Virus record (IMG/VR): IMGVR_UViG_3300050119_000088
Location: 47,972 to 111,971 of that record
Strand: one strand, 5' to 3'
Origin: a virus
DNA length: 64,000 bases
Below, piece by piece: positions 1-64,000 of the stretch. Under the pieces are notes generated by a model, which was not told where the DNA came from, made no database searches, and saw only the letters and a program-made list of their open reading frames with translations. How positions within the stretch are numbered: position 1 is the stretch's first letter; every line of letters begins with the position of its first letter. The position numbers and the translations under genes are program-made.

Positions 1-1867
1 AACTTGAGGCTTCGAGATATTGATCTCGTGTAATCTCTTCGTAAGGTGCTTGTCGAAATCCATGTTCCGAATGCTGAGAGAAGGAAGCTGTCTTCACCGT
101 GTCTGTGTAATTGGTTCGGAGCCAATCTTGGACAACGGGAATCTCTTCCGGTCCCATATAACACGTCATGGACACGGCATTATCCGCCCAATAAGTCTGA
201 AGGAAGTTCAGATTATCAAGCTGTGACAAGGCTGGATATCCCTTTGCAACAATAGAGCCCTCTCGGGCTTTGCAGGGAAAGTCAATAATCATCGTGTTGA
301 AATCACGGGAGCCGTCAATATTGTACTTCGGCTCCATGTTGTATCCGCGTTCGCGGGCTTGCTCAACGATCGGATCTTCAACAGCAAATGTGATCCTCCG
401 AATGTAATATTCCGAAAACTCAGCATGCACTCCAGGTGAAACGCCAGCCAACAGGGACATTGTACCTGATGGTTTGACGGTTGTCAACTTGATTGATAGA
501 TTACAGTTGTGCTCTCGGGAAGCCTTGCGATCCACATCTTCAAGATGAGCATACACGCCATCGAAAATGTCAGGATCTCGAAGATGCGGGGCTTGCAGGA
601 ATCCGGTGACACCAACACCAATACGATGATTGCGGCTAACAACTTCGTTCGTTTTGGGATGCCAACAAGGCAGACAAGAAATAGCTTTGTTGGCTCGGAA
701 AAGCAGTTCAGCAACCTTGCCGAACTCATGTACATCAACAATATTTGGAAGAAAGATGTCGCTAAGATTGCAAGCTTCGTGTGATTCGAGAATGATCTCT
801 CCGCAAGGATTTGGACCACATACAAGCGGATCTGGACGATAGCCGTAGCCATCAATAAGCCTTCCCATCTGCTTACACAATCCAGAATTGTATAAGCCAT
901 AGGCTTCTCCCTCTCCACGATAGCCACGCCAGAACTGCTCTGGCAAAAGCATTGTGTCCGGACAATCAACAGTGTTGTTGCTCATCTGTCGCCAAGCAGG
1001 AACGGCTCGGCGTGTCCAGTCTTTGGCTCCGAGGAATTCTTGATCTTCCCATGAGCCGACTGCGATCTCAGCAGAACGACGAACATTACCAGCAACAACG
1101 ACGCTGCCAATGATATTCATGATGTCCATGCAATTGGTAGGAGTAAGTTTCCTACCAACTTTAGATTTCAAGATCGCACATATTTGTGCAAGACCCTTTA
1201 CCAGTTCTTCGGGTCCACTTGCTGTTCCTCCGAACCCCTTAATAGGCCGTCCGCGAGCACGAACGCAACGAGTATCGTAGCGGATACTATGGTTGGTATA
1301 AAAGTGAGCATTGAGTGTAAGCTCAAGAAGCTTGACCCAACCTTCGCGGTTGTCGGTGACAATATAGTCACAATCATAGTCATCGACACGTTCAATGCTC
1401 GGAGCGAATTTGACTGTAGGTATTTCATAAACATAATCCGGTGAGACATTGAAGCCAACGCCACCACCGAGCATCAGCTCGTTGAAAGCGAAAGTGAATG
1501 GATCAACAGGATGGTTGACAGCAACGTGCCAACAATTTTGCATCGAATCGCCACCAACACGCCGAACAGTGTCCGTACCAAGCTGCCATGTCGGGCGACC
1601 AGCAAGCGTACCTTTGAGCGAAAACCAATAATAGTAAAGTTGTTGGGCTTCTTCTTGGGTGTAAATACCACCAATATCCAAGATACCATTGACACAACGT
1701 TCAATAGTTTGAAACCATTCCTCAGTGATTCCAGAGGGTCGCATCCGAGCATATGTGCGTTTATACGTCACATATCCCACTGGTCCCCATTGTGGATTGT
1801 GGCCCTCAAAGTTCTCTACGAACGTGGGGTCGAGTTTCTTGGCATACCTCGGAAGCGATAACATCAT
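1..1867 (-). CDS. nrdJ: Class II (B12-dependent) ribonucleotide reductase, 3' end cut by window edge
   Basis: Reduces ribonucleotides to deoxyribonucleotides using adenosylcobalamin, supplying dNTPs for phage replication. Translating the minus strand from ATG at 1867 gives an uninterrupted frame to position 1, about 622 codons, so only the C-terminus is missing. Diagnostic segments: NCW near residue 109 (first active-site cysteine), GGGVGFNVSP shortly after, NPCGEIILE near residue 352, TVKPSGTMSLLAGVSPG near residue 461, and a late QAPYEEIT segment typical of the class II C-terminal region. It starts 11 bp after the RNase HI stop, so it is probably co-transcribed with the polymerase operon. 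ATGATG gives two adjacent starts and I see no strong ribosome binding site. No cobalamin riboswitch is visible. Confidence 0.93.
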   Translation of the reverse strand, partial: MMLSLPRYAKKLDPTFVENFEGHNPQWGPVGYVTYKRTYARMRPSGITEEWFQTIERCVNGILDIGGIYTQEEAQQLYYYWFSLKGTLAGRPTWQLGTDTVRRVGGDSMQNCWHVAVNHPVDPFTFAFNELMLGGGVGFNVSPDYVYEIPTVKFAPSIERVDDYDCDYIVTDNREGWVKLLELTLNAHFYTNHSIRYDTRCVRARGRPIKGFGGTASGPEELVKGLAQICAILKSKVGRKLTPTNCMDIMNIIGSVVVAGNVRRSAEIAVGSWEDQEFLGAKDWTRRAVPAWRQMSNNTVDCPDTMLLPEQFWRGYRGEGEAYGLYNSGLCKQMGRLIDGYGYRPDPLVCGPNPCGEIILESHEACNLSDIFLPNIVDVHEFGKVAELLFRANKAISCLPCWHPKTNEVVSRNHRIGVGVTGFLQAPHLRDPDIFDGVYAHLEDVDRKASREHNCNLSIKLTTVKPSGTMSLLAGVSPGVHAEFSEYYIRRITFAVEDPIVEQARERGYNMEPKYNIDGSRDFNTMIIDFPCKAREGSIVAKGYPALSQLDNLNFLQTYWADNAVSMTCYMGPEEIPVVQDWLRTNYTDTVKTASFSQHSEHGFRQAPYEEITRDQYLEASS

Positions 1868-1878
1868 TATCTTTCGGG

Positions 1879-2292
1879 TCAGGACTTACAATAATCTGTC
1901 GAGATACCATGAAATACGGCATCACGAGCCAAATGATGGGCTCGCTTGTGTATTGGATCGGCCAATCCCGATCCCACCTTCTGGAATCTAATAGTCATTG
2001 TCTTCATATGCTCCTGTAAACGTAACCACAAAATACTTATATCTTTATGGAGCTTAATTGGAGCTAAGACCCCTGTTATTACAAACAGAGAATCTGTAAA
2101 AACAAGTACATTCGATCCAAAGGGAATGGTATCTAGACCTTTAATTATTGCAAGCAGTTCCATTCGATTAGTACCACGATACTCTTCAAATCCGTATCCG
2201 ATATTTTCAATATCATTGTTTTGTACAATGAATGCCCAGCCTCCCCTCCTTGGAACTATTGTCGCTGATGCATCAGCGTATAGATTATACAT
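1879..2292 (-). CDS. rnhA: Ribonuclease HI
   Basis: Degrades the RNA strand of RNA-DNA hybrids, most likely removing primers or R-loops during phage replication. The 137-residue protein has the RNase H fold signature: YADAS with catalytic D7, RMELLAIIKGL with E45, and FTDS with D67. In the C-terminal helix the position normally holding the fourth acidic residue appears to be His (RAHHLARDA), which would weaken metal B binding if the alignment is right. It lies between an HNH gene and nrdJ. A good ribosome binding site (GGGAGG) sits upstream but is optimally spaced for a two-codon ATG ACT TAA reading frame just ahead of this start. Confidence 0.88.
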   Translation of the reverse strand: MYNLYADASATIVPRRGGWAFIVQNNDIENIGYGFEEYRGTNRMELLAIIKGLDTIPFGSNVLVFTDSLFVITGVLAPIKLHKDISILWLRLQEHMKTMTIRFQKVGSGLADPIHKRAHHLARDAVFHGISTDYCKS

Positions 2293-2317
2293 TTAAGTCA
2301 TTATTAACCTCCCAGGA

Positions 2318-2770
2318 TTAAATCAATGGTCTGTTCGGATCTCGTCCTTTTAGCATTCTGTTAATAGTTGATTTGTGACACCCCAAACGCCTTGCAATTT
2401 CTGCTTCGCTCAAGCTTTCTGAAAGCTTAATAACTTCTGAAGTGTCAATATCCAACATGGGATGTCTTCCTTTATTACAACAATCAATAGCATTGTGCTC
2501 ATGTGTTCCGAGAAACAGATGTTTTGGATTACAACATGGTGGATTATCGCAATCATGTAGGACAAGTAGCTCACCTGGATCTTTCTTATATTTAATATAG
2601 TAAGATACTCGATGAACCAAATACATCTTTTTGCCAAATCTAATTTGGCCATAACCTTTAACAATTGTACTACCGATCCAAGGCCAACATTCATTCTCTC
2701 CACGTTGAATGATGTTGGACCAGAATTTGATAGTATCATCAATATGTAACATGGGCAATGGAATAAACAT
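2318..2770 (-). CDS. Free-standing HNH endonuclease with C-terminal helix-turn-helix
   Basis: A 150-residue probable homing endonuclease. Residues about 65-110 contain an HNH_3-type core with His, Cys pairs and Asn (VLHDCDNPPCCNPKHL, then GTHEHN). The C-terminal 30 residues (EAEIARRLGCHKSTINRML) resemble the small DNA-binding helix-turn-helix found at the end of many phage HNH proteins. It has a ribosome binding site (GAGGT, 5 bp from ATG) formed at the end of the upstream nuclease gene. Position between two replication genes suggests a mobile insertion rather than a core gene. Target unknown. Confidence 0.85.
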   Translation of the reverse strand: MFIPLPMLHIDDTIKFWSNIIQRGENECWPWIGSTIVKGYGQIRFGKKMYLVHRVSYYIKYKKDPGELLVLHDCDNPPCCNPKHLFLGTHEHNAIDCCNKGRHPMLDIDTSEVIKLSESLSEAEIARRLGCHKSTINRMLKGRDPNRPLI

Positions 2771-2773
2771 AAT

Positions 2774-3493
2774 CTACCTCATGACACTCAAATAACGATA
2801 CCAGTTCTGCTCTTCAAATAACTTCGGAGTCTCACTTGCATCTGTCAACACCCAAACGCCAACCCCGTGAGCATTGAACATAGGAAACGTTTGAAGTTGT
2901 GATGGCGTAAATACATAGCCTGTTGGATTCTTGCATTCAATCCAACGTTGGCCATATTGTTTGTGTGTTGCAAAGAGATCGGGAAATCCATACTGGAATA
3001 AGCAACCATACGTTTCCTTGACGTACCAACCTTCACCGGCCAATTTTATTTTGAGAGCTTCTTGTATATCTCGTTCCGGGCCACGTGAAGCAAGCCTAGT
3101 AGACCGCTCATACGGTCTTGAAGGCTTCTTATCTCGTGTCCGTGTAACTGGTTTCATCACATCTAAGTAAGTGTACCAGTTTTGGGGCTTAAAGAGTTTG
3201 TTGTATTCCCAATCGGTATCGGATGTAAGAATCCAAACCCCCGAACCGTTGTTACTAAGTTTCGGGAAGTCTTCCAACTGTGCTTCAGTAAAAACATAAC
3301 CAGTCGCTTGTTTGCACTCAATCCATCGGGCACCAAGAGTAAAATGAGCAGCAAAGACATCAGGAAAGCCAACCTGATATTCATTAGCGTGCGTTGCTTT
3401 CGCCATCCATCCGTTTTGATGGAGCTTCAACATGATTCGCTTTTGCAAATCGGATTCAGGTTTCCTAGCTGGAATAATTCTTTTGGGTTGCAT
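2774..3493 (-). CDS. Tandem-duplicated PD-(D/E)XK nuclease
   Basis: A 239-residue protein made of two copies of the same nuclease-like module. The first half carries GFPDVFAAH, about 15 residues, then RWIECK, ATGYVFTEAQL and FPKL. The second half repeats GFPDLFATH, RWIECK, PTGYVFTPSQL and FPMF. The D...ExK arrangement is the catalytic signature of VRR-NUC/Holliday-resolvase-like nucleases. Both active sites look intact, so this is probably a single-chain dimer acting on branched or replication DNA (inference). A linker of roughly 25 Arg/Lys/Ser/Pro-rich residues joins the halves. It sits among replication genes. I see no clear ribosome binding site. Confidence 0.75.
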   Translation of the reverse strand: MQPKRIIPARKPESDLQKRIMLKLHQNGWMAKATHANEYQVGFPDVFAAHFTLGARWIECKQATGYVFTEAQLEDFPKLSNNGSGVWILTSDTDWEYNKLFKPQNWYTYLDVMKPVTRTRDKKPSRPYERSTRLASRGPERDIQEALKIKLAGEGWYVKETYGCLFQYGFPDLFATHKQYGQRWIECKNPTGYVFTPSQLQTFPMFNAHGVGVWVLTDASETPKLFEEQNWYRYLSVMR

Positions 3494-3544
3494 AGGGCTA
3501 TAATATCCATGATCGCAAACAGCTCGCCTCCATGCGAGCTATTT

Positions 3545-3820
3545 TCACCTTGTCAGTTTGGCCAATGCAAGCAGACTAAGAGCCTTGTTGATACGAAGCA
3601 TATACGCTTCCTTGTTTTTGACGGCATCATCTGGATTGCCGGTGGCCGTTTTAAGGGCGACCCGAGCCTCGGTAATAAACTCGATAGCTCTCAGTTCATA
3701 ATAATCTGCGTCGCCCGTCTCTAATAGGGCAGACATCGGACCTGTCTCACGAGGATCAAAAAGCCCTTCAAGCAGGCTTGTCCTCACTGAGGTCATGGAC
3801 GGCCGTTTGGATCTTGCCAC
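3545..3820 (-). CDS. Hypothetical protein
   Basis: A 91-residue protein that I do not recognise. It starts with GTG at 3820, chosen because GGAGAAA lies about 6 bp upstream; an internal ATG at codon 9 is an alternative. It overlaps the upstream gene by 53 bp. The first 35 residues are basic and polar, the rest is helical and acidic-to-neutral with no Cys pairs or membrane segment. Overlap on the upstream side and a 51 bp gap downstream place it inside the polymerase operon. Confidence 0.6.
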   Translation of the reverse strand: MARSKRPSMTSVRTSLLEGLFDPRETGPMSALLETGDADYYELRAIEFITEARVALKTATGNPDDAVKNKEAYMLRINKALSLLALAKLTR

Positions 3821-4178
3821 GGTTTCTCCAGGCCACTCGAAGCTTCTTCTGTTCGATCTTCAAGAGCTTCTGCTCTCGAAGCTGGTGTTGACCGAACAGA
3901 CCATGAATATTCGCCCACCAGTCTTCTGGTCGAAGATGACGAACATTCAGCAATTGCTGAAAGACACCATCTCGAATAACGCGAAGCATGACGAGATATG
4001 CCTCAAGTTGTTCATTGGTTCGATTGGGAAAATCCCGAACGTCAACATCGTAATGGACGTTCATGACTCCAGCTTCGATGACTTCATTCCTCATGAAATC
4101 ATGAAGCTTCTTGATTTCATCAAGAGTTCTCTCCCGTCCCGTCAGCTCGACGGTTTCTGGCTTCTTCTTGCGAGGCAT
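3768..4178 (-). CDS. Hypothetical basic helical protein
   Basis: A 136-residue protein starting MPRKKKPET; the start at 4178 has GGAG about 9 bp upstream. The frame stays open further upstream to 4250, but that would overlap the preceding gene much more. Charged, largely helical, with a Lys/Arg-rich C-terminal helix (EQKLLKIEQKKLRVAWRNR). No family recognised. It overlaps neighbours on both sides, as is typical of tightly packed phage operons. Confidence 0.6.
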   Translation of the reverse strand: MPRKKKPETVELTGRERTLDEIKKLHDFMRNEVIEAGVMNVHYDVDVRDFPNRTNEQLEAYLVMLRVIRDGVFQQLLNVRHLRPEDWWANIHGLFGQHQLREQKLLKIEQKKLRVAWRNRGKIQTAVHDLSEDKPA

Positions 4179-4479
4179 ACTTGGCAATCTCCGATAATAG
4201 TGTGCTCTTGGAAAGCTGATTGTAATAAGCGATTCCGAATCGCTTTCCAACTGCTCGAAGCTGTCGAACGGTCATATTTGAATATTCAACTTCAGCTTGA
4301 ACAGAAATCCATTTTTCCAAACCAAGATGATCATTGTTTGCAATAAGCTGACGAACGGATTCTTGATCTGTACTGTTTTCGTATAAAGACATAAAGGCAG
4401 CAGTATTTACTGTACGATCTATACATCTGAGGTTCAAGAGTTGCTGGTGTACCGCAGACTTCAACGATTCAATTAACAC
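4120..4479 (-). CDS. Rho-N/SAP-like domain protein
   Basis: A 119-residue protein whose middle part (MTVRQLRAVGKRFGIAYY, then LSKSTLLSEI) resembles the small helical Rho_N or SAP-type nucleic acid binding domain, in which LxVxxLRxxxKxxGI is followed by KxxLL. The N-terminal 60 residues are helical and unrecognised. It lies 9 bp upstream of the polymerase stop side, within the same operon. A role in nucleic acid binding is inferred from this short motif only. Confidence 0.5.
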   Translation of the reverse strand: MLIESLKSAVHQQLLNLRCIDRTVNTAAFMSLYENSTDQESVRQLIANNDHLGLEKWISVQAEVEYSNMTVRQLRAVGKRFGIAYYNQLSKSTLLSEIAKYASQEEARNRRADGTGENS

Positions 4480-4488
4480 AATGTTACC

Positions 4489-6780
4489 TCATTTTTCACT
4501 CCAATTCTTCATAAACGGATTCCATTCCATTTTAATAAGTGGGACTTTGGGCCGGAATGTTTCCACCGCGTCATAAACAATCTTCTCAACTTGATTGACA
4601 TAATCAGGGTCGGTAGGACACATGATTTCGTCATGGATATTCATCGGAATAACACGCCAAGGATGAATACCCGACGGCTGAAGTTCCCAGATTTGTCGTT
4701 GAACTGCTTTGGTAATCTGGGCTCCTGAACTCTGAATAACATGATTAGCCGCTGCACGCATATTGTTGCCTTGCAAGCCGAATGCGGCTCCGAACAAAGC
4801 AGTTTGCGTTGCACCGCCGACAAGCTGTTCTCGATCTCGACGAACCACCTTAGTATTGATCTCTTTCCAATGCTTCGGTGGATGCTCTCCAAGATCAAAG
4901 AGTGCTTTGCAAATCATATTCTCAACAGTAAAGTAACGACGGAAACCCATCAACGACTCAATGTACTCGGCTGGATCGGCCCAAATAACTCGGCTACCGA
5001 TTCCATTGGGTTGAGTCATTGAACAGAAAGCTGTGAAAATCTTCTGTCGAGCCAAACCGACGCCATGATAACGACCAACAAAACGTTGGTATGCTGCTTC
5101 TGCAATCTCAACCGGAATACCGATTCGAGAATGTAGTGTGTTATGGTCGCCACCATAGATCAAAGCGAATACACCCCGCTTCGACATATCGTACATATCG
5201 AGTTCGCGGTCGCCGGCCGATGCTACAATATCTTCGTAAGTTTTTCCGGGAAACAAATATTGACCAAACAAAGCATGAATCTTCTTGCCCGATAGAAGAT
5301 CATTTCGCAAATCAATATCATTGTACGCAGCATCTGCAAGCACTACTTCAAATCCCGCAAAATCTCCTCCAGAGAGTTGCATGCCCGAGAAAGCAAGCGG
5401 AAAGCATCTTCGCACTTCTTTAGTTCGTTTGATACCTTGTGCATTGAGTTGGTCAGTGCCAGACATGCGAGACGATTTCGTTCCAATGATGACGAAACTC
5501 GCATGAAATCTTCCGGCTTGTAAAAGCTTGTCATAAAGTTCAAGTTCTTTGCCCGCACCGCGAGCATCGAGAACATTACGAGCACGTTCGGCGGCTGGAT
5601 GTGGAACACGACCTGTTCCCTTGCAAATTGCACAGGGGTAGCCAACTGGCATATCAATGCAGTCTTCGCAATCTTGTTCAGTGAGTGAAGCCACTTCTTC
5701 AAGAACAACCTTCTTGGTTGATCCCTTCATCGCAAGAATCTCTGTCGGATGCATCTTCTCTGTTACGTATCGCATTGCTGGGCCGGGTGCTGTTGGATAA
5801 GCTTTCTTCTTATCCAAAGCTGATTGACGCAATCGTTTGATGCCTTCAACATCGATTGCGAAACCCTTCCAACGAACTGCACCAACCATGCAAGCAAGTT
5901 CGGAATCATCGTCTCCCAATTCAGGTGAGCCGAAATACCGATACAATTTACGAGTAATGTCAACATCATTAGCCGCATACTTTCGAGCATACGTATTGAA
6001 TCCCCAATGATCAATGTGATGCTCGATAACGTCCGGCCAGGCTCCCTTCCAATTGTGACGAGAACCGATTGCACGAGCAAATGGTGCGTATCCGAGTTCA
6101 ACCGGATGGAACTTGGAATCAATATCAATATCCTGAAAGAACGTAACAAGATCCGGTTGAAGGCCCAAAGCGTCGGCCGCAAGTGTCTTCAACGCTGAAG
6201 ACGGAGCGAATGTTAATACAACATCTTTGAAATCAGGAACGATGTCACCTTCGGCATCTTCGATATCAAAGACATTCCAACGGGGAGCCCACTTGTTTTT
6301 CTTCTTGGCGAAATAAATATCCTTCAGTTGTACACGTCGCTCAAGTTCTTGTGCAAGATGCCATGCAAGAGCGGTTGGCACGCGACGGATTCGTACCTCA
6401 TCCCTCCGCATCATTGATTGATACGGGCCTTTGCGAGCATGGAGCATCAGATCCATCGCTCGAACTGGCTTGAGGCAATCACCATCGCGTGCCAACGGTT
6501 CATACTCAGCAAGCTCTTCGATCTGCTCGTCCGGATAAGAATCCTTATCTGGGAGCATGCTGAGCATAGAATAGATTTTGCAAATCTGGAACCAGTCGAA
6601 CGTCAGGTTGAATCCGACGATTCCGCCCGGATGATTGACGATCTCCTCGATTACCGAAAGTGTAGACGCGACGGTTTCCCGCCAGATTTCGTGAAGAATG
6701 ATCTCCTCATCATCCTTCGCGTACTGTAGGAGTACAGCGGGACCGACGAATCCACACGTTTCAGTATCAAGAAATATCAT
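4489..6780 (-). CDS. polA: Family A DNA polymerase with 3'-5' exonuclease domain
   Basis: Replicative phage DNA polymerase, 763 residues. The N-terminus (MIFLDTETCG) is a DnaQ-like proofreading exonuclease. The polymerase domain has motif A (GDFAGFEVVLAD, near residue 472), motif B (KRGVFALIYGG, near 532, with Phe at the position equivalent to E. coli Pol I F762) and motif C (HDEIM, near 715). An unusual feature is a four-cysteine insertion, CEDC and CAIC at about residues 370-386, that could bind zinc between the exonuclease and polymerase parts. No 5' nuclease domain is present. The start overlaps the upstream zinc-ribbon gene stop by ATGA. Confidence 0.95.
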   Translation of the reverse strand: MIFLDTETCGFVGPAVLLQYAKDDEEIILHEIWRETVASTLSVIEEIVNHPGGIVGFNLTFDWFQICKIYSMLSMLPDKDSYPDEQIEELAEYEPLARDGDCLKPVRAMDLMLHARKGPYQSMMRRDEVRIRRVPTALAWHLAQELERRVQLKDIYFAKKKNKWAPRWNVFDIEDAEGDIVPDFKDVVLTFAPSSALKTLAADALGLQPDLVTFFQDIDIDSKFHPVELGYAPFARAIGSRHNWKGAWPDVIEHHIDHWGFNTYARKYAANDVDITRKLYRYFGSPELGDDDSELACMVGAVRWKGFAIDVEGIKRLRQSALDKKKAYPTAPGPAMRYVTEKMHPTEILAMKGSTKKVVLEEVASLTEQDCEDCIDMPVGYPCAICKGTGRVPHPAAERARNVLDARGAGKELELYDKLLQAGRFHASFVIIGTKSSRMSGTDQLNAQGIKRTKEVRRCFPLAFSGMQLSGGDFAGFEVVLADAAYNDIDLRNDLLSGKKIHALFGQYLFPGKTYEDIVASAGDRELDMYDMSKRGVFALIYGGDHNTLHSRIGIPVEIAEAAYQRFVGRYHGVGLARQKIFTAFCSMTQPNGIGSRVIWADPAEYIESLMGFRRYFTVENMICKALFDLGEHPPKHWKEINTKVVRRDREQLVGGATQTALFGAAFGLQGNNMRAAANHVIQSSGAQITKAVQRQIWELQPSGIHPWRVIPMNIHDEIMCPTDPDYVNQVEKIVYDAVETFRPKVPLIKMEWNPFMKNWSEK

Positions 6781-6971
6781 CCGGTAATCCGAGCCTGTAA
6801 CGGAATAATAATCGTATCCTGAGATTCCTCGTTAGAAACCTCAACATACGTCGGAGGAAGATTACAGGTGTGATTGCAAGAATCACAACGGTAATAGAAA
6901 CCCCGACGGGCCGATTGAACACACATCATCCCGTCAGGACAGCGGGGACAAAGCTTCTTTTGGAACTTCAT
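6777..6971 (-). CDS. Small zinc-ribbon protein
   Basis: A 64-residue protein beginning MKFQKKLCPRCPDG with a second pair CDSC about 20 residues on, forming a four-cysteine zinc ribbon. Start at 6971 is chosen because AGGAGA lies upstream and because longer versions would run deep into parB. It overlaps the ParB-like gene end by 38 bp and the polymerase start by 4 bp, so translation of the three genes is probably coupled. Function unknown; possibly a nucleic acid or protein adaptor. Confidence 0.65.
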   Translation of the reverse strand: MKFQKKLCPRCPDGMMCVQSARRGFYYRCDSCNHTCNLPPTYVEVSNEESQDTIIIPLQARITG

Positions 6972-7764
6972 AGGGGACGCTCTTCTCCTGGGCGAGTGTC
7001 TTGATATCACCGAAAAGATCCGAATCGGCGATCTCTCCGGCTGCCCACGCAAGACATCGTGTTCCCATGTTGTTGCCGACACTTTCCCGAATGTGATCCA
7101 TCATGAGAAAAATCTCCTGACGATCACGAAGCTTCCGGGTCGAGGCTGGCCGCTTGATCGGTTCCTTGATCTTGATCTTCTCTCCCCGTTCTTTTCCTTC
7201 TTTGATCTTGCGAACAGCCTCGAACTGCTTCTCCTTGTTCCCGAGGGTGTAGAGATCCCGGATCTGCTGTTGAGAAAGCAAACCCCCGGCCGCTTCAACC
7301 TGGATCTCGGTGGGCAGTGTCAGCACGTAATAACGAATCTGAACCCAGCCACGCGACTGGTGCAAATCCGCCGCGACCTGCTCCTGTGTCATACCCGCTA
7401 TATACAGCTTCTCAAGAGCCTTGGCCTCTTGAACGATGTTGAGATCCTTGCGAGCAAGATTCTCGTCCAAGTTCATCAACCGAGCCTGGATATCCGTAAG
7501 GCCCACAACAATGTTACAAGGTGCAACTGGCTTCTCCAAAAGCTGGAGCGCCTTGAACCTTCTGTATCCACTGATGAGTCGGTACTTGAACCCCGTTTTG
7601 GCTTGGGCTGCTTCGTCGTAGGGCTGAATAACGAGAGCGTTCTGCAACTGATTCGCATCAATACTTCGGGCGAGGTCAACGACATCGATTGGAGCGATCA
7701 CTCCGCGACAGTTGAAGTCACTGTCAGCGTGGATCTCACCAAGCGGAATATCCTTCACATCCAT
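6934..7764 (-). CDS. ParB-like nuclease-domain protein (first copy)
   Basis: A 276-residue ParB/Srx-superfamily protein. The N-terminal domain contains the ParB box ISGYRRFKAL at about residues 58-67 and LMNLDENLARKDLN; a KorB-type helix-turn-helix (TQEQVAADLHQSRGWVQIR) follows near 123-140. The start at 7764 is favoured over TTG at 7782 because GGAG sits 6 bp upstream. There is no ParA partner nearby, so a role in regulation or replication rather than partition is likely. It is the first gene downstream of a conserved promoter motif (7822-7851). Confidence 0.82.
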   Translation of the reverse strand: MDVKDIPLGEIHADSDFNCRGVIAPIDVVDLARSIDANQLQNALVIQPYDEAAQAKTGFKYRLISGYRRFKALQLLEKPVAPCNIVVGLTDIQARLMNLDENLARKDLNIVQEAKALEKLYIAGMTQEQVAADLHQSRGWVQIRYYVLTLPTEIQVEAAGGLLSQQQIRDLYTLGNKEKQFEAVRKIKEGKERGEKIKIKEPIKRPASTRKLRDRQEIFLMMDHIRESVGNNMGTRCLAWAAGEIADSDLFGDIKTLAQEKSVPYEVPKEALSPLS

Positions 7765-7821
7765 AGCATACTCCCAAGCCAATCAATAGGTGAGGTAAAT
7801 TCGCATTTCACCTCATACCTT

Positions 7822-7851
7822 ATACTACGGCAAAAGGTGAAAATTTTGAAG
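7822..7851 (-). promoter_or_regulatory. Conserved phage promoter motif, copy A
   Basis: On the minus strand CTTCAAA, exactly 11 bp, TTGCCGTA, with TAGTAT as a -10-like hexamer 17 bp from a TTCAAA -35-like element. It lies 58 bp upstream of the first parB-like gene and is one of four copies with identical spacing in this window. Confidence 0.7.
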
Positions 7852-7882
7852 CCGACTCTGTTTGTTGATTGGATTGCGGCAA

Positions 7883-8104
7883 TCAGAGCGAGTCTCGCTC
7901 AGATTGTGCAATCGGTTCCAGCATACGGTCAATAGCTGGGCCGAGAACGATCATAATACGGTCGGTGATTGATCTTGCAATCGACGACCGGACCTCGGCA
8001 GCAATCTTTACAACGAGTAACTCGTCCCTAAGTTCTAGTTCCGACGTTGTGATTGTGGTCACAATCGTCCTATCCATAGGTCGATGAAACGATGAAACAT
8101 CCAT
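7883..8104 (-). CDS. Hypothetical small protein
   Basis: A 73-residue protein starting with ATG directly after the TAA of the preceding 52-residue gene; GAGAAA lies upstream. Rich in Ile, Val, Arg and acidic residues and probably helical, but not long enough in hydrophobic runs to be a clear membrane protein. The last gene of the 12.1-7.9 kb series before promoter copy A. No family recognised. Confidence 0.5.
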   Translation of the reverse strand: MDVSSFHRPMDRTIVTTITTSELELRDELLVVKIAAEVRSSIARSITDRIMIVLGPAIDRMLEPIAQSERDSL

Positions 8105-8263
8105 TTAGTTTCTCGATGGTTCTAATTTAATCATAAGATCCGGTCGTTGTGCTTCAAGACACCGTATCGTATGATAAGCTAATTCCAACTGTCGTTTCTG
8201 TAACTCCACTAATTCTTCAAGTTCTACCTCGCGAGACTTTGTATCGAACAACCAGGCCAACAT
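8105..8263 (-). CDS. Very small hypothetical protein
   Basis: Translation of the minus strand gives MLAWLFDTKSREVELEELV and so on, 52 residues ending RN then TAA. Its ATG overlaps the stop of the upstream gene (TAATG) and its stop is followed immediately by the next ATG, which is strong contextual support despite its size. The sequence is amphipathic with heptad-like spacing of Leu and Glu, suggesting a short coiled coil. Confidence 0.6.
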   Translation of the reverse strand: MLAWLFDTKSREVELEELVELQKRQLELAYHTIRCLEAQRPDLMIKLEPSRN

Positions 8264-8481
8264 TATTTTAGTCCGGCAAGTTTGCCCCTTATATCAGCGG
8301 CAAGTTCGGGATAATCAACTTCACATGATTTTGCATATTCCTCAAGTGCATGTCGAGCATGAACATCATGTGTTCCGTCCAAAACAAATAAAAAGCAATT
8401 GCAATGCTTCTTACCTGCAAGGTCCGCACCATCATTCCGAATCACTGTGTACTTTGCGTACAGACCTTTCGGGGTATCCAT
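8263..8481 (-). CDS. Conserved phage hypothetical protein
   Basis: A 72-residue protein containing AKYTVIRNDG, KKHCNCFLFVLDGTHD and HALEEYAKSC, a pattern I recognise from small uncharacterised proteins common in phage genomes (a KH..C..FVLD..HD..A core). Function unknown. It overlaps the upstream zinc protein gene by 50 bp and the downstream gene by TAATG. Confidence 0.65.
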   Translation of the reverse strand: MDTPKGLYAKYTVIRNDGADLAGKKHCNCFLFVLDGTHDVHARHALEEYAKSCEVDYPELAADIRGKLAGLK

Positions 8482-8710
8482 TGCGACGCTCTTGTCTTAG
8501 AATTGTAATTGCATTACGCACAGCGGCACGATTAGTCTTGTCATAACCTAAATCGAAACATTTTGTTCCGACATAGATTCGATAAGCACCAAATGAGTAT
8601 TCCTCACTGTAGCAATCTTGTGGACAATCAGAATTCGATCCCACCAATCCGATATTCGGATCAATGGTTGTTTCAATTGTCAACAAAGATCCACAGATCG
8701 GACAGAACAT
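8432..8710 (-). CDS. Zinc-binding small protein
   Basis: A 92-residue protein with an N-terminal CPICGS motif and further cysteines (DCPQDC) that together suggest one zinc site. The C-terminal half is basic. A good ribosome binding site (AAGGGAAG) is formed by the last codons of the upstream LAGLIDADG gene, whose stop is 2 bp before this start. Function unknown. Confidence 0.6.
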   Translation of the reverse strand: MFCPICGSLLTIETTIDPNIGLVGSNSDCPQDCYSEEYSFGAYRIYVGTKCFDLGYDKTNRAAVRNAITILRQERRNGYPERSVRKVHSDSE

Positions 8711-8712
8711 AT

Positions 8713-9159
8713 TTACTTCCCTTGTCTATTCAATTCAGCCATCTCTAAGCAAATAATTCTTCTGAGTTGTTTTGCACTTTCTGTCAAAGGCATGTTAGAT
8801 GTACTTGTACATTTAGTAAGAAATTCAAGCATCAATTCTGCTTGGGCGTGTTTTATAATAAGATAAGGCAACAGTGCTTCAAGAAACGGTTGTATTTGAT
8901 TAACTTGTAATACCCAAGTATACGCTGTTTTATAATTTTCCTTGTCTCTTAGCTTAGAGCCAATGCTACCTAATCCTGTTTTCTTTTGTAACCAATCTAC
9001 TACCGGCTTATATGTATTCGTTACAGATACATGAAGCCCATAAGTATAGTCGAGGTACTCTTTACCTCGACGCTTCTTATGTTGGTAAACGGAAATTGAG
9101 CCTTCACCGTCAACAATACCAGCGATATATGAAAGCTGGATTGGTGTAAGCAATTTCAA
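8713..9159 (-). CDS. LAGLIDADG homing endonuclease, paralog 1
   Basis: A 148-residue single-motif LAGLIDADG protein; YIAGIVDGEGSI places the motif at residues 12-20 with D17 and E19. This is the most canonical member of a seven-member family in the window. The C-terminal segment (LRRIICLEMAELNRQGK) matches the paralogs. It starts with TTG overlapping the helicase stop (TTGA), with GGAG 8 bp upstream. Single-motif proteins act as homodimers. Unlike the other copies it is co-directional with its neighbours. Confidence 0.88.
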   Translation of the reverse strand: MKLLTPIQLSYIAGIVDGEGSISVYQHKKRRGKEYLDYTYGLHVSVTNTYKPVVDWLQKKTGLGSIGSKLRDKENYKTAYTWVLQVNQIQPFLEALLPYLIIKHAQAELMLEFLTKCTSTSNMPLTESAKQLRRIICLEMAELNRQGK

Positions 9160-11129
9160 TATTGTCGCTCCGCATGGGCATTAATAATAGACTCTCTGAA
9201 CAAACCGAGACTCATATCTTGCAACTTTCTCTTCTTCTTCAGATTCTCGATAATGAGTGCATCGGACGGAAGATGGACTGCATCGATGATTGTGAGACCT
9301 TTATTAATATCCATGCCAATGCGGTGAGCGCGGTCTTCTGACTGCACACGAGACTCAGCGTTGAAGTCGTTGGAGTAATAATATTCTGTTGGTGATTCTG
9401 TGAGTGTAAGCCCAAGACCCCCTGATGCAGGGTGTGCAACGAAATTGATCTTGGCAATCTGTCGCGTCTTGTCCTGGAAAAGTTCAAGCATCTCCGATCC
9501 GCGTCGTCCATCAAGAATACCTGATCCCTTCCAACCGCGACCATCTACTCGAATGGTTTCCCATCCAAGCTTCTTGGAAGCCGCCACAATACGATCAATA
9601 GAACCTTTGAATCCAGCGAAAGTCACGAACCGACCAACATCTTCATGTTGGTCGAGAAGTTCGAGGAGGAAATCCTCTTTTGGACAAGGAACCTGAATGG
9701 CTTCTCGTTTGTATGCGGTGACAAAGCCATCTCCACCACAATTCGGACAAGTGATCTCCGCATCGGTGAAAACGTCTTCAGTGAGAACATCGGCTTTTGG
9801 CAATCGGAACAGATCACCAATCTCGACGCCGTAGCCTGAATATTGGTCGATATTCTCTGACGTGATCTCAATCTCATCTTCGACAAGCATCTTGTGCGTG
9901 ATGGTCTTGTTGCCATCACAAAGCGGGCATGGCTTGTCACCGACTTCTTCATCAACATATTGAAAACCATCACTCAGCTCCCGCAGGAGTGTCATTGCCG
10001 AGATCGTATTCTTGGCCGATGCCACAATGATCTTGGCAGCGTTCAGTGTGGCTCTGCTTGGTGCAAGCTCAATCTGTTTGTAAATCTTGTCTGGCAGATC
10101 AAGACAATCCTTTTTGAACTTGACTGTGACCAATCCCTTCATACGCTCATACAGATAGGACACTTCATTGATTGAGGGAATCCAACTATGAGCATCTGCA
10201 TGAGTAGAGAGAACTTTTGCCATTGGCCCATGAACATCATCAGACTTGAGCTTACCACAGATACCACACTTCTCGGTATTGTCAAGCCAAGTGACAAGTT
10301 GAGGATACTTGCCACCGGAAACTGCGTCCTTCATAACAATCAGTGCAAGTCGCTTCTTGAACTTCTGAGGAGTGCCCTCTTTGAGAAAGCCAGGCTGTGC
10401 AACCTCACACTGATGCCACCAATCTCCAGGATCTTTCGGTGCTGGCGATCCGCTCATTTCGATTACATAGCCATTGTAACCGTACTCAGCTCGAACGGAA
10501 TCAGCAAGATGCCTTGCAGCAACGGATCTCTGAGCCATTGGATTCTTGATCCGGCTTGATTCGTCGAAGATAACACCTTGTGGTGCCGGTTTCCCAACAG
10601 GCCAGTTCTCGACAATCTTCTTCAAGCCCTCGTAAGTGCAGAATGTCGGCTTGATCCGACAGCCCCACTTCTTCATCTCCAATTGAGCCGCGAAAAGAGC
10701 GCTCTTGGGAGCCACCCAGAACCAATCCGTGATGCCTGAATGCTCCATCACTTCGATTGCGGCAAGCGTCTTTCCGACGCCCATCTCTGCCGCCATGATA
10801 TTGTAGTGATAGGTCAAAGCATCAACAACCAGATCGATCTGGTGCTTGTAAAGCGACCGGGTCGGCTGGTAGTCGGCGATCTTCGGTCTATCGAACCAAG
10901 CGTAAGGGTTCTGTCCGCCCAAGAATGAGAGTTGAAATCGATTCCTATAAGTATCCTTAATCGTCCAAGATTTGTCGTCTGGATTCCAGCGAGCACCTTC
11001 GAAGGATTTGACTTCCTCAATCAGCTTCTTGTTGAAGCCGAATTTGAGTGTGATATTCTTTGTGTCCGAAGTGATTGTGGCGGGATAAAGAAGTGAATTG
11101 GCCATCAATTTGGTTGGGAGCATGAACAT
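9156..11129 (-). CDS. SNF2-type DEAD/DEAH helicase
   Basis: A 657-residue superfamily 2 ATPase. It has Walker A MGVGKT near residue 115-122, a DESS version of motif II near 185, SGSP motif III, and a motif VI segment RVQSEDRAHRIG near 590 that is characteristic of SNF2-family enzymes. Two cysteine clusters (CGICGK and CPLCDGN/CPNCGGDG) are inserted in the middle and probably bind zinc. The start at 11129 has GAGG 7 bp upstream; earlier in-frame starts lack one. Probably remodels or unwinds DNA for replication or recombination. Confidence 0.88.
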   Translation of the reverse strand: MFMLPTKLMANSLLYPATITSDTKNITLKFGFNKKLIEEVKSFEGARWNPDDKSWTIKDTYRNRFQLSFLGGQNPYAWFDRPKIADYQPTRSLYKHQIDLVVDALTYHYNIMAAEMGVGKTLAAIEVMEHSGITDWFWVAPKSALFAAQLEMKKWGCRIKPTFCTYEGLKKIVENWPVGKPAPQGVIFDESSRIKNPMAQRSVAARHLADSVRAEYGYNGYVIEMSGSPAPKDPGDWWHQCEVAQPGFLKEGTPQKFKKRLALIVMKDAVSGGKYPQLVTWLDNTEKCGICGKLKSDDVHGPMAKVLSTHADAHSWIPSINEVSYLYERMKGLVTVKFKKDCLDLPDKIYKQIELAPSRATLNAAKIIVASAKNTISAMTLLRELSDGFQYVDEEVGDKPCPLCDGNKTITHKMLVEDEIEITSENIDQYSGYGVEIGDLFRLPKADVLTEDVFTDAEITCPNCGGDGFVTAYKREAIQVPCPKEDFLLELLDQHEDVGRFVTFAGFKGSIDRIVAASKKLGWETIRVDGRGWKGSGILDGRRGSEMLELFQDKTRQIAKINFVAHPASGGLGLTLTESPTEYYYSNDFNAESRVQSEDRAHRIGMDINKGLTIIDAVHLPSDALIIENLKKKRKLQDMSLGLFRESIINAHAERQY

Positions 11130-11178
11130 GATCAATCCTCGAAAGCTGCAAGCAGCTTGGGTGACTTGCTTTCGCAAG

Positions 11179-11715
11179 TTATATGAATACGAGAGTTCCG
11201 TCTGCTAAGCCTTGCTTCGACCACTTGCTCCAGACATCTTTCAAATGCTGTTCGGTAGCAAGTCTAAAATAAATGAGATTGAAGAAAATTCGTAACTCAT
11301 AAGATGTATGTTCTTGACAAATCTCCACAATAATATTCTTCCACACTCTCAGATTGGCCGTTGCAATAAATACGGTGTCACTGTTGCAATCGATCAATAA
11401 GTCCGTTCCAAGTTTCAAGATTTCAATAAGCAAGGCTGGTTTGACTTCACAAAGAAACGTAAGTGTAATATGCTGTAGGATGTGTTCCGCATGTTGAATC
11501 GCAACGTGTGCATCGCTACCAGGATGTCGAAATGCCGCCAAGGTTGGAATGAGTGATAGTAATGATCCCGCCTTGATTCCTGCATTGTCGCAACCGCGTG
11601 TCGGAGATACACCAGTAATAATGTGTGTATCATTGACGAAATTGTGCCAATCAAACTGCGGCACGCTAATTAATCTAACGTGCATTCCTTTTACGTACTT
11701 TTGTATTTGGCTCAT
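11179..11715 (-). CDS. Hypothetical protein
   Basis: A 178-residue protein with no confident family. The middle is rich in hydrophobic and His residues (FRHPGSDAHVAIQHAEH), and a later stretch, ATANLRVWKNII followed by YELRIFFN, loosely resembles the C-terminal half of ThyX-type thymidylate synthases; the diagnostic ThyX RHR...S motif is not there, so I do not assign it. It overlaps the upstream gene by 41 bp and is 49 bp from the helicase. Confidence 0.5.
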   Translation of the reverse strand: MSQIQKYVKGMHVRLISVPQFDWHNFVNDTHIITGVSPTRGCDNAGIKAGSLLSLIPTLAAFRHPGSDAHVAIQHAEHILQHITLTFLCEVKPALLIEILKLGTDLLIDCNSDTVFIATANLRVWKNIIVEICQEHTSYELRIFFNLIYFRLATEQHLKDVWSKWSKQGLADGTLVFI

Positions 11716-11929
11716 CTAACGTTGATCCTACAGGATACTCACCGAGCAATATGAGACTATTGAGTCTCGCTTGAGCATCCACATGCTTGAAGCAACTCAT
11801 TTGATTTGGAAAAGCTTTACCTTTGTAATAGACGTAATGCTTTTTGTTTTCAAACCCAAAAAATGCAACGACCGCATCTCGTTCTGGAGATGGAGCCATT
11901 GCATCAATTGATTCATTGAGTGTAACCAT
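11675..11929 (-). CDS. Hypothetical protein
   Basis: An 84-residue protein, MVTLNESIDAM at the start and a Lys/Arg-rich tail. Central FFGFENKKHYVYYKGKAFPN is aromatic-rich, a beta-type pattern. No ribosome binding site or family recognised. It overlaps the downstream gene by 41 bp. Confidence 0.45.
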   Translation of the reverse strand: MVTLNESIDAMAPSPERDAVVAFFGFENKKHYVYYKGKAFPNQMSCFKHVDAQARLNSLILLGEYPVGSTLDEPNTKVRKRNAR

Positions 11930-11943
11930 ATAATACTTGAGTT

Positions 11944-12105
11944 TCAGTTCCCCGAACCCAAGTTGCCTTGCTTTTGAGAGGTTGATTGGAATAAGACTTT
12001 TGGCTTTGGTTTTAACCTTGGTTTCCTCGGGGCTTCTGTTACCGGAGGATAAGATCCTGGTTGCGACAATCGATAAAGATCAGCTTTGACTTTTGGTTTG
12101 TTCAT
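11944..12105 (-). CDS. Small basic Pro/Lys-rich protein
   Basis: A 53-residue protein starting MNKPKVKADLYRLS, basic and proline-rich (KPRLKPKPK), likely disordered and nucleic acid binding by composition. The frame extends upstream to 12180 but that part overlaps a structured RNA element. Weak ribosome binding site (GCAAAG). It could be non-coding. Confidence 0.35.
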   Translation of the reverse strand: MNKPKVKADLYRLSQPGSYPPVTEAPRKPRLKPKPKVLFQSTSQKQGNLGSGN

Positions 12106-12130
12106 CTTTGCTCTGGTAGATAAATGATAA

Positions 12131-12194
12131 CCCCGAGCTGGGATAAATCCCCATGTATTGCTTTGTACAAGCAATATCACTGCTCCACTCGGGG
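12131..12194 (-). ncRNA. tRNA-like structured element (acceptor-type stem plus long hairpin)
   Basis: Minus-strand CCCCGAG at 12188-12194 pairs with CTCGGGG at 12131-12137. Inside are an 8 bp hairpin (TATTGCTT, loop GTACA, AAGCAATA) and a T-arm-sized hairpin TGGG/CCCA. There is no TTC-type T-loop and no anticodon loop. It resembles the neighbouring tRNA-like elements but is the weakest of them; it may just be a strong RNA hairpin. Confidence 0.35.
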
Positions 12195-12444
12195 GTAACT
12201 TTCCAACGTATACGATTGAAAATTACGCCAGGACAATGGCGTCTTGTTATGAATCGCGGAGACCCAACGTCCGCGTCCATTTCTCAATGTGGATTACTGG
12301 CTTCTGGTTCCAAGCATCCACAATCGAGAGAACAATAGTTGCTCTTGCGAATCAACTATCTTGTATGTGTGTTACTTCGATTACTCGAAGCGCTACACAA
12401 AACAACTTCCGAGTAGCCAGACACTACTCATCCATAACAAGAGC

Positions 12445-12511
12445 CCTACACCTAGGATTCGAACCTAGCCGATTAACGTCGCGAAACATTAATCGTTTCC
12501 TGAAGAGTAGG
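12445..12511 (-). tRNA. tRNA-like gene lacking a recognisable D-arm
   Basis: A textbook T-arm, CTAGG-TTCGAAT-CCTAG, is followed by 3' acceptor GTGTAGG, which pairs 6 of 7 with 5' CCTACTC. Between them lie only 36 nt, dominated by a 9 bp hairpin CGATTAATG / CGTTAATCG with an 8 nt loop. No D-arm fits, and no seven-base anticodon loop with U33 is visible. Total 67 nt. Either a D-armless tRNA or a tRNA-derived element. Confidence 0.5.
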
Positions 12512-12527
12512 TAAATCCTGATTGAGT

Positions 12528-12548
12528 ATTTGCTTCTAAGAAGCAAAT
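12528..12548 (-). terminator. Perfect hairpin between tRNA-like genes
   Basis: ATTTGCTTC and GAAGCAAAT form a perfect 9 bp stem with a 3 nt loop. There is no long T run after it on the minus strand, so it may be a processing hairpin rather than a terminator. Confidence 0.4.
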
Positions 12549-12588
12549 AACGAACCATCTTACAAGGACGACTCTCCCAACCAGGAGC

Positions 12589-12789
12589 GGGCAGAGATGG
12601 AATCGAACCACCGACCACAGAAACATTGATTGGTAGAATGAAGCGGTGGGATTTGAACCCACGATCAGCGTGAGTTTTGCCAACCAGACTGGCACTCACG
12701 AGCTTTTGTCATGGTTCACCGTTGAGCCGCTACGGCACGCTAATTCTTACAATGATGTTTCTGTTGCTCTACCATTGAGCTATCCACCC
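12589..12789 (-). tRNA. tRNA split in the anticodon arm by about 110 nt
   Basis: The 5' half has acceptor GGGTGGA (12783-12789) and a canonical D-arm GCTCAATGGTAGAGC. The 3' half has T-arm GGTGG-TTCGATT-CCATC and acceptor TCTGCCC (12589-12595), pairing 7 of 7 with the 5' acceptor if two G-U pairs are allowed. The halves are joined by ACAGAAACAT and ATGTTTCTGT, a 10 bp extension of the anticodon stem. The intervening stretch carries a second tRNA-like unit. Interpretable as an intron-bearing tRNA, a nested insertion, or a degenerate gene. Confidence 0.5.
12639..12740 (-). tRNA. Nested tRNA-like unit with a CTG-type anticodon arm
   Basis: Contains a D-arm-like GGCTCAACGGTGAACC, a canonical-looking anticodon arm TGCCA-GTCTGGT-TGGCA (U33, anticodon CTG, G37, at 12678-12694) and T-arm GTGGG-TTCAAAT-CCCAC. 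The anticodon stem is extended by CGTGAG/CTCACG. The 5' acceptor does not pair well with the 3' CGCTTCA (about 5 of 7). It lies inside the insertion of the split tRNA at 12589-12789. If functional it would read CAG (Gln), but this is tentative. Confidence 0.4.
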
Positions 12790-13105
12790 AAATATGCCGA
12801 TTGAGCAAGCCGAAGCTTCTTGAAATTTGTACAAGGTGTTCTGCCGAAGCAGTTCAGCAATGTTCAAGATTCCAAGTAATCTCTCAATCAGCCGTTTGAC
12901 CTTGCGACCAAACGTCGCTACCGTCGATTCAACGATAACGATAATCAATTGGCATCCCGCACACCACAATCGGGATTAGTCTTGCACCGGCTTTACATGG
13001 TAACATATATGAGTTACCTCATATACGCTTAGCCGATTCAGATTTCAGTGATCCGATCGTAAGATCGAATACTGGAATCCTATGCCTTCCCAACTGATAT
13101 CAAGT

Positions 13106-13173
13106 GGTAAGAAGCAACAGCTCATTTATTGAGCCAATCCTCCGAAGAGGGTTCGCCAAAACTACTTCCCACC
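13106..13173 (-). tRNA. Compact tRNA-like element with tetraloop-capped anticodon arm
   Basis: GGTGGGAAG (13165-13173) pairs with CTTCTTACC (13106-13114), nine pairs including two G-U. Inside are a D-arm-like GTT-TTGGCG-AAC, a four-pair hairpin CCTC-TTCG-GAGG where an anticodon arm should be, and a T-arm-sized hairpin GGCTC-AATAAAT-GAGCT without a TTC loop. No anticodon is present. Could be a non-decoding tRNA-like RNA. Confidence 0.35.
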
Positions 13174-13177
13174 ATCA

Positions 13178-13274
13178 GGGATCGCTGGAATTGAACCAGT
13201 CTTTCGTCCTTGGAAAATAGATCCTCAGAGAGGCTAATTCCAAGTTCGACGTGCAGCCGTTACACCGCAATCCC
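13178..13274 (-). tRNA. tRNA-like gene with expanded anticodon arm (TGG?)
   Basis: Acceptor GGGATTG pairs 7 of 7 with CGATCCC. The D-arm GTGTAACGGCTGCAC is canonical, with the conserved GG, and the T-arm is CTGG-TTCAATT-CCAG. After the D-arm the sequence CTTGGAA would be a normal anticodon loop (U33, TGG, A37), but CTTGGAA instead has a perfect complement TTCCAAG about 20 nt on, with CCTC-TCT-GAGG nested inside. The arm is therefore a long rod. Only 3 nt separate it from the next tRNA-like gene upstream. Confidence 0.5.
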
Positions 13275-13277
13275 AAA

Positions 13278-13375
13278 GGCCCAGCCAGGTTACGAGCCTG
13301 ATGTGTCACTAATGATTGTATTGAGTCTACGTCTCGTAAACACAGACTGTGCAATCATTCCGACACCGCTAGGCC
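13278..13375 (-). tRNA. tRNA-like gene with long central hairpin
   Basis: Acceptor GGCCTAG pairs 7 of 7 with CTGGGCC (one G-U). The T-arm is TCAGG-CTCGTAA-CCTGG, with an atypical loop. The region between can fold as a normal short D-arm (GTG/CAC), or as one long rod: GTGTC/GACAC, AATGATTG/CAATCATT and AGTCT/AGACT all pair. No unambiguous anticodon. It is in tandem with the element at 13178-13274. Confidence 0.45.
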
Positions 13376-13381
13376 ATGTAA

Positions 13382-13466
13382 GGGCCGGGCATAATAAGAT
13401 TTACCGAATATTCTCGCATCGTAAGATGGGAGACATCCGACAGTGATCTACAAAGTGTTCCGGCCC
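13382..13466 (-). ncRNA. tRNA-like structured element with perfect 7 bp closing stem
   Basis: GGGCCGG (13460-13466) and CCGGCCC (13382-13388) form a perfect closing stem of tRNA acceptor length. Inside, TCTC-C-CATC, loop TTAC, GATG-C-GAGA forms a rod-like hairpin. No TTC-type T-loop is present. Spacing of 6 nt to the next element fits a tRNA array. Upstream, 13467-13631 contains more hairpins (for example GTGATTGCC/GGTAATCAC) but no feature I can name. Confidence 0.35.
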
Positions 13467-13631
13467 CGCACACCGTTGAACGTTTCCGTAACGGGTACTA
13501 GTGATTACCGAAGGCCGATTTGGCAATCACCTTCCGACTTCACAACGACTTGGCCCGTTGCTGTCATCGGAATCCACACGCCACCGATCAAGATGACGTG
13601 CAGCCGGTTCGGTCACTAAGACCGTTCCAAA

Positions 13632-13895
13632 TTACGAAGGTGGAACCTGCTTGGACGGTTGAGCCGGATAGCCCATCGGCATTTGCTGGCCGGATGGCAT
13701 CGGAGCTTGTCCGACCGGGCCGGTGTACGAGTACGTCAACGTCTCATACCCACTGCAAGGAGCCATTTGCATCTGACCCTTGCAAGCCTGCTTGGCTGCT
13801 CTCTTGGCGGCTTTCGCAGCCTTGTGGCACTTGCCAGCCTCAGCCGGAAGTGACATCGCAATCAAGGCCACGAAAGCAAGTAGCATCCGAATCAT
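13632..13895 (-). CDS. Small secreted Lys/Cys-rich protein
   Basis: An 87-residue protein starting MIRMLLAFVALIAMSLPAEAG, a clear Sec signal peptide cut after Ala-Glu-Ala or nearby. The mature part has an Ala/Lys-rich helix (KAAKAAKRAAKQACK), three cysteines and a Pro/Gln/Met-rich tail. Start and upstream stop overlap (ATGA), and the gene is GC-rich with the codon use of the highly expressed genes. An envelope or lysis-related role is possible but unproven. Confidence 0.7.
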   Translation of the reverse strand: MIRMLLAFVALIAMSLPAEAGKCHKAAKAAKRAAKQACKGQMQMAPCSGYETLTYSYTGPVGQAPMPSGQQMPMGYPAQPSKQVPPS

Positions 13896-14560
13896 CAGCG
13901 AGCCCTCGTACTCCCGGCCGCTTCCGGTGCCTGCTCGACCACCGTCTCGGGCGGAGAGAGAAACGTCTTGGTGACATCTGCAATCTCTCCGAGATCCGGG
14001 ATCTCGAAGGGTGTCGAGCAGTCCTTGCAGACGGGTCCGTGCCACGAGTAGGAGGTGTTCTTGATGAGCTTGACGCTCAGCGAGGCCGCTTTGCCAAGCA
14101 GTGCCTTGACGTTCGGGGCTTCTCGCCGGGCTGTCTTCGAGCCCATCAGGAAGGTCGCGAACTTCTGGACCTTGGGAAGGTAGACGAGGTACTCTGGTCC
14201 GTACATGCACCCCGAATTCGGCTGGTCAGCTCGCTCTTGAAGCTTCTGAAAAGCGGGCGAGTCGGGATTGTGATAAGCGACGACCGGATCGGAGCCCGTA
14301 TCGATCGCCTTCGGACGCCACTGAATCACCAACACGTCCACTTCCGCTCCGAGATCGATCACGTCCTTGTCCTTGACAAGTCCGTAGTGACCCATTGGGA
14401 AGGTTCCCTCCTTCACCGCATCGGAATTGCTTCCGAAAAGCTGAAGTCGAGGAAGGTAGTTGGCAGCGGCGGCAATCTTGGCGAACGCCTTCTCGTCATA
14501 CGGATTCGCCGCGACGGGAATCAGTGCTCCAGGAGCAGCAACCGGCTCGATGTCAGACAT
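13895..14560 (-). CDS. Conserved phage protein, possibly DNA-binding
   Basis: A 221-residue protein. The run PRLQLFGSNSDAVKEG, GHYGLVKDKDVIDLG and VDVLVIQWRPKAID resembles a widely distributed phage family of unassigned role often found in replication regions; single-stranded DNA binding is a guess. A C-terminal WHGPVCKDC could bind metal. Start at 14560 is chosen because GAGG is 6 bp upstream; ATG at 14563 is possible. Strong GC and codon bias suggests high expression. Overlaps the secreted protein gene by ATGA. Confidence 0.65.
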   Translation of the reverse strand: MSDIEPVAAPGALIPVAANPYDEKAFAKIAAAANYLPRLQLFGSNSDAVKEGTFPMGHYGLVKDKDVIDLGAEVDVLVIQWRPKAIDTGSDPVVAYHNPDSPAFQKLQERADQPNSGCMYGPEYLVYLPKVQKFATFLMGSKTARREAPNVKALLGKAASLSVKLIKNTSYSWHGPVCKDCSTPFEIPDLGEIADVTKTFLSPPETVVEQAPEAAGSTRAR

Positions 14561-14629
14561 CATGTTCCTCAATGAAAATGATCATGAAAAGCGGCTGGCC
14601 CACCATTGAACCAGCCTTCCCCTGTTGGA

Positions 14630-15595
14630 TCAGGCCGTCACGAGATCGGCCTTCGTCTCGGCCGCAGCGTTCGCCTTCGCGGCCTCACGATCCGCCTTAC
14701 GTTGAGCCTTGACCTCTTCATCCTTCTTGCGTCGGTCGGCGTCCTTCTGGCGATCCGCTTCGATGGACATCGAATCCATATGAAGCGTCCAGGCAACGCC
14801 CGTCTTGAACCCTTCGAGAGCCGTTGTCAGTCCGAGTTCGGCGACCAGTCGCGGGCCGACCTCATTCTGCTCGAACTCTGTCTTGATTTCGCCAAGCTTC
14901 CGGCAGTGCGGAACCGGCATGAACTCAGCGGCGTTCGGATTCCGACCTTGACGCTTGGCGTCGCGAAGTTCTTTGACGCGGGTATTGACGGTCGGAACGA
15001 ACTCGTTCGGCTGCATTGTCATCGCACGATCGACGAAGTGTGCTTGCTCATCAGCAGGCAGCTTCGCCAAAGCGTAGGCGTTGGACAAGTTGATCTTGTC
15101 CTCATCCACCAGCTTGGCGATGCGGGCTTCGAGCTTGATTAGCCCAAGCCGTTCAGAGATCCAGGTCGGCGACTTGGCCAACTTGGTCGCCAAAGACGCA
15201 GCGGTCATGGTCGGGTTGCCCGCCAGAATCCGCATGAGCTGCTTGCTGTACTCGACTGGCCGAGTCTCGACCTTGTGGATGTTCGTGATGATCTGGGCTT
15301 CGAGGACTTCGGCGTCGCTTGCCTCAATCACGTTGGCCGGGATCTCAGTCAGTCCAGCGTCGAGCGCTCCGGTGAATCGGTGCAGGCCGTCGATCAAGCC
15401 GTAAGTGATGTTACCATCACTGTCCTTGATCTCACGGACGACGACCGGATTCAGCACGCCCTTGGCCCGGATTGAATCCACCAATCCGAGGTAGTCTTCG
15501 GCCGTCTTGTTGACGTTCCGTAGAGCGGAAGGGTTCTCCCGAATCTGCGAAAGTTGGACAACTTTCGGTCGCGTCTTCGGGGTTGTACTTGCCAT
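14630..15595 (-). CDS. ParB-like nuclease-domain protein (second copy)
   Basis: A 321-residue ParB-superfamily protein. VVVREI and GLIDGLHRFTGAL (about residues 63-75) form the ParB N-terminal core; MTAASLATKLAKSPTWISERLGLI is the helix-turn-helix. The last 60 residues are a Lys/Glu/Ala coiled coil. The start MASTTPKT at 15595 has GGAG 8 bp upstream. Like the other ParB-like gene it follows a copy of the conserved promoter motif and has no ParA neighbour. Confidence 0.85.
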   Translation of the reverse strand: MASTTPKTRPKVVQLSQIRENPSALRNVNKTAEDYLGLVDSIRAKGVLNPVVVREIKDSDGNITYGLIDGLHRFTGALDAGLTEIPANVIEASDAEVLEAQIITNIHKVETRPVEYSKQLMRILAGNPTMTAASLATKLAKSPTWISERLGLIKLEARIAKLVDEDKINLSNAYALAKLPADEQAHFVDRAMTMQPNEFVPTVNTRVKELRDAKRQGRNPNAAEFMPVPHCRKLGEIKTEFEQNEVGPRLVAELGLTTALEGFKTGVAWTLHMDSMSIEADRQKDADRRKKDEEVKAQRKADREAAKANAAAETKADLVTA

Positions 15596-15695
15596 ACTGG
15601 CCACTCCTAATTTGCTTACCGCAATCCTCATTGGTTGGCGTTGAAAGGAATACGCAATCCAATCAATCGTCGAGCCCTGCTGACACTTTCACTCT

Positions 15696-15725
15696 ATCTT
15701 ACGGCAAAGGGCCGAAAGTTTGAAG
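15696..15725 (-). promoter_or_regulatory. Conserved phage promoter motif, copy B
   Basis: Minus-strand CTTCAAA, 11 bp, TTGCCGTA with TAAGAT as -10-like hexamer. About 100 bp upstream of the second parB-like gene. A partial, degenerate match (ATTTGCCGTAAG without CTTCAAA) lies further upstream near 15820-15830. Confidence 0.7.
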
Positions 15726-16056
15726 GCCAGTTTTCTCCGAATGCCGGATTAATTATCTTGCCTATTCTACTGACTCAGCCTAGATTACCATTTCGACGTA
15801 ACCCTATACCTGAAAACAACTTACGGCAAATGTCTTACTAGCCGCGTTTCAATTGCTCTATAAGGATGATATAGGGTTTTCCTTTAAAGTCTCCTTATGG
15901 ATGACTTTAAAAAAGTAATCAGAGAATAAGCGTAAGTCTATATCCCACAACACATATCAAATATCACCTACATGATTGTAGTCAGTCAGTAATCAATCAA
16001 CATATACACAGTCACTTATGGTTGTAACTCGTTATCCTATATAGGGTTAAAATTCA
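15726..16056. promoter_or_regulatory. Divergent control region between left and right operons
   Basis: No gene is visible in these 330 bp, which separate the minus-strand parB operon from the plus-strand replication operon. It holds TATAGGGTT at 15870-15878 and 16040-16048, the same motif inverted at 15800-15808, and a perfect 9 bp inverted repeat TTTAAAGTC/GACTTTAAA (15883-15891, 15903-15911). These look like operator sites for a phage regulator. Confidence 0.5.
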
Positions 16057-16086
16057 CTTCAAACTTACCGCATTTTGCCGTAGGAT
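16057..16086 (+). promoter_or_regulatory. Conserved phage promoter motif, copy C
   Basis: Plus-strand CTTCAAA, 11 bp, TTGCCGTA with TAGGAT as -10-like hexamer. It is the only copy on the plus strand and points into the replication operon that starts about 110 bp downstream. Confidence 0.7.
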
Positions 16087-16193
16087 AGGATAGCCGACCA
16101 TAGTACGACGTTGTACAGAATGATTGGCTTGGATGATTGCGTAAGCCAATCAAGATGGCTTATGTAATCAATTATATAACGGATTGGAAGATC

Positions 16194-16505
16194 ATGTTCG
16201 GTACATACGCTGTCATTATTGGTACACGTACACGCATCACAGACGATCTGACACAAGCAAAGAAGTGGCTTGCACAATCAGGTGAGGCCGGACTTTATCG
16301 TCTGATTTGTAATACAAAAGACCACTATTGGGGCCTCAAGCCGAATGATTGCCCCAATCCAACAGCAATAGGATCATGTTCGTCACGAGCACAATTCAAA
16401 CGCAACTGTCGAGAGTCGAAACTCTCAATGACAGAAGCGTCCGTGATTGAGATCACGGAACCACAATATATTGCACTGCTACACACTCACACTATGATGG
16501 TGTGA
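16194..16505 (+). CDS. Hypothetical protein
   Basis: A 103-residue protein beginning MFGTYAVIIGTRTRITDD. Start at 16194 is chosen for GGAAG just upstream; the frame is open back to 16137. The N-terminal 35 residues have alternating beta-type hydrophobicity; later NDCPNPTAIGSCSS contains two cysteines. First gene of the plus-strand operon. No family recognised. Confidence 0.5.
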   Translation: MFGTYAVIIGTRTRITDDLTQAKKWLAQSGEAGLYRLICNTKDHYWGLKPNDCPNPTAIGSCSSRAQFKRNCRESKLSMTEASVIEITEPQYIALLHTHTMMV

Positions 16506-16574
16506 TATTAGTTCCAAGTATTATATATTATATCCCGAATGCTTGCTTATGCAAGCAGAAAAACAGGATTATTC

Positions 16575-19304
16575 ATGTTGGAAAGAAATCCAACAAAGAC
16601 CGAAGCTATTAAGATATTCCTCACCAAGTCAACACATGAGGATCTTAGTGCTTCTTACAATCATGACATGGAAGTTCAAGTCTGTGTCGAACAAGACGGT
16701 GGTACTCGCATGGAAGGCGAGTACCTAGGCAAGCAGTGGCATGGTTGGACAGATGGATTCCAAACATGGAAAACGTTTCGCATTCCATTGTTTGCCAACT
16801 CAGATCCCGTCTATGAAGACACAACCATGAATTTCGATCTTGCTGCTCATGTGAGCGCGATCGGAATGACAGGTTGGGATTGGAAGAAGCGAGTTTCACG
16901 TTGGGTTGGCTTCGATTTCGACGCGATGACAGGACACGCACAATCACATACAAACAAACTCACAGATCAACAGCTTGCGGAAGTCGAGCGTACAGCCCAA
17001 GAAATCGATTGGGTCACCGTTCGACGTTCCACATCAGGCAATGGTCTGCACTTGTATGTATATCTGGACGAGTTTCCTACAGCGAATCATGATGAGCATG
17101 CGGCCGTAGCTCGCAGCATATTGGGAACGATGTCAGCAATCACTGGCTTTGATTTCCAGGTCAAGGCCGATGCTTGTGGTGGTAATATGTGGGTCTGGCA
17201 TCGTAAGATGTTGGGCACCAATGGTCTCACTTTATTGAAGAAAGGCAGCATCCTTACAGATGTTCCCGTCAATTGGCGGGATCACATCAAAGTGATTTCA
17301 GGAGCACGGAGAAAGAATCTTCCACAGTTTATTGAAGAGAGCAAAGTCACAGGAGCCGATGCACTTTTCGACGAGTTGACTGGTCAGAGAACCATTGTTC
17401 AACTTGATGAGGATCACAAGAAGCTCGTTGAATTTCTTCGCGAGACCAACGCATGTTGGTGGTGGGATAACGACCATCACATGCTCGTTACACACACGAT
17501 TCATTTAAAAGAGGCACACGAGGCGCTCGCGTTACGAGGCAAATTTGAGACGATTGCGACGGGTAGTGAACGAGGCAACGATCAAAACTGTTTCATGTTC
17601 CCGATCCGTAAGGGAGCATGGGCGGTTCGCCGATATTCGGTTGGTGTGGCAGAAGCACCAACGTGGGATCAAGATGGCGGAGGTTGGACTCGATGCTATT
17701 TTAATCGTGATCCTGATCTGTCTTCTGCCTCCCGAGCCAATGAGGGCAACGAGCATCCCTCTGGTGGCTATCACTTTCGGCACGCTGCTGATGCAACCAA
17801 AGCTGCATTGGCTATTGGTGTTGATCTTAAGCTTCCGGTTTGGGCAAGTTCTAAAAAAGCTAAGCTAAGGCAACACAAAGACGGACGTTTGATTGCCGAG
17901 ATCGAACATGATCCTTCTGGAGATTATGCCGCAGAGATGTCTGGCTGGATTGCGGAGGGTAAATATTGGAAAAGAATCTTCAATACGAATCTTACCTCAG
18001 CCGCCGAACCAGAAATCGGAAACTACGACGATTTGGTTCGACATTTGGTTACGGGGACAGGAGAAGACTGCGGCTGGATGTTGAAGTCTGGCGACATTAT
18101 GTGGAGAAGCGAGCCGCTGATCCATGTAAGGACAGCTCTCGAATCAATGGGTATGCAACCGAAAGATACAAAGATGGTGCTTGGAAATAGCATCTTCAAG
18201 TGTTGGACGGTTGTTAATTTGCCTTTTCAGCCGGAGTATCCAGGTGATCGCCAATGGAATCGAGGAGCGGCACAATTCAAATATCTTCCTTCACGAACTG
18301 AAGAAAGGCACTTTCCGCATTGGTCGATGATCCTGAATCATATTGGTCAGGGTCTTAATGAAGCGATTGCGGAAAGCGGTTGGGCTCGAACCAACGGCAT
18401 TCTGACAGGAGCGGATTATCTCAAGGTCTGGATTGCAAGTTTGTTCCAGTCGCCAATGGCACACTTGCCTTATTTGTTCTTGTATTCAGAAGCACAGAAT
18501 ACTGGAAAGTCTATTTTCCATGAGGCTCTTGCACTGTTGATTACGCGAGGCATGGTTCGAGCTGATTCAGCTCTTACAAGCACTGGCAATTTCAACGGTG
18601 AATTGGAGAATGCCGTTCTTTGCGTTGTTGAAGAAACCGATCTTCGACGCAATAAGCTGGCATATGCTCGAATCAAAGATTGGGTGAACTCACAAGAACT
18701 TCCGATCCACAAGAAAAATCTTACACCATACGGTATTCCCAATACAACACATTGGGTGCAGTGTGCGAATGATCACCAGGCATGTCCTGTATTCAGCGGC
18801 GATACACGGATTACTATGATTCAAGTTGAACCTATTAACAAGGCAAACTTGATTCCAAAGCCCCTTATGCTTGCGGCTTTGGTCAAGGAAGCTCCAGACT
18901 TTTTGGCGGAAGTTCTCGCTCTTGAGATTCCGCCAAGCAATGATCGATTGAACGTTCCGGTTATTACAACCGAAGAGAAAGCACAGCTCGAGAAAACGAA
19001 TCAGACGTATTTGCAAATGTTTATTGCAGAGAATTGTCATCCTGTCACGGGCGTTATGATCAAGTTCTCAGAATTTTGCGATAAGTTTCAAGAATGGCTT
19101 GGCCCGGCACAGGCTTCGGAATGGTCCAAGATTCGGATCGCTCGAGAGTTGCCACCACAATTTCCATCGGCTCGTATTCCGACGACGGGATACAAACACA
19201 TTGGAAACATTTCGTGGGAGGCTTATCGAAGTGGCGATCCGATTCTTCCAAAATTGGTCGTTCGAGATGATAAGTTGGTTCCCTCATCTGGGGGAAAGCA
19301 ATGA
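16575..19304 (+). CDS. Primase-helicase (AEP-type primase plus D5-like helicase)
   Basis: A 909-residue replication protein. The N-terminal third has archaeo-eukaryotic primase features: GFDFDAMTG near residue 110 (paired acidic residues) and STSGNGLHLYVYLD near 151-164. The C-terminal third is a superfamily 3/D5-like ATPase with Walker A SEAQNTGKS near 638-646 and Walker B LCVVEETD near 681. It probably both primes and unwinds the replication fork. Start at 16575 has AGGA 6 bp upstream. Stop overlaps the next start by ATGA. Confidence 0.85.
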   Translation: MLERNPTKTEAIKIFLTKSTHEDLSASYNHDMEVQVCVEQDGGTRMEGEYLGKQWHGWTDGFQTWKTFRIPLFANSDPVYEDTTMNFDLAAHVSAIGMTGWDWKKRVSRWVGFDFDAMTGHAQSHTNKLTDQQLAEVERTAQEIDWVTVRRSTSGNGLHLYVYLDEFPTANHDEHAAVARSILGTMSAITGFDFQVKADACGGNMWVWHRKMLGTNGLTLLKKGSILTDVPVNWRDHIKVISGARRKNLPQFIEESKVTGADALFDELTGQRTIVQLDEDHKKLVEFLRETNACWWWDNDHHMLVTHTIHLKEAHEALALRGKFETIATGSERGNDQNCFMFPIRKGAWAVRRYSVGVAEAPTWDQDGGGWTRCYFNRDPDLSSASRANEGNEHPSGGYHFRHAADATKAALAIGVDLKLPVWASSKKAKLRQHKDGRLIAEIEHDPSGDYAAEMSGWIAEGKYWKRIFNTNLTSAAEPEIGNYDDLVRHLVTGTGEDCGWMLKSGDIMWRSEPLIHVRTALESMGMQPKDTKMVLGNSIFKCWTVVNLPFQPEYPGDRQWNRGAAQFKYLPSRTEERHFPHWSMILNHIGQGLNEAIAESGWARTNGILTGADYLKVWIASLFQSPMAHLPYLFLYSEAQNTGKSIFHEALALLITRGMVRADSALTSTGNFNGELENAVLCVVEETDLRRNKLAYARIKDWVNSQELPIHKKNLTPYGIPNTTHWVQCANDHQACPVFSGDTRITMIQVEPINKANLIPKPLMLAALVKEAPDFLAEVLALEIPPSNDRLNVPVITTEEKAQLEKTNQTYLQMFIAENCHPVTGVMIKFSEFCDKFQEWLGPAQASEWSKIRIARELPPQFPSARIPTTGYKHIGNISWEAYRSGDPILPKLVVRDDKLVPSSGGKQ

Positions 19305-19552
19305 TTGACGAAATCATTGACCAACTGCCTCCAGCTCAAAGCAAGCAACTTTATATTGCTTTCAATGAGCTAACTGCAACATTCATTGAGTACGAAGCTG
19401 GGAAATTCATTGGTGTACATACGGACAGTATACCTTTCTTACACACTTTGGTCAGGGAAGGTTGCTGGACGTTGGGGCTGATTCATGAAAGCCATTACAA
19501 ACGCACAAGCAACGAGAGTAACTCACTTGCTCTCGGAACGGTTGAAGACTAA
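19301..19552 (+). CDS. Hypothetical small protein
   Basis: An 83-residue protein starting MIDEIIDQLPPAQSK, mostly helical and acidic in the first half. Translation is coupled to the helicase by ATGA, and the gene overlaps the next by 68 bp. No family recognised. Confidence 0.5.
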   Translation: MIDEIIDQLPPAQSKQLYIAFNELTATFIEYEAGKFIGVHTDSIPFLHTLVREGCWTLGLIHESHYKRTSNESNSLALGTVED

Positions 19553-19709
19553 GTTTGGTAAGTCTTATCTGATCTCGATTGTGAGATCGGAACCTGTCAA
19601 ATTACTCATTCGTGGAAAGGCTACACCGGACGAAATCCGTCAATTTTCCGATATTGCTAATCAGTGCCTTGAAGATGTTTGTTCGGAGGGAACATTACAG
19701 GAGGCATGA
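19485..19709 (+). CDS. Hypothetical small protein
   Basis: A 74-residue protein, MKAITNAQATRVTHL at the start, basic N-terminal half and acidic C-terminal half, predicted alpha/beta by eye. Large overlap with the upstream gene and ATGA-type contact with the next support the frame. No family recognised. Confidence 0.5.
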   Translation: MKAITNAQATRVTHLLSERLKTKFGKSYLISIVRSEPVKLLIRGKATPDEIRQFSDIANQCLEDVCSEGTLQEA

Positions 19710-19906
19710 TGGATCAGGAACGAAGAGATTATTATGGTAGATTGTTGCTTGAGAAATATGGTCCCAATAGTGATAAGATAACATTCTTTAGTATACCTAT
19801 TTCCGAGTATACTAAAGAAGAATTGATTGCTATAATCCACATGCAGTTGATAAAGGACAATAAAGATGCTCAGCCCAATAGAAACTCTTGTCAAAAAATA
19901 CGGTGA
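19709..19906 (+). CDS. Hypothetical small protein
   Basis: A 65-residue protein, MDQERRDYYGRLL at the start. AGGAGG lies close upstream of two consecutive ATG codons (19706 and 19709); the second has the better spacing. FSIPISEYTKEELIAIIH is an amphipathic helix. Overlaps the next small gene by 41 bp. Confidence 0.5.
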   Translation: MDQERRDYYGRLLLEKYGPNSDKITFFSIPISEYTKEELIAIIHMQLIKDNKDAQPNRNSCQKIR

Positions 19907-20042
19907 ACAACATCGTCAGTTGATTACCGAATCTGAAGCTTGGTTACGTCAACAGGAACCGAAATGGAATTTAGATGTACCTATAGACCTTCATCAATTC
20001 ATTGAGAGTCTATTAGATAAAATACACCACAAAGAGAAATAA
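19866..20042 (+). CDS. Very small hypothetical protein
   Basis: Direct translation gives a 58-residue protein beginning MLSPIETLVKKYGEQHR and ending HHKEK. It is helical and charged. Its TAA abuts the ATG of the next gene (TAAATG), the same packing seen elsewhere in the operon. No family recognised. Confidence 0.55.
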   Translation: MLSPIETLVKKYGEQHRQLITESEAWLRQQEPKWNLDVPIDLHQFIESLLDKIHHKEK

Positions 20043-20531
20043 ATGCGTTTGATAACTCAACCAAATTCATGGTTGTGTATGCCGTCTGCTTATTGTATGG
20101 CTATGGATATTGATCTCGAAACATTTATGCGGCATTTGCCCCATGATGGATCAGACATACTGATTCCAGATTTACCCGATCCTTTGGGTCGTGCTTGTTT
20201 TATTCCTTCTGAATTAGATTTTGCATGTATTAGTTTGGGATGGGCTCCTGTAACTATTGACGTTGATCCAAGAGATTGTATGGATTACCAAAGACGAAAC
20301 TATCCATCACAAGAAAAGATATTACGCTATGCTTGGCCAAGGCGAGTTGTATTAACAACTGTAAGTGAAAGACTACCAGAGCCATTCTTACATTGTGTTG
20401 CACACGATACAAATACAAGAGTATTTTATGATCCGGCTGCCGGTATACGCCCGTTATATGAACTGCCAAGGTTGAAACACATCACAATTTTCTTTGATTG
20501 TCGTGATCATTATAATGAGCAATATTCATGA
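20043..20531 (+). CDS. Papain-like (C39-type) cysteine peptidase-fold protein
   Basis: A 162-residue protein whose N-terminus (TQPNSWLCMPSAYCMA) has the Q-x5-C spacing of C39-like peptidases, with Q6 and C12 as oxyanion and nucleophile candidates. HCVAHDTNTRVFYDP near residues 117-130 fits the catalytic His and Asp. The fold assignment rests on this pattern. No signal peptide. In a phage early operon such a protein could process a host or phage protein. Confidence 0.6.
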   Translation: MRLITQPNSWLCMPSAYCMAMDIDLETFMRHLPHDGSDILIPDLPDPLGRACFIPSELDFACISLGWAPVTIDVDPRDCMDYQRRNYPSQEKILRYAWPRRVVLTTVSERLPEPFLHCVAHDTNTRVFYDPAAGIRPLYELPRLKHITIFFDCRDHYNEQYS

Positions 20532-20938
20532 CTGCACAACTTAAAGCCGCAGATGTTGCTTTGTTTCCGATTGCCGGAAACAATATTTTGCAACCAACCA
20601 AGCTTGCACACAAATGGACGGAGCTTATCAAGCGATTGAGTTTTCAACAATATGAACCAATGGCTTCAAAGGTGTATTGGTTGTTTGCTTGTGGTGGCAT
20701 TGTATGCCCCGAAGTCTCGATCCAAGATGACTGTTTTCATTTCCAATGGATTGAAGAGAACCGCAAGATTACGGTCTGGATTGATCATCGTCAAAAGTTG
20801 ACATTGTATACCACCGTCTTAGATGGAACTGGTGGTATTCATCCAGTTACACTTGTAGAACTCGAAGACTTGATTCCAACTCTCCATACTTTCGCCTATG
20901 GTGAGAAGGAACTTACACGAAGGAATTATCAAGTATGA
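20528..20938 (+). CDS. Hypothetical protein
   Basis: A 136-residue protein, MTAQLKAADVALF at the start, mixed alpha/beta with several Trp and Cys residues (YWLFACGGIVCPE, HFQWIEENRKITVWID). Overlaps both neighbours by 4 bp. No family recognised. Confidence 0.5.
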   Translation: MTAQLKAADVALFPIAGNNILQPTKLAHKWTELIKRLSFQQYEPMASKVYWLFACGGIVCPEVSIQDDCFHFQWIEENRKITVWIDHRQKLTLYTTVLDGTGGIHPVTLVELEDLIPTLHTFAYGEKELTRRNYQV

Positions 20939-21669
20939 GCGGTTTCGAAGCTGCAACCGAGGTATCCCGTCAAACCACTGGAGCCATTAGGTCTACGGAT
21001 CTCAATAGTGAGAGATGGGATCTCGTATCTTGGTCGGCAGTTGAAACACTTGTTCAAGGCATCAATAGATTTCAGAATTGGCAAATGACAATCATGCAAA
21101 TGGTTGGTTGTTCAATTCGATTGACAGGGGATTTCCTTGGAGGAGGATTCAAGCACGGAGATCAACCTGAGTTACTTGGAGATGCTTGGGCTTACCTTGC
21201 AATTGCCGTACAAAAACACGATCACAACGATCCGCACCATGACTACAATGCTTGGAATGATGATCTTTGTAAAAAGATTGCAAACGGTGCCGGAATTCAA
21301 CAGTATGAACTGGCTCCATATCATGCGATCAAACGCACAGCTTCAACTTGTTATGAAGGTGGTATCAAGTATGGTGAATCCAATTGGCTGATGGGATTCC
21401 CGGTTCCGCTTCTTTGTAATCATCTTTTGAGCCATTTAGTGAAATGGTGCAATGGTGATCGTCAAGAAGACCATTTTGGACATGGTTTGTGGGGATTCAT
21501 GGCAGCAGCTCATATGTTCAAGCATCGTCCAGATATGTGTGAGAATATGCTTGGGCCGAAATACACTGTTACGGAACAACAAAAGGAAATCTTGGCTCGG
21601 CATAAGGCTCATAGAGATAGTATTGTTCCAGCAACGATGAATGCCACGTTTAATCGAGAACATAGATGA
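20935..21669 (+). CDS. MazG-like dATP/dGTP diphosphohydrolase family protein
   Basis: A 244-residue protein matching the phage family once called DUF5664, now linked to dATP/dGTP diphosphohydrolases of the all-alpha NTP pyrophosphatase superfamily. Signature elements are RWDLVSW, KYGESNWLMG near residue 143-152, CNHLLSHLVKWCNGD and EDHFGHGLWGFMAA, where acidic and His residues bind Mg-nucleotide. It would hydrolyse dNTPs to monophosphates, adjusting the pool for replication. Members occur in phages with 2-aminoadenine DNA, but the essential PurZ is not in this window. Confidence 0.7.
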   Translation: MSGFEAATEVSRQTTGAIRSTDLNSERWDLVSWSAVETLVQGINRFQNWQMTIMQMVGCSIRLTGDFLGGGFKHGDQPELLGDAWAYLAIAVQKHDHNDPHHDYNAWNDDLCKKIANGAGIQQYELAPYHAIKRTASTCYEGGIKYGESNWLMGFPVPLLCNHLLSHLVKWCNGDRQEDHFGHGLWGFMAAAHMFKHRPDMCENMLGPKYTVTEQQKEILARHKAHRDSIVPATMNATFNREHR

Positions 21670-21920
21670 ATGATTTTCAAATCAATAACCGGGTTCTCAT
21701 ACAGCGAGATACTTTGTCACCTCGACAACGTGACATTCTTGATATAATTCTCAGAAGTAAAGAATCATTTATTTGTCAAAAGGCATTTGAAGTTTCAAAG
21801 ACAAGACACCTTCATGTGATACGAATAGGATTGGATTTATCTATATTTTATCGGGAGACCGATGGTAATATTGATGTCCTAGATATCTTCAACAAGAAGT
21901 ATTTATCCAAAAGGAAATAG
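21666..21920 (+). CDS. Hypothetical small protein
   Basis: An 84-residue protein, MNDFQINNRVLIQRD at the start. DTLSPRQRDILDIILRSKE could be the first helix of a small winged-helix-like fold, but the evidence is thin. ATGA overlap with the upstream gene, 1 bp gap to the HNH-Dam gene. Confidence 0.5.
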   Translation: MNDFQINNRVLIQRDTLSPRQRDILDIILRSKESFICQKAFEVSKTRHLHVIRIGLDLSIFYRETDGNIDVLDIFNKKYLSKRK

Positions 21921-21921
21921 A

Positions 21922-23082
21922 ATGATATTGCTCGATGAACAATTTGATTACTGGAAGAAAGTCAAACGAGGTACACCAACCGAATGTTGGAGATTTCGTG
22001 GCAAAGATTTCATGGGCAAAGTTCCGGCCAATGTTGCTTATGATATTCATCATGGTGTTGATCCGGGACATTTTCGAATCAAACATACTTGTGGACACCA
22101 ATGGTGTGTTAATCCAGCACATCTTGAACTTCCGATTCTGAAAGCAGAACCAGAAACTCTCGTTCAAACTGTTCTTGAAGAGCTTGCAACGGATACTTCG
22201 TTGCTTGGACTCTTTGAAAGTATGGACGATACGCCACAGATTCGTGAGGATTATGTTCGGGTTCCGATTGGCTATCCAGGCTCGAAGAATCGTTCGCTTG
22301 ATAAAATCATGCCGCATCTTCCTTACCGCAACACATATTGCGAACCGTTTGGCGGATCAGCAGCAGTTCTATTCGCAAGGAAGCCAAGCAATCTCGAAGT
22401 ATATAATGATCGGTTTGGTGGCATTACGACTTTTTATCGTTGCCTACGAGATCCTGAAAAGATGAAGCAACTCTTCGAGTTGGTGGATTGGACAATCCAT
22501 TCACGCGAAGAATTCATTCATTTCAAACAGACCTGGGAAAAAGAAGAAGATGATGTTCTTCGTGCGTTCAAATGGTACTACATGCATCAGTCCAGCTTTG
22601 GCAATCAGGGAAGGCACTTTGGAAGAGCAACATCAGGACAGGCTCAGACTGGTGGACGCATTCGCAACAATGCAAGATTCTTCGAGCCAGTCCATCGGCG
22701 TTTGTTGAATGTTCAGATTGAGAATCTTGATTGGCGAGTCATTTTCAGAGACTACGATAATGAGGAAACTGTTTGGTATCTTGATCCACCATATGTTCGT
22801 TACTCCAAAGGCATGTACAAGCATGAGTTCAAAAAGGCAGATCATATTGAACTTTGCGAACGGATTCAAGGTCTCAAAGGTTTTGTTGCCTTGAGCGGAT
22901 ATGGAGATCAAGAAACCTTTGATATCTATAATAAATATGATTGGGATGACCAATTTAGTTGGCAAACTCAATCCAGTATGGAGGGACTCGCCTTCACAGA
23001 CACTAATAATCTTGCTGAATATCACGATACTATTAAGCGGGGTGTTGCTTCTGAAATCCTCTATATTCGAGAAAGTAGATAA
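21922..23082 (+). CDS. HNH-like nuclease domain fused to Dam-type adenine methyltransferase
   Basis: A 386-residue two-domain protein. Residues 1-75 contain an HNH_3-like zinc core (ECWRFRG, IKHTCGHQWCVNPAHLEL). Residues about 115-386 form a class D12 N6-adenine methyltransferase: GYPGSKNRSLDKI and EPFGGSAAVLF for S-adenosylmethionine, and LDPPYVRYS for catalysis near residue 288. Methylation could protect phage DNA from host restriction. Joining a nuclease-type domain to the methylase in one chain is unusual; the HNH part may only recognise DNA. Confidence 0.83.
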   Translation: MILLDEQFDYWKKVKRGTPTECWRFRGKDFMGKVPANVAYDIHHGVDPGHFRIKHTCGHQWCVNPAHLELPILKAEPETLVQTVLEELATDTSLLGLFESMDDTPQIREDYVRVPIGYPGSKNRSLDKIMPHLPYRNTYCEPFGGSAAVLFARKPSNLEVYNDRFGGITTFYRCLRDPEKMKQLFELVDWTIHSREEFIHFKQTWEKEEDDVLRAFKWYYMHQSSFGNQGRHFGRATSGQAQTGGRIRNNARFFEPVHRRLLNVQIENLDWRVIFRDYDNEETVWYLDPPYVRYSKGMYKHEFKKADHIELCERIQGLKGFVALSGYGDQETFDIYNKYDWDDQFSWQTQSSMEGLAFTDTNNLAEYHDTIKRGVASEILYIRESR

Positions 23083-23468
23083 TGTCACCAGTTGATCCAA
23101 GACGACAAACATGGCTTCCATATTTTCGGTTAATAGCAGATTCGTTTGGGCTCAAGGATTGGGAGTTTCGGATCTCAGATGAGCCGCCAGATAGTCCTTC
23201 AGCTTTCGCCGAGATTCAACCATGCAAGGGTCGCAAACTTGCAACAATATTATTGAGCGGTGTGTTTCTCGGAGCAAAGAGAGAAGAGCAACGGATTACT
23301 GCAATCCATGAACTCTTACATTGTCACTATGATCTTGCAGATCGAATCGTTCTCAATACCTTGACAGGCCCGGAAATCACAGCGTATCGATTGGCATTGG
23401 AACTTGCAGTAGACGGAATTGCAACGGCAATAGCCTCGAAATTTCCTTTACCTAAGGAACCTATCTAA
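23082..23468 (+). CDS. HExxH zinc metallopeptidase-like protein
   Basis: A 128-residue protein containing AIHELLHCHYD (HExxH at about residues 76-80) followed by LALELAVDGI, where a Glu or Asp could be the third zinc ligand. This is the layout of small zincin-like phage proteins of unknown target. No signal peptide, so it acts in the cytoplasm if active. Overlaps the methylase stop by ATG/TAATG. Confidence 0.65.
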   Translation: MSPVDPRRQTWLPYFRLIADSFGLKDWEFRISDEPPDSPSAFAEIQPCKGRKLATILLSGVFLGAKREEQRITAIHELLHCHYDLADRIVLNTLTGPEITAYRLALELAVDGIATAIASKFPLPKEPI

Positions 23469-23887
23469 TGGAAACAGAGAACCGCGTTAAGATCATGTAT
23501 GTGTCGATGGAAAATGTATTAAGTATGTTTTCGATTATTGGCAACAATCATGACAATATGTGCTACTCAATTCCAGTTATTCCGTCACTACCGCTAGGCT
23601 ATAAGATACTGAATTGTTGTTGGGATTATGTCCGCATGACAGTAGGCATTGTTATTTTTCATGATAGCTTTCCTATTATTAGCGTTGGAGAAATGCCTCC
23701 GCGTTGGGATGATGGTCGTTACGACGTATTACAGATTCCGAAAAGCTTAGAGTGGCTTCAAATAGCTCTCAAGCTTTTACGTTCTGATCCACCAAGCTAT
23801 GGGCGAACAAATCGTTGGCTCAATGCTGGTTTCTCACAAATTGATATTGATCGATTATTAGCACTTGAAGCAGCACAAGATCCATGA
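23468..23887 (+). CDS. Hypothetical protein
   Basis: A 139-residue protein, METENRVKIMYVSM at the start, ending LLALEAAQDP. Beta-type pattern with one hydrophobic stretch (VRMTVGIVIFHDSFPIISVG), too short and polar to be a sure membrane helix. Its stop overlaps the LAGLIDADG start by ATGA; before that insertion it probably overlapped the exonuclease start in the same way. Confidence 0.5.
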   Translation: METENRVKIMYVSMENVLSMFSIIGNNHDNMCYSIPVIPSLPLGYKILNCCWDYVRMTVGIVIFHDSFPIISVGEMPPRWDDGRYDVLQIPKSLEWLQIALKLLRSDPPSYGRTNRWLNAGFSQIDIDRLLALEAAQDP

Positions 23888-24315
23888 ATATTCTTACAGA
23901 TAAACAGATTGCTTATCTTGCGGCAGCTATTGATTTTGAAGGTTCAATCAAATTGAATAGTGTTACAATTCCTAAAGCAACAGGAGTTATGTGTACTTTT
24001 GCTGTTGAAGTTGGTAATACAAGTTTTGCTTTATTAAATCATTTACAACATATCACAGGTCTCGGAATTATTTATCCAAGACCTAAACAAAAAGGTTGGA
24101 AGCAAGCTTTTATTTGGAGTCTTCGTGTTCATGAAATGCGAGACTTTCTTGAAGCAATTCAAAATGATCTTGTAATCAAAAGAACACAATGTGAAATTCT
24201 ATTAGAGTATATGAATCATGCTTGGAGCAATCCGTTAACAGAAGATCAGAACACATTACGTCGTGTAATGTTATCTGAGATGAAGGAACTTAATAAGAGA
24301 GGAACGGACGACTGA
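23884..24315 (+). CDS. LAGLIDADG homing endonuclease, paralog 2
   Basis: A 143-residue single-motif protein with YLAAAIDFEGSI (motif at residues 12-20). It has the family C-terminal box LRRVMLSEMKELNKRG. It separates the upstream gene from the exonuclease; the 9 bp GATCCATGA occurs on both sides (23879-23887 and 24322-24330), as if target DNA had been duplicated. Stop and following ATG overlap. Expected to work as a homodimer cutting an intron- and insertion-free allele. Confidence 0.85.
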   Translation: MNILTDKQIAYLAAAIDFEGSIKLNSVTIPKATGVMCTFAVEVGNTSFALLNHLQHITGLGIIYPRPKQKGWKQAFIWSLRVHEMRDFLEAIQNDLVIKRTQCEILLEYMNHAWSNPLTEDQNTLRRVMLSEMKELNKRGTDD

Positions 24316-24917
24316 TGGGACGATCCATGATTCATTTGAACGGAGATATTTTGTGCAGCATCGATTGCGAGACAACAGGACTAGTAGCAGGTTTTCATGA
24401 TCTGATTCAAATCTGCATACTCCCACTTGATGCGGCAATCAGACCTGTTACGACGATTCCACCTTTCTATACACTCTTGCAAATGAAGCGGCCAGACAAT
24501 GTTGATCCCAAAGCCATGAAAGTCAATGGTCTCAAGACCGGAGACATTCAGCTTAACGGATTAGACCCTTGGCGGGCAGCGGATCTATTGGAAGAATGGA
24601 TTGCCAAACTCGATCTTGATCGTGGCAAGAAGATTTCACCACTTGCCCAGAATTGGGCATTTGACAAAGGCTTCATTACAGACTGGCTTGGTGGTCCGAC
24701 ATTTGATAGCCTAATCAGCTACAAAGGTCGTGACACAATGACTACGAGTCTTTATTTGAATGATCGTGCAGATCACCATGTTGAACCTGTTCCCTTCGCC
24801 AAGAATGGATTGAAGTATCTTTGCTCAACTTTGAAAGTTGAGAATACTCGATCCCATGATGCCTTGCAAGATTGCATCAGTACAGCCGAGGTCTATCGGA
24901 GAATGTTAACTGTATGA
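24315..24917 (+). CDS. DnaQ-like 3'-5' exonuclease
   Basis: A 200-residue DEDDh exonuclease. SIDCETTG near residue 15-22 gives the first Asp and Glu, NWAFDKGF in the middle gives the third, and RSHDALQDC near 178-187 gives His and the last Asp. Probably proofreading or RNA/DNA trimming alongside the polymerase. The likely ancestral start is ATG at 24327 (MIHLNGDIL); the extra four codons come with the LAGLIDADG insertion. The last nine codons (TAEVYRRML) are also present, silently recoded, after the next insertion. Confidence 0.85.
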   Translation: MGRSMIHLNGDILCSIDCETTGLVAGFHDLIQICILPLDAAIRPVTTIPPFYTLLQMKRPDNVDPKAMKVNGLKTGDIQLNGLDPWRAADLLEEWIAKLDLDRGKKISPLAQNWAFDKGFITDWLGGPTFDSLISYKGRDTMTTSLYLNDRADHHVEPVPFAKNGLKYLCSTLKVENTRSHDALQDCISTAEVYRRMLTV

Positions 24918-25345
24918 AGTTATTGTCCGTTGCCGACAAACGTGTACTTGCAATGGCAATTGATTGTGAAGGTTGTATTTCAATTACACAGAACCTTAGA
25001 CGTAAAAATATTGAAGGTATGTTGCAAGTTGATCTTGGAAATACCAATATCACGTTTCTTTTATATTTATGTGATTTAACAGGAATAGGTATTATTGATC
25101 CTGGGTACAAATATATTGACAAAAATTGGAAGAAGTCTTATAAGTGGAGATTGCGTAGATATGAAATGTTGAAATTTATTATTGCAATTGAACCTTATCT
25201 TATTATCAAAAGAGATCAAGCTATGATCATGATTGAATATCTTGAAAGACGCTGGTCGAAACCGTTGTCTGAAGAAGATATTAATCTTAGAAGAGTTATG
25301 ATTTCTGAAATGAAAGAACTCAATCAAACAGGAGAAATTATCTAA
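24914..25345 (+). CDS. LAGLIDADG homing endonuclease, paralog 3
   Basis: A 143-residue protein, VLAMAIDCEGCI with the motif at residues 12-20, and the family C-terminus LRRVMISEMKELN. Start at 24914 (ATGA overlap with the exonuclease stop) is preferred over an earlier in-frame codon because it aligns exactly with the paralogs. Inserted at the 3' end of the exonuclease gene; the displaced original tail lies directly downstream. Confidence 0.87.
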   Translation: MKLLSVADKRVLAMAIDCEGCISITQNLRRKNIEGMLQVDLGNTNITFLLYLCDLTGIGIIDPGYKYIDKNWKKSYKWRLRRYEMLKFIIAIEPYLIIKRDQAMIMIEYLERRWSKPLSEEDINLRRVMISEMKELNQTGEII

Positions 25346-25389
25346 TGTTGGCAACTGCTGAAGTCTATCGGCGTATGTTGTCTATTTAG
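25345..25389 (+). pseudogene. Displaced 3' end of the exonuclease gene
   Basis: Encodes MLATAEVYRRMLSI then TAG. TAEVYRRML is identical in protein to the present exonuclease C-terminus but differs at several third codon positions (for example ACT/ACA, GCT/GCC, GAA/GAG, CGT/AGA). It is followed by the operon terminator, so this is most likely the original gene end, cut off by the LAGLIDADG insertion. Confidence 0.75.
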
Positions 25390-25400
25390 CTTAGAAGCTA

Positions 25401-25434
25401 AAAATGCCTCCGACAAGCGGAGGCATTTTCGTTT
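25401..25434. terminator. Strong bidirectional intrinsic terminator
   Basis: A perfect 12 bp stem AAAATGCCTCCG / CGGAGGCATTTT with a 5 nt loop, with T-rich flank on the plus side and the stem's own A run giving T residues on the minus side. It ends the plus-strand replication operon and faces the end of the minus-strand late operon. A small TAGCTT/AAGCTA hairpin precedes it. Confidence 0.9.
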
Positions 25435-25455
25435 TCAAATTTTAGGAATCTTAAG

Positions 25456-25687
25456 CATGAATGCATTGAAAGCAATGTGAACAGTCACAGCGGGCGTGAT
25501 TCTTGGTGATTCAATATCAGAATATACTCGTGAGTGGCAATTGACATCTGAAGATTTGGAAGGTAAAACTACAGAAGAACAAACACGTATCTTCTGTGAG
25601 AAACGAGATGTTGCAATGGCTTATGCAAGCAACTTGTCTGATCCAACAAAAGTGAATTGGGTCACTTTGGTGTTTGTATGGATCTAA
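25456..25687 (+). pseudogene. Small gene with an in-frame TGA after codon 7
   Basis: AGGAA lies 8 bp before ATG at 25456, which reads MNALKAM then TGA. The same frame continues without interruption as TVTAGVILGDSISEYTREWQ and on for about 60 residues, ending ...NWVTLVFVWI. The downstream part looks protein-like and could also start at GTG 25496 (63 residues). Its stop abuts the stop of the convergent tail gene. Either a nonsense mutation, or a gene that starts at the internal GTG. It sits after the terminator and no promoter is obvious. Confidence 0.4.
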
Positions 25688-28600
25688 TTAACTTGAAGGA
25701 GTAGTTGTATCGATCCAAACAGGAACCTGCATGTAATATTCAACAGTACCAACAGCATTGACGACAGAAACAATTTCAACAGCTGTACCTGCTGGAATAG
25801 TATCTGTATCATCGATCTGCATTTGGATTGCCTGAATCAATGTTGCAACACCATTGAATCCCTTTTTGTAAATGTTGACATTATATATTTGAGCGGTATC
25901 TGATGTATTGCCATCTCCATCCACAAAGAATCCAACGTAATCAGCAACAATGCCCGGAGTACCGCCACCGCCACCAGCACCACCAGAAACACCATCTGCA
26001 ACACGTTGAATCAAATACTGAAGCGATCGGTTCATCGTATCACTATCACCCTTAGTTGTAGTTGTACCAAGGGCAACTGCATCTATAGGTGTTGTGACTG
26101 GAACAGGTGTTGCATTGACAGATATAACAGGAATCGTGCTAAGAGGCGAGGGTACAGGCGTTGGTCCTGTATAATCAACACCGCTTGGTTTTACTACACC
26201 AAGATCCGTAGTTCCCGTGCCTCCGAAATATAATTGTTGGCCGTTAACAACAGGAGCAGCCGGTTGACCGTTGGCCAGTGCGGCTCGAGTATCAGCAGCA
26301 ATAGTACCGCTTACGTCAATCACTGCATGTGGAATCTGATTGACAACAACAGGAAGTGTTCCAAGTACATTGACTGGAATCTGGTGAACCTGAGAGTGTG
26401 AAGATATGACATCATACTGTGGTGGTATGATGAAATTCTCTGGAAGATCGTAGGGCCATGCTCCAGGATATTGGAACATATCTCCGAATAGAATTGGAAG
26501 CCATAAATCTAAATTGGCTGTTTGTGTTGAAGGATCATATGTGCAGCCTTGTACAACTGCAAGTGTACCATATGGTCCAAGCGTATTGGTAGGATCATTT
26601 GCAACGTATGGATGTGAGAAGTTCAGATAGATTGTGTCGAATGTTTCAAGAGCTAATTTGGTTAAAGGACACTTGATTTTCATAAGCTTGAATGTATTCG
26701 ATTTACGAAACATCCAGAAGCTTGCAGAGATTGCAACCATTTCTTGCAGATTATAAATATAGAAATCATATTGTTGTTCAACAACACCGTATTTGATATA
26801 GTTGTTACGAACAACAACAAGATTATCGCCTTTAGATTCTTCATAACTGTTACGCCATTTGGCGACATACTTAGTGATTAGTTTGGAAGTATCATCACAT
26901 GATACTTCCATGCTTTGAAGCAAAACATCATTTTCAGTAAGAATATCAACAACGGTATCGACGGCTGGTAGAAACTTGATTTTGAAAACATCATTGTCTA
27001 ACCAAACGCTGCAACGAGCTTGATAGGACATTTCATCAAGCATCTGAATAACATTCTTTTTATCCGCAATATAAAAATTCGACGGATACATTGCACAATA
27101 CGAAGCTGCAAGAGCAAAAGAATCCTGATCCCATGTCTTTGTAGTATAGGTATCAATGATCCAAATGATTTGATAAACAGTGTTTGATACAGGTGTTGCA
27201 CCTGATGTCACTGTTGCATATATTTGATCTTCCCAATCTTGCCCACTATAAGAAGATAGTGGATTGTTCATCCGAATAACTGTTGCAGTAATCGAGCCGT
27301 ATGTAACATATACGACTTGATAATAACTTGCTGGAACCTGATACAATGTTTTGACATTGTTCAGATTACGATAAGCAAATACACCATCTACGATAGACGG
27401 ATTTGAATCAACGATCCAGTCAATTGTGGCAAGTGTAGGTTGCTTACCATTACCATACAAAGTAATGCTTGTTCCACCATTAAGAATCAATGCAGAGAGT
27501 TGTTGATTGACAATAGGAATTGTATATTGTGGAATTGCACTTGCACCCAAGAAGATGGGATCGTTAATAGCAGGTTCAACATATGTACTGAAGGGTTCGA
27601 AGCTGAAGTCGATTTGAAATGGAATGTTAGGATTCAAGCTATATAATGGATTGCCACTATCAATGGCAGATCCACCTTTAGCTGCTTCAATAACACTAAG
27701 AATAGTTCCATTCATGTATGGAACTAGGTTGAAAATAGGTTGTTCAAGATCCTGGAAATATGCAATAGCGTCGCCTGTATTGAGATTGATGTTAGTAAAC
27801 ATTACTAACATTTCTCGATTTCCAACAAGACAATCAAGCCAAACATTTGGTTCGAAGTATTCAGCATTAAGAACAAGACTGCCTTCCATAAGGCTGTGGA
27901 CGCGATTGTATAATAGTGTTGTATCTCCACCTGTGGGAACATTGTAGCCTCCAGGTGTGGCAGCAGAATCAACTATTACCAGATCCTGAGAATCTGGACT
28001 CATAATACCGCCGCCGACTAACCACGGTCCTTGTCCATGTGGTGCAACATTAACGGGAATTCCACCAGGATATACTGTACGTAAAAGGAATATTTGGACG
28101 ACACCAATGGCATCACAACTGATTGTAATAACATTAGCATCAGCAACACCGCCAGGATTGTCAGCACTATCTTCTACGTTTCCTAGATTGGCACTACCGG
28201 TTGTCGTACTTCCAGCAAATAAAACTGGTGAATGATTACCATTAGAATCTACTGATACTGTCCAGTAGCCATAGGATGTTGTACCAGGAATACCCTGTTG
28301 TGTTACTGTAGCAGTGGGAGCACCAGTGTATTTGTTTTGTTGTGTAAGATATTGGTTCGAAGCTCGCAAGATCGCGTTGTTTCCTGCGAGAATCTTTGCA
28401 TTAGCCGCTTGTAACTTTTGCTGAAATGCAATTTGATATTTTGCAGATTCGAGATTGGAACCATCGGAGGTTGTATCATCACCAGCAAGACCAGATAGTT
28501 CTGCATTCTCTAGCCAGAATTTGGCATACGCATTTTGTTGGATTGCGTCAAGCAGATCACGGCCAGCATTATAGAAGTCTTGTGATCCTTCATTGCCTGC

Positions 28601-29188
28601 TTGGAAATAAAAGTTACCTACAGGCTGTGCAATTGATGCATTAGGTGTCGGTTGATATGTAAGGCCAGGAACATTGGTTGCTGTGCCGAAAACCAAAGGC
28701 CACGGCTTGCCAATACCAAAATATGGCAAATTGGTGAACAAGCCTTCTTCAGGTGTAAAACCAACTTCATTATCTTGGATTGTAGAAACCACATCAAAGC
28801 TAAAGCTACGATCGCCTTCTTTCCAGACAATTGGAGAAACAATCTCACCTTGAAAGATTAAAAACTTGTCACTGAAAGGAATGCCTTTGAAGAGTTGGTA
28901 AATCTTAGCAGGTACTTTGTGAATATCAATAATGTCAAAGAATGGCTTGATAAGATTTGCAGAATCATCAAGCACAATAGAGATATTGGAACTTGAACCA
29001 ACACCATCGAATTTGGTAACATTTTCAATGTTACCCATTGTAAGAATAATACCGGGAGCTTCAGGCAGCTCTGTATCTGCATAAAAATATTCAATGCCTG
29101 ATGTCCACACAATACCAAGAACCATGATCGGTTCGAGACCTTGTGGGTTGCTCAGAATTGATATTGCAAGCGGAGATAAATTTCGCAT
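25688..29188 (-). CDS. Tail tip / baseplate hub protein
   Basis: An 1166-residue late protein, the last of the tail cluster, by position the central tip or host-contact protein. The first 150 residues contain TMGNIENVTKFDG and GVGSSSNISIVLDD segments like those of baseplate hub N-terminal domains. The central region is rich in aromatic beta-type sequence; the last 150 residues have Pro/Val/Thr-rich spacers and GGAGGGGGTPG before a final beta domain. Start at 29188 (MRNLSPLAIS) follows the preceding gene by 2 bp. Confidence 0.75.
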   Translation of the reverse strand: MRNLSPLAISILSNPQGLEPIMVLGIVWTSGIEYFYADTELPEAPGIILTMGNIENVTKFDGVGSSSNISIVLDDSANLIKPFFDIIDIHKVPAKIYQLFKGIPFSDKFLIFQGEIVSPIVWKEGDRSFSFDVVSTIQDNEVGFTPEEGLFTNLPYFGIGKPWPLVFGTATNVPGLTYQPTPNASIAQPVGNFYFQAGNEGSQDFYNAGRDLLDAIQQNAYAKFWLENAELSGLAGDDTTSDGSNLESAKYQIAFQQKLQAANAKILAGNNAILRASNQYLTQQNKYTGAPTATVTQQGIPGTTSYGYWTVSVDSNGNHSPVLFAGSTTTGSANLGNVEDSADNPGGVADANVITISCDAIGVVQIFLLRTVYPGGIPVNVAPHGQGPWLVGGGIMSPDSQDLVIVDSAATPGGYNVPTGGDTTLLYNRVHSLMEGSLVLNAEYFEPNVWLDCLVGNREMLVMFTNINLNTGDAIAYFQDLEQPIFNLVPYMNGTILSVIEAAKGGSAIDSGNPLYSLNPNIPFQIDFSFEPFSTYVEPAINDPIFLGASAIPQYTIPIVNQQLSALILNGGTSITLYGNGKQPTLATIDWIVDSNPSIVDGVFAYRNLNNVKTLYQVPASYYQVVYVTYGSITATVIRMNNPLSSYSGQDWEDQIYATVTSGATPVSNTVYQIIWIIDTYTTKTWDQDSFALAASYCAMYPSNFYIADKKNVIQMLDEMSYQARCSVWLDNDVFKIKFLPAVDTVVDILTENDVLLQSMEVSCDDTSKLITKYVAKWRNSYEESKGDNLVVVRNNYIKYGVVEQQYDFYIYNLQEMVAISASFWMFRKSNTFKLMKIKCPLTKLALETFDTIYLNFSHPYVANDPTNTLGPYGTLAVVQGCTYDPSTQTANLDLWLPILFGDMFQYPGAWPYDLPENFIIPPQYDVISSHSQVHQIPVNVLGTLPVVVNQIPHAVIDVSGTIAADTRAALANGQPAAPVVNGQQLYFGGTGTTDLGVVKPSGVDYTGPTPVPSPLSTIPVISVNATPVPVTTPIDAVALGTTTTKGDSDTMNRSLQYLIQRVADGVSGGAGGGGGTPGIVADYVGFFVDGDGNTSDTAQIYNVNIYKKGFNGVATLIQAIQMQIDDTDTIPAGTAVEIVSVVNAVGTVEYYMQVPVWIDTTTPSS

Positions 29189-29190
29189 AA

Positions 29191-29583
29191 TCAAGGCAGA
29201 CCCCAAGGAAAGCCCTCAAACTCTAATCCCATTGTAAAGTTTGTAGCACTTTCTTGTGTAACATCGATTGTTGGACTACAAATAAATCCTAACCAAGATC
29301 GATTTTCAAAATCAACATAATAAATGTACGTACCAAAATATAATGTAACAAAGGCGTGCATATAATCGCATTGGCTCTGTGTCAAATATGTGAATTCTAA
29401 TTTAAGTCGCTCAAAGCGCGGCCAAATTGGATCTGCGAATATAATAAGATCATTACCTAATGTGTTCTTTTTCGTTCGTGTAAAGTCTAGTGTATCTGTG
29501 TCACCAAATTCGGGGCTACGAAGAACTGCTGAATTGACAAGAGTAGCACCGTTATATACCAAGAATGCTGCTCCCACAATCAA
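29191..29583 (-). CDS. Distal tail protein-like
   Basis: A 130-residue virion protein with RSPEFGDTDTLDFTRTK, a central L.F.YLTQSQCDYMHAFV and a C-terminal LEFEGFPWG. The same layout, PEFGDT ... LT...L..F...Y ... LEFEG, is found at the C-terminus of the protein at 48734-50176, so the two share a domain. Position between tape measure and tail tip fits a distal tail component. Confidence 0.55.
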   Translation of the reverse strand: MIVGAAFLVYNGATLVNSAVLRSPEFGDTDTLDFTRTKKNTLGNDLIIFADPIWPRFERLKLEFTYLTQSQCDYMHAFVTLYFGTYIYYVDFENRSWLGFICSPTIDVTQESATNFTMGLEFEGFPWGLP

Positions 29584-30116
29584 GCTCCCGGAATGAGGAC
29601 ACCTAAAGGTATTCCGTAATAATATGGATCTACTTTATAGCAGATCGCAAAATCCTTCATAGTAAGAGTATCACTAATCGGTTGTGGCCTTGACATATTC
29701 ATGATGATTGCTTCAAGAAAAGCAATCGAATCTTGCCCGATCGGTCCACTTGAATGCCCAACTGTTTCAATAAGCGAGAGCGTCTCCAAGATGTTACGCC
29801 CCAGAACAGTACGAGCACCGTCGAATAGAATAAGATAGTCGTTGAATGCGGCAATAGTGAGTCGGCCAGCATGTTCGTGAAAAATGAGGGTATCATAGAT
29901 TCCTTCAATCTTCTTTCCAAAATGTAGGTGCACTGAATCTGTGAAAGTAATAACAGATGCAGCATGTCCACCTTTTGTATTGCTCTTTTCGATTTCGGCA
30001 AGCAAAAGAGCATCAGTGACGCTTATAATATGTTGGTTGTTTGTCGTAGCGTCACGAAAGGACACTAAGTCATTGACGCTTAATGACGTAATCATACAGT
30101 CTCCAATACTCGGCAT
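29580..30116 (-). CDS. Tail protein with repeated D-x-L-x-F-x-(E/D) elements
   Basis: A 178-residue protein built from short repeats such as VNDLVSFRDA, ITFTDSVH, YDTLIFHEH and ETLSLIETV. The same repeat dominates the 480-residue protein at 48734-50176. Probably an elongated beta structure on the tail. Overlaps the next gene by 4 bp. Confidence 0.55.
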   Translation of the reverse strand: MPSIGDCMITSLSVNDLVSFRDATTNNQHIISVTDALLLAEIEKSNTKGGHAASVITFTDSVHLHFGKKIEGIYDTLIFHEHAGRLTIAAFNDYLILFDGARTVLGRNILETLSLIETVGHSSGPIGQDSIAFLEAIIMNMSRPQPISDTLTMKDFAICYKVDPYYYGIPLGVLIPGA

Positions 30117-30144
30117 GTATCCCGTTGATACATGCCGAGCTTAG

Positions 30145-30699
30145 TTAGTCACTAATCGTGTAAGTGATCTTGAGCTGGTCTCCTGTTGTAACAGGAACTG
30201 TCGCACTGAACGAAGCTCCTGACCAGAGCGTACCGGATGTACCACCCTTTGCCGAGCCGGAGGTAACGAAGATTCCGTTCAGTGTACCCGTACCGTTGAT
30301 ATCGAACGTCGCGGGCGAAGCGTTGGTAACGGATTGTGCGGACGAAGTGCTCTGGCCCCACAGAACCCGCGTTGACTGAACGAACGATGTGAATTCGTTC
30401 CATCCAGCATGTGATGCCATCACGTCGCTGCTGTTCAGAGCTGTGAAGCCGGTGTTGTCGATCAGAGAGATGTACCAAGAGCTTGACGCAATCTGCGTCG
30501 CACTATTGAACATCGTATCAAGGATCTGACCACGACCCAGAGCTGTAACAGCATTGTCAATATCGTAAAGAGCGAACAGGTCGCCTTTACGCCAGTGTTC
30601 GATCTTCGGGAAGCGGCCTTTAAAGTTGAGATTATCAACCTTATCAGAGCGACCCTTTGTGAAGAACAAACTTTCTTGCAACGAGATACCTTCAATCAT
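30145..30699 (-). CDS. Structural protein, probably abundant
   Basis: A 184-residue protein directly downstream of the tape measure. It is Ser/Thr/Gly-rich with a beta-type C-terminal domain (FDINGTGTLNGIFVTSG, FSATVPVTTGDQLKITYTIS). GC content and codon use are distinctly higher than in flanking genes and match the coat and tail tube genes, which suggests high expression. Specific role unknown. Confidence 0.55.
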   Translation of the reverse strand: MIEGISLQESLFFTKGRSDKVDNLNFKGRFPKIEHWRKGDLFALYDIDNAVTALGRGQILDTMFNSATQIASSSWYISLIDNTGFTALNSSDVMASHAGWNEFTSFVQSTRVLWGQSTSSAQSVTNASPATFDINGTGTLNGIFVTSGSAKGGTSGTLWSGASFSATVPVTTGDQLKITYTISD

Positions 30700-30711
30700 T
30701 TGATTCTCTTT

Positions 30712-33700
30712 CTATGTAAGCCGAAGTGTTCCGCGTTGTATTTCACGTCGAAGTTCAAAACCGATTTGGCGAGCAGTCTCTTTAGAACTTTGAGATCCAC
30801 TCACATTAACAGTAATGTCTCCAACAGTAGTTGTACTTCCACCAGCAGATCGGTATGCCGGATTCTTGTTCATGGCAATCAGTTGTGGAAGGAAGCTTGC
30901 TGTAGCTTCTTTCGTCATAACGAATTCGCCAGGAGTTGCCATGATTGGAACCGTATCAGAACCACGGCTCATCTTACCTTGCATAAAGTCAAGAATACTT
31001 CCACCGCCAGCAAAATAGCCTACCTTGCCGCCGGTTGCTTTTGGTGTAGCAATAACATCATTGATGCTTGCACCAGCATTGAGTTGATCAATTTGTGCCT
31101 GAGAAAATGCACCACGGGCAGCGGGTGCTGGTGCTAATCCGGCTCCAGCACCTGCAAGACCGCTTTTGAAATCATTTACTTGAGCGTTTGCAAGTGTAAG
31201 TTGTTCTTTTAACTGTCCAAGCACCTTGGTTGAATCTGCACCAAAAACTGCAATTGCTGAAGTAGCATTGTTCCATGCAGTTTTCATAAGATCAATTTTA
31301 CCTTGGTACTCTTCAACCAATTTCTGTTGTGCTTTAACTACTTCATTTTGTTCTTCTTCTTTTGCTTTGAGTTCTTGTGTCTTGACAAGTTGTTCAGAAA
31401 CTGTTCGGAGGAAATCTTCGAGAGATGTTCCTTTGGCTGGATCGAAGACTGAAGAAAATATACTTGCACCGCCAAATAAGCCACGTTGTCTGTCGATTCC
31501 CTCAAGCAGTTCTCGAACTTTTGCAAGGGAAGTTTGGGCAGCTTCAATATTTTTCGGATTCAGATTTTCAAGTTGTGCTTGTAGCCCTTGGAACTCTGCA
31601 CGAACTTTTGCAACCTGAGTATCATTAGCTGAAGAACCACCTGAACCAAAGGTTCTTGCAAGGAAGCCTGAGCCTGCGTTATTTGTTAGTCCTTCAAGGA
31701 TTGTTTTGACATCTGCTTTTGCAGAATCTTTAGAGGCATCGAGTTGTGCTCGTAAGCTAACTAAATTTTTCTTAGTTTCATCGATACCTTTATTAAGTCT
31801 AAGAATTGCCTTTTCATATTCGGCTAGGTTTGCTGTGAATCCTTGTGTGACAAGTTGTGCTTCGTTGGTTGTTGCTTGTGTACTTCTTTGAGCATCGAAG
31901 CCTTTACGCAAATCTGCAAGGGCACCTTTGAAATCCTTCAAGATGGCAAGTTTGCCACTGAATGATTCTGTTGTACCAATAAGCTTCAGAGCTTCTTGCT
32001 GCAAGGCTTCAAGATCGGCCGTCGCCTTTTCAGGATCATCAATGTAAGCTTTCTTGATGTTTCCTTGCTTATCAAAAGCAGAGAAACTTGCAATCTTTTT
32101 GAAGATATCTTCAAGCTTACCAAGATCCGCACGCTTCTGCTGCTCTTGTTGTCGAGCAAGTTCTGCTTTTTGTTGTTCTTGCTTTATGATCTGCTGATTA
32201 ACAGCAGCATATTCTTTTTGAACATCATTGATGGCATGTTGAATACCAAGAAACGCTGGTGCCTGGTAATCACGGTCATCTCGGACGTTGTGTTTGGTGA
32301 CTGTCTTGGTAGATAGATTCTCAAGAATCTTTTCAATATCTTGATATTTCTTTTTGACAGTATCAAGATCGCCGGCTTGTGCAGCCAATGAAGCTTCAGA
32401 CTTGAGTTCAGCAATATGCTTCTTGGCAAGATACTCTAATTCGACATTTTGCTCATTGCCTTTGTAGAAATGCCCACCTGCAACATTAGGATTGTATCCT
32501 GTTGCAATTTGAGCTTCGGCTCGAGAATAGTTGAATTTTTCAAGTTTCTCATTGTTCGCTGCAATCTCTTTTTGACCCTTAGCAATAGCAGATTGTAGCT
32601 TTGTCTGATCACTATTCAATGCGGTAATTTCATCACGCAATGCGTGTGTGAAAAGATCCATTGAATTTCTGACAGATTCTCCAGCCGCTTTGGATGCTTC
32701 TTTCTGGCTATCGAGAATTTCAGTGGATGCAGCACGAGCGGCAACTACGAGTTGTTCGTACTGTTGCTTGGCAGCATCAATACCTTCTTTCAAAGTATCT
32801 GTCTGCTTGGCAACTTGAAGTGAATAAAGTCTCGAACTTTCAGCTGTATCTTTAGCTGCATCATCTCTTGCCTTTTCCGCAAAGGCAGACATTGCAGCAT
32901 CGGCTTGAATAGCTTGAATCTTAATGAAAGCAAATGCCGCAGCAACGGCTGCAAGAACAATAGTAACAGGACCGAATGCAAAAGCTGTAGCTGCTCCAGC
33001 ACTAGCGATTGCGGGTGTTGCAGCAGATGCGGCAGCACCAATTCCAAGAAATGCTTGAGCTGCAGCAATAATACCCTCAATAGCAACAGCACCCTTGACA
33101 ATTCCACCAAAGGCAATAATTGGACCACCGACTTGAACAGCAATATTGTATACAGTCTTGATTGTCTGAGCAAGACCACCAAAATAATCAGTGGCCTTTA
33201 GAATATTCTTTAATATAGAAGTTTCCCATGTCACGAGGAAGAAGTTTTTGATCTCTTGCATTTGTTGCAAGAATTTTTGTCCTGGATTAATATCAAATAT
33301 TTTCTTTGCACCTTCGAAAGTACCTTGAGCATCTTTGATTTGCTCTAAGTCACTTGCAAAGTCTTTGCCCTCATTTGCTAATACACCCAAGATACCCTTT
33401 GCACCTCGCAATTCATCAAACAGCTTGGAAATAGCTGCTGCTGATCCGCCTGTCTCTTCTTGTAATTTCTTAAATACACCGGCAAGACTATAAACTGCAA
33501 TAGCTTCTTCACCACTAGTAACGCCAATCTTCTTGAAGAAGTCAGCAAGTTCAGCCGAAGGCTTGGCAAGCTTGTTAAAGACCTGACCAACTTCAGTCAT
33601 GGCAACATCGACAGAGATACCTTGTCTCGTCAATACTGACATGAATGCTGTGAGTTCTTCAACTGTAACGCCTAATGATTTTGCAAGCGGACCAACACGA

Positions 33701-35790
33701 CCAATACTACTTGACAACTCGTTCATAGTAATCTTACCAAGGTCAATACCCTTGAATAAGATTCCTGAAATCTTTTCAGTATCGGAAATATCTTTGCCGA
33801 AAGAATTCATGACGCCGGACACTGCGTCAATAGAATTCTTGAACGAAGAACCTGTGACTTGTGCAAGCCGGCCAACACTCAAACCGAATCGATCAAAATC
33901 AGCAGAAGTTTCAATAACTTGATTGGAAAGAGCATCATATGCTCCTTTGGCAACGTCAGCACTCTCCAGACCCAGAGAGTCACTAACACGAATTACACTA
34001 CTTGCCCATTGATCAAAACTAACGCCAGACTCTTGGCTTAGTGTTTGAATCAAAGCAATTGATCTTGAGAATTTGGCAGCTTCTTCTACAGTGTCTTTAA
34101 ACGAATTCTTGAGTTGTTCAATTTGACGTAAAAGATAAACAACACCTGTAATAGTACCGAGGCTATTAAGCGAGCTGGAAATACTTACACCAGCTTCTTT
34201 TCCACTTTTGCCAGTATCATCAAATGCTGTTTTGAGTTTGTTGAGTTGGGTGGTAGCTTTTTCAACTTCTGGATTTGGTGGATATTTTGGAAAAGGATTC
34301 GGCTGCCTCCCCATTTCAGCTAAGGCTTGCGTGAAACCGAGAACCGACAATTTACCATTGACAATTCGTTGAATTAAAACATTCATCTGTTGATTGAATG
34401 AATTAATCTGAGACGCAGAGGCTCCTGCAAGTTGTGTACTGAATTGTGCTTGCACAGCAGCTTGTGCAGCAACGGCATCTTTGTATCGTTGTGCTGATAA
34501 TGTTGTTTTGGCAAGTTCGTCTTGCTGCTTTTTCAAAGCAGTTGCAGCAGCCGTAGCAGATCGATCAAACGACGCACCAAGAGCATCAAGTTTGACTCTT
34601 GCTGCTTCAATACTTGGAGGAAGAACAATATTGGTAAATGGATTCTTGTTCTTTCCGATTGCGAGAATCGCTTGATTCAAATCGAATAATGTAAGCTTAC
34701 CTCGCTGAACATCCTGCAATAGTGAATTAAGTTTGGTATTGAATTTCTCAATATCTGCTGTAGATGACGAAGATAATGGTGTAGCGAATTTTGCTTGAAT
34801 AGCTGCTTGAGCTGCAACAGCATCACGATAGCGTTGTTGTTTTGCTGTCGTTGCATCAAGAGCATCTTGTAGTTTTTTCTGAGCTGCAACAGCAATATCG
34901 TTGGCTTGTGCTTGTGTCTTGCCTGTAGCTAAAGCGGCTTGTTGTATATTGAAAAGTTGTTGCCGAAGTTTCTCTTGGCTTGCGGTAAGGTTCTTGTTCG
35001 AGAAATCACCTGCATTCAATGCTTTCATTGCAGCATTGAAATCAACAACTTTGACCTTACCTTCTTGGAAGCTACGGACAACAACATTGATGGCTCGGCG
35101 AACAGGTTCGAGTTCCCTTTCTGTAGATTTGCCGTCAACAGGAAATAAAGTTTTCGTTTTCTCACCAACAGCAATACCTCGAATTGCAGCAGAAGCGGCT
35201 CGTGCGGCTTCCTTTGCTGATAATCCCAGATTGGCATAAGCAGTAATAATGGCTTTTACTGCACGAACACCTTCTTGCTCTTGTACCTTGTATTGAGCAT
35301 TGATGTCTGTGGTAAGTCGCTTATTAATATCATTGATCTGTGCAGCAGAATATTTTTGATTCGCAACTAGTTTCGCAGCGTTAGTAATAGCTGTTTGTAG
35401 AGCAGCCTTCTCATCATCTGAACCACGTTTGCCACTTAAAGGATTCGCAGATGTAAGTTGACCTTTAACTGTATTCGCTGAAGCAAGAGCCTGAGCTTTG
35501 GCATAGGCATTCATCTCACGAACGGATTTTCCAATCTCCGACGTGGTAGCCTGAAAGCCTTTTCCTACCTTATCCAAAGAGATATTTACAGTGTTGCCTG
35601 CATCTGTAACGGCAACAAACGAAGCCGTTACTAGCTTATTGGCTCCATTTATTTCGCCACTAACATCTATAACTTTCTTATAGATTGTATTGAGACGAAG
35701 AAACGAAGCTATAAGCTTATCAAGTTCGCTGATACCTTTTGAAGCATCAACAACAAGCTTGCTTGAACTGCCACCAGCAGGAGGAGGCAT
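30712..35790 (-). CDS. Tail tape measure protein
   Basis: A 1692-residue TP901-type tape measure that sets tail length and helps DNA ejection. The conserved core (residues about 560-760) contains SIALIQTLSQESGVSF, SLGLESADVAKGAYDALS and VTVEELTAFMSVLTRQG. Hydrophobic Ala/Gly-rich segments follow near 900-960 and may cross membranes. The N-terminal third has at least two copies of a QRYxDAVAAQAAxQAxF unit of about 100 residues. The C-terminus ends TVGDITVNVSG. AAGGAA lies upstream of the ATG. Confidence 0.93.
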   Translation of the reverse strand: MPPPAGGSSSKLVVDASKGISELDKLIASFLRLNTIYKKVIDVSGEINGANKLVTASFVAVTDAGNTVNISLDKVGKGFQATTSEIGKSVREMNAYAKAQALASANTVKGQLTSANPLSGKRGSDDEKAALQTAITNAAKLVANQKYSAAQINDINKRLTTDINAQYKVQEQEGVRAVKAIITAYANLGLSAKEAARAASAAIRGIAVGEKTKTLFPVDGKSTERELEPVRRAINVVVRSFQEGKVKVVDFNAAMKALNAGDFSNKNLTASQEKLRQQLFNIQQAALATGKTQAQANDIAVAAQKKLQDALDATTAKQQRYRDAVAAQAAIQAKFATPLSSSSTADIEKFNTKLNSLLQDVQRGKLTLFDLNQAILAIGKNKNPFTNIVLPPSIEAARVKLDALGASFDRSATAAATALKKQQDELAKTTLSAQRYKDAVAAQAAVQAQFSTQLAGASASQINSFNQQMNVLIQRIVNGKLSVLGFTQALAEMGRQPNPFPKYPPNPEVEKATTQLNKLKTAFDDTGKSGKEAGVSISSSLNSLGTITGVVYLLRQIEQLKNSFKDTVEEAAKFSRSIALIQTLSQESGVSFDQWASSVIRVSDSLGLESADVAKGAYDALSNQVIETSADFDRFGLSVGRLAQVTGSSFKNSIDAVSGVMNSFGKDISDTEKISGILFKGIDLGKITMNELSSSIGRVGPLAKSLGVTVEELTAFMSVLTRQGISVDVAMTEVGQVFNKLAKPSAELADFFKKIGVTSGEEAIAVYSLAGVFKKLQEETGGSAAAISKLFDELRGAKGILGVLANEGKDFASDLEQIKDAQGTFEGAKKIFDINPGQKFLQQMQEIKNFFLVTWETSILKNILKATDYFGGLAQTIKTVYNIAVQVGGPIIAFGGIVKGAVAIEGIIAAAQAFLGIGAAASAATPAIASAGAATAFAFGPVTIVLAAVAAAFAFIKIQAIQADAAMSAFAEKARDDAAKDTAESSRLYSLQVAKQTDTLKEGIDAAKQQYEQLVVAARAASTEILDSQKEASKAAGESVRNSMDLFTHALRDEITALNSDQTKLQSAIAKGQKEIAANNEKLEKFNYSRAEAQIATGYNPNVAGGHFYKGNEQNVELEYLAKKHIAELKSEASLAAQAGDLDTVKKKYQDIEKILENLSTKTVTKHNVRDDRDYQAPAFLGIQHAINDVQKEYAAVNQQIIKQEQQKAELARQQEQQKRADLGKLEDIFKKIASFSAFDKQGNIKKAYIDDPEKATADLEALQQEALKLIGTTESFSGKLAILKDFKGALADLRKGFDAQRSTQATTNEAQLVTQGFTANLAEYEKAILRLNKGIDETKKNLVSLRAQLDASKDSAKADVKTILEGLTNNAGSGFLARTFGSGGSSANDTQVAKVRAEFQGLQAQLENLNPKNIEAAQTSLAKVRELLEGIDRQRGLFGGASIFSSVFDPAKGTSLEDFLRTVSEQLVKTQELKAKEEEQNEVVKAQQKLVEEYQGKIDLMKTAWNNATSAIAVFGADSTKVLGQLKEQLTLANAQVNDFKSGLAGAGAGLAPAPAARGAFSQAQIDQLNAGASINDVIATPKATGGKVGYFAGGGSILDFMQGKMSRGSDTVPIMATPGEFVMTKEATASFLPQLIAMNKNPAYRSAGGSTTTVGDITVNVSGSQSSKETARQIGFELRREIQRGTLRLT

Positions 35791-35799
35791 AATGTTCCT

Positions 35800-36300
35800 T
35801 TAGAAGACAGAAGCAGTAACCACAATAAAGTCAGCTATGTTTGGCATTCTTTGTGGCAATACGTCTTCAATATATTTTTCAAAAGCAGCTTGACCTGCAT
35901 CCATTGCGTGCCAAGGCGAGTCATGTGTTAAATGAAAGCCATAAGCATTTGCATTATTTTGATCATTGAATTTGAAGTATGCAAGGAAATTCGTAAACTC
36001 GAAAGTATACGTATTTCCTGCATCATCAAAATCAAAGCCACCTAAAGCATCACCGAATCCGGGACCTTTGTTTTCTCGTTCCACAACAGGGCTGATTGGA
36101 ACAGCAACCCGAAGATATCTTCCGAGTGGTTGGAGAGTGCCTATAGCTGTGCCTGTCCATACAGGAACTTTTGGTATCACAGCTTTAAGCCACTCTCGAG
36201 CGGCATTTCGCATCTGAACTTTCAAAGCCTCATCTCGTGTCTTGAGATATCCTGGCTTATCAAAGTCCAAAAACTGAAGTGTGCCGAACATCGTATACAT
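35800..36300 (-). CDS. Tail completion / HK97 gp10-like protein
   Basis: A 166-residue protein with AAREWLKAVIPKVPVWTGTAIG, which resembles the PV-TG-L segment of the HK97 gp10-like connector family. It lies between the tail assembly chaperone and the tape measure. GAGG precedes the ATG; a second ATG is 9 bp on. Its start is 7 bp after the end of the frameshifted chaperone product. Confidence 0.55.
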   Translation of the reverse strand: MYTMFGTLQFLDFDKPGYLKTRDEALKVQMRNAAREWLKAVIPKVPVWTGTAIGTLQPLGRYLRVAVPISPVVERENKGPGFGDALGGFDFDDAGNTYTFEFTNFLAYFKFNDQNNANAYGFHLTHDSPWHAMDAGQAAFEKYIEDVLPQRMPNIADFIVVTASVF

Positions 36301-36306
36301 GATACC

Positions 36307-36968
36307 TCAATGCGGCATGCTTGCCGCAAGCATTTCAGCCTCTTCGATTTCTCGAATCTGGTTGAATGCAATCATTTTGGCTTGAGTCCAGAAATCTATT
36401 TCGGACCAGTGGGTTCGGACACCATCTGGCTTTACTCCGAATCTTTCGCAAGCTCGCCAGATGGCGTAATCTGGAGTTCGTCCGCTGGGGAGGACGATTG
36501 ATCTTGTGGTTCCTGCTGCGAAAGTAAAAAAGCGTCACGAGCTTCTTCCAATTTCGCTTCGTTCAAGCAGTTGGCTGTCATGACTCCGTTCACAATGCGA
36601 CGCTGCTCAACGTCACTGAATCCAGCTTCAGTCAGCTCTTTTTCAAAGTTGGTCCATGTACTTGGATCAGACAGCTTGATGGTATCGAATTCGAGACCTT
36701 CGGTTGCTGAAAGTGATTTGATGAACATCCATCGGCTTCGATTGGATGCCCATTCATCCATTGCGGCTTTGTAGCCTGGATCTTCAACATCGATAATCTT
36801 CTTGCCACCCTTCATAAGTTTGACTGGTGGCTTCGGTGTAGGACAAAGCTTGTCAAAATCATCGTAGGACAAGACAGCTTCGGCCTTGAGAACGATCATT
36901 TTATCCCCTCGGGGAATATAGATCGTTTCAATATTCGGACCTTGGATAGTTTCGCCGTTGATCTTCAA
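36307..36968 (-). CDS. Tail assembly chaperone, long form by -1 frameshift (gpG-T-like)
   Basis: Slipping back one base at TTTTTTA moves translation into a frame that stays open to TGA at 36307. The added 72 residues (beginning about TFAAGTTRSIVLPSG and including YAIWRACERFGVKPDG and ending MLAASMPH) read like a real protein domain, which the zero frame does not match. The fused product would be about 220 residues. Programmed -1 frameshifting here is conserved across long-tailed phages (lambda G/GT). Confidence 0.85.
36432..36968 (-). CDS. Tail assembly chaperone, short form (gpG-like)
   Basis: A 178-residue protein upstream of the tape measure, the normal place of the chaperone that loads it. 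It starts with TTG at 36968 behind AGAAGGA, an odd start that is explained by a LAGLIDADG insertion: the first 23 bp of the gene are duplicated on the other side of the insert, where an in-frame ATG and better ribosome binding site remain. The frame ends at 36432; a slippery heptamer at 36525-36531 allows a longer product. Confidence 0.8.
   Translation of the reverse strand: MKINGETIQGPNIETIYIPRGDKMIVLKAEAVLSYDDFDKLCPTPKPPVKLMKGGKKIIDVEDPGYKAAMDEWASNRSRWMFIKSLSATEGLEFDTIKLSDPSTWTNFEKELTEAGFSDVEQRRIVNGVMTANCLNEAKLEEARDAFLLSQQEPQDQSSSPADELQITPSGELAKDSE
36525..36531 (-). other. -1 ribosomal frameshift site
   Basis: TTTTTTA read as T-TTT-TTA in the zero frame is an ideal X-XXY-YYZ heptamer. Downstream sequence is GC-richer and could form a stimulatory stem, which I did not resolve. 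Confidence 0.85.
36946..36968. repeat. 23 bp direct repeat, left copy
   Basis: Identical to 37431-37453. This copy is the present 5' end of the tail assembly chaperone gene. The pair flanks the LAGLIDADG gene at 36999-37430. Confidence 0.95.
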
Positions 36969-36998
36969 TGTCAGTCCTTCTAAAAGGAGCCTCGGAAT

Positions 36999-37430
36999 AT
37001 GAAATCACTCTCGTGCTGTCACAAGGTTGCACTTGCTTGGACAATCGATGGCGAAGGTTGTATTGACTTACAACCAAACGTAAAGTGTATTGCAACCTGT
37101 ACGTGTCAATTGCGTGTTGTTGTCTCTAATACAAATATTGAATTTCTTAAACGATTACAATATACAACAGGTCTCGGAAGTATTGAACCTGATGGTTCCA
37201 AGAAAACTGGACAGAAGCAATCATACTTGTGGCGACTTAATTATCCAGAGATGAAAGAATTTCTAGAAGCAATTCAACCATATCTGGAAAATAAATGGCA
37301 TCAATGCTATATTCTTCTTGAATGGCTTAATAGAGGATGGGAAACTCCATTGTCTGAAGCTGATCTTCAATTTAGAAGAACAAGCCTCAGTGCAATCCGA
37401 GAATATAATCAAAAAGGAACCATTGATTGA
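36999..37430 (+). CDS. LAGLIDADG homing endonuclease, paralog 4
   Basis: A 143-residue protein, ALAWTIDGEGCI with the motif at residues 12-20. AAGGAG lies 9 bp upstream. It points against the late operon, inserted between the tail tube and chaperone genes, and is flanked by a perfect 23 bp duplication of the chaperone gene start. The insert replaced the chaperone start region without destroying its reading frame. Confidence 0.87.
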   Translation: MKSLSCCHKVALAWTIDGEGCIDLQPNVKCIATCTCQLRVVVSNTNIEFLKRLQYTTGLGSIEPDGSKKTGQKQSYLWRLNYPEMKEFLEAIQPYLENKWHQCYILLEWLNRGWETPLSEADLQFRRTSLSAIREYNQKGTID

Positions 37431-37453
37431 ATAGTTTCGCCGTTGATCTTCAA
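37431..37453. repeat. 23 bp direct repeat, right copy
   Basis: Identical to 36946-36968. On the minus strand it is preceded by AGGAGA and ATG ATC in frame, so this is probably the original chaperone start (Met-Ile-Leu-Lys), now disconnected. The 31 bp up to the tail tube stop at 37485 hold nothing else. Confidence 0.95.
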
Positions 37454-37484
37454 GATCATTCTCCTACTGCAAGGATATTTGGTA

Positions 37485-37967
37485 CTATTGTGCAACACGA
37501 GCGACAAGAGCTTGTGTAGAGTTGCACGTACCTTTACAATCCACAGTACCATCTTTCGCATTGTGTGCGAGTTCGTCATAATGGAACTGTGGAAATACGA
37601 TGACTTCTTCTTCTATTGTGATGCACGGTGGAATAAATACGAGTTCGATATTGACGCAGTATGGAGCATAAGTATCGGTTGAAGCAGATACCCAGCCTGC
37701 GGCGTTGTTACGGCGTTTGAGAGCGTCTTCAACAGTTATGATGCCAGGAAGAGCAGCCGTGATGAATTCCCAAATGAATGCAAAGTTAACATCCATTTGA
37801 ACATCTTCACCTTGCCTGACAGTCGATAACGTGCCACGATCTTTGACAAAGAGAATAGTACGCTTTTCAGTGTACTGTAAATTCCCTTCACCAATCTTCA
37901 CAGTGATGTAGTTACTGCCACCATCACGGATTGTGATGGTGGCATTCTTCAAATTGAAGTATGGCAA
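37485..37967 (-). CDS. Tail tube protein paralog (short)
   Basis: A 160-residue protein homologous to the larger tail tube protein just upstream. Shared segments are VKIGEGxLQYTEK, the MDVNFAFIWEFI core, ANxWxSxSxDxxxPYC, F.QF.YDEL.HN.KD and the Cys-rich CKGTCN end. It lacks the 75-residue beta insertion of its neighbour and is much more AT-rich. It may be a minor tube or initiator ring protein. Confidence 0.7.
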   Translation of the reverse strand: MPYFNLKNATITIRDGGSNYITVKIGEGNLQYTEKRTILFVKDRGTLSTVRQGEDVQMDVNFAFIWEFITAALPGIITVEDALKRRNNAAGWVSASTDTYAPYCVNIELVFIPPCITIEEEVIVFPQFHYDELAHNAKDGTVDCKGTCNSTQALVARVAQ

Positions 37968-37968
37968 A

Positions 37969-38685
37969 TCAACCTCGCGTGATGACCGCTTCGTTGATGT
38001 TGCACTGACCTTTGCAAGCGATCTTCGCGTCCTTGGAGTTGTGGTCGAGCGAGTCGTACCGGAACTGCTCGAAAGCGAACGTCTCGTTCGGAATCGCCGG
38101 ACATGGCGGGTTGTAGATCAGGATGATGTCGATGCAGTACGGCTGACACGGATCGGGCGAGGAACTGAGCCAGTTGGCCGCATTGCCGATGTTCTTGAGG
38201 CACTCTTCGGGCAGCGGCGGACTGTCCACGAGGGAACTGATGAATTCCCACGTAAAATCGAACGTGAGATCCATCGTCTCGTCATCATCGGTGATGACAC
38301 CATCCAGGACGCCTTGGTTCCGAATGTATTTGTACTTCTTCTTCTCGGTGTACTGGAGCGTACCTTCGCCGATCTTCACACGAATGAAGTTCGGTCCGAT
38401 TGTGGCGACAGCGGTTCCGCCCGGAATGCCCAGAGCCGTAGAGAGCGGCGGTGTGAAAGTGATTGCCGTGGGTGTCGAACCGCCAGTAACGGCGGTAACA
38501 GTGTACGTGCCGGTTGATCCCACGAAGCTGACTGTCGAACCGATTGGGATAGCGGCACTGAAACCGTTGACTGTGACGTGCGTATCACCATTAGCGGGAG
38601 CGGCTCCCGATTGGTTGATCGCACCAACAACCCGCGTGCCATCACGCATTTGAACGATCGCATACCTCAAATCAAACTGCGGCAT
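37969..38685 (-). CDS. Major tail tube protein
   Basis: A 238-residue probable major tail protein. The first 20 and last 140 residues match the paralog downstream. Residues about 22-97 are an extra beta-rich domain (DTHVTVNGFSAAIPIGSTV, GTYTVTAVTGG), a common decoration in tail tube proteins. High GC and biased codons suggest high expression. One bp separates it from the paralog. Confidence 0.75.
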   Translation of the reverse strand: MPQFDLRYAIVQMRDGTRVVGAINQSGAAPANGDTHVTVNGFSAAIPIGSTVSFVGSTGTYTVTAVTGGSTPTAITFTPPLSTALGIPGGTAVATIGPNFIRVKIGEGTLQYTEKKKYKYIRNQGVLDGVITDDDETMDLTFDFTWEFISSLVDSPPLPEECLKNIGNAANWLSSSPDPCQPYCIDIILIYNPPCPAIPNETFAFEQFRYDSLDHNSKDAKIACKGQCNINEAVITRG

Positions 38686-38695
38686 CTTGTTTCCC

Positions 38696-39166
38696 TTAGA
38701 TTTGAAGGGTCATTCGATATTTCGATTCGACCGTTGATTGCATCATCTGACTGTCGGGTGATATTTTGCCGAAGTTTGAAATTTCTATTAGATCCCTGGC
38801 TGTTGTATATGGTGTCATACATTCCAGATATACTGGATTGCTAAGATCACCATCGCCAAGCTGATAAATAGGAATTTGTGTAAACAATCCGGCTACTTGC
38901 CCGGTTAGACGTTGTTGTAAATATAGATCATTGTCATTAATATAAGTGACGATCAGAATATTGACCTCACTTGTGAGTTCCCAATAACCTTCCGTATACT
39001 CTCGCATATACGGACCATCCATGCGAAATTCTAAATAAGACTGCAACGCTGATGTATTTCGATCTTGCCCTTCAATAAATAAAGGTGTCGGTGCTAATGC
39101 AGTTGTGAAGTACGTTGCTGTGCTGGCAAGTATCCAGCGTGCCCAATCTGGATTTGGTGCACTCAA
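38696..39166 (-). CDS. Tail terminator-like protein
   Basis: A 156-residue protein, MSAPNPDWARWILAS at the start, with a mixed fold and conserved position just before the tail tube gene and after the head-closure gene. Identified by synteny and size only. It overlaps the upstream gene by 4 bp. Confidence 0.45.
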   Translation of the reverse strand: MSAPNPDWARWILASTATYFTTALAPTPLFIEGQDRNTSALQSYLEFRMDGPYMREYTEGYWELTSEVNILIVTYINDNDLYLQQRLTGQVAGLFTQIPIYQLGDGDLSNPVYLECMTPYTTARDLIEISNFGKISPDSQMMQSTVESKYRMTLQI

Positions 39167-39723
39167 GTTTCACCTCCTGCAACATCAATGAAATCTAAAG
39201 TTTCAGAGATACCTTGTGTATGGGCAGTTGTGGCCACGTTTGTATCTCGGAAAACAAGAAGATCGTTGATTGCAAGAGTCTGAACCTCACCAGGAGGGGC
39301 TCCAGCGGTTTCTTTGATGACCAGCCAATAGACAAGATCCATTTCGAAGCTATCGATTTCCTTTACCTGATACCTTTGATGGTTGATAACAATATAATCA
39401 GTTAACATCAAAGTAGTAAACTCGCCACTTAGATCCTTACGGTCAATAACAAGATCCCGGAGGGTTTGATCATAATAACCTCCGTAAGTAAAATCTTTGT
39501 TATTGACCAAATAGGCGAGTCGGTATTGGAAATCAGTAGTAGACCTTCCAGGCAGTAAGACTGCTCTTAATAAGCTGAGTTTGCTCTTGGTAACAGTCTT
39601 CTTGCCTGTGACGAGATCGTACCCCTCGGAATCTTGGCGATAGATATCTATCGGTTGACCATAGCTCCTTTTGAGGCGGTACACTGCCCCTCTTTGGAAC
39701 CTAAGGCGATTGCGAGGGGTCAT
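39163..39723 (-). CDS. Head closure / head-tail joining protein
   Basis: A 186-residue protein. The beta-rich middle (DYIVINHQRYQVKEIDSFE, LVYWLVIKET) is typical of small head-closure proteins that plug the connector. The C-terminal 40 residues add the phage's D-x-L-x-F-x-D repeat (INDLLVFRDT, ETLDFIDV). Assigned mainly from position. Confidence 0.5.
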   Translation of the reverse strand: MTPRNRLRFQRGAVYRLKRSYGQPIDIYRQDSEGYDLVTGKKTVTKSKLSLLRAVLLPGRSTTDFQYRLAYLVNNKDFTYGGYYDQTLRDLVIDRKDLSGEFTTLMLTDYIVINHQRYQVKEIDSFEMDLVYWLVIKETAGAPPGEVQTLAINDLLVFRDTNVATTAHTQGISETLDFIDVAGGET

Positions 39724-39726
39724 CCG

Positions 39727-40053
39727 TTAGGACCTCGGGTTGTGGCTAGAAATCTCCGCTCTCAGGGTCTTAAATTCCGTTGTCATATCCTTTGACACAC
39801 TAAGATGTTCATCCATGACTTTGCGGAATTGTTCCTGAAAATACTTCTGTTGTTCACTTGATTGTGTAATCATGGCATTGACTTGGGCCGTATGAGCAAG
39901 ACGCATTTCTGTGAAGATTGCGTTGCTCTGAACCTGCAATGCCTTGATGACTTCATCTCGCTTTCCCAATTCCTTGAGAAAGATAATGATTGAGGCAAAC
40001 AGCACCACAACGCTGCCGCCCGCAGAAACCATTTTGAGAATCTCAGTCTCCAT
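39727..40053 (-). CDS. Single-pass membrane protein with coiled coil, possible holin
   Basis: A 108-residue protein, METEILKMVSAGG at the start, one transmembrane helix (SVVVLFASIIIFL, residues about 14-27) and then a long charged coiled coil. The layout resembles BhlA-type or spanin-related lysis proteins. Start at 40053 is used because the earlier in-frame codon overlaps more of the next membrane gene. Role inferred from topology only. Confidence 0.5.
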   Translation of the reverse strand: METEILKMVSAGGSVVVLFASIIIFLKELGKRDEVIKALQVQSNAIFTEMRLAHTAQVNAMITQSSEQQKYFQEQFRKVMDEHLSVSKDMTTEFKTLRAEISSHNPRS

Positions 40054-40582
40054 TATGCGAGCCTCCGTTTCTGGAGAGTACATCTCGCATTTCGGCGACT
40101 GTCTCTTTTGCTGTTGGCGATCCGACTTGATGCAATCTATCTAGAACATTCTCAACTTGAAACAGCTTTGAACGCATGGCTGCATTCTCAATCTTCAATC
40201 TCGTCTCGGAATCTTGAGCAACTGTCTTGGCAGATTTTTCGTGATGAAGATCAGTGATCAATGTTTCACGAGAAGTCATGTCCAAGATTCGAAGAATCAG
40301 TTGTGGAAGATGCAAGAACAAGATCAATAACATGAATGCAGTGAGCATATCAACGGCTGTGCAGAATCGAGGATATTCGTACCACTTCTGAAAGAACACG
40401 ATTGTAATCTTCTTCACTCCGAGGAGTGTGATTGTACCAATCAGTAGTCTCAGAACCGGGTCAGAAACACCACGTTCTTTCTTGTGGAGAAAATAGATCA
40501 GCATCGCCGGAATCAGGACCAATAGCAGCCCTGAGAGCATGTTGGAGATATGAAATCCCAACATCCAAAATGTATCAGTCAC
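40043..40582 (-). CDS. Multi-pass membrane protein with C-terminal coiled coil, possible holin
   Basis: A 179-residue protein starting with GTG at 40582 (GGAG 6 bp upstream). Four hydrophobic segments lie in the first 105 residues (ISNMLSGLLLVLIPAMLIYFL, LLIGTITLLGVKK, AFMLLILFLHL among them), followed by a polar coiled coil. It overlaps the next small membrane gene by 11 bp, so the two likely act together, plausibly in lysis. Confidence 0.55.
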   Translation of the reverse strand: MTDTFWMLGFHISNMLSGLLLVLIPAMLIYFLHKKERGVSDPVLRLLIGTITLLGVKKITIVFFQKWYEYPRFCTAVDMLTAFMLLILFLHLPQLILRILDMTSRETLITDLHHEKSAKTVAQDSETRLKIENAAMRSKLFQVENVLDRLHQVGSPTAKETVAEMRDVLSRNGGSHNGD

Positions 40583-40664
40583 CCGCAACTCCGATTACCG
40601 GGAGCCAATTCTCCCGGCCCACACCATTGTGAATGTTTGGAACGACATTGTTCCAAACTCGGAA

Positions 40665-42065
40665 TCAACCATACATGACAGCTCCGAGGAGCTGATCGAG
40701 AACCTTGACACCCATCAGGGTATCCAGGGTCACGAGTGTGCCCTGCATGTTACCGTCATACGTGAAGGTAACACGCATGCTCATGTTGTTGAAGTTGGCC
40801 ACGCCGGAACGGGCACCAGTTCCAGTCATCGGCAACGCCAAGGGGCGATTGACGAGAGCGATAGCGTTCTTGTGGAAGGCCAGATTGTACGATCCAGCCG
40901 GGCCGATGTTGACCGCTTCGCCGGAAGTGACGGTCTCTTCGAGCGGACGATCGAGCAGCATTCCGCCCTGAGTGGGATCATAGTCGATCACACCGTAGAT
41001 GCTTCCGGCACCGGCGACGGTTCCGAAAGTCACCGGAGCACCGATCGGGACAGCGACCGTGGTCGAAATGTACTTCGCCCATCCGAGAGCGTAGGCCGCT
41101 GTCGTCGTGGTCGGAGAGTAGACCGTGATGACAGCATTATCGGCGACCGGATTGGTGAGCCCACGATTGGCCACCATGCCAACAGGAGTAGCTCCGCCAC
41201 TGCTTGAGACAAGCCGAAGCGGAGTACCGTCGCCAGCGATAGTGAACCAGGAATTGCTCGAAAGAGCAGCGGAGAGTCCGTCAACGACCAGCGAATTGGC
41301 ACCGGCCGCATATCCGTCAGTCAGGTTGACGGTTCCAGTGACGGTGGGCGACGCGAGGCCGGGAACATAGGGTGTGTTCTGAGCCATGAAGATATCGAAG
41401 CCGTATTTACGGCCGAGCGATGCTTCGCGGAGAGCAGTACCATCGTCACCGACGCTGTACGCCTGGATGAACTTGGAGTCACGAAGCAGCTCGGTTTCGC
41501 TTCGTGTTCCGAGGATGAGACGACGATTCGTCTCATACGCCTTGTTGATGTTCATCGTCTGGCGAGTGTCCAGCAGATAATCATCGGCGTTCATGCCGGT
41601 GAGCATTCCGAGCTGTCCACCGCTGTTCGGAAGGAACTGGTGAACCTGAGCGAGGAGGATCTGATCGATTGTGCGAGCAACCGACAACATACCAGGCCAG
41701 AGGTACTCAGTAATCAGATCCTTGAAACTCTTGGACTGGTCGGCATCCTTGATCATGAACGACGTGTGGATGTGCTGATTCAGCACAACCGGGATGTTCG
41801 TCGCTGTGGTGGCCTGAACGGTGACGGAATCGGCCGATGTCTTACGCATCGCCTTGAATTCGCCCGGCTTACGGGTGTTCACGGTATCGCCGTAAGACGC
41901 GATGACGGTCGAGAAGTCTCGGTGAACCAAGTTCCCGATAACCATATTCTCTTCGAGGATGGCGATTGACTCATTCGCCCAGAGTTCCGGGATGTAGGCA
42001 TCCGGGAAATCGTCATAAAAGCTATTGGACGCAACCGCAGCAATCAGACGCAGCGTGGGGAACAT
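40665..42065 (-). CDS. Major capsid protein, P22 coat-like
   Basis: A 466-residue coat protein. The N-terminal third (ESIAILEENMVIGNLVHRDF, ASYGDTVNTRKPGEF, then the HTSFMIKDADQSKSF stretch) matches the P22 gp5 coat family, an HK97-fold protein. A Ser/Thr/Gly-rich insertion sits in the middle, in the region where P22 carries its extra I-domain. Strong GC and codon bias is consistent with very high expression. ATG at 42065 lacks a clear ribosome binding site but follows a hairpin. Confidence 0.88.
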   Translation of the reverse strand: MFPTLRLIAAVASNSFYDDFPDAYIPELWANESIAILEENMVIGNLVHRDFSTVIASYGDTVNTRKPGEFKAMRKTSADSVTVQATTATNIPVVLNQHIHTSFMIKDADQSKSFKDLITEYLWPGMLSVARTIDQILLAQVHQFLPNSGGQLGMLTGMNADDYLLDTRQTMNINKAYETNRRLILGTRSETELLRDSKFIQAYSVGDDGTALREASLGRKYGFDIFMAQNTPYVPGLASPTVTGTVNLTDGYAAGANSLVVDGLSAALSSNSWFTIAGDGTPLRLVSSSGGATPVGMVANRGLTNPVADNAVITVYSPTTTTAAYALGWAKYISTTVAVPIGAPVTFGTVAGAGSIYGVIDYDPTQGGMLLDRPLEETVTSGEAVNIGPAGSYNLAFHKNAIALVNRPLALPMTGTGARSGVANFNNMSMRVTFTYDGNMQGTLVTLDTLMGVKVLDQLLGAVMYG

Positions 42066-42081
42066 TATTATCTAACTCGGT

Positions 42082-42116
42082 AGGGGTTGATTTTGACAAG
42101 CGTCACACAAACCCCT
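42082..42116 (-). promoter_or_regulatory. Hairpin upstream of the coat gene
   Basis: AGGGGTT and AACCCCT form a 7 bp stem with a 21 nt loop in the 82 bp gap between scaffold and coat genes. Might be an mRNA processing or stabilising element. No T run. Confidence 0.35.
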
Positions 42117-42147
42117 GCATTTTAAAGCCAGCAGGTTAGCTTATCGC

Positions 42148-43023
42148 TCAGTTGGACTTGGCGGCTGTCTTTTCTTTCTTCTTCTGTTCAGACCGCCACT
42201 TCATGTAGGCATCGGTATCGGTGGGAGGAGCACCATTGCCAGATGTCTTTGAAGTACGGCTGCCAGAACCGCCCAATCCACCAGAAGCACCCGAGAAAAA
42301 CAGAGGAGCATGCTCTTCCATCTCGGTCATCTGTTTCACGGCCTCGGTCACCGAGAATTCCAGAAGCACGAGTTTGCCATCCTTGTCGGGAACTGAAAGC
42401 TTGACCTTAGGAATCAGCCTTCCTGTTGGTGTCGTTCCATCTTCACCAACTTCGTCAACGAGTCTTGTGTCAGGTGCCAAGATCCGCAGAATGTGAAGGG
42501 GATTATAAGCCTTGTGAATGTTCGCGGCTTTGACAATCTCACCTTCGATTTTCTCGCTCTTGTATGTATCCTGCCACTTCTTTGCATCGGCCTCAGCAAG
42601 ATCAGCCCGCTTCTCAGCAGCGGTCTGTTTCTTCTTGGATTCTTTTTGTGTCAGTTCGTCCTTGGTTGCGTAGTCGTTCTTCAGGGTCTCGATTCGATCT
42701 TCAAGAGCAGCCTTCTCAGCGACAGTGGTTCCAACCCGAGTCTTTTGAGTCTCGAGCTGGAGAATAAGATCGTCATTCTTGGCTTTACCCTTGCGTCGCT
42801 CCTCAGCAAGAACAGTATTCATGTGTTCTTGCTGCTCTTTTGTGAAGGTCGGAGCAGTCTTCTTGTTTGCAGCGGCAGCCGCAGCGGCAGCAGCGGCAGC
42901 TTCAGGGTCAGCTTTGGCAGCTTCAGCAGCGGCAGCCGCAGCAGTAGCGGCAGCAGCTTCAGCTTCCGAAGCCTCATCGTAGAAGCTCAGAGAAGCAATA
43001 GCCTTGATCATCGAGAAGCGATA
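42148..43023 (-). CDS. Capsid scaffolding protein
   Basis: A 291-residue protein immediately upstream of the coat gene. An Ala-rich low-complexity N-terminal part (residues about 20-55) is followed by a long charged coiled coil and a C-terminal domain ending in a Lys-rich helix, the usual build of a scaffold that binds coat protein. Start at 43023 (MYRFSMIKA) has AAGGAAA upstream. Confidence 0.75.
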   Translation of the reverse strand, partial: YRFSMIKAIASLSFYDEASEAEAAAATAAAAAAEAAKADPEAAAAAAAAAAANKKTAPTFTKEQQEHMNTVLAEERRKGKAKNDDLILQLETQKTRVGTTVAEKAALEDRIETLKNDYATKDELTQKESKKKQTAAEKRADLAEADAKKWQDTYKSEKIEGEIVKAANIHKAYNPLHILRILAPDTRLVDEVGEDGTTPTGRLIPKVKLSVPDKDGKLVLLEFSVTEAVKQMTEMEEHAPLFFSGASGGLGGSGSRTSKTSGNGAPPTDTDAYMKWRSEQKKKEKTAAKSN

Positions 43024-43092
43024 CATAGAAGTTTCCTTTGCCCCTAAGAAATCCCGCTTAGGTTCGGTGCTTGATTTTACCAAGCAATAGGA

Positions 43093-43890
43093 TCAACAAC
43101 GCACTAACTGAATTGCATACGGGTCAGCTAAGTAAGGCAACAGATACGTCCATGCGATTGCCGAAGCAATACCTGCCCGCGTGTGGTCATTATTGACAAG
43201 AGCTGAATAACCGGTTCTTAAGGTCGAATACTTGTCATCCGAGACTCGAAGTCCAGGAATCTCGAATTCAAGATCAAGACCGTCAAGTAATGTAAGAGCA
43301 ATTTCGCAACATGCAATTTTGATATTGTTTGGGATGTTAACAAGATTCGCCGGCAGTTGTCGATCCCAATAAGTGATGTAGCGAGGAAATTCGTTTGCTT
43401 GTGACCATACAACTTTAGTGCCTAGGAAAGCTAAATTATCAATTGATCGAGAAGCTGTAATAAGAGCCTTTGTCTGATCTGTAGGCGTAGCTAGATCCCA
43501 AGCTTGAGTATTTAGCCGAGTATCGAAATATGTTTGGGCACCAGCAAGAGTGACATATGATCCTGAAATCAGAACAATATCATAAGTCTGAATCTGGCCT
43601 TGAATCTCGGCAGTAACGAGCTGAAGTTCGGTTTGAATCTCTGTATCAAGATCCGCTGTGAAGTCTTCAACTGCAAGAATGATTCCATTAGCATCCCATT
43701 TGATTACACCGGACCACGAATCGTCCCAAGGTGTAACTGAAACGGAATAAATTGCAGATGTACCTTCTTCAGCGATTCCTAAAACTGTATGCCCAACAAG
43801 AGTATTGCCTGTAGAATCCAGGATCAAAAATCCTAGTGTTCCAGTTAGGCCAGTTTGTAGGAGATTCGTCACGAAGATACGTGTTGACAT
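43093..43890 (-). CDS. Head-tail connector protein (gp6-like)
   Basis: A 265-residue protein. The second half (SGSYVTLAGAQTYFDTRL, DQTKALITASRSIDNL, ...NNIKIACCEIALTLLDG) matches the connector/DnaT-like domain found in phage neck proteins. The first 110 residues are a separate beta domain (TGLTGTLGFLILDSTGN), like a small adaptor seen in tail fibre proteins. Fusion of the two is noteworthy. Confidence 0.65.
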   Translation of the reverse strand: MSTRIFVTNLLQTGLTGTLGFLILDSTGNTLVGHTVLGIAEEGTSAIYSVSVTPWDDSWSGVIKWDANGIILAVEDFTADLDTEIQTELQLVTAEIQGQIQTYDIVLISGSYVTLAGAQTYFDTRLNTQAWDLATPTDQTKALITASRSIDNLAFLGTKVVWSQANEFPRYITYWDRQLPANLVNIPNNIKIACCEIALTLLDGLDLEFEIPGLRVSDDKYSTLRTGYSALVNNDHTRAGIASAIAWTYLLPYLADPYAIQLVRC

Positions 43891-43899
43891 TGTGTTCTC

Positions 43900-44235
43900 T
43901 TAGGTAGCAAGCTGATCACCGGCAACGTTGATTCCGAGAGCTGTTGCAACTGTTGGATTCTGTTGTAATAAATATGCGATCGCAAGACACATGAGTTTTT
44001 GTTGTTGTGCTGTTGTCAAGGCTTGAATATCTGTGTAGATTGCAGCAATCGGTCTTTGTGCTCTTGGTGCATCAATATAAGCTTTGGCAAGAGCATTTGC
44101 TTGTGTTTGTTGTAGTGGTGTTGATCCTGCAACCAAAGTAATGGCAAATGTACCATCACCATTGTCCGAAACACATTGGACAGGTATACCTGCTGCAACA
44201 AGTTGTGCTGTAAGTCCTTGAACTGGATAACTCAA
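43900..44235 (-). CDS. Hypothetical structural-region protein
   Basis: A 111-residue protein, MSYPVQGLTAQLVAAG at the start, with DNGDGTFAITLVAG (beta) and a C-terminal Ala/Gln-rich helix. Overlaps the upstream fibre gene by 4 bp. Possibly a fibre cap or assembly factor. No family recognised. Confidence 0.5.
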   Translation of the reverse strand: MSYPVQGLTAQLVAAGIPVQCVSDNGDGTFAITLVAGSTPLQQTQANALAKAYIDAPRAQRPIAAIYTDIQALTTAQQQKLMCLAIAYLLQQNPTVATALGINVAGDQLAT

Positions 44236-46145
44236 GCGAACATAGCTCCTATTATAGCAGGACGAAAATATGAATTTGTACCTACACCCGGAATAAAAGT
44301 CACGGTTCCATTTTCAGCGTATTCAAGAGCTGTAACTAGACTTACTCCAAGTGCAGGCATAAGCATTCTACGAGCAAATGCACCTACTTGAAGAATGGAA
44401 CTATTTCCACCAAACCGTATACCTTGGTCAATTGTTGCTGTTGTGGTCGGAGAACTTGCTGAAATATTCATGCCTGTACCGAAATATGTGTTAGCTGGAA
44501 GTTGTGCATAGTTTGTTATTGTTAAATCAACATATTCAATTTGTAATCCAACAACATAGAATAAATAGCAAGTTGTTGAAGAATTACGACAATATTGCCA
44601 TGTACCAGTTGTTGCTGTAAGGGTATATGTTGCTGAACTTGGATCACTATAAGCAAGTTTTCGATAAATTCGATTATAGTTATTCCAAAGCCAACGATTT
44701 TGTTGTGTGTCGTTTGTTAGACCAGTATAAACATACACGCTACCAAGATATCGAGAGTTTGGTACACTATTTTGTACTAATACACCATTTAAATACACTG
44801 GAGCATATGTAGCATTTCGTGTTGTCGTGTTTGTCCAAGCTGTTGCTGTTAATGTGAAACTACCAACATTACTGTTGGTTGCCCAAATATCATACATATT
44901 GCTTCCGAGAGCGGAAACATTTATAGATAATTCTGTAAAACGTAGAATTTCCCAATAAGATGTTGCACTATTATAAAGGGGAATTGTATCCCCAACATAA
45001 GGAGTATAATAAATTGTAGAAACAGAAACTACATCAAGCGGAGTACAAGGTGTACCTGAAGTAAGTGTCAATCTTCCACAAACTTGTTCACCAGCGATTG
45101 CACCAATCGCCCAAATTTGATCGCCACGAAGGAAGCTTCCATTGTTTGCTGTACCCAATCCGTAGCGAGCAGTTGGAATTGTACCTGATGCAAGATTCGA
45201 TGCATTTAGAAGAAGAATCTGACTACCATCAGCAATTTGAGCTTGACCTTGAACAATTAAATCAGCAGTAGTATTGCGTGCTGGAACAGTAAAACTACTA
45301 AGTGTATTTGAAACATCATTGATTGTAGCAGCTGTAATTACAAGTGAGTTATATGTTCCTGCACTACAAAGATAGCTTCCGGTTCCAGTTGGAGCAACAT
45401 TTGTTGTAGTTCTTAGAATGTATGTTACAGATGTTCCAGCTCCCGGAATAAATGGAACAACTACATAATTACTTCCTGAAAGTGTTGCATTTGCTGTTGT
45501 TGCAGAAGTTAAGAATACTGGTAATGTTCGATTTCCAATTCGATCCTGACCTGCGGCCCAATAGTAGTAAACTGTTGTTCCCTGTGTTCCACCATAACCA
45601 ACTGCACCATTGCTTGCGGGAAGCAAAGCAGTAATAGAAAGACCACCACCAATAATTTGCAATCCATATGAGCCAGAAGTAGCTACACTATTGCCAAGAA
45701 TTAAATTCGCATTTACATCCCAATAAGCAATTTGTTTAGCAGTTCCAGAGTCTCGAAAAATAAATAAAGGTTGTGTGTTTCCAGAAGTTCTTACAAGAAC
45801 AATAGTTGGCTCTGTGTTACTTGAATTATTTCCAATATTCAAAACACCAAGTTGTGTACTCGTGCCAATCTGCATATACGGAGTATTGATTGTAAGAAGC
45901 GTACCACCAATAGTTGTGTAACCATTTGTAACATCTAAATTGACAGTTGATCCATCAGCACTAAAAACACGAAGACCGGCAGATCCATCATTGGGTGTAG
46001 TAATTTGAACCGTGGTACGCCCACTTGTAGCATTAATATGAAGTTGAGCTGTAGGCGAACCTTGATTGAGGCCCAACAACCCTGTCGGTTTGACAGTAAT
46101 TGTTTGATTAGAACCAGGAACTATGAATCCGTTTGCTAATTTCAT
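44232..46145 (-). CDS. Tail fibre-like protein
   Basis: A 637-residue Ser/Thr/Asn/Gly-rich beta protein. The start, PTGLLGLNQGSPTAQLHINA, is a motif common in phage fibre proteins with a beta-prism or repeat stem. No proteolytic chaperone domain is obvious at the C-terminus. It is one of six consecutive fibre-like genes and overlaps the upstream one by 4 bp. Confidence 0.65.
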   Translation of the reverse strand: MKLANGFIVPGSNQTITVKPTGLLGLNQGSPTAQLHINATSGRTTVQITTPNDGSAGLRVFSADGSTVNLDVTNGYTTIGGTLLTINTPYMQIGTSTQLGVLNIGNNSSNTEPTIVLVRTSGNTQPLFIFRDSGTAKQIAYWDVNANLILGNSVATSGSYGLQIIGGGLSITALLPASNGAVGYGGTQGTTVYYYWAAGQDRIGNRTLPVFLTSATTANATLSGSNYVVVPFIPGAGTSVTYILRTTTNVAPTGTGSYLCSAGTYNSLVITAATINDVSNTLSSFTVPARNTTADLIVQGQAQIADGSQILLLNASNLASGTIPTARYGLGTANNGSFLRGDQIWAIGAIAGEQVCGRLTLTSGTPCTPLDVVSVSTIYYTPYVGDTIPLYNSATSYWEILRFTELSINVSALGSNMYDIWATNSNVGSFTLTATAWTNTTTRNATYAPVYLNGVLVQNSVPNSRYLGSVYVYTGLTNDTQQNRWLWNNYNRIYRKLAYSDPSSATYTLTATTGTWQYCRNSSTTCYLFYVVGLQIEYVDLTITNYAQLPANTYFGTGMNISASSPTTTATIDQGIRFGGNSSILQVGAFARRMLMPALGVSLVTALEYAENGTVTFIPGVGTNSYFRPAIIGAMFA

Positions 46146-47869
46146 TTGCCGATAATTACGAACTTGTAGTTTGTGAGTGTTTGCGTTGTGGCAAACGTAT
46201 AAGTAATATCGCCTGTGGACGTATTGATTGAAATATCTGCAAATACGACAATAGCAGGATTGGCAGAAATATCATAACATAAAGCCTGAACATCACAATA
46301 ATTAGCACCAGCGGAACCAAGACCATGTGTTACTTGTGTAATTACAAACGTAGCAGCAGAGCCACTTCCTGTGGCTGAATAGATGCCTGTTGCACCAAGT
46401 GAACCTCTTGCACCAGTAGCAAATGAAAGAACCGGATTACCAAGATTTCCTGCACCACCAGTTACAGTAATTTGATTTGTTGTACCAGTAATTGCAACAC
46501 TAGTATACGAACCAAGTCCTGTCTGAATAATAAAACCGTTTGTTGTGCTTAATGGTGCACCTGTCGTAACTCTTCCGTAAGTATCTACAGTAACGCTTTG
46601 ATACGTGCCTGGCGTAATAATCCCGCTTGCAAGATCCAGATTTCCAGCAGTATTAACGACTCGTGCTGACAAACCAACAGCAATAACACCACTGGCGAAT
46701 GTAATAGGAGCCGTCGCTGTGATATTCGTTCCGGCTGTTACACGCCCATAAGTGTCCACTGTAACACTTTGATATGTTCCGGCTGTAGCAACACCGCTTG
46801 CAAGATCCAGATTACCAGCATTGTTAATGAGGCGAGCATTGAATCCAAGTGTAATATTATTGGCTGAAAGATACAACGGTGTGGAAACCGTCATCTCCGT
46901 TGCATTTGCAAATTGCGTAAATACAATCGATGTTGTACCAAGAGTACCGCCAGGATCAGAAGTACAAACCCAAGCAGTATCAGCGTTGACAGTGCCTTCT
47001 TCAATCCATAAATAAGCAGAAGGAATCTCAACCCAAGTGCTAACATCTGTAGCACGAACCAAAGCAGAACCAGCCGAAACAAATACGTAAATACCATTTT
47101 GAGATGGAGCTGCTTGATCCTTTAAAAGAATCCGATTTCCAGAAGCAAGAGTAATACCATCAAGTGTCGCTGGTGCAGACGTAAGAGAGACATTGGTGCC
47201 TGTTGATGCTGCAATTGCAGGTGCTTTGGGCGAAAGACCTTGAACAGAACTATCAACATAGCCTTTAGTTGCAGCATCGGTGGATGAAACAGGTGTTGCA
47301 ACACTGCTCAATAGTTGGCTATTGAAGTTGACTGCTGCAATTGGTGCAGCTAGCTTGCTATAAGCAATAGCAGCACTAGCCGAAATGTCTGTGTTAATAA
47401 TGGATGCACCAAGATTCAACTTTGAATAAGCAATCGCCGCACCAGTAGCAATATCTGCATTGATCACTGAACCTGTGAGATTCAGCTTGGCATAAGCAAT
47501 AGCTGCACCAACAGCAATATCTGTATTGACAATCGTGCCGGTTAATGCCAGCTTGGAGTAAGCAATTCCCGCACCAGCATTAATTTGTGTATTGGTAATA
47601 CCGCCTGTTGCTACCACGATGGTAGGTGTAGAAGATGTACCACCAATGGTGATTGTAGAATCACCTGCTGTAACGCTTGTTACAGTTCCTGCACCAGAGC
47701 TGAATGTGATCCAAGATACACCATTCCAGAACTTAAGAACAGGAGTACCGCTTGTATCGGTATAAATTTGACCAATGCCAGGAGTGCCCGGAGCGGTGCC
47801 AAGATTCTGAATTACAGAATTCTGTAATTCATTTTTATTCATGTCTATAGAAGAAAGAAACTTGGGCAT
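46142..47869 (-). CDS. Tail fibre protein with phage tail repeats
   Basis: A 575-residue protein. The N-terminal third has five copies of an INTDIAxGAAIAYxKLxLxG repeat (about 23 residues), then DAATKGYVDSSVQGLSPKAP, a segment typical of phage tail fibres, and a second repeat around SVTVDTYGRVT, present twice, each after NLDLASG. Likely a trimeric host-contact fibre. Confidence 0.75.
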   Translation of the reverse strand: MPKFLSSIDMNKNELQNSVIQNLGTAPGTPGIGQIYTDTSGTPVLKFWNGVSWITFSSGAGTVTSVTAGDSTITIGGTSSTPTIVVATGGITNTQINAGAGIAYSKLALTGTIVNTDIAVGAAIAYAKLNLTGSVINADIATGAAIAYSKLNLGASIINTDISASAAIAYSKLAAPIAAVNFNSQLLSSVATPVSSTDAATKGYVDSSVQGLSPKAPAIAASTGTNVSLTSAPATLDGITLASGNRILLKDQAAPSQNGIYVFVSAGSALVRATDVSTWVEIPSAYLWIEEGTVNADTAWVCTSDPGGTLGTTSIVFTQFANATEMTVSTPLYLSANNITLGFNARLINNAGNLDLASGVATAGTYQSVTVDTYGRVTAGTNITATAPITFASGVIAVGLSARVVNTAGNLDLASGIITPGTYQSVTVDTYGRVTTGAPLSTTNGFIIQTGLGSYTSVAITGTTNQITVTGGAGNLGNPVLSFATGARGSLGATGIYSATGSGSAATFVITQVTHGLGSAGANYCDVQALCYDISANPAIVVFADISINTSTGDITYTFATTQTLTNYKFVIIGK

Positions 47870-47876
47870 TATTGTC

Positions 47877-48731
47877 TCAGTTCATTGAGGCAGAACCAGT
47901 AAATGATGCTGTGAAATTAATAACTAGATTGTTAGAATCAATGTATGAAATATCACCAATTACTTCGCTTTTTGCACTATCAATAACTGTAACAGAAGGA
48001 TATTTTCCAAGATTATGTGCAATATTCCAACTCGATGCTGCTACCGCTTGTACGTAAAGATAATTTTTATCTGGCCCTACTGGCCCTGTTGCACCAGTTA
48101 ATCCAGTGTCACCTTTAGGACCAGTTGCACCTGTTGGTCCGGCAACACCTGTATCTCCCTTTGGTCCGGTAGCACCAACCGGGCCAGTAGCTCCGGGAAT
48201 ACCCTGTATGCCTTGATTACCGGGTACGCCTTGGGCTCCTGTTGCACCCGTCGCACCTGTTGCTCCTGTAGCACCTGTACTACCCGTTGCACCAGTCGAT
48301 CCAGTAGCACCTTGAAGACCTTGTACACCTTGGGCACCTGTGCTTCCTGTATCACCTTTTGATCCTTGCAATCCAGGTGAACCTTGAGCACCTGTTGCAC
48401 CTGTGGCTCCAGTAGCACCTTGAATACCTTGGATACCTTGTTCACCGATTGGGCCGGGCACGCCACGGGCACCTTGTATACCAACATCTCCCGTTATGCC
48501 CGTTGCACCTGTATCACCTTTCGGTCCCGGCGGACCAGTGTCACCAGGATCGCCTTTATCGCCCTTTGCTCCCTGCAATCCATTAGGTAGATTCGTTAGT
48601 TGTGAACCATCACCGTTCGGAGCCAAAACATCAATGCCAATTACCAAACCAAGCGTCACCCGAGCAGCAATAGCGGCTGCTTCATCGGGAACCAAAAAGT
48701 CTATGTTCTTAGGACGTTCAGTTGATGCCAT
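47877..48731 (-). CDS. Collagen-like fibre protein
   Basis: A 284-residue protein whose residues about 55-235 are uninterrupted Gly-X-Y triplets ([16 protein letters not shown] and similar), a phage collagen-like trimeric stalk. N- and C-terminal caps are short; the C-terminus has a beta domain ([17 protein letters not shown]). Supplies length and flexibility to a receptor-binding structure. Confidence 0.88.
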
Positions 48732-48733
48732 GT

Positions 48734-50176
48734 TTATCCCGAAACCTTGACACCCTCGAATTCAAGCGTAATAGTTGATCGACCATAATCTGTTGTTGTA
48801 TACGATTTATTGCTAATGGCAAATGGATTGTTAGTCAGTTTGACAACCCAAACTGAACCCTTCCAATTTGTCATTATAATATAGTTGTTATAATTGTTCT
48901 GAATAAAAGTCCGAAGCTCAAGTACTTTCAATCGGGTAAGTTCAAATGGATATTTGAGTTGAAACCGATTGCTTGTGTGTTTGTATGTAAACACATTCCC
49001 TGTCATTGACCGCAATAGATTGAGTTTGTTGACACCTGTTTGTGTATCACCAAACTCTGGCCTCGGTAAAGTGATTACCGAAACAACACCTTGTAGAATA
49101 ACAATCGGGGAAACTTTGGTTACTGTCACTACAGGGAAAGTAAATATTTGACCTGTAGAATCAACGCCGTAACCAAGCTTAACTGGAATTTTGATAAAAT
49201 CATTTTCAAATGCAACACTATCATAAATTGAGCGATGTAGTGTTGTTTTCCTTGTAGTTGTATCATCTAATAATAAATGATCCGCTTGTGTTAAATAGAT
49301 TTTACGAAGCCGAGATACAGCAACACCATCTGTGAATGCAAGTGTCTGATGAAGTGTCTTGATTTTGGTAAACGCGATTGTCTCACTAAATGTTAAAGTA
49401 TTAGCTCCAACTAGCACTCCGTGTTTGTTAACAACTACAGCATCAATAAAAGCAAGAGTATGTTGCACTGCCCGTAATGGACGACCATAACGGACTGCTG
49501 AATCTGTTATCGCAAGTGTATCGTTTAAAGAGCGTTTTAATATTTTCTTAGGGGCGTATATTTCCGTAAGTGTAAGTACATCATAAAATGCTTTTGACTT
49601 AGTTTCCAGCGGAAAGTCAGAGAAACTAAGAGCATCTGTCAATGAACGAACATAAATCGGTTGTGGATGAATAGTTTCAACAAGAGCAAATACATCTTCG
49701 TGTATTGTGAAATGCTTTGTACCGCCAGCATTATTCGTATCAGTAAAATTGAGACTTTGATTTACAGTACGATTAAAATGCTTCTGGACAGCAATCGCTT
49801 CAGTAAATGTAAGATGTTCACTTGCACCTTTACCCTTTAGATATAAAATAATTTCACTGAACGTAATATGGTCGCCAACAATACTACGAGGAAATATATG
49901 TCGTACACTTGCTGCATCCGTAATAGTAATTGTATCAGCTTGTGCAAGCTTCCGAATATGTTGCTTAGTAATCGTTTCAATAAAAGTCAGAGTATCTAAT
50001 CCACCACTTAAACGAATATGAGATAATACTACTGTTTCAGTGAACGTTAATATGTCATGTGTTGCTCCAGCTTTACCTGTCTTTCCAACAAACGGATAGC
50101 GTCGTTTGCGTGGATATGCTTGCCGTCGTTTTGTACGAGGATATGATTGGCCAAGCCGATAATATCCAAGTGACAT
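48734..50176 (-). CDS. Long fibre-like protein built from D-x-L-x-F-x-E repeats
   Basis: A 480-residue protein. A basic N-terminus ([16 protein letters not shown]) is followed by at least twelve repeats of about 27 residues with the core D-x-L-x-F-x-(E/D), for example [19 protein letters not shown] and DALSFSDFP. The last 110 residues are a domain shared with the tail protein at 29191-29583 ([10 protein letters not shown] ... LEFEGVKV). The domain links this protein to the tail tip. Confidence 0.6.
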
Positions 50177-50219
50177 GATCTTGACAATCTGTTAGAGGTG
50201 CTTCATAACAAAATAGAAA

Positions 50220-50678
50220 TCAACCGATCTCACGATAAGTAATCGTCACCATACAGGTGAACGCGATTGATGGTGTATATAGAAGACGCAACCCGATGCT
50301 AGCACTTGGAGAAACTATCGGACGCTCTTCAGGAATCGGATCATAGTGGCATCCGACAAGATTCGATTGGCCTTGTTTATAGATTGGCGGTGTTGCGTAT
50401 GTTGTCGGCTCTGTTGTCAGATTTCCTGTGATAGTTGCGGCGGTTGTTGAACTTCCATCTTCCGCTTTGGCAACATTCGCAGCGGTGCCAACGGGTGAAC
50501 CCAATGTGGTTATCTTTTGCAAACTGATTGTCATCTGTTCGCTTGTCGGATTCGTTTCGTTTGTTACCGCACAAGCCAATATCTCAATAACAGCCGATGT
50601 GGGTGCTGTCAAAAGCAATAGCGTTTTCGCTGCTGCAAGTGCGGTGATCTCAATTGATGCAGTATAAACACCCTTCAT
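50220..50678 (-). CDS. Virion protein, probably decoration or fibre
   Basis: A 152-residue, Thr/Ser/Ala-rich beta protein, MKGVYTASIEITALAAAK at the start, ending FTCMVTITYREIG. Resembles small phage virion proteins of unknown role. Lies between fibre genes. Confidence 0.5.
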   Translation of the reverse strand: MKGVYTASIEITALAAAKTLLLLTAPTSAVIEILACAVTNETNPTSEQMTISLQKITTLGSPVGTAANVAKAEDGSSTTAATITGNLTTEPTTYATPPIYKQGQSNLVGCHYDPIPEERPIVSPSASIGLRLLYTPSIAFTCMVTITYREIG

Positions 50679-50679
50679 A

Positions 50680-53229
50680 TTACATTACCTTCTTGTTTTG
50701 ATGAAGAACAACAGCTTTCGGAGGCGGAGCACCATACATAATTTGAGGTTGACCGTTCTGCCAGATTTCAAAACCCATCGTACTGATAGGTTGAATATTG
50801 ATATTGAAATCATCAATATTTACCCAACCTGTTGTACCATCACAATCCACATAGAATGTATAAATTCCATCATCAAATGGTGCAGGACACGTACCTTGTA
50901 ATAGTTCCCATGTACCAGCAGTGGCACTGCTTGTTGCAATCACAATATTGCTGTTTTGTCCCATAGGGACATTTTTAGCAAGAATCAACCGTGGCGGATT
51001 ACCATTATATGCTGCACCATCACCACTCACAGAACGTCGAATATATATAGAAGCAATAGCTACAGTACCATTTGCAACTGCTACGCGAAATGCACCACAA
51101 CAAAGTTTGTACGCTGCACTAATTGGTGTGATTCTTGACGATTGACTTGGAGTATGATAGATTGTACTATCTGTGTTAATACTACCATATTGGAACCAAG
51201 CTTTGAAGTTATTACCATTGTATACACTGAAACCAATGAAGCCAGGATCGATAAGACTTGATAATGGCGAAACTGGAACAGTTGAAAGCAATGAAACATT
51301 GTTTCCAACAATAGGTACAGTGGTCGTTCCATTAATATGAATATCGGCAACTGTATGACTATGATATTGACCAAAAACCATAGTATCAAGATCAATACCA
51401 AAACAACCACCACCGTATTGAAACCCCCACGGTGAAACTGTACCGATACCTGCATCAACGTTGAATCCGCGAATTAAGATATTACCATCTGTAGGAACAT
51501 CGATTGCAATAGCACCTGTTGTCATACTATAAAAGAAGCCTGAATCCAACACAAAAATAAAGTTCTGATTAGTGCTGCTATTCGCAATCCGGAATCCGTG
51601 GGTACAGCACCATGCTGTTGTGTTTGATACAATACCCGAGCCCATAACAAAGTTGTTGTAAAATATGAATCCTGGCCCACCACAAGAATGCATTGTGGTT
51701 AAGTTCCAGGTTCCAAAGTTGTATTGATTGGCAATACCAATACCACCAGATGATCCGCCAATCAAATAATTGGACGTCAATGTGCAACCGCAACCTGTTA
51801 CATTTAGCAAATATCCTGAACAAACCATCATAACATTGTGTTGTAATGTCGTCGTTCCAAGCGTTGTGTTTGCATAAATATTAACTGCATGCGAAGCCAT
51901 ATTGTAAACGACATTATACTGAAATGTAACATTTCCACTATTTGTATAGGAATTGTTACCAATATTGATAGAACCATTCCAATTATGAAATGAGCAATAT
52001 TCAATTACAACTGTTGTATTGCTCGATGTAGTATCATAGTTGGTGCCATTTGATCCGAAATAAGCCATCTCAACATAAAATAGATTCAATACTGTTGATT
52101 GTTTATTTCCCCAATAACAACCATACAATGTATTGACTGGAGTAATCACAATATTGCGTGATAGATTGATCCATTCAGCCACATATGCAGGCGGACCTGT
52201 TGAACATAAATGAGCATATGTAAAATTGGCACTCATTGTCAGTGAAGTACCACTGATTGTGCCAATCTGCCGCAACTCGCAATGTGATGGTGTTGTGTCT
52301 GTGGAAGCAACTACAACAAAATCACCAACTACAAGACCTGTTGAAACATCTATGTTAACTGAAGGTTGTGACGCTGCAACAGCAGATGTAATGAATCCTG
52401 ACACCGTTTTGGTTGCACCATACATTGTAATGGTAGAACCATCATACGCATTCAGGCCAAACTGATTGGCAGAAGTACAATTGAATGCAACTGTAGCAAC
52501 AGTTGTTGCCGGCATCGGAGATACAACAGTACCAATAGTGAGAAAACCATTGACCCAAATATTCAAATTACCACCAACATTTAAATAATATGCTGATGAT
52601 CCGAAATTGGACCAAGATAATGTGCCCTTGTCTGAAATATCAATTTGAGCACAGAATTGTGTGGTTGCTGTATTGTCCATAGTAACAGAAACATTATTAA
52701 ATGTTGCTGCACCTGTTCGCTCACAGAGAATAATGAGATTGTCTGTAGAAGCTGGTGCTCCTGTTGTCGTTGTTCTTAAAAATCTAAGAAAGTCAGTGTT
52801 CGATGTACCACAAATAAGGGTAAGACTAAGGCCGGCTGAAACTTTGATCTGGATTGTATAAGCCGTTGCAGTAACAAGAGTAACAGGACTAGCGAATTTA
52901 AAGAATATCCAATTGTACCCTGTCTGTCCTGGACCTAAGATTGTCAAATCTGATTTGTTGATTGTTACGAGCGTACCTGTAACTAAAGTGCCGCTTGCAG
53001 CAAGCTGAACATTAATGGTTCCTACAGTATCGGCAGCAGAATTAATTCTAAGACCAATACCATCTATTGTAATTGCACCTGGCGTAAATGCAACACTTGT
53101 AATAAATGTTGTTCCAACAACAGCAGTATTTGACGCCGTACCATTACTCAAAGAAGTTGTATCCGTCGTCGCCCATGTGGACGATGATTGAATACTTCCA
53201 CCAGGAGAAATTGATACCTTAACAGCCAT
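50680..53229 (-). CDS. Beta-helix fibre/virion protein B
   Basis: An 849-residue protein paralogous to the next gene upstream. Shared landmarks are SSTWATTDTTSL, VAFTPGAITIDGIGL, IFFKFASPVTLVTATAY and FLRFLRTTTTGAPAS. The centre (NVTFQYNVVYN, TTLQHNVMMV) has the short stacked beta pattern of right-handed parallel beta-helices. May cleave or bind surface polysaccharide. Confidence 0.65.
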   Translation of the reverse strand: MAVKVSISPGGSIQSSSTWATTDTTSLSNGTASNTAVVGTTFITSVAFTPGAITIDGIGLRINSAADTVGTINVQLAASGTLVTGTLVTINKSDLTILGPGQTGYNWIFFKFASPVTLVTATAYTIQIKVSAGLSLTLICGTSNTDFLRFLRTTTTGAPASTDNLIILCERTGAATFNNVSVTMDNTATTQFCAQIDISDKGTLSWSNFGSSAYYLNVGGNLNIWVNGFLTIGTVVSPMPATTVATVAFNCTSANQFGLNAYDGSTITMYGATKTVSGFITSAVAASQPSVNIDVSTGLVVGDFVVVASTDTTPSHCELRQIGTISGTSLTMSANFTYAHLCSTGPPAYVAEWINLSRNIVITPVNTLYGCYWGNKQSTVLNLFYVEMAYFGSNGTNYDTTSSNTTVVIEYCSFHNWNGSINIGNNSYTNSGNVTFQYNVVYNMASHAVNIYANTTLGTTTLQHNVMMVCSGYLLNVTGCGCTLTSNYLIGGSSGGIGIANQYNFGTWNLTTMHSCGGPGFIFYNNFVMGSGIVSNTTAWCCTHGFRIANSSTNQNFIFVLDSGFFYSMTTGAIAIDVPTDGNILIRGFNVDAGIGTVSPWGFQYGGGCFGIDLDTMVFGQYHSHTVADIHINGTTTVPIVGNNVSLLSTVPVSPLSSLIDPGFIGFSVYNGNNFKAWFQYGSINTDSTIYHTPSQSSRITPISAAYKLCCGAFRVAVANGTVAIASIYIRRSVSGDGAAYNGNPPRLILAKNVPMGQNSNIVIATSSATAGTWELLQGTCPAPFDDGIYTFYVDCDGTTGWVNIDDFNINIQPISTMGFEIWQNGQPQIMYGAPPPKAVVLHQNKKVM

Positions 53230-55805
53230 TACATTCCTTTACGTTGCCGCGTTGGTACATATTGTGGTAATGAAACATTTCCCAAGAGAGTAGTTGGTTG
53301 TGCTCCATTGAAATAATTCAGATTGGTTGTATCACGACTCGGATTTGATACACCAAAATCATCAACATTAGCCCAACCGGCCGTAGCACCACAATCAACA
53401 GCAAATACAAGAACACTGTTTTGTGGGATAGGCGTCATCGTATATGAAAGCTGTTCCCATGTTCCATTTGCTGCAACAGATACAGCAAGAATCGTTTCAT
53501 TTGCATAATTATTCGTAGGATCTTTGAGAATCACTAAACGCGGAGCAGTGCCAGCGTATGCAATTCCACCGGCGTCAGTAACAACACTTTTTCTAACCCA
53601 CACTGAAATTGTTGGTGTATCGCCGCTTAGGCAAGCAACCAAGAAAGAAAAGATTGTTGTTTGGTACTGAAGTTGATTCGGAGTCATACGCAAACTTTTA
53701 GTGCCTGCGTGTTTGATTACAGTATCCGTAGAATATGTTCCCGAATTTGTAACCGCTTTATGTACGCCATTTACTTGGCCAAATCGCATAAATGACAAGC
53801 CACCAAGCATATTTTGTGGATTGTGAATAAGATTGGTTGAACTAAAGATGCAGTTGTTGAAACTAATATTTGTTGTGTTAACTGAATTATAATAAATATC
53901 AGCACTTGTATGATTCAGAAAAGTGCAATTTTCAAAAGCGACGGAACGAAGAGCTTGATTTTGTAGAAAGATGCCAGATGCAGCTTGTCCGCTACCTGAT
54001 CCACCATTGATGATGCAATTTCGGATTATGAAAGGATAATTGATTCCGCCACTAAATTGTATTTGTCCTGTTTGATTGGCATATAGATTCCATGTGTCGA
54101 GAATCATATAGTTTGAATTATTAGCGAAATATGCTGAATAAATTGTGAGACCTGTTGTTCTCCACATAGTGACATTACTAAGCAGACCCATATTGTTTGA
54201 AATATATACGCCGTTTCCACCGCAACTATGTGCTGTCAGATTGCCAAATGTACCAGTAGCAGGAGCATTGCCTGTATTTTGTCCAAATTGAAAAGCATTG
54301 CTTTGGCAAGACGAAATAGTGCAATTCGTCATTGTGAAATCAAGAGTTTGAACAGCAATACCGTTTGCACCTGAACCTGTCAATATCATATAAACATAAT
54401 TGATCACTAAGCCAGCTGTTGTACTCTTTGATGACGTAAAGCCTTGTGAAACATTATAAATAACACAATGTTGGAAATTGATTCCTGTACAAGGATAACC
54501 ATCAAACTGTCCAAAGCCAAGTTGAATGCTGGAAGAGCTTCCAAAATCATGGAAACTGCAATTTGTAAAGTTTGAATGGGTTCCAGTTATACCGCCGTAT
54601 ACTTGCAAACCACCACCAGCATTGCTCCCAAAAATATTCCATTCGGTGTATGTATAATCACCCGTTGTGCCATAGTTAGTACGAAAATTACTCGATGATG
54701 TATTGCTTTTGAAGACAACATTTCGTGTAAGATTCAATACTTCGCAAATATATGGTGCTGTTCCTGTATGTGCTTTCGTCAAAGCAGCACAAGTGATTGT
54801 AAGACCAGAAATACCAGTTATGACTTTCGTTTCATAGTCAGACCAATTGACAGTGCTCGAAGATAAAACTACTGTATCACCAACAAGCCATCCTGTTGTA
54901 TCAGTGACAGAGAATGTTGTTGCAGTAGCAGCAACATCAGCACTAAGATAGGTAGCACCTGTCTTAATCGAACCATATGTTTGGACTGTTACCAAATCAT
55001 CAAGTAATATTTGATTGCCCGATCCAGTGCTTATGTCAAGCGTCACACTCGAAGTCGAAGGCATCGGAGCAACTGATGTTCCAAGAGTCATATTACTACG
55101 CAAATGGAACCAAATAGTACCATTTACTTTGAAATAATAGGCTGTTGAGGTTACAATGTAGGTTGAAAATGTGCAACCATCCATTATATCCAAAGAAGCA
55201 ACGGTATTTGTAGCCGAAGTCGTATCAATTGATACGGTAAATGTATTATTGACACCAACTCCAGTACGCTCACCTGTAATGATTAACGTATCACCAGATG
55301 TTGCGGGAGCTTGTGCTGTTGTGGTTCGTAAATATCGGCAAATATTTGTGCTTGAACCGCTTGCACAAACAAAACTCAAACTACCTGTTCCAGTTCCACC
55401 ACCAACTACTTGAACAGCATAAACTGTGCTTGCCAAAAGCGTAATTGGTACAGGAAACTTGAAGAATATCCAACCTATTTGAGAATTTGTTGTACTGTTA
55501 TTGTTTGGAAAATCACTGAAACCAAGACTAATAACTGTTCCAGTGACAATAGCAGAACCAGATACATTATACAAGCGTGCTGTTAATGTACCTGTTCCAC
55601 TAAATGCAATATTGGCATACAAACCGATTCCGTCAACAGTAATTGCACCCGGTGTAAAGGATGCTCCTTGTACGGAAGCCGTTCCAGAAAGAAAATTTAC
55701 ATTTCCTGTCTGGGATACTTGTGTCTGAAACGATGTCGTATCCGCAACGGACCATGTGGTCGAAGATGATACGGCACCATTAGCTTTTGCAAGGAGTACC
55801 GACAT
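53229..55805 (-). CDS. Beta-helix fibre/virion protein A
   Basis: An 858-residue paralog of the adjacent gene, with the same N-terminal (STTWSVADTTSF, GASFTPGAITVDGIGL) and C-terminal (VFAVDCGATAGWANVDDFG) frame but a diverged centre of beta-helix-like repeats (SFHDFGSSS, TMTNCTISSC, IIRNCIING). CGGAG precedes the ATG. A tandem duplication that has diverged, possibly giving two receptor specificities. Confidence 0.65.
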   Translation of the reverse strand: MSVLLAKANGAVSSSTTWSVADTTSFQTQVSQTGNVNFLSGTASVQGASFTPGAITVDGIGLYANIAFSGTGTLTARLYNVSGSAIVTGTVISLGFSDFPNNNSTTNSQIGWIFFKFPVPITLLASTVYAVQVVGGGTGTGSLSFVCASGSSTNICRYLRTTTAQAPATSGDTLIITGERTGVGVNNTFTVSIDTTSATNTVASLDIMDGCTFSTYIVTSTAYYFKVNGTIWFHLRSNMTLGTSVAPMPSTSSVTLDISTGSGNQILLDDLVTVQTYGSIKTGATYLSADVAATATTFSVTDTTGWLVGDTVVLSSSTVNWSDYETKVITGISGLTITCAALTKAHTGTAPYICEVLNLTRNVVFKSNTSSSNFRTNYGTTGDYTYTEWNIFGSNAGGGLQVYGGITGTHSNFTNCSFHDFGSSSSIQLGFGQFDGYPCTGINFQHCVIYNVSQGFTSSKSTTAGLVINYVYMILTGSGANGIAVQTLDFTMTNCTISSCQSNAFQFGQNTGNAPATGTFGNLTAHSCGGNGVYISNNMGLLSNVTMWRTTGLTIYSAYFANNSNYMILDTWNLYANQTGQIQFSGGINYPFIIRNCIINGGSGSGQAASGIFLQNQALRSVAFENCTFLNHTSADIYYNSVNTTNISFNNCIFSSTNLIHNPQNMLGGLSFMRFGQVNGVHKAVTNSGTYSTDTVIKHAGTKSLRMTPNQLQYQTTIFSFLVACLSGDTPTISVWVRKSVVTDAGGIAYAGTAPRLVILKDPTNNYANETILAVSVAANGTWEQLSYTMTPIPQNSVLVFAVDCGATAGWANVDDFGVSNPSRDTTNLNYFNGAQPTTLLGNVSLPQYVPTRQRKGM

Positions 55806-55826
55806 TCTTACTCCGGGGAGTCGATC

Positions 55827-56252
55827 ATGAAATCATTATCTGAAAAAGAGAAAGCTGTTCTTGCAATGGCAATTGATTGCGAAGGACATATTTCTTTGTC
55901 ACTACATGAAAAGACTAAAAGAAATAGTTTTACTTGTAGTGTTGTTGTTAGAATCATGAATACAAATATTGATTTACTACACCACATACAATCAATGACA
56001 AGAATAGGTGTCGTTGATCCACAAACAAAGATTCCAAAACGAAAATTACAATACATTTGGAGACTTCGTACACACGAAATGGAAGATTTTCTTGAAGCAA
56101 TTAAAAATGATCTTGTAATCAAAAGAGATCAATGTGTAATTGCTCTTGAATATCTGACACGTGATTGGCAAAATCCGTTATCAGAAGATGATCTTCAGTT
56201 TCGTCGTGTTGCATTTTCTGAGATGCAAGAACTCAATCAGAAAGGAGATTAA
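55827..56252 (+). CDS. LAGLIDADG homing endonuclease, paralog 5
   Basis: A 141-residue protein, VLAMAIDCEGHI with the motif at residues 12-20 and C-terminal LRRVAFSEMQELNQKG-like box. CGGGGAG precedes the ATG. It sits antisense between portal and fibre genes; its stop overlaps the portal stop. I found no duplicated flank here. Confidence 0.87.
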   Translation: MKSLSEKEKAVLAMAIDCEGHISLSLHEKTKRNSFTCSVVVRIMNTNIDLLHHIQSMTRIGVVDPQTKIPKRKLQYIWRLRTHEMEDFLEAIKNDLVIKRDQCVIALEYLTRDWQNPLSEDDLQFRRVAFSEMQELNQKGD

Positions 56253-58105
56253 GGTGCAGCCTTCCCACGCTGCTTGTTGGTTACGGTGTCGTCGGTCGTA
56301 GTATCCGTTGAAGTCTTTTTCTCAGTTGAACCAGACTTGTTGTCTGCTCCCAAGTCTGGTACGCCTCTAGCTTGGGCTGTGTCTCCGGCGGCTGCTCCGA
56401 ATCCTTTGCCCACGGCTTGTGATGTTGCGATTCGAGCCAAGCGGTCAGCGTGATCAACCTTGGCTTTCTCGACTTCGCCCGGAGGATAGCCTCTCGCAGC
56501 GGAGGCTGTTTCGAGAGAAACGAGTCCTTCTTCGATATCGGAAGCAATGACAACTGGATCACCCATCACGACAGGAGCGGCGTCGATTTCTTTAAGTACC
56601 GTGAGAAGCTTCGGCGTCGGAACTTTCCCACGGAGCATGATTGTGGCAATCTGTTTTGCCATTTCACGCTGGTACGTCAGCGAAGGCATATTCGGCATGA
56701 GTTCCTGGAAGTCTTTGGCTGATTGGTGACGATCTTTATCGCTTGTGAGAGCATAATTTTCAGGATAAGCCACTGTAGCATTGGCTTTTCCTTCATAAAG
56801 TGCCCAATATTCCGCGATTTTACGTTCACCATGCTCCAAAGCCATCCCAATATATGACAAACCGCTCTCCAAAGTGGGATCTGGCACATCAATACCACCG
56901 CCAGATGTCTTCGGTTGGAGATTTTCAATAGTCAAATTAATAAGCTGACGAATTTCAGCCTTCAATTGTTGCTGCTTCGCCATTGAAGCAGTCATCGGCT
57001 CGGATGACGGATGTATAAACGCAGGACGTTCAACACCTATGGGATATTGACGACCACCCGTCGCTCCGACCTTAACTTCACGAACTTTTTCCTGGTACGA
57101 TGTTTCAGTTGAGAAAACATTACCAAAAGCATCAGGCGGAGTCTGTGTAGACGTTGCGGAACGCTCACCTTTGAGGTAAGGACTCTCAGAACGATTGTCA
57201 AATTGCTCTGTGTAAAATGGAAAATTGGCTTTTAGTGCATAATTCATGTCACTTGAGGCCAAATTCAACAATGCAATTTGATAATCTGCAACATCTGTGA
57301 GCAAGGAATCACTAATTTCAAAGAGAACAAATGGAATTCGTTTGATCGGTAGGACGATTTCATAATCATCCGTCTGATCACCAGTGATTGGGTCAATCGC
57401 ATTTCCATCAGTATCATAAAACAAACAGTGTACAAGATCGTCATCACCAATGAAAACATGACGGTAACGTGTGATTGTGCCAATCGGAAGTCCAGTCTCA
57501 ATATCCAGCTCATAATCTTCGTCTTGAAGTACAATTGATGTAAATTCATTGCTCAAAGCTGTGTTATCATACGTCCAAGAGCGAATAGATTCAGTACGAT
57601 AGAGATAAATATAGGGCTTTTTGTCGCCTTTGTGAGCGATTGTGGGACCACTGAGCGGTGGCATATCGACATAGACGCCGACACGAGACATGCTCAATAA
57701 TTCCGGAATAATATAACGCCCAATGAAACTGTTCATTGAGCTGCCCAACATATCAACACCACCATCAAGACCCTTGACGGCTCGTTGATATGTTGGGTCG
57801 CCACCCTCTCGGGTGACATCTACCATTCGCTGAAAAATACTGTTGCGAATATCGTTCAGTGCTGCTTTTGCGAATGCAGGACAATAAGTAATCTCTTTGC
57901 GGAGCTTGAAATCAACGTCATCTTCGCGTTTGGAGAGCTTTTTCAAATAAACTGCAGTAAAAGCTTCTCCGCCGATGTAGGTTAGACGCCATTTCCGCCA
58001 GAAATATTCTTGTCCAGTGTAGTAAGGATGCTTGAATTCACTCAATTTGAGTGTCGTCGAGCTACTTCCTCCACTAATCGGAACAGCACCATTGACAAAG
58101 GACAT
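56249..58105 (-). CDS. Portal protein (DUF4055-type)
   Basis: A 618-residue portal protein forming the DNA-translocating dodecamer of the head vertex. MSFVNGAVPISGG at 58105 is chosen as start because AGGAAAG is upstream; an open frame further up belongs to another gene's region. YYTGQEYFWRKWRL, RNSIFQRMVDVTR, GRYIIPELLSMSRVGVYVDMP and LASSDMNYALKANFP are typical of the DUF4055 portal family. The last 60 residues are low complexity. Confidence 0.85.
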   Translation of the reverse strand: MSFVNGAVPISGGSSSTTLKLSEFKHPYYTGQEYFWRKWRLTYIGGEAFTAVYLKKLSKREDDVDFKLRKEITYCPAFAKAALNDIRNSIFQRMVDVTREGGDPTYQRAVKGLDGGVDMLGSSMNSFIGRYIIPELLSMSRVGVYVDMPPLSGPTIAHKGDKKPYIYLYRTESIRSWTYDNTALSNEFTSIVLQDEDYELDIETGLPIGTITRYRHVFIGDDDLVHCLFYDTDGNAIDPITGDQTDDYEIVLPIKRIPFVLFEISDSLLTDVADYQIALLNLASSDMNYALKANFPFYTEQFDNRSESPYLKGERSATSTQTPPDAFGNVFSTETSYQEKVREVKVGATGGRQYPIGVERPAFIHPSSEPMTASMAKQQQLKAEIRQLINLTIENLQPKTSGGGIDVPDPTLESGLSYIGMALEHGERKIAEYWALYEGKANATVAYPENYALTSDKDRHQSAKDFQELMPNMPSLTYQREMAKQIATIMLRGKVPTPKLLTVLKEIDAAPVVMGDPVVIASDIEEGLVSLETASAARGYPPGEVEKAKVDHADRLARIATSQAVGKGFGAAAGDTAQARGVPDLGADNKSGSTEKKTSTDTTTDDTVTNKQRGKAAP

Positions 58106-58115
58106 ATTTGCTTTC

Positions 58116-58307
58116 CTAATCAATACTGAGAACCACCCAAAGCCCATTTGTCTGACATTGGGCGGATTTGGGTTGATCAAAGAGTTTAAGCCATTCTTCG
58201 GCTGTCCACGTCTTGATCCTGGCTGGAAACCCGTTAACCAGCCATTTGGTTTCGTTGTCTTGCGGCTCCATCGCCGGTTTCTCTTCACCGTACACTAGAG
58301 ACAACAT
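58116..58307 (-). CDS. Small conserved head-gene-cluster protein
   Basis: A 63-residue protein, MLSLVYGEEKPAMEPQ then WLVNGFPARIKTWTAEEWLKLF. The Trp-rich core looks real and it fills the gap between terL and portal genes exactly. A second ATG at codon 13 is possible. Function unknown. Confidence 0.6.
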   Translation of the reverse strand: MLSLVYGEEKPAMEPQDNETKWLVNGFPARIKTWTAEEWLKLFDQPKSAQCQTNGLWVVLSID

Positions 58308-58351
58308 CGTCTCGTCCTGATTGTGCTAATCCGTGATCTCTGACGCGAATA

Positions 58352-60025
58352 TTACATAATATTGTTGGGCATATCCCGAGACTTACCAAGAGCTACTGCG
58401 AGCGGCATTGCGATTTCTGAATAATTACGTGCATGAGCATAGTGGTCATCGATTGCAGGAGCCTTCACATACCGCCCGATCGGGTTTCCTTCTTTGTCTT
58501 TTTCGTAAACACGCACAAGCGCTTTAAGATGGCCACGGTACTCAAGATCAATATCCAGAGGTAGAGAAATGGATCTTCGAGGCCCATGATATCTACCAAG
58601 AGACAGATCGAGCCAGCTTGTGCGATCAACATCGACCGCAGGCTCCGTATCATCTTTAAGCTTGATTTGTTTGCCTGTAACACCTTGTGCGTAAAAACAT
58701 AGGCGAACTTTACCCCAAAACCGACAAGCAAATTCATAAGCTTTGCGTCGCTCAGGATTTGCATCAATAACGCAGAAGTTGATGCCCCACTGTGTCATCA
58801 AGAGATCGAGTTCATCAAAATTACGCACCTTACCGAATTTGACTGTACGACAACGAGATAGGACACTAATATCTGCACCTGATACGTTACTTGGGAGGAA
58901 CCATTCATCAATGTGGTAGTGAAGCCATGTTCCGACATCAACACCCATTGTAGTTACATTTGGCGTGATAACATCACCATTCTTATGGCTACCACGACAT
59001 GCATCGAGATCGGCATCTGTAATCCGGGCACCTTCAACTGCATGTGGCAATCCGAGTTTCGAGTTATAGAATTCTTGCTCGGCTGCCTTGTCACTTAAAG
59101 ATTCAAGATACAACTTTGCGATTTCACCAGGTGATACTGTGCAACTATAGAGCTGATTAATGTACCAGCCTTCAGTATCTCGCCCGGTGTGGCCAGGTTG
59201 CCAAATTCCTTTGGCAAGAAAGTCAGTCTTAGCAGCATGTTCAAGAATATGCTGGCAATTCGGACAAATCAGATGCGACTGGTGTATCTGTTGATTGTTA
59301 GGATCATCGCCAACTATGACTAATGATTTCGGAAACGTGAGTTCAACATGGCGGCTGCAATGAGGACAAGGAAAGAAAAAATGATTTTGAGTAGAAGCGT
59401 TGAATTCTTTGTTAATGCCATAGTTTTCAATCGTTGCTGTGGAAATCATCCAAAGAGCTTTTTCGACTTGTCCTGAAGAACGTTCCTTGACTAGAGGAAT
59501 ATTCTCCTGTGTCATTTCATCTAGCTCATCTAGAATGATGAGTCCAACCGGAACGGACTTCAAACCAGAACGGGAGCGTGAACCGCGTATGAAGAGATTG
59601 TTTGTACCGGCTCTTTTGTGACCAATGTTTTTCACTTCGGAAAACATATTCGACAAATGCGGCGATAGTTCCAAGGCTGGATCGAATCGTGAAGCAGAGA
59701 AATCCGAAGCATCAGGCGTTTTTGCTGGAAGAATATAAAGACAGTCAACGCCCTTTTGATCAATATTGTAGAATGTAACATTCAAGACGGTTTCAGTGTA
59801 TCCCATCTGAGCAGACTTCTGGCCTACATTAACCTCGGCTTCAGAATCATGCATAGCACGAAGCCAAGGATGATGCTTAAAGGTCCAGGCACCCGGATAA
59901 GGTTTTCCCATGACTCGGCAAGCACAAGCCCAACGTGAGCATTTACTCAGGGATTTACGTTTAAGTCCCTCATTAATGCGTTGGGCCATCAAAATGGCTA
60001 AGTCATGCATAGATTGGCCAATCAA
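58352..60025 (-). CDS. terL: Terminase large subunit, gpA-type
   Basis: A 557-residue DNA packaging ATPase-nuclease of the lambda gpA family. The Walker A analogue is GQKSAQMGYTE near residue 65, as in gpA (KSARVGYSK type). Walker B is LIILDELDEM near 159. Two CPHC/CPNC pairs near 218-258 form a zinc ribbon. The nuclease domain begins GVDVGTWLHYH near 358. A TTG start at 60025 with GGAGAG 8 bp upstream is preferred to ATG at 60010, which has no ribosome binding site. Confidence 0.92.
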   Translation of the reverse strand: MIGQSMHDLAILMAQRINEGLKRKSLSKCSRWACACRVMGKPYPGAWTFKHHPWLRAMHDSEAEVNVGQKSAQMGYTETVLNVTFYNIDQKGVDCLYILPAKTPDASDFSASRFDPALELSPHLSNMFSEVKNIGHKRAGTNNLFIRGSRSRSGLKSVPVGLIILDELDEMTQENIPLVKERSSGQVEKALWMISTATIENYGINKEFNASTQNHFFFPCPHCSRHVELTFPKSLVIVGDDPNNQQIHQSHLICPNCQHILEHAAKTDFLAKGIWQPGHTGRDTEGWYINQLYSCTVSPGEIAKLYLESLSDKAAEQEFYNSKLGLPHAVEGARITDADLDACRGSHKNGDVITPNVTTMGVDVGTWLHYHIDEWFLPSNVSGADISVLSRCRTVKFGKVRNFDELDLLMTQWGINFCVIDANPERRKAYEFACRFWGKVRLCFYAQGVTGKQIKLKDDTEPAVDVDRTSWLDLSLGRYHGPRRSISLPLDIDLEYRGHLKALVRVYEKDKEGNPIGRYVKAPAIDDHYAHARNYSEIAMPLAVALGKSRDMPNNIM

Positions 60026-60032
60026 ATAAAGT

Positions 60033-60062
60033 GCTCTCCGCCCAACGCGTTGGGCGAAGAGC
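60033..60062 (-). promoter_or_regulatory. Hairpin covering the terL ribosome binding site
   Basis: A 30 nt near-perfect palindrome, 14 pairs (one G-U) around a 2 nt loop, centre CCCAACGCGTTGGG. Its 3' arm on the minus strand contains GGAGAGC, the predicted terL ribosome binding site. Confidence 0.6.
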
Positions 60063-60073
60063 CCAAGTACGGC

Positions 60074-60097
60074 GAACTTTGGGGTAATCCAAAGTTC
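60074..60097 (-). promoter_or_regulatory. Second hairpin upstream of terL
   Basis: GAACTTTGG and CCAAAGTTC form a perfect 9 bp stem with a 6 nt loop, directly after the stop of the preceding gene. No T run on the minus strand, so probably an mRNA processing or stability element. Confidence 0.45.
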
Positions 60098-60099
60098 GA

Positions 60100-60327
60100 T
60101 TATCGAATACTACCCTTGACCCGAGGCTGATCGATGGAAGGCGTAATGTTGTTGCCATACACATCGACATTGCTCACAGGAGGAATGTACAGCATCGGTT
60201 GGCTCATCGGCTGCTTTTTGAGATCATTTGTCTCTTTAGCAGTGTTGTTTGAGCCATTCGGCTGGATAACGGTGACGCCTTGGACGCCAATGTTTCCGCC
60301 TTCGAGCCCTTCACCATGTGAGTTCAT
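60100..60327 (-). CDS. Small disordered protein
   Basis: A 75-residue Gly/Asn/Pro-rich protein, MNSHGEGLEGGNIGVQG at the start. AAGG precedes the ATG. GC-rich. Probably disordered; function unknown. Lies between a LAGLIDADG insertion and terL. Confidence 0.5.
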   Translation of the reverse strand: MNSHGEGLEGGNIGVQGVTVIQPNGSNNTAKETNDLKKQPMSQPMLYIPPVSNVDVYGNNITPSIDQPRVKGSIR

Positions 60328-60352
60328 GTTACCTTGATTGCTCCGTTAAAGG

Positions 60353-60541
60353 TCAGCCGCCCTTGCCGGGTGCGGTGTTCGGGGTGGTGGACGACGAGTT
60401 GTTCGGATTTCCGTTGGCTGGAATGTTGGCCACACTGACCACACCCGGAACATAGCCACTGTTGGGCTGATCCGCCGTGCCGCCAGTCTTGGCAGGTTGA
60501 ACGACGTTCTGAGCAACACCTTCACCGATCTGTTGAGTCAT
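60353..60541 (-). CDS. Small disordered Asn/Pro/Ser-rich protein
   Basis: A 62-residue protein, MTQQIGEGVAQNVVQP at the start, ending NTAPGKGG. The start at 60541 is set by GGAGGAGAGA upstream. Composition resembles the next gene (60100-60327), so the pair may be related or act together. Confidence 0.5.
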   Translation of the reverse strand: MTQQIGEGVAQNVVQPAKTGGTADQPNSGYVPGVVSVANIPANGNPNNSSSTTPNTAPGKGG

Positions 60542-60569
60542 GATTCTCTCCTCCTCTAAGGGCCTTAAG

Positions 60570-60989
60570 ATGCTCCATCTTACTGAATGCAAGCGAGAAG
60601 TCTTGGCAATGGCTATTGATTGCGAAGGCTGGATTGCCTTTGCATGTAATAAGAAGCAAAACTACAATATAGTTGCATTAGTTGGAATTTCAAATACAAA
60701 GATCAAACTCTTGAGGCATATTCAAGACATGACAGGAATTGGATCTATTGGTCCCAAACCTAAGCCCAAAGGAAAACGGGCTCAAGGATACCAATGGAAT
60801 TTACGTTCATACGAAATGAGAGCATTTCTTGAAGCAATTCAGCCGTATTTGATTATCAAATCAGAACAGTGTGAACTTGCTTTGAAATTTCTAAAATACG
60901 GATGGAGCAGACCGTTGAATACTGAAGATATTAATCTTCGAGAGGAATGGGCTGAAAAGATGATTGCACTCAATGAGCGTGGAGCTTAA
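60570..60989 (+). CDS. LAGLIDADG homing endonuclease, paralog 6
   Basis: A 139-residue protein, VLAMAIDCEGWI with the motif at residues 12-20 when started at 60570, which is why that ATG is chosen over 60540. The C-terminal family box is more degenerate (LREEWAEKMIALNERG). Antisense to the late operon; its stop overlaps the stop of the convergent zinc-finger gene. Confidence 0.85.
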   Translation: MLHLTECKREVLAMAIDCEGWIAFACNKKQNYNIVALVGISNTKIKLLRHIQDMTGIGSIGPKPKPKGKRAQGYQWNLRSYEMRAFLEAIQPYLIIKSEQCELALKFLKYGWSRPLNTEDINLREEWAEKMIALNERGA

Positions 60990-61525
60990 TCAAGCTCAGG
61001 CTTCAAATTGAGGATTGCTCTTGCAATCTTGTTGCTGATCGCATCAATGGCGTTTTCGTCCTTGACTTCCTCGCTAATGATTGCGACGATCTGTGTAGCG
61101 AGACTCAAGGCACTGCTCTTATCAAGTAACATGCCCAGATTTGATTCGAGTTTGTTACACGAGGTAACAAGTTTCTCGATTTTCATAAGCATGTCAGAGA
61201 TTTTGCCGCTATATAAGAGTAATTCACCTTGCGACTTACAAGAGGTGATTACATTCTCTAAAACGACACGAGCAATTCCGATTTCTTCACGTAGCGACTT
61301 AACGCCATCATGATCAGTGAATTCGTTAGCTCGAGTTTGCCATTGTGCAAGATGATAGCCGCGAATGATTTTCTTTTGGGCTACTTCTTGGGCTCGATTA
61401 CCGCCATGCATAGGGCAATATGAAGAACCTTCAGCCGCTTTGTAGGGACACTGACCATTCGTGTATGATGACTGACAGCGGCGAGGATCACTTTCTTCTA
61501 CTCGCTCAAATTTGGATTCTATCAT
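60986..61525 (-). CDS. Zinc-finger protein, candidate terminase small subunit
   Basis: A 179-residue protein. The N-terminus RCQSSYTNGQCPYKAAEGSSYCPMHGG is a C-x8-C-x9-C-x2-H zinc site, followed by a long helical region. It sits near the start of the late operon and upstream of terL, the usual place of a DNA-recognising small subunit, and the helical build suits oligomerisation. No direct family match, so this is a positional inference. Confidence 0.45.
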   Translation of the reverse strand: MIESKFERVEESDPRRCQSSYTNGQCPYKAAEGSSYCPMHGGNRAQEVAQKKIIRGYHLAQWQTRANEFTDHDGVKSLREEIGIARVVLENVITSCKSQGELLLYSGKISDMLMKIEKLVTSCNKLESNLGMLLDKSSALSLATQIVAIISEEVKDENAIDAISNKIARAILNLKPELD

Positions 61526-61548
61526 TTGTGGGTCTGCTTATAAGTTAA

Positions 61549-61610
61549 CCAGACTGGAACACCAAGGTAATGTTCCAGTCTGGGAGATAGCATCAGAGGA
61601 GATGATGCTA
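61549..61610 (-). promoter_or_regulatory. Two tandem hairpins in the first late intergenic gap
   Basis: CCAGACTGGAAC/GTTCCAGTCTGG is a perfect 12 bp stem (61549-61583); TAGCATCA/TGATGCTA is an 8 bp stem (61588-61610). They follow the first gene of the late operon. Only a weak T-rich stretch follows, so a partial terminator or processing site is likely. Confidence 0.5.
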
Positions 61611-61619
61611 CCGTCGATC

Positions 61620-62414
61620 TCAGATATTTTCAGCAAGCAGTGTGAGTGCCCACTTAACGAGAGCGAGCCAGGGAACCGGAGCCAGCTTGGCGAAGCCCGC
61701 AGCGTTGCGGTCACTGACGATAGTATTGAGATGTGAGAGAGCTTGCTCATCATCAAGAGCAGCCATTGGCTGGGGAATAACTTGACCAGCCTCGTCGAGT
61801 TGGCCGCCAGGCTGATTGCTGTTCGGACGCCGAGGATCGATTGGAAGATTCGGTGCGTCGGGATCGAGTCCAGGAGCATGGGCAGGAGCCAACGGTGCAG
61901 CCATTGGATTGTCGGGATTGGCGACGGGGAGTTCTGGATTGTGATGAACAGGATGCTGTTCACCTTCAGTGTGCTCGCCTTCAGCGTGCTCGCCTTCAGC
62001 GTGCTCGCCTTCAGGCTTGTGCTCGCCTTCAGGCTTGTGCTCGCCTTCAGGCTTGTGCTCTTCGGTGCCGACGTTCCGAGCAAGATGGTCAGACTGAATG
62101 TGCCCACCCTCCTCATTGCCGGAAGGAGCTTTGTCTTGAGCAAGTGTCGAGACTTGTGGCTCGTTGCCTGTAGTAACCGGTTTGACCAAAGTGTCCGGAG
62201 CGCGAACATCCTTTGGTGTACCTGCCGGACGCTTGGAATCCACCGCCGGCAAAGCAGGAAGGCTTTCGCCAAGCGATGACTTGAGCCCGTATCCCACGAT
62301 GTTCCACAGTGACTCGGCTGTGGCGGGCAAAGATGTTTTGAGATTGCCTGCTTTGATTGCCGCAATCACTGTCACTACTGAATCAGTAGGTAGTTCCGCA
62401 GGATACCTAACCAT
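61620..62414 (-). CDS. First late-operon protein with EHKPEGE-type tandem repeats
   Basis: A 264-residue protein. Residues about 118-155 consist of tandem HKPEGE (three), HAEGE (two) and HTEGE units, so a His/Glu-rich disordered tract that might bind metal. Flanks are Pro/Asp-rich; the C-terminus (LAPVPWLALVKWALTLLAENI) is a possible amphipathic or membrane helix. It is the first gene after promoter copy D but lacks a visible ribosome binding site. Function unknown. Confidence 0.6.
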   Translation of the reverse strand: MVRYPAELPTDSVVTVIAAIKAGNLKTSLPATAESLWNIVGYGLKSSLGESLPALPAVDSKRPAGTPKDVRAPDTLVKPVTTGNEPQVSTLAQDKAPSGNEEGGHIQSDHLARNVGTEEHKPEGEHKPEGEHKPEGEHAEGEHAEGEHTEGEQHPVHHNPELPVANPDNPMAAPLAPAHAPGLDPDAPNLPIDPRRPNSNQPGGQLDEAGQVIPQPMAALDDEQALSHLNTIVSDRNAAGFAKLAPVPWLALVKWALTLLAENI

Positions 62415-62477
62415 CGTGGTTGGCTCGTTTTTGGACCAAAGTTATGCCAACGTCAACGCCCTAGATGACGACAAGGC

Positions 62478-62507
62478 ATATTACGGCAATGAGGCAGGAT
62501 TTTGAAG
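62478..62507 (-). promoter_or_regulatory. Conserved phage promoter motif, copy D (late operon)
   Basis: Minus-strand CTTCAAA, 11 bp, TTGCCGTA with TAATAT as -10-like hexamer. It lies 63 bp upstream of the first late gene and is the only promoter-like element I see for the 37 kb virion operon. Confidence 0.7.
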
Positions 62508-62543
62508 TATACTTTTTTTTGGACCGAAAAGCGGCCCACTACT

Positions 62544-62572
62544 CTTAGAATCAAGTATTATTTGATTTTAAG
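62544..62572. repeat. Inverted repeat between divergent promoters
   Basis: CTTAGAATCAA and TTGATTTTAAG form an 11 bp stem (one G-U) with a 7 nt loop. It lies between late promoter D and the sigma70-like promoter of the right-end gene. Operator or terminator; the nearby T run (62511-62520) is on the plus strand before it. Confidence 0.4.
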
Positions 62573-62620
62573 AATCAGTTCTGCAAGCCAAGCTGTGTTG
62601 AATAAAATAAAATATTTTGC

Positions 62621-62649
62621 TTGACATTCATGATTGTTTATGTTACAAT
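62621..62649 (+). promoter_or_regulatory. Sigma70-type promoter
   Basis: TTGACA, 17 bp, TACAAT: near-consensus host promoter reading right into the last LAGLIDADG gene and the palindrome array. Its style is clearly different from the CTTCAAA/TTGCCGTA phage motif. Confidence 0.85.
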
Positions 62650-62694
62650 GGAAGTAGGACCGAATTCTTTATTGATTGGATTGGAGCTTTGATT

Positions 62695-63219
62695 ATGCAA
62701 TCACTCACCTGCTGCCAGAAGACCACACTTGCAATGGCTGTTGATTGTGAAGGTTGCTTGTCTCTTTGTTATGTGGGAAGAAAAGCACAAACATATACGT
62801 GTACTGTTAGTGTTGGTATTTCAAATTCAAATTTGGAGTTTCTTGAATATTTGCAAGATATGGTTGGCTATGGTACAATTAGTCCTTTTGGAAAAGTTGA
62901 TGGTTGGAAACAAGTCTACAATTGGAGAATTGGATTGGACAATCAAATTATGTTTCTTGAGGCAATTGAAAAGAACCTCATTATCAAATGGGAACAATGT
63001 CGTATTCTCTTGGAGTATTTGAAACGTGATTGGGAAGATCCCTTGTCACATGACGATATTCGCCAGAAAATGTATTGGGTGAAGAAAATTTGCGAGGTGA
63101 AAAAATTTAAAAAAAAAATTGAAAAGTCGATTTCAGATTTTGAAAATCCGAAAATCGATTTTGAGAATCTTTGTGAAATTGCCACAAAATATTTCGGATT
63201 GAAAATCCCGGAGTTCTGA
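62695..63219 (+). CDS. LAGLIDADG homing endonuclease, paralog 7, with C-terminal extension
   Basis: A 174-residue protein, TLAMAVDCEGCL with the motif at residues 12-20. Start at 62695 (GGAG 8 bp upstream, downstream of the sigma70-type promoter) aligns with the family. In place of the LRR...SEMKELN box it has a different, Lys-rich tail of about 45 residues (KKIEKSISDFENPKIDFENL), so this copy may have a new DNA-binding part or partner. It is the only copy with its own strong promoter and it borders the array. Confidence 0.87.
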   Translation: MQSLTCCQKTTLAMAVDCEGCLSLCYVGRKAQTYTCTVSVGISNSNLEFLEYLQDMVGYGTISPFGKVDGWKQVYNWRIGLDNQIMFLEAIEKNLIIKWEQCRILLEYLKRDWEDPLSHDDIRQKMYWVKKICEVKKFKKKIEKSISDFENPKIDFENLCEIATKYFGLKIPEF

Positions 63220-63253
63220 GCCGGGTAGGGGCACCCACACATAAAGAATTGAT

Positions 63254-64000
63254 CATATGTAGGGCCTTTCATATCTGACCCTGCACATATGTCGAAAACA
63301 CACATATGTTGCGTGTTACATATGTTAGGCCGCACATATGTTGTGAACTACATATGTGTCGGGGTTCATATGTGCCTCGATACATATGTGCCTCGCCACA
63401 TATGTATCACCGCACATATGTGGTGTACTACATATGTACCTCGATACATATGTGTAGCCGCACATATGTGATGTACTACATATGTACGACGACACATATG
63501 TAGTGTGTTACATATGTGGCGAGCTACATATGATCGTGCAATCATATGATCGCGGCCACATATGTGGGCAAGTACATATGTACCATGACACATATGTGCA
63601 GCGGCACATATGTAATGTACTACATATGTGTGCTGCTACATATGTGGTAGACTACATATAAGTGAGAGTACATATGTGTGCTGCTACATATGATTTTAAA
63701 ATCATATGTGGTAGCGTACATATGTGGTGTACTACATATGTGGTGTACTACATATGTGGTGTACTACATATGTGTGGCGATACATATGATTGCACAATCA
63801 TATCGCCGCCCGCACATATGTGTCGTCGTACATATGTAGTTGATTACATATGTAGTACCATACATATGTGCTGTGCTACATATGTGCTGTGCTACATATG
63901 TAGTACATATCATATGTAGTATACTACATATATAATATAATACATATGTAGCATGCTACATATGTATTATATTATATATGTATTATACTACATATGATAT
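63254..64000. repeat. Phased palindrome array, 16 bp period, CATATG core
   Basis: CATATG or a one-base variant recurs every 16 bp. From 63303 to 63991 there are 44 register positions with no insertion or deletion; three more (63254, 63270, 63286) precede with one 17 bp step. The common unit is ACATATGT plus an 8 bp spacer. Spacers differ (GGTGTACT occurs four times; GTGCTGCT and GCTGTGCT twice each) but mostly begin with purine and end with pyrimidine, extending the palindrome to YACATATGTR. The right part is increasingly AT-rich and the array runs off the window. It is not coding: 16 is not a multiple of 3. Confidence 0.95.

Follow-up and report, generated by a model that had tools for sequence, protein, structure and literature searches.

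A 16-bp lattice of CATATG palindromes near the terminase genes of an uncultured phage as a candidate landing array for a dimeric DNA-binding protein

We asked why a phage genome would carry dozens of copies of one short palindrome at a fixed spacing of 16 bp. The window, i.e., the whole stretch of DNA analysed here, comprises 64,000 nt and corresponds to bases 47,972–111,971 of a 111,971-bp uncultured phage contig. As the array lies at the extreme end of this contig, the 47 sites counted represent its minimum size. The main lattice (63303–63996, without a strand) consisted of 44 sites carrying CATATG or a one-base variant at positions 63303 + 16n (n = 0–43), with an exact 16-bp period and variable 10-bp spacers. 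Exact CATATG was present at 40 of the 44 sites in the register table; the variant cores were CATATA at 63655 and 63927, CATATC at 63799, and TATATG at 63975. The first three sites of the array (63254–63291, also without a strand; CATATG at 63254, CATATC at 63270, and CATATG at 63286) were one base off the main register, giving the total of 47. The 17-bp step before 63303 was the sole break in spacing, and the array was otherwise free of indels. The original prediction of at least 47 CATATG palindromes in a 16-bp register was confirmed, and its coordinates were unchanged. Exact CATATG occurred 42 times in the 747 bp of the array versus 32 times in the remaining ~111 kb of the contig. Upon searching the contig for CATATG-N10-CATATG-N10-CATATG, all 31 matches fell inside the array and the reversed control pattern gave 0 matches. 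The open reading frames (ORFs) inside the array were mechanical read-through of the repeat and were rejected as genes.

Units agreed with one another at a mean pairwise identity of 0.97 in the core and 0.77 in the A/T on either side of it; in the six inner spacer bases the mean was 0.30, the value of random sequence. The retained motif was approximately YACATATGTR. In an ordinary minisatellite, the whole unit is conserved and drifts together; the difference between core and inner spacer observed here was unlike that of a tandem repeat that simply ages. Judging from the sequence, and at a probability of about one half, we regard the array as a lattice, kept by selection, in which sites for a dimeric DNA-binding protein abut one another in a control or terminus region of the phage. 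A landing array had been proposed earlier and is the best-supported reading because the core and register are kept, the spacers are randomized, and three relatives show this motif at this period; the binding itself is what we infer. Dimers would sit across the ATGTR-N6-YACAT intervals, and every CATATG would be shared by the two neighbouring dimers, one half-site going to each; alternatively, each CATATG may itself be the centre of one site. The 16-bp spacing would allow dimers to load side by side and to form a continuous nucleoprotein stretch, which may organize the end of the phage DNA or control late transcription, replication or packaging. When nothing but a short palindrome and its register survives in an array, this points to selection for proteins loading side by side.

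The terminase large subunit (TerL) of the GpA type (58352–60025, minus strand; PF05876, E = 2.9e-35) defined the clade used for comparison, and many TerL relatives were found in viral contigs at about 50–60% identity. We searched 112 unique loci of this clade for lattices of all 64 palindromic hexamers at periods of 9–40 (32 periods), with thresholds of our own choice. CATATG formed lattices at the 16-bp period or its 32-bp harmonic only, and 3 of the 112 loci carried them (L192, L257, and L219, the last in two places), each with different spacers. All three relatives had their lattices upstream of TerL, as in the window. The L192 lattice read CATATGCACGCTTTAG-CATATGCATGCTTTAG-CATATAG followed by a degenerate stretch, and that of L257 read CATATGTACACATGTA-CCTATGTATACCTGTA-CATATG; both were short and degenerate. 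L219 contained a 20-copy array (ATATGTCCGACGGATC) and a short second lattice. The shuffle control gave one match in total over 20 sets of dinucleotide shuffles, and among the 64 palindromes and 32 periods only combinations of the A/T-tract AAATTT reached as many loci as CATATG. Of the 49 relatives whose sequence extends more than 4 kb upstream of TerL, only 3 had the lattice. Since only 49 loci have this much upstream sequence, a missing lattice is often uninformative; still, most of those 49 had none. Related genomes in which neither spacing nor core was conserved had been named as grounds for rejecting the prediction, which survived this comparison through the recurrence of motif and period in three relatives, although most relatives lacked the lattice.

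An exact 22-mer of the array unit had no match in other viral contigs, the array had none among phage and plasmid records, and nothing relevant on phage arrays of this kind was found in the openly accessible literature. Arrays of ACATATGT in three unrelated viral contigs (L005, L006 and L007, with 4, 3 and 16 exact copies, respectively) were alike in the 16-bp period but differed from the phage lattice in that their whole unit was conserved. When ACATATGT triplets were scanned without bias as to spacing, 16 bp was one of several spacings, the others being equally common. Therefore, these unrelated arrays are no proof of a common protein, and the likeness is possibly a coincidence.

Operators of known regulators offered a further comparison. 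CATATG-N10-CATATG-N10-CATATG was common in bacterial genomes (at least 119 stretches), and among the matches listed, the adjoining ORFs encoded ArsR proteins in 5 of the 10 scanned and a heavy-metal P-type ATPase in 1 of 10. As many of these bacterial matches are ArsR-family operators, they were rejected as kin of the phage array. The ArsR/SmtB operators of Clostridia and relatives share with the array the CATATG at 16-bp steps and the dyad across each interval; like the array they are non-coding, and they lie beside a regulated gene. However, they have three to about five sites per promoter versus 47 in the phage array, which exceeds by far the length of every operator cluster encountered in the present comparison. 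The array thus had the ArsR/SmtB register of 16 bp with a dyad across intervals, whereas the ArsR/SmtB half-sites ATGAA-N6-TTCAT were replaced in most units by ATGTR-N6-YACAT, with A following CATATG in 5 of 44 units. ArsR/SmtB operators also adjoin an ArsR or metal-transport gene, whereas an ArsR gene (PF01022) was absent from the contig and from the array-bearing relatives. PadR operators consist of ATGT/ACAT with a spacer of 8–10 nt (PMC3506622). Most, not all, array intervals fitted ATGT-N8-10-ACAT, most of them being ATGT-N8-ACAT as in PadR operators; unlike the array, the latter sit at single promoters, and a PadR gene (PF03551) was absent from the array-bearing phages. Winged-helix dimers are thus already known to use a 16-bp register, as the ArsR and PadR operators show, and half-sites shared along a lattice would allow them to load next to one another. 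Because the array-bearing phages yielded no gene of the PadR, ArsR or ribbon-helix-helix type, the array was not filed under those families.

The leading candidate for the cognate protein, by adjacency alone, is the ParB-like protein encoded in the repeat-rich hub upstream of TerL. In L257, a ParB-like gene (2337–3551) adjoins the lattice at a distance of ~0.35 kb, and in L219 such a gene (4908–6098) lies 1.15 kb from the main lattice. The homologue in the window genome is located at the opposite contig end (L038, 906–1844). If the contig closes into a circle, the ParB-like gene, the repeats, a 264-aa ORF with a homologue in L257 (61620–62414, minus strand; 40% over 50 aa, E = 3e-12), a conserved gene in the putative terminase-small-subunit position (60986–61525, minus strand; directly upstream of TerL in the clade), and TerL would form one stretch, and the array would occupy a repeat-rich control or terminus region between the ParB-like gene and the terminase operon. 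This closed gene order would approximate that of L257 with the same orientations, where the homologue of the 264-aa ORF sits between the ParB-like and terminase genes, but the CATATG lattice of L257 lies on the far side of its ParB-like gene. Seven further loci have a homologue of the ParB-like gene upstream of TerL, in most cases encoded on the opposite strand, and relatives devoid of the lattice also carried ParB-like genes. Taken together, the selection acting on the core and register, the recurrence in relatives, and the location of the array upstream of the terminase make a protein-binding lattice the best explanation.

The ParB-like protein of the window genome alone had no Pfam match. 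Its predicted structure (mean pLDDT 78) matched Noc, KorB and ParB structures with E-values down to 1.4e-8 and modest TM-scores, at best 0.4–0.6 of the target, and the family profile without two clear ParBs still retrieved Spo0J and Noc. ParB/parS systems and sopC-like plasmid centromeres are arrays of tandem palindromic sites. The phage lattice resembles them in its tandem palindromic sites, which in relatives lie near a ParB-like gene; it differs in that the phage has no ParA, the site sequence is unlike parS, and the candidate ParB-like protein is divergent. A search for ParA-type ATPases (PF13614) yielded none over the cut-off, the one weak match falling in a UvrD-like helicase ORF, and no tyrosine integrase was found in the phage. 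Plasmid-like partition is therefore not favoured, which weakens the partition site that had been suggested for the array. A more specific and distinctly speculative version of the binding lattice is a centromere-like one lacking ParA, in which a divergent ParB-like clamp encoded beside the terminase would load on dozens of abutting CATATG sites and, for packaging or segregation, coat or mark the end of the genome; the site sequences would turn over quickly within the clade. If the cognate protein were found, the array would make it possible to test how phages mark or organize the genome end and how ParB-like proteins act without ParA. The phage contig contained at least four ParB-like genes and no ParA (6934–7782 and 14630–15631 in the window, 906–1844 in L038, and 18737–19306 in L039).

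The main rival to the binding lattice is a functionless tandem repeat, which we regard as possible, though clearly the less likely of the two. The array would have grown by slippage and unequal exchange within a non-coding hub that evolves fast, and a mutational process such as hairpin-templated correction, not protein binding, would have kept the palindromic cores. A clade-wide tandem-repeat hub is indeed present upstream of TerL, with many periods and sequences, often of 7 bp and generally non-palindromic; as it is packed with unrelated tandem repeats, arrays may arise there by slippage. Tandem repeats of non-triplet period made up 3.3% of bases upstream of TerL versus 0.03% downstream across the clade and occurred upstream in 50 of 80 loci versus 4 downstream, a contrast that arises partly because the downstream region is dense coding sequence. 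Identical neighbouring spacers (63719–63751 and 63863–63879), as expected from duplication, and the inverted repeat at the end of the array also fit this explanation. However, the other hub arrays mostly keep the whole unit, whereas here the spacers were random with the core at 97% and the period kept, and the CATATG motif and 16-bp period recurred in three relatives.

General palindromicity of the repeat arrays of the clade was considered and rejected, as 25 of 142 arrays were palindromic versus a shuffle mean of 35. The hub showed several other repeats. Exceptionally dense tandem arrays with periods of 7, 8, 13, 14, 16, 34 and 68 occupied L219:1–9300 upstream of the terminase, the 13-bp array including inverted units, and in another relative (L163:4300–4860) a 27-nt inverted repeat, AAGTCCTT-N7-AAGGACTT, was scattered in about ten copies upstream of the terminase, its loop in either orientation. 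In L259:546–740, likewise upstream of the terminase, (G)TATAC recurred at about 17/34-bp steps with varying spacers; L219 also has GTATAC at 34 bp. At the opposite end of the phage contig (L038:232–445), short tandem repeats of the ACGACGCGACGA type were found, consistent with a hub spanning both contig ends.

It is unlikely, in our judgement, that the array and its terminal palindrome mark a pac, cos or terminus region read by the terminase or a small-subunit-like protein. Both in the window and in relatives, the array is situated upstream of the terminase genes, and the contigs of many relatives end within such upstream repeats, as in the window genome. However, assembly also breaks at repeats, leaving contig ends there, and most relatives have quite different repeats at the corresponding place.

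A role as nucleic-acid structure, in which the intervals or the terminal palindrome act as RNA hairpins, a cruciform or a hairpin telomere, appears very unlikely. The palindrome is a near-perfect 94-bp inverted repeat (63907–64000, without a strand; 46 of 47 pairs, centre 63953.5) that is cut by the contig end, terminates exactly where the contig terminates, and mirrors even the variant cores CATATA/TATATG; it may reflect a true inverted duplication or a foldback artefact, or be a hairpin end. The spacers had been described as free to vary, which held for their random inner identity but not fully, as they showed some dyad symmetry above shuffles and column composition (p about 0.0003–0.02, with spacers within 2 mismatches removed), strongest at spacer positions 4/7 and absent at 5/6. 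When Watson–Crick pairs only were counted, this symmetry was not significant at stricter thinning. It faded as near-duplicate spacers were removed and was therefore treated as suggestive; at that strength it was also taken to favour the binding lattice. Compared with shuffles that preserve the lattice, the whole array folded more stably on either strand (z = -2.7 and -3.6); however, folding without the terminal units was no better than in these shuffles (z = -0.7 and -1.6), G-T pairs across spacers were weakly in excess, and an Rfam search of the array gave no match. Because the folding excess depends on the terminal units, we set aside RNA hairpins as the chief function of the array, and the repeatedly self-pairing transcript suggested earlier lost ground accordingly.

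A decoy that titrates a host regulator of the ArsR or PadR type is highly improbable: the interval fits the spacing of both operators and the phage itself has neither gene, but in most units its motif (ATGTR) is unlike the ArsR form (ATGAA).

The gene adjoining the array (62689–63219, plus strand) had been called a LAGLIDADG gene; PHROGs assigned it to phrog_5046, labelled 'HNH endonuclease', and it remains homing-endonuclease-like. It is probably a separate mobile gene and, as one of many genomic copies of its family, not obviously part of the array. This family had ~10 copies in contig G000 with a motif like A-I/V-D-x-E-G, many of them between or beside phage genes, and the phrog_5046 assignment held for both tested copies. 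The copies lay at 8713–9159, 23884–24315, 24872–25345, 36999–37430, 55827–56252, 60540–60989 and 62689–63219 in the window and at 10941–11378, 13260–13691 and 16757–17242 in L038. Many copies of a further repeated family, its members ~160 aa long and carrying a motif like LLTQG-x-x-LLDEIDY, were also present in contig G000 (e.g., L039 15564–16055; L040 228–719 and 4691–5182).
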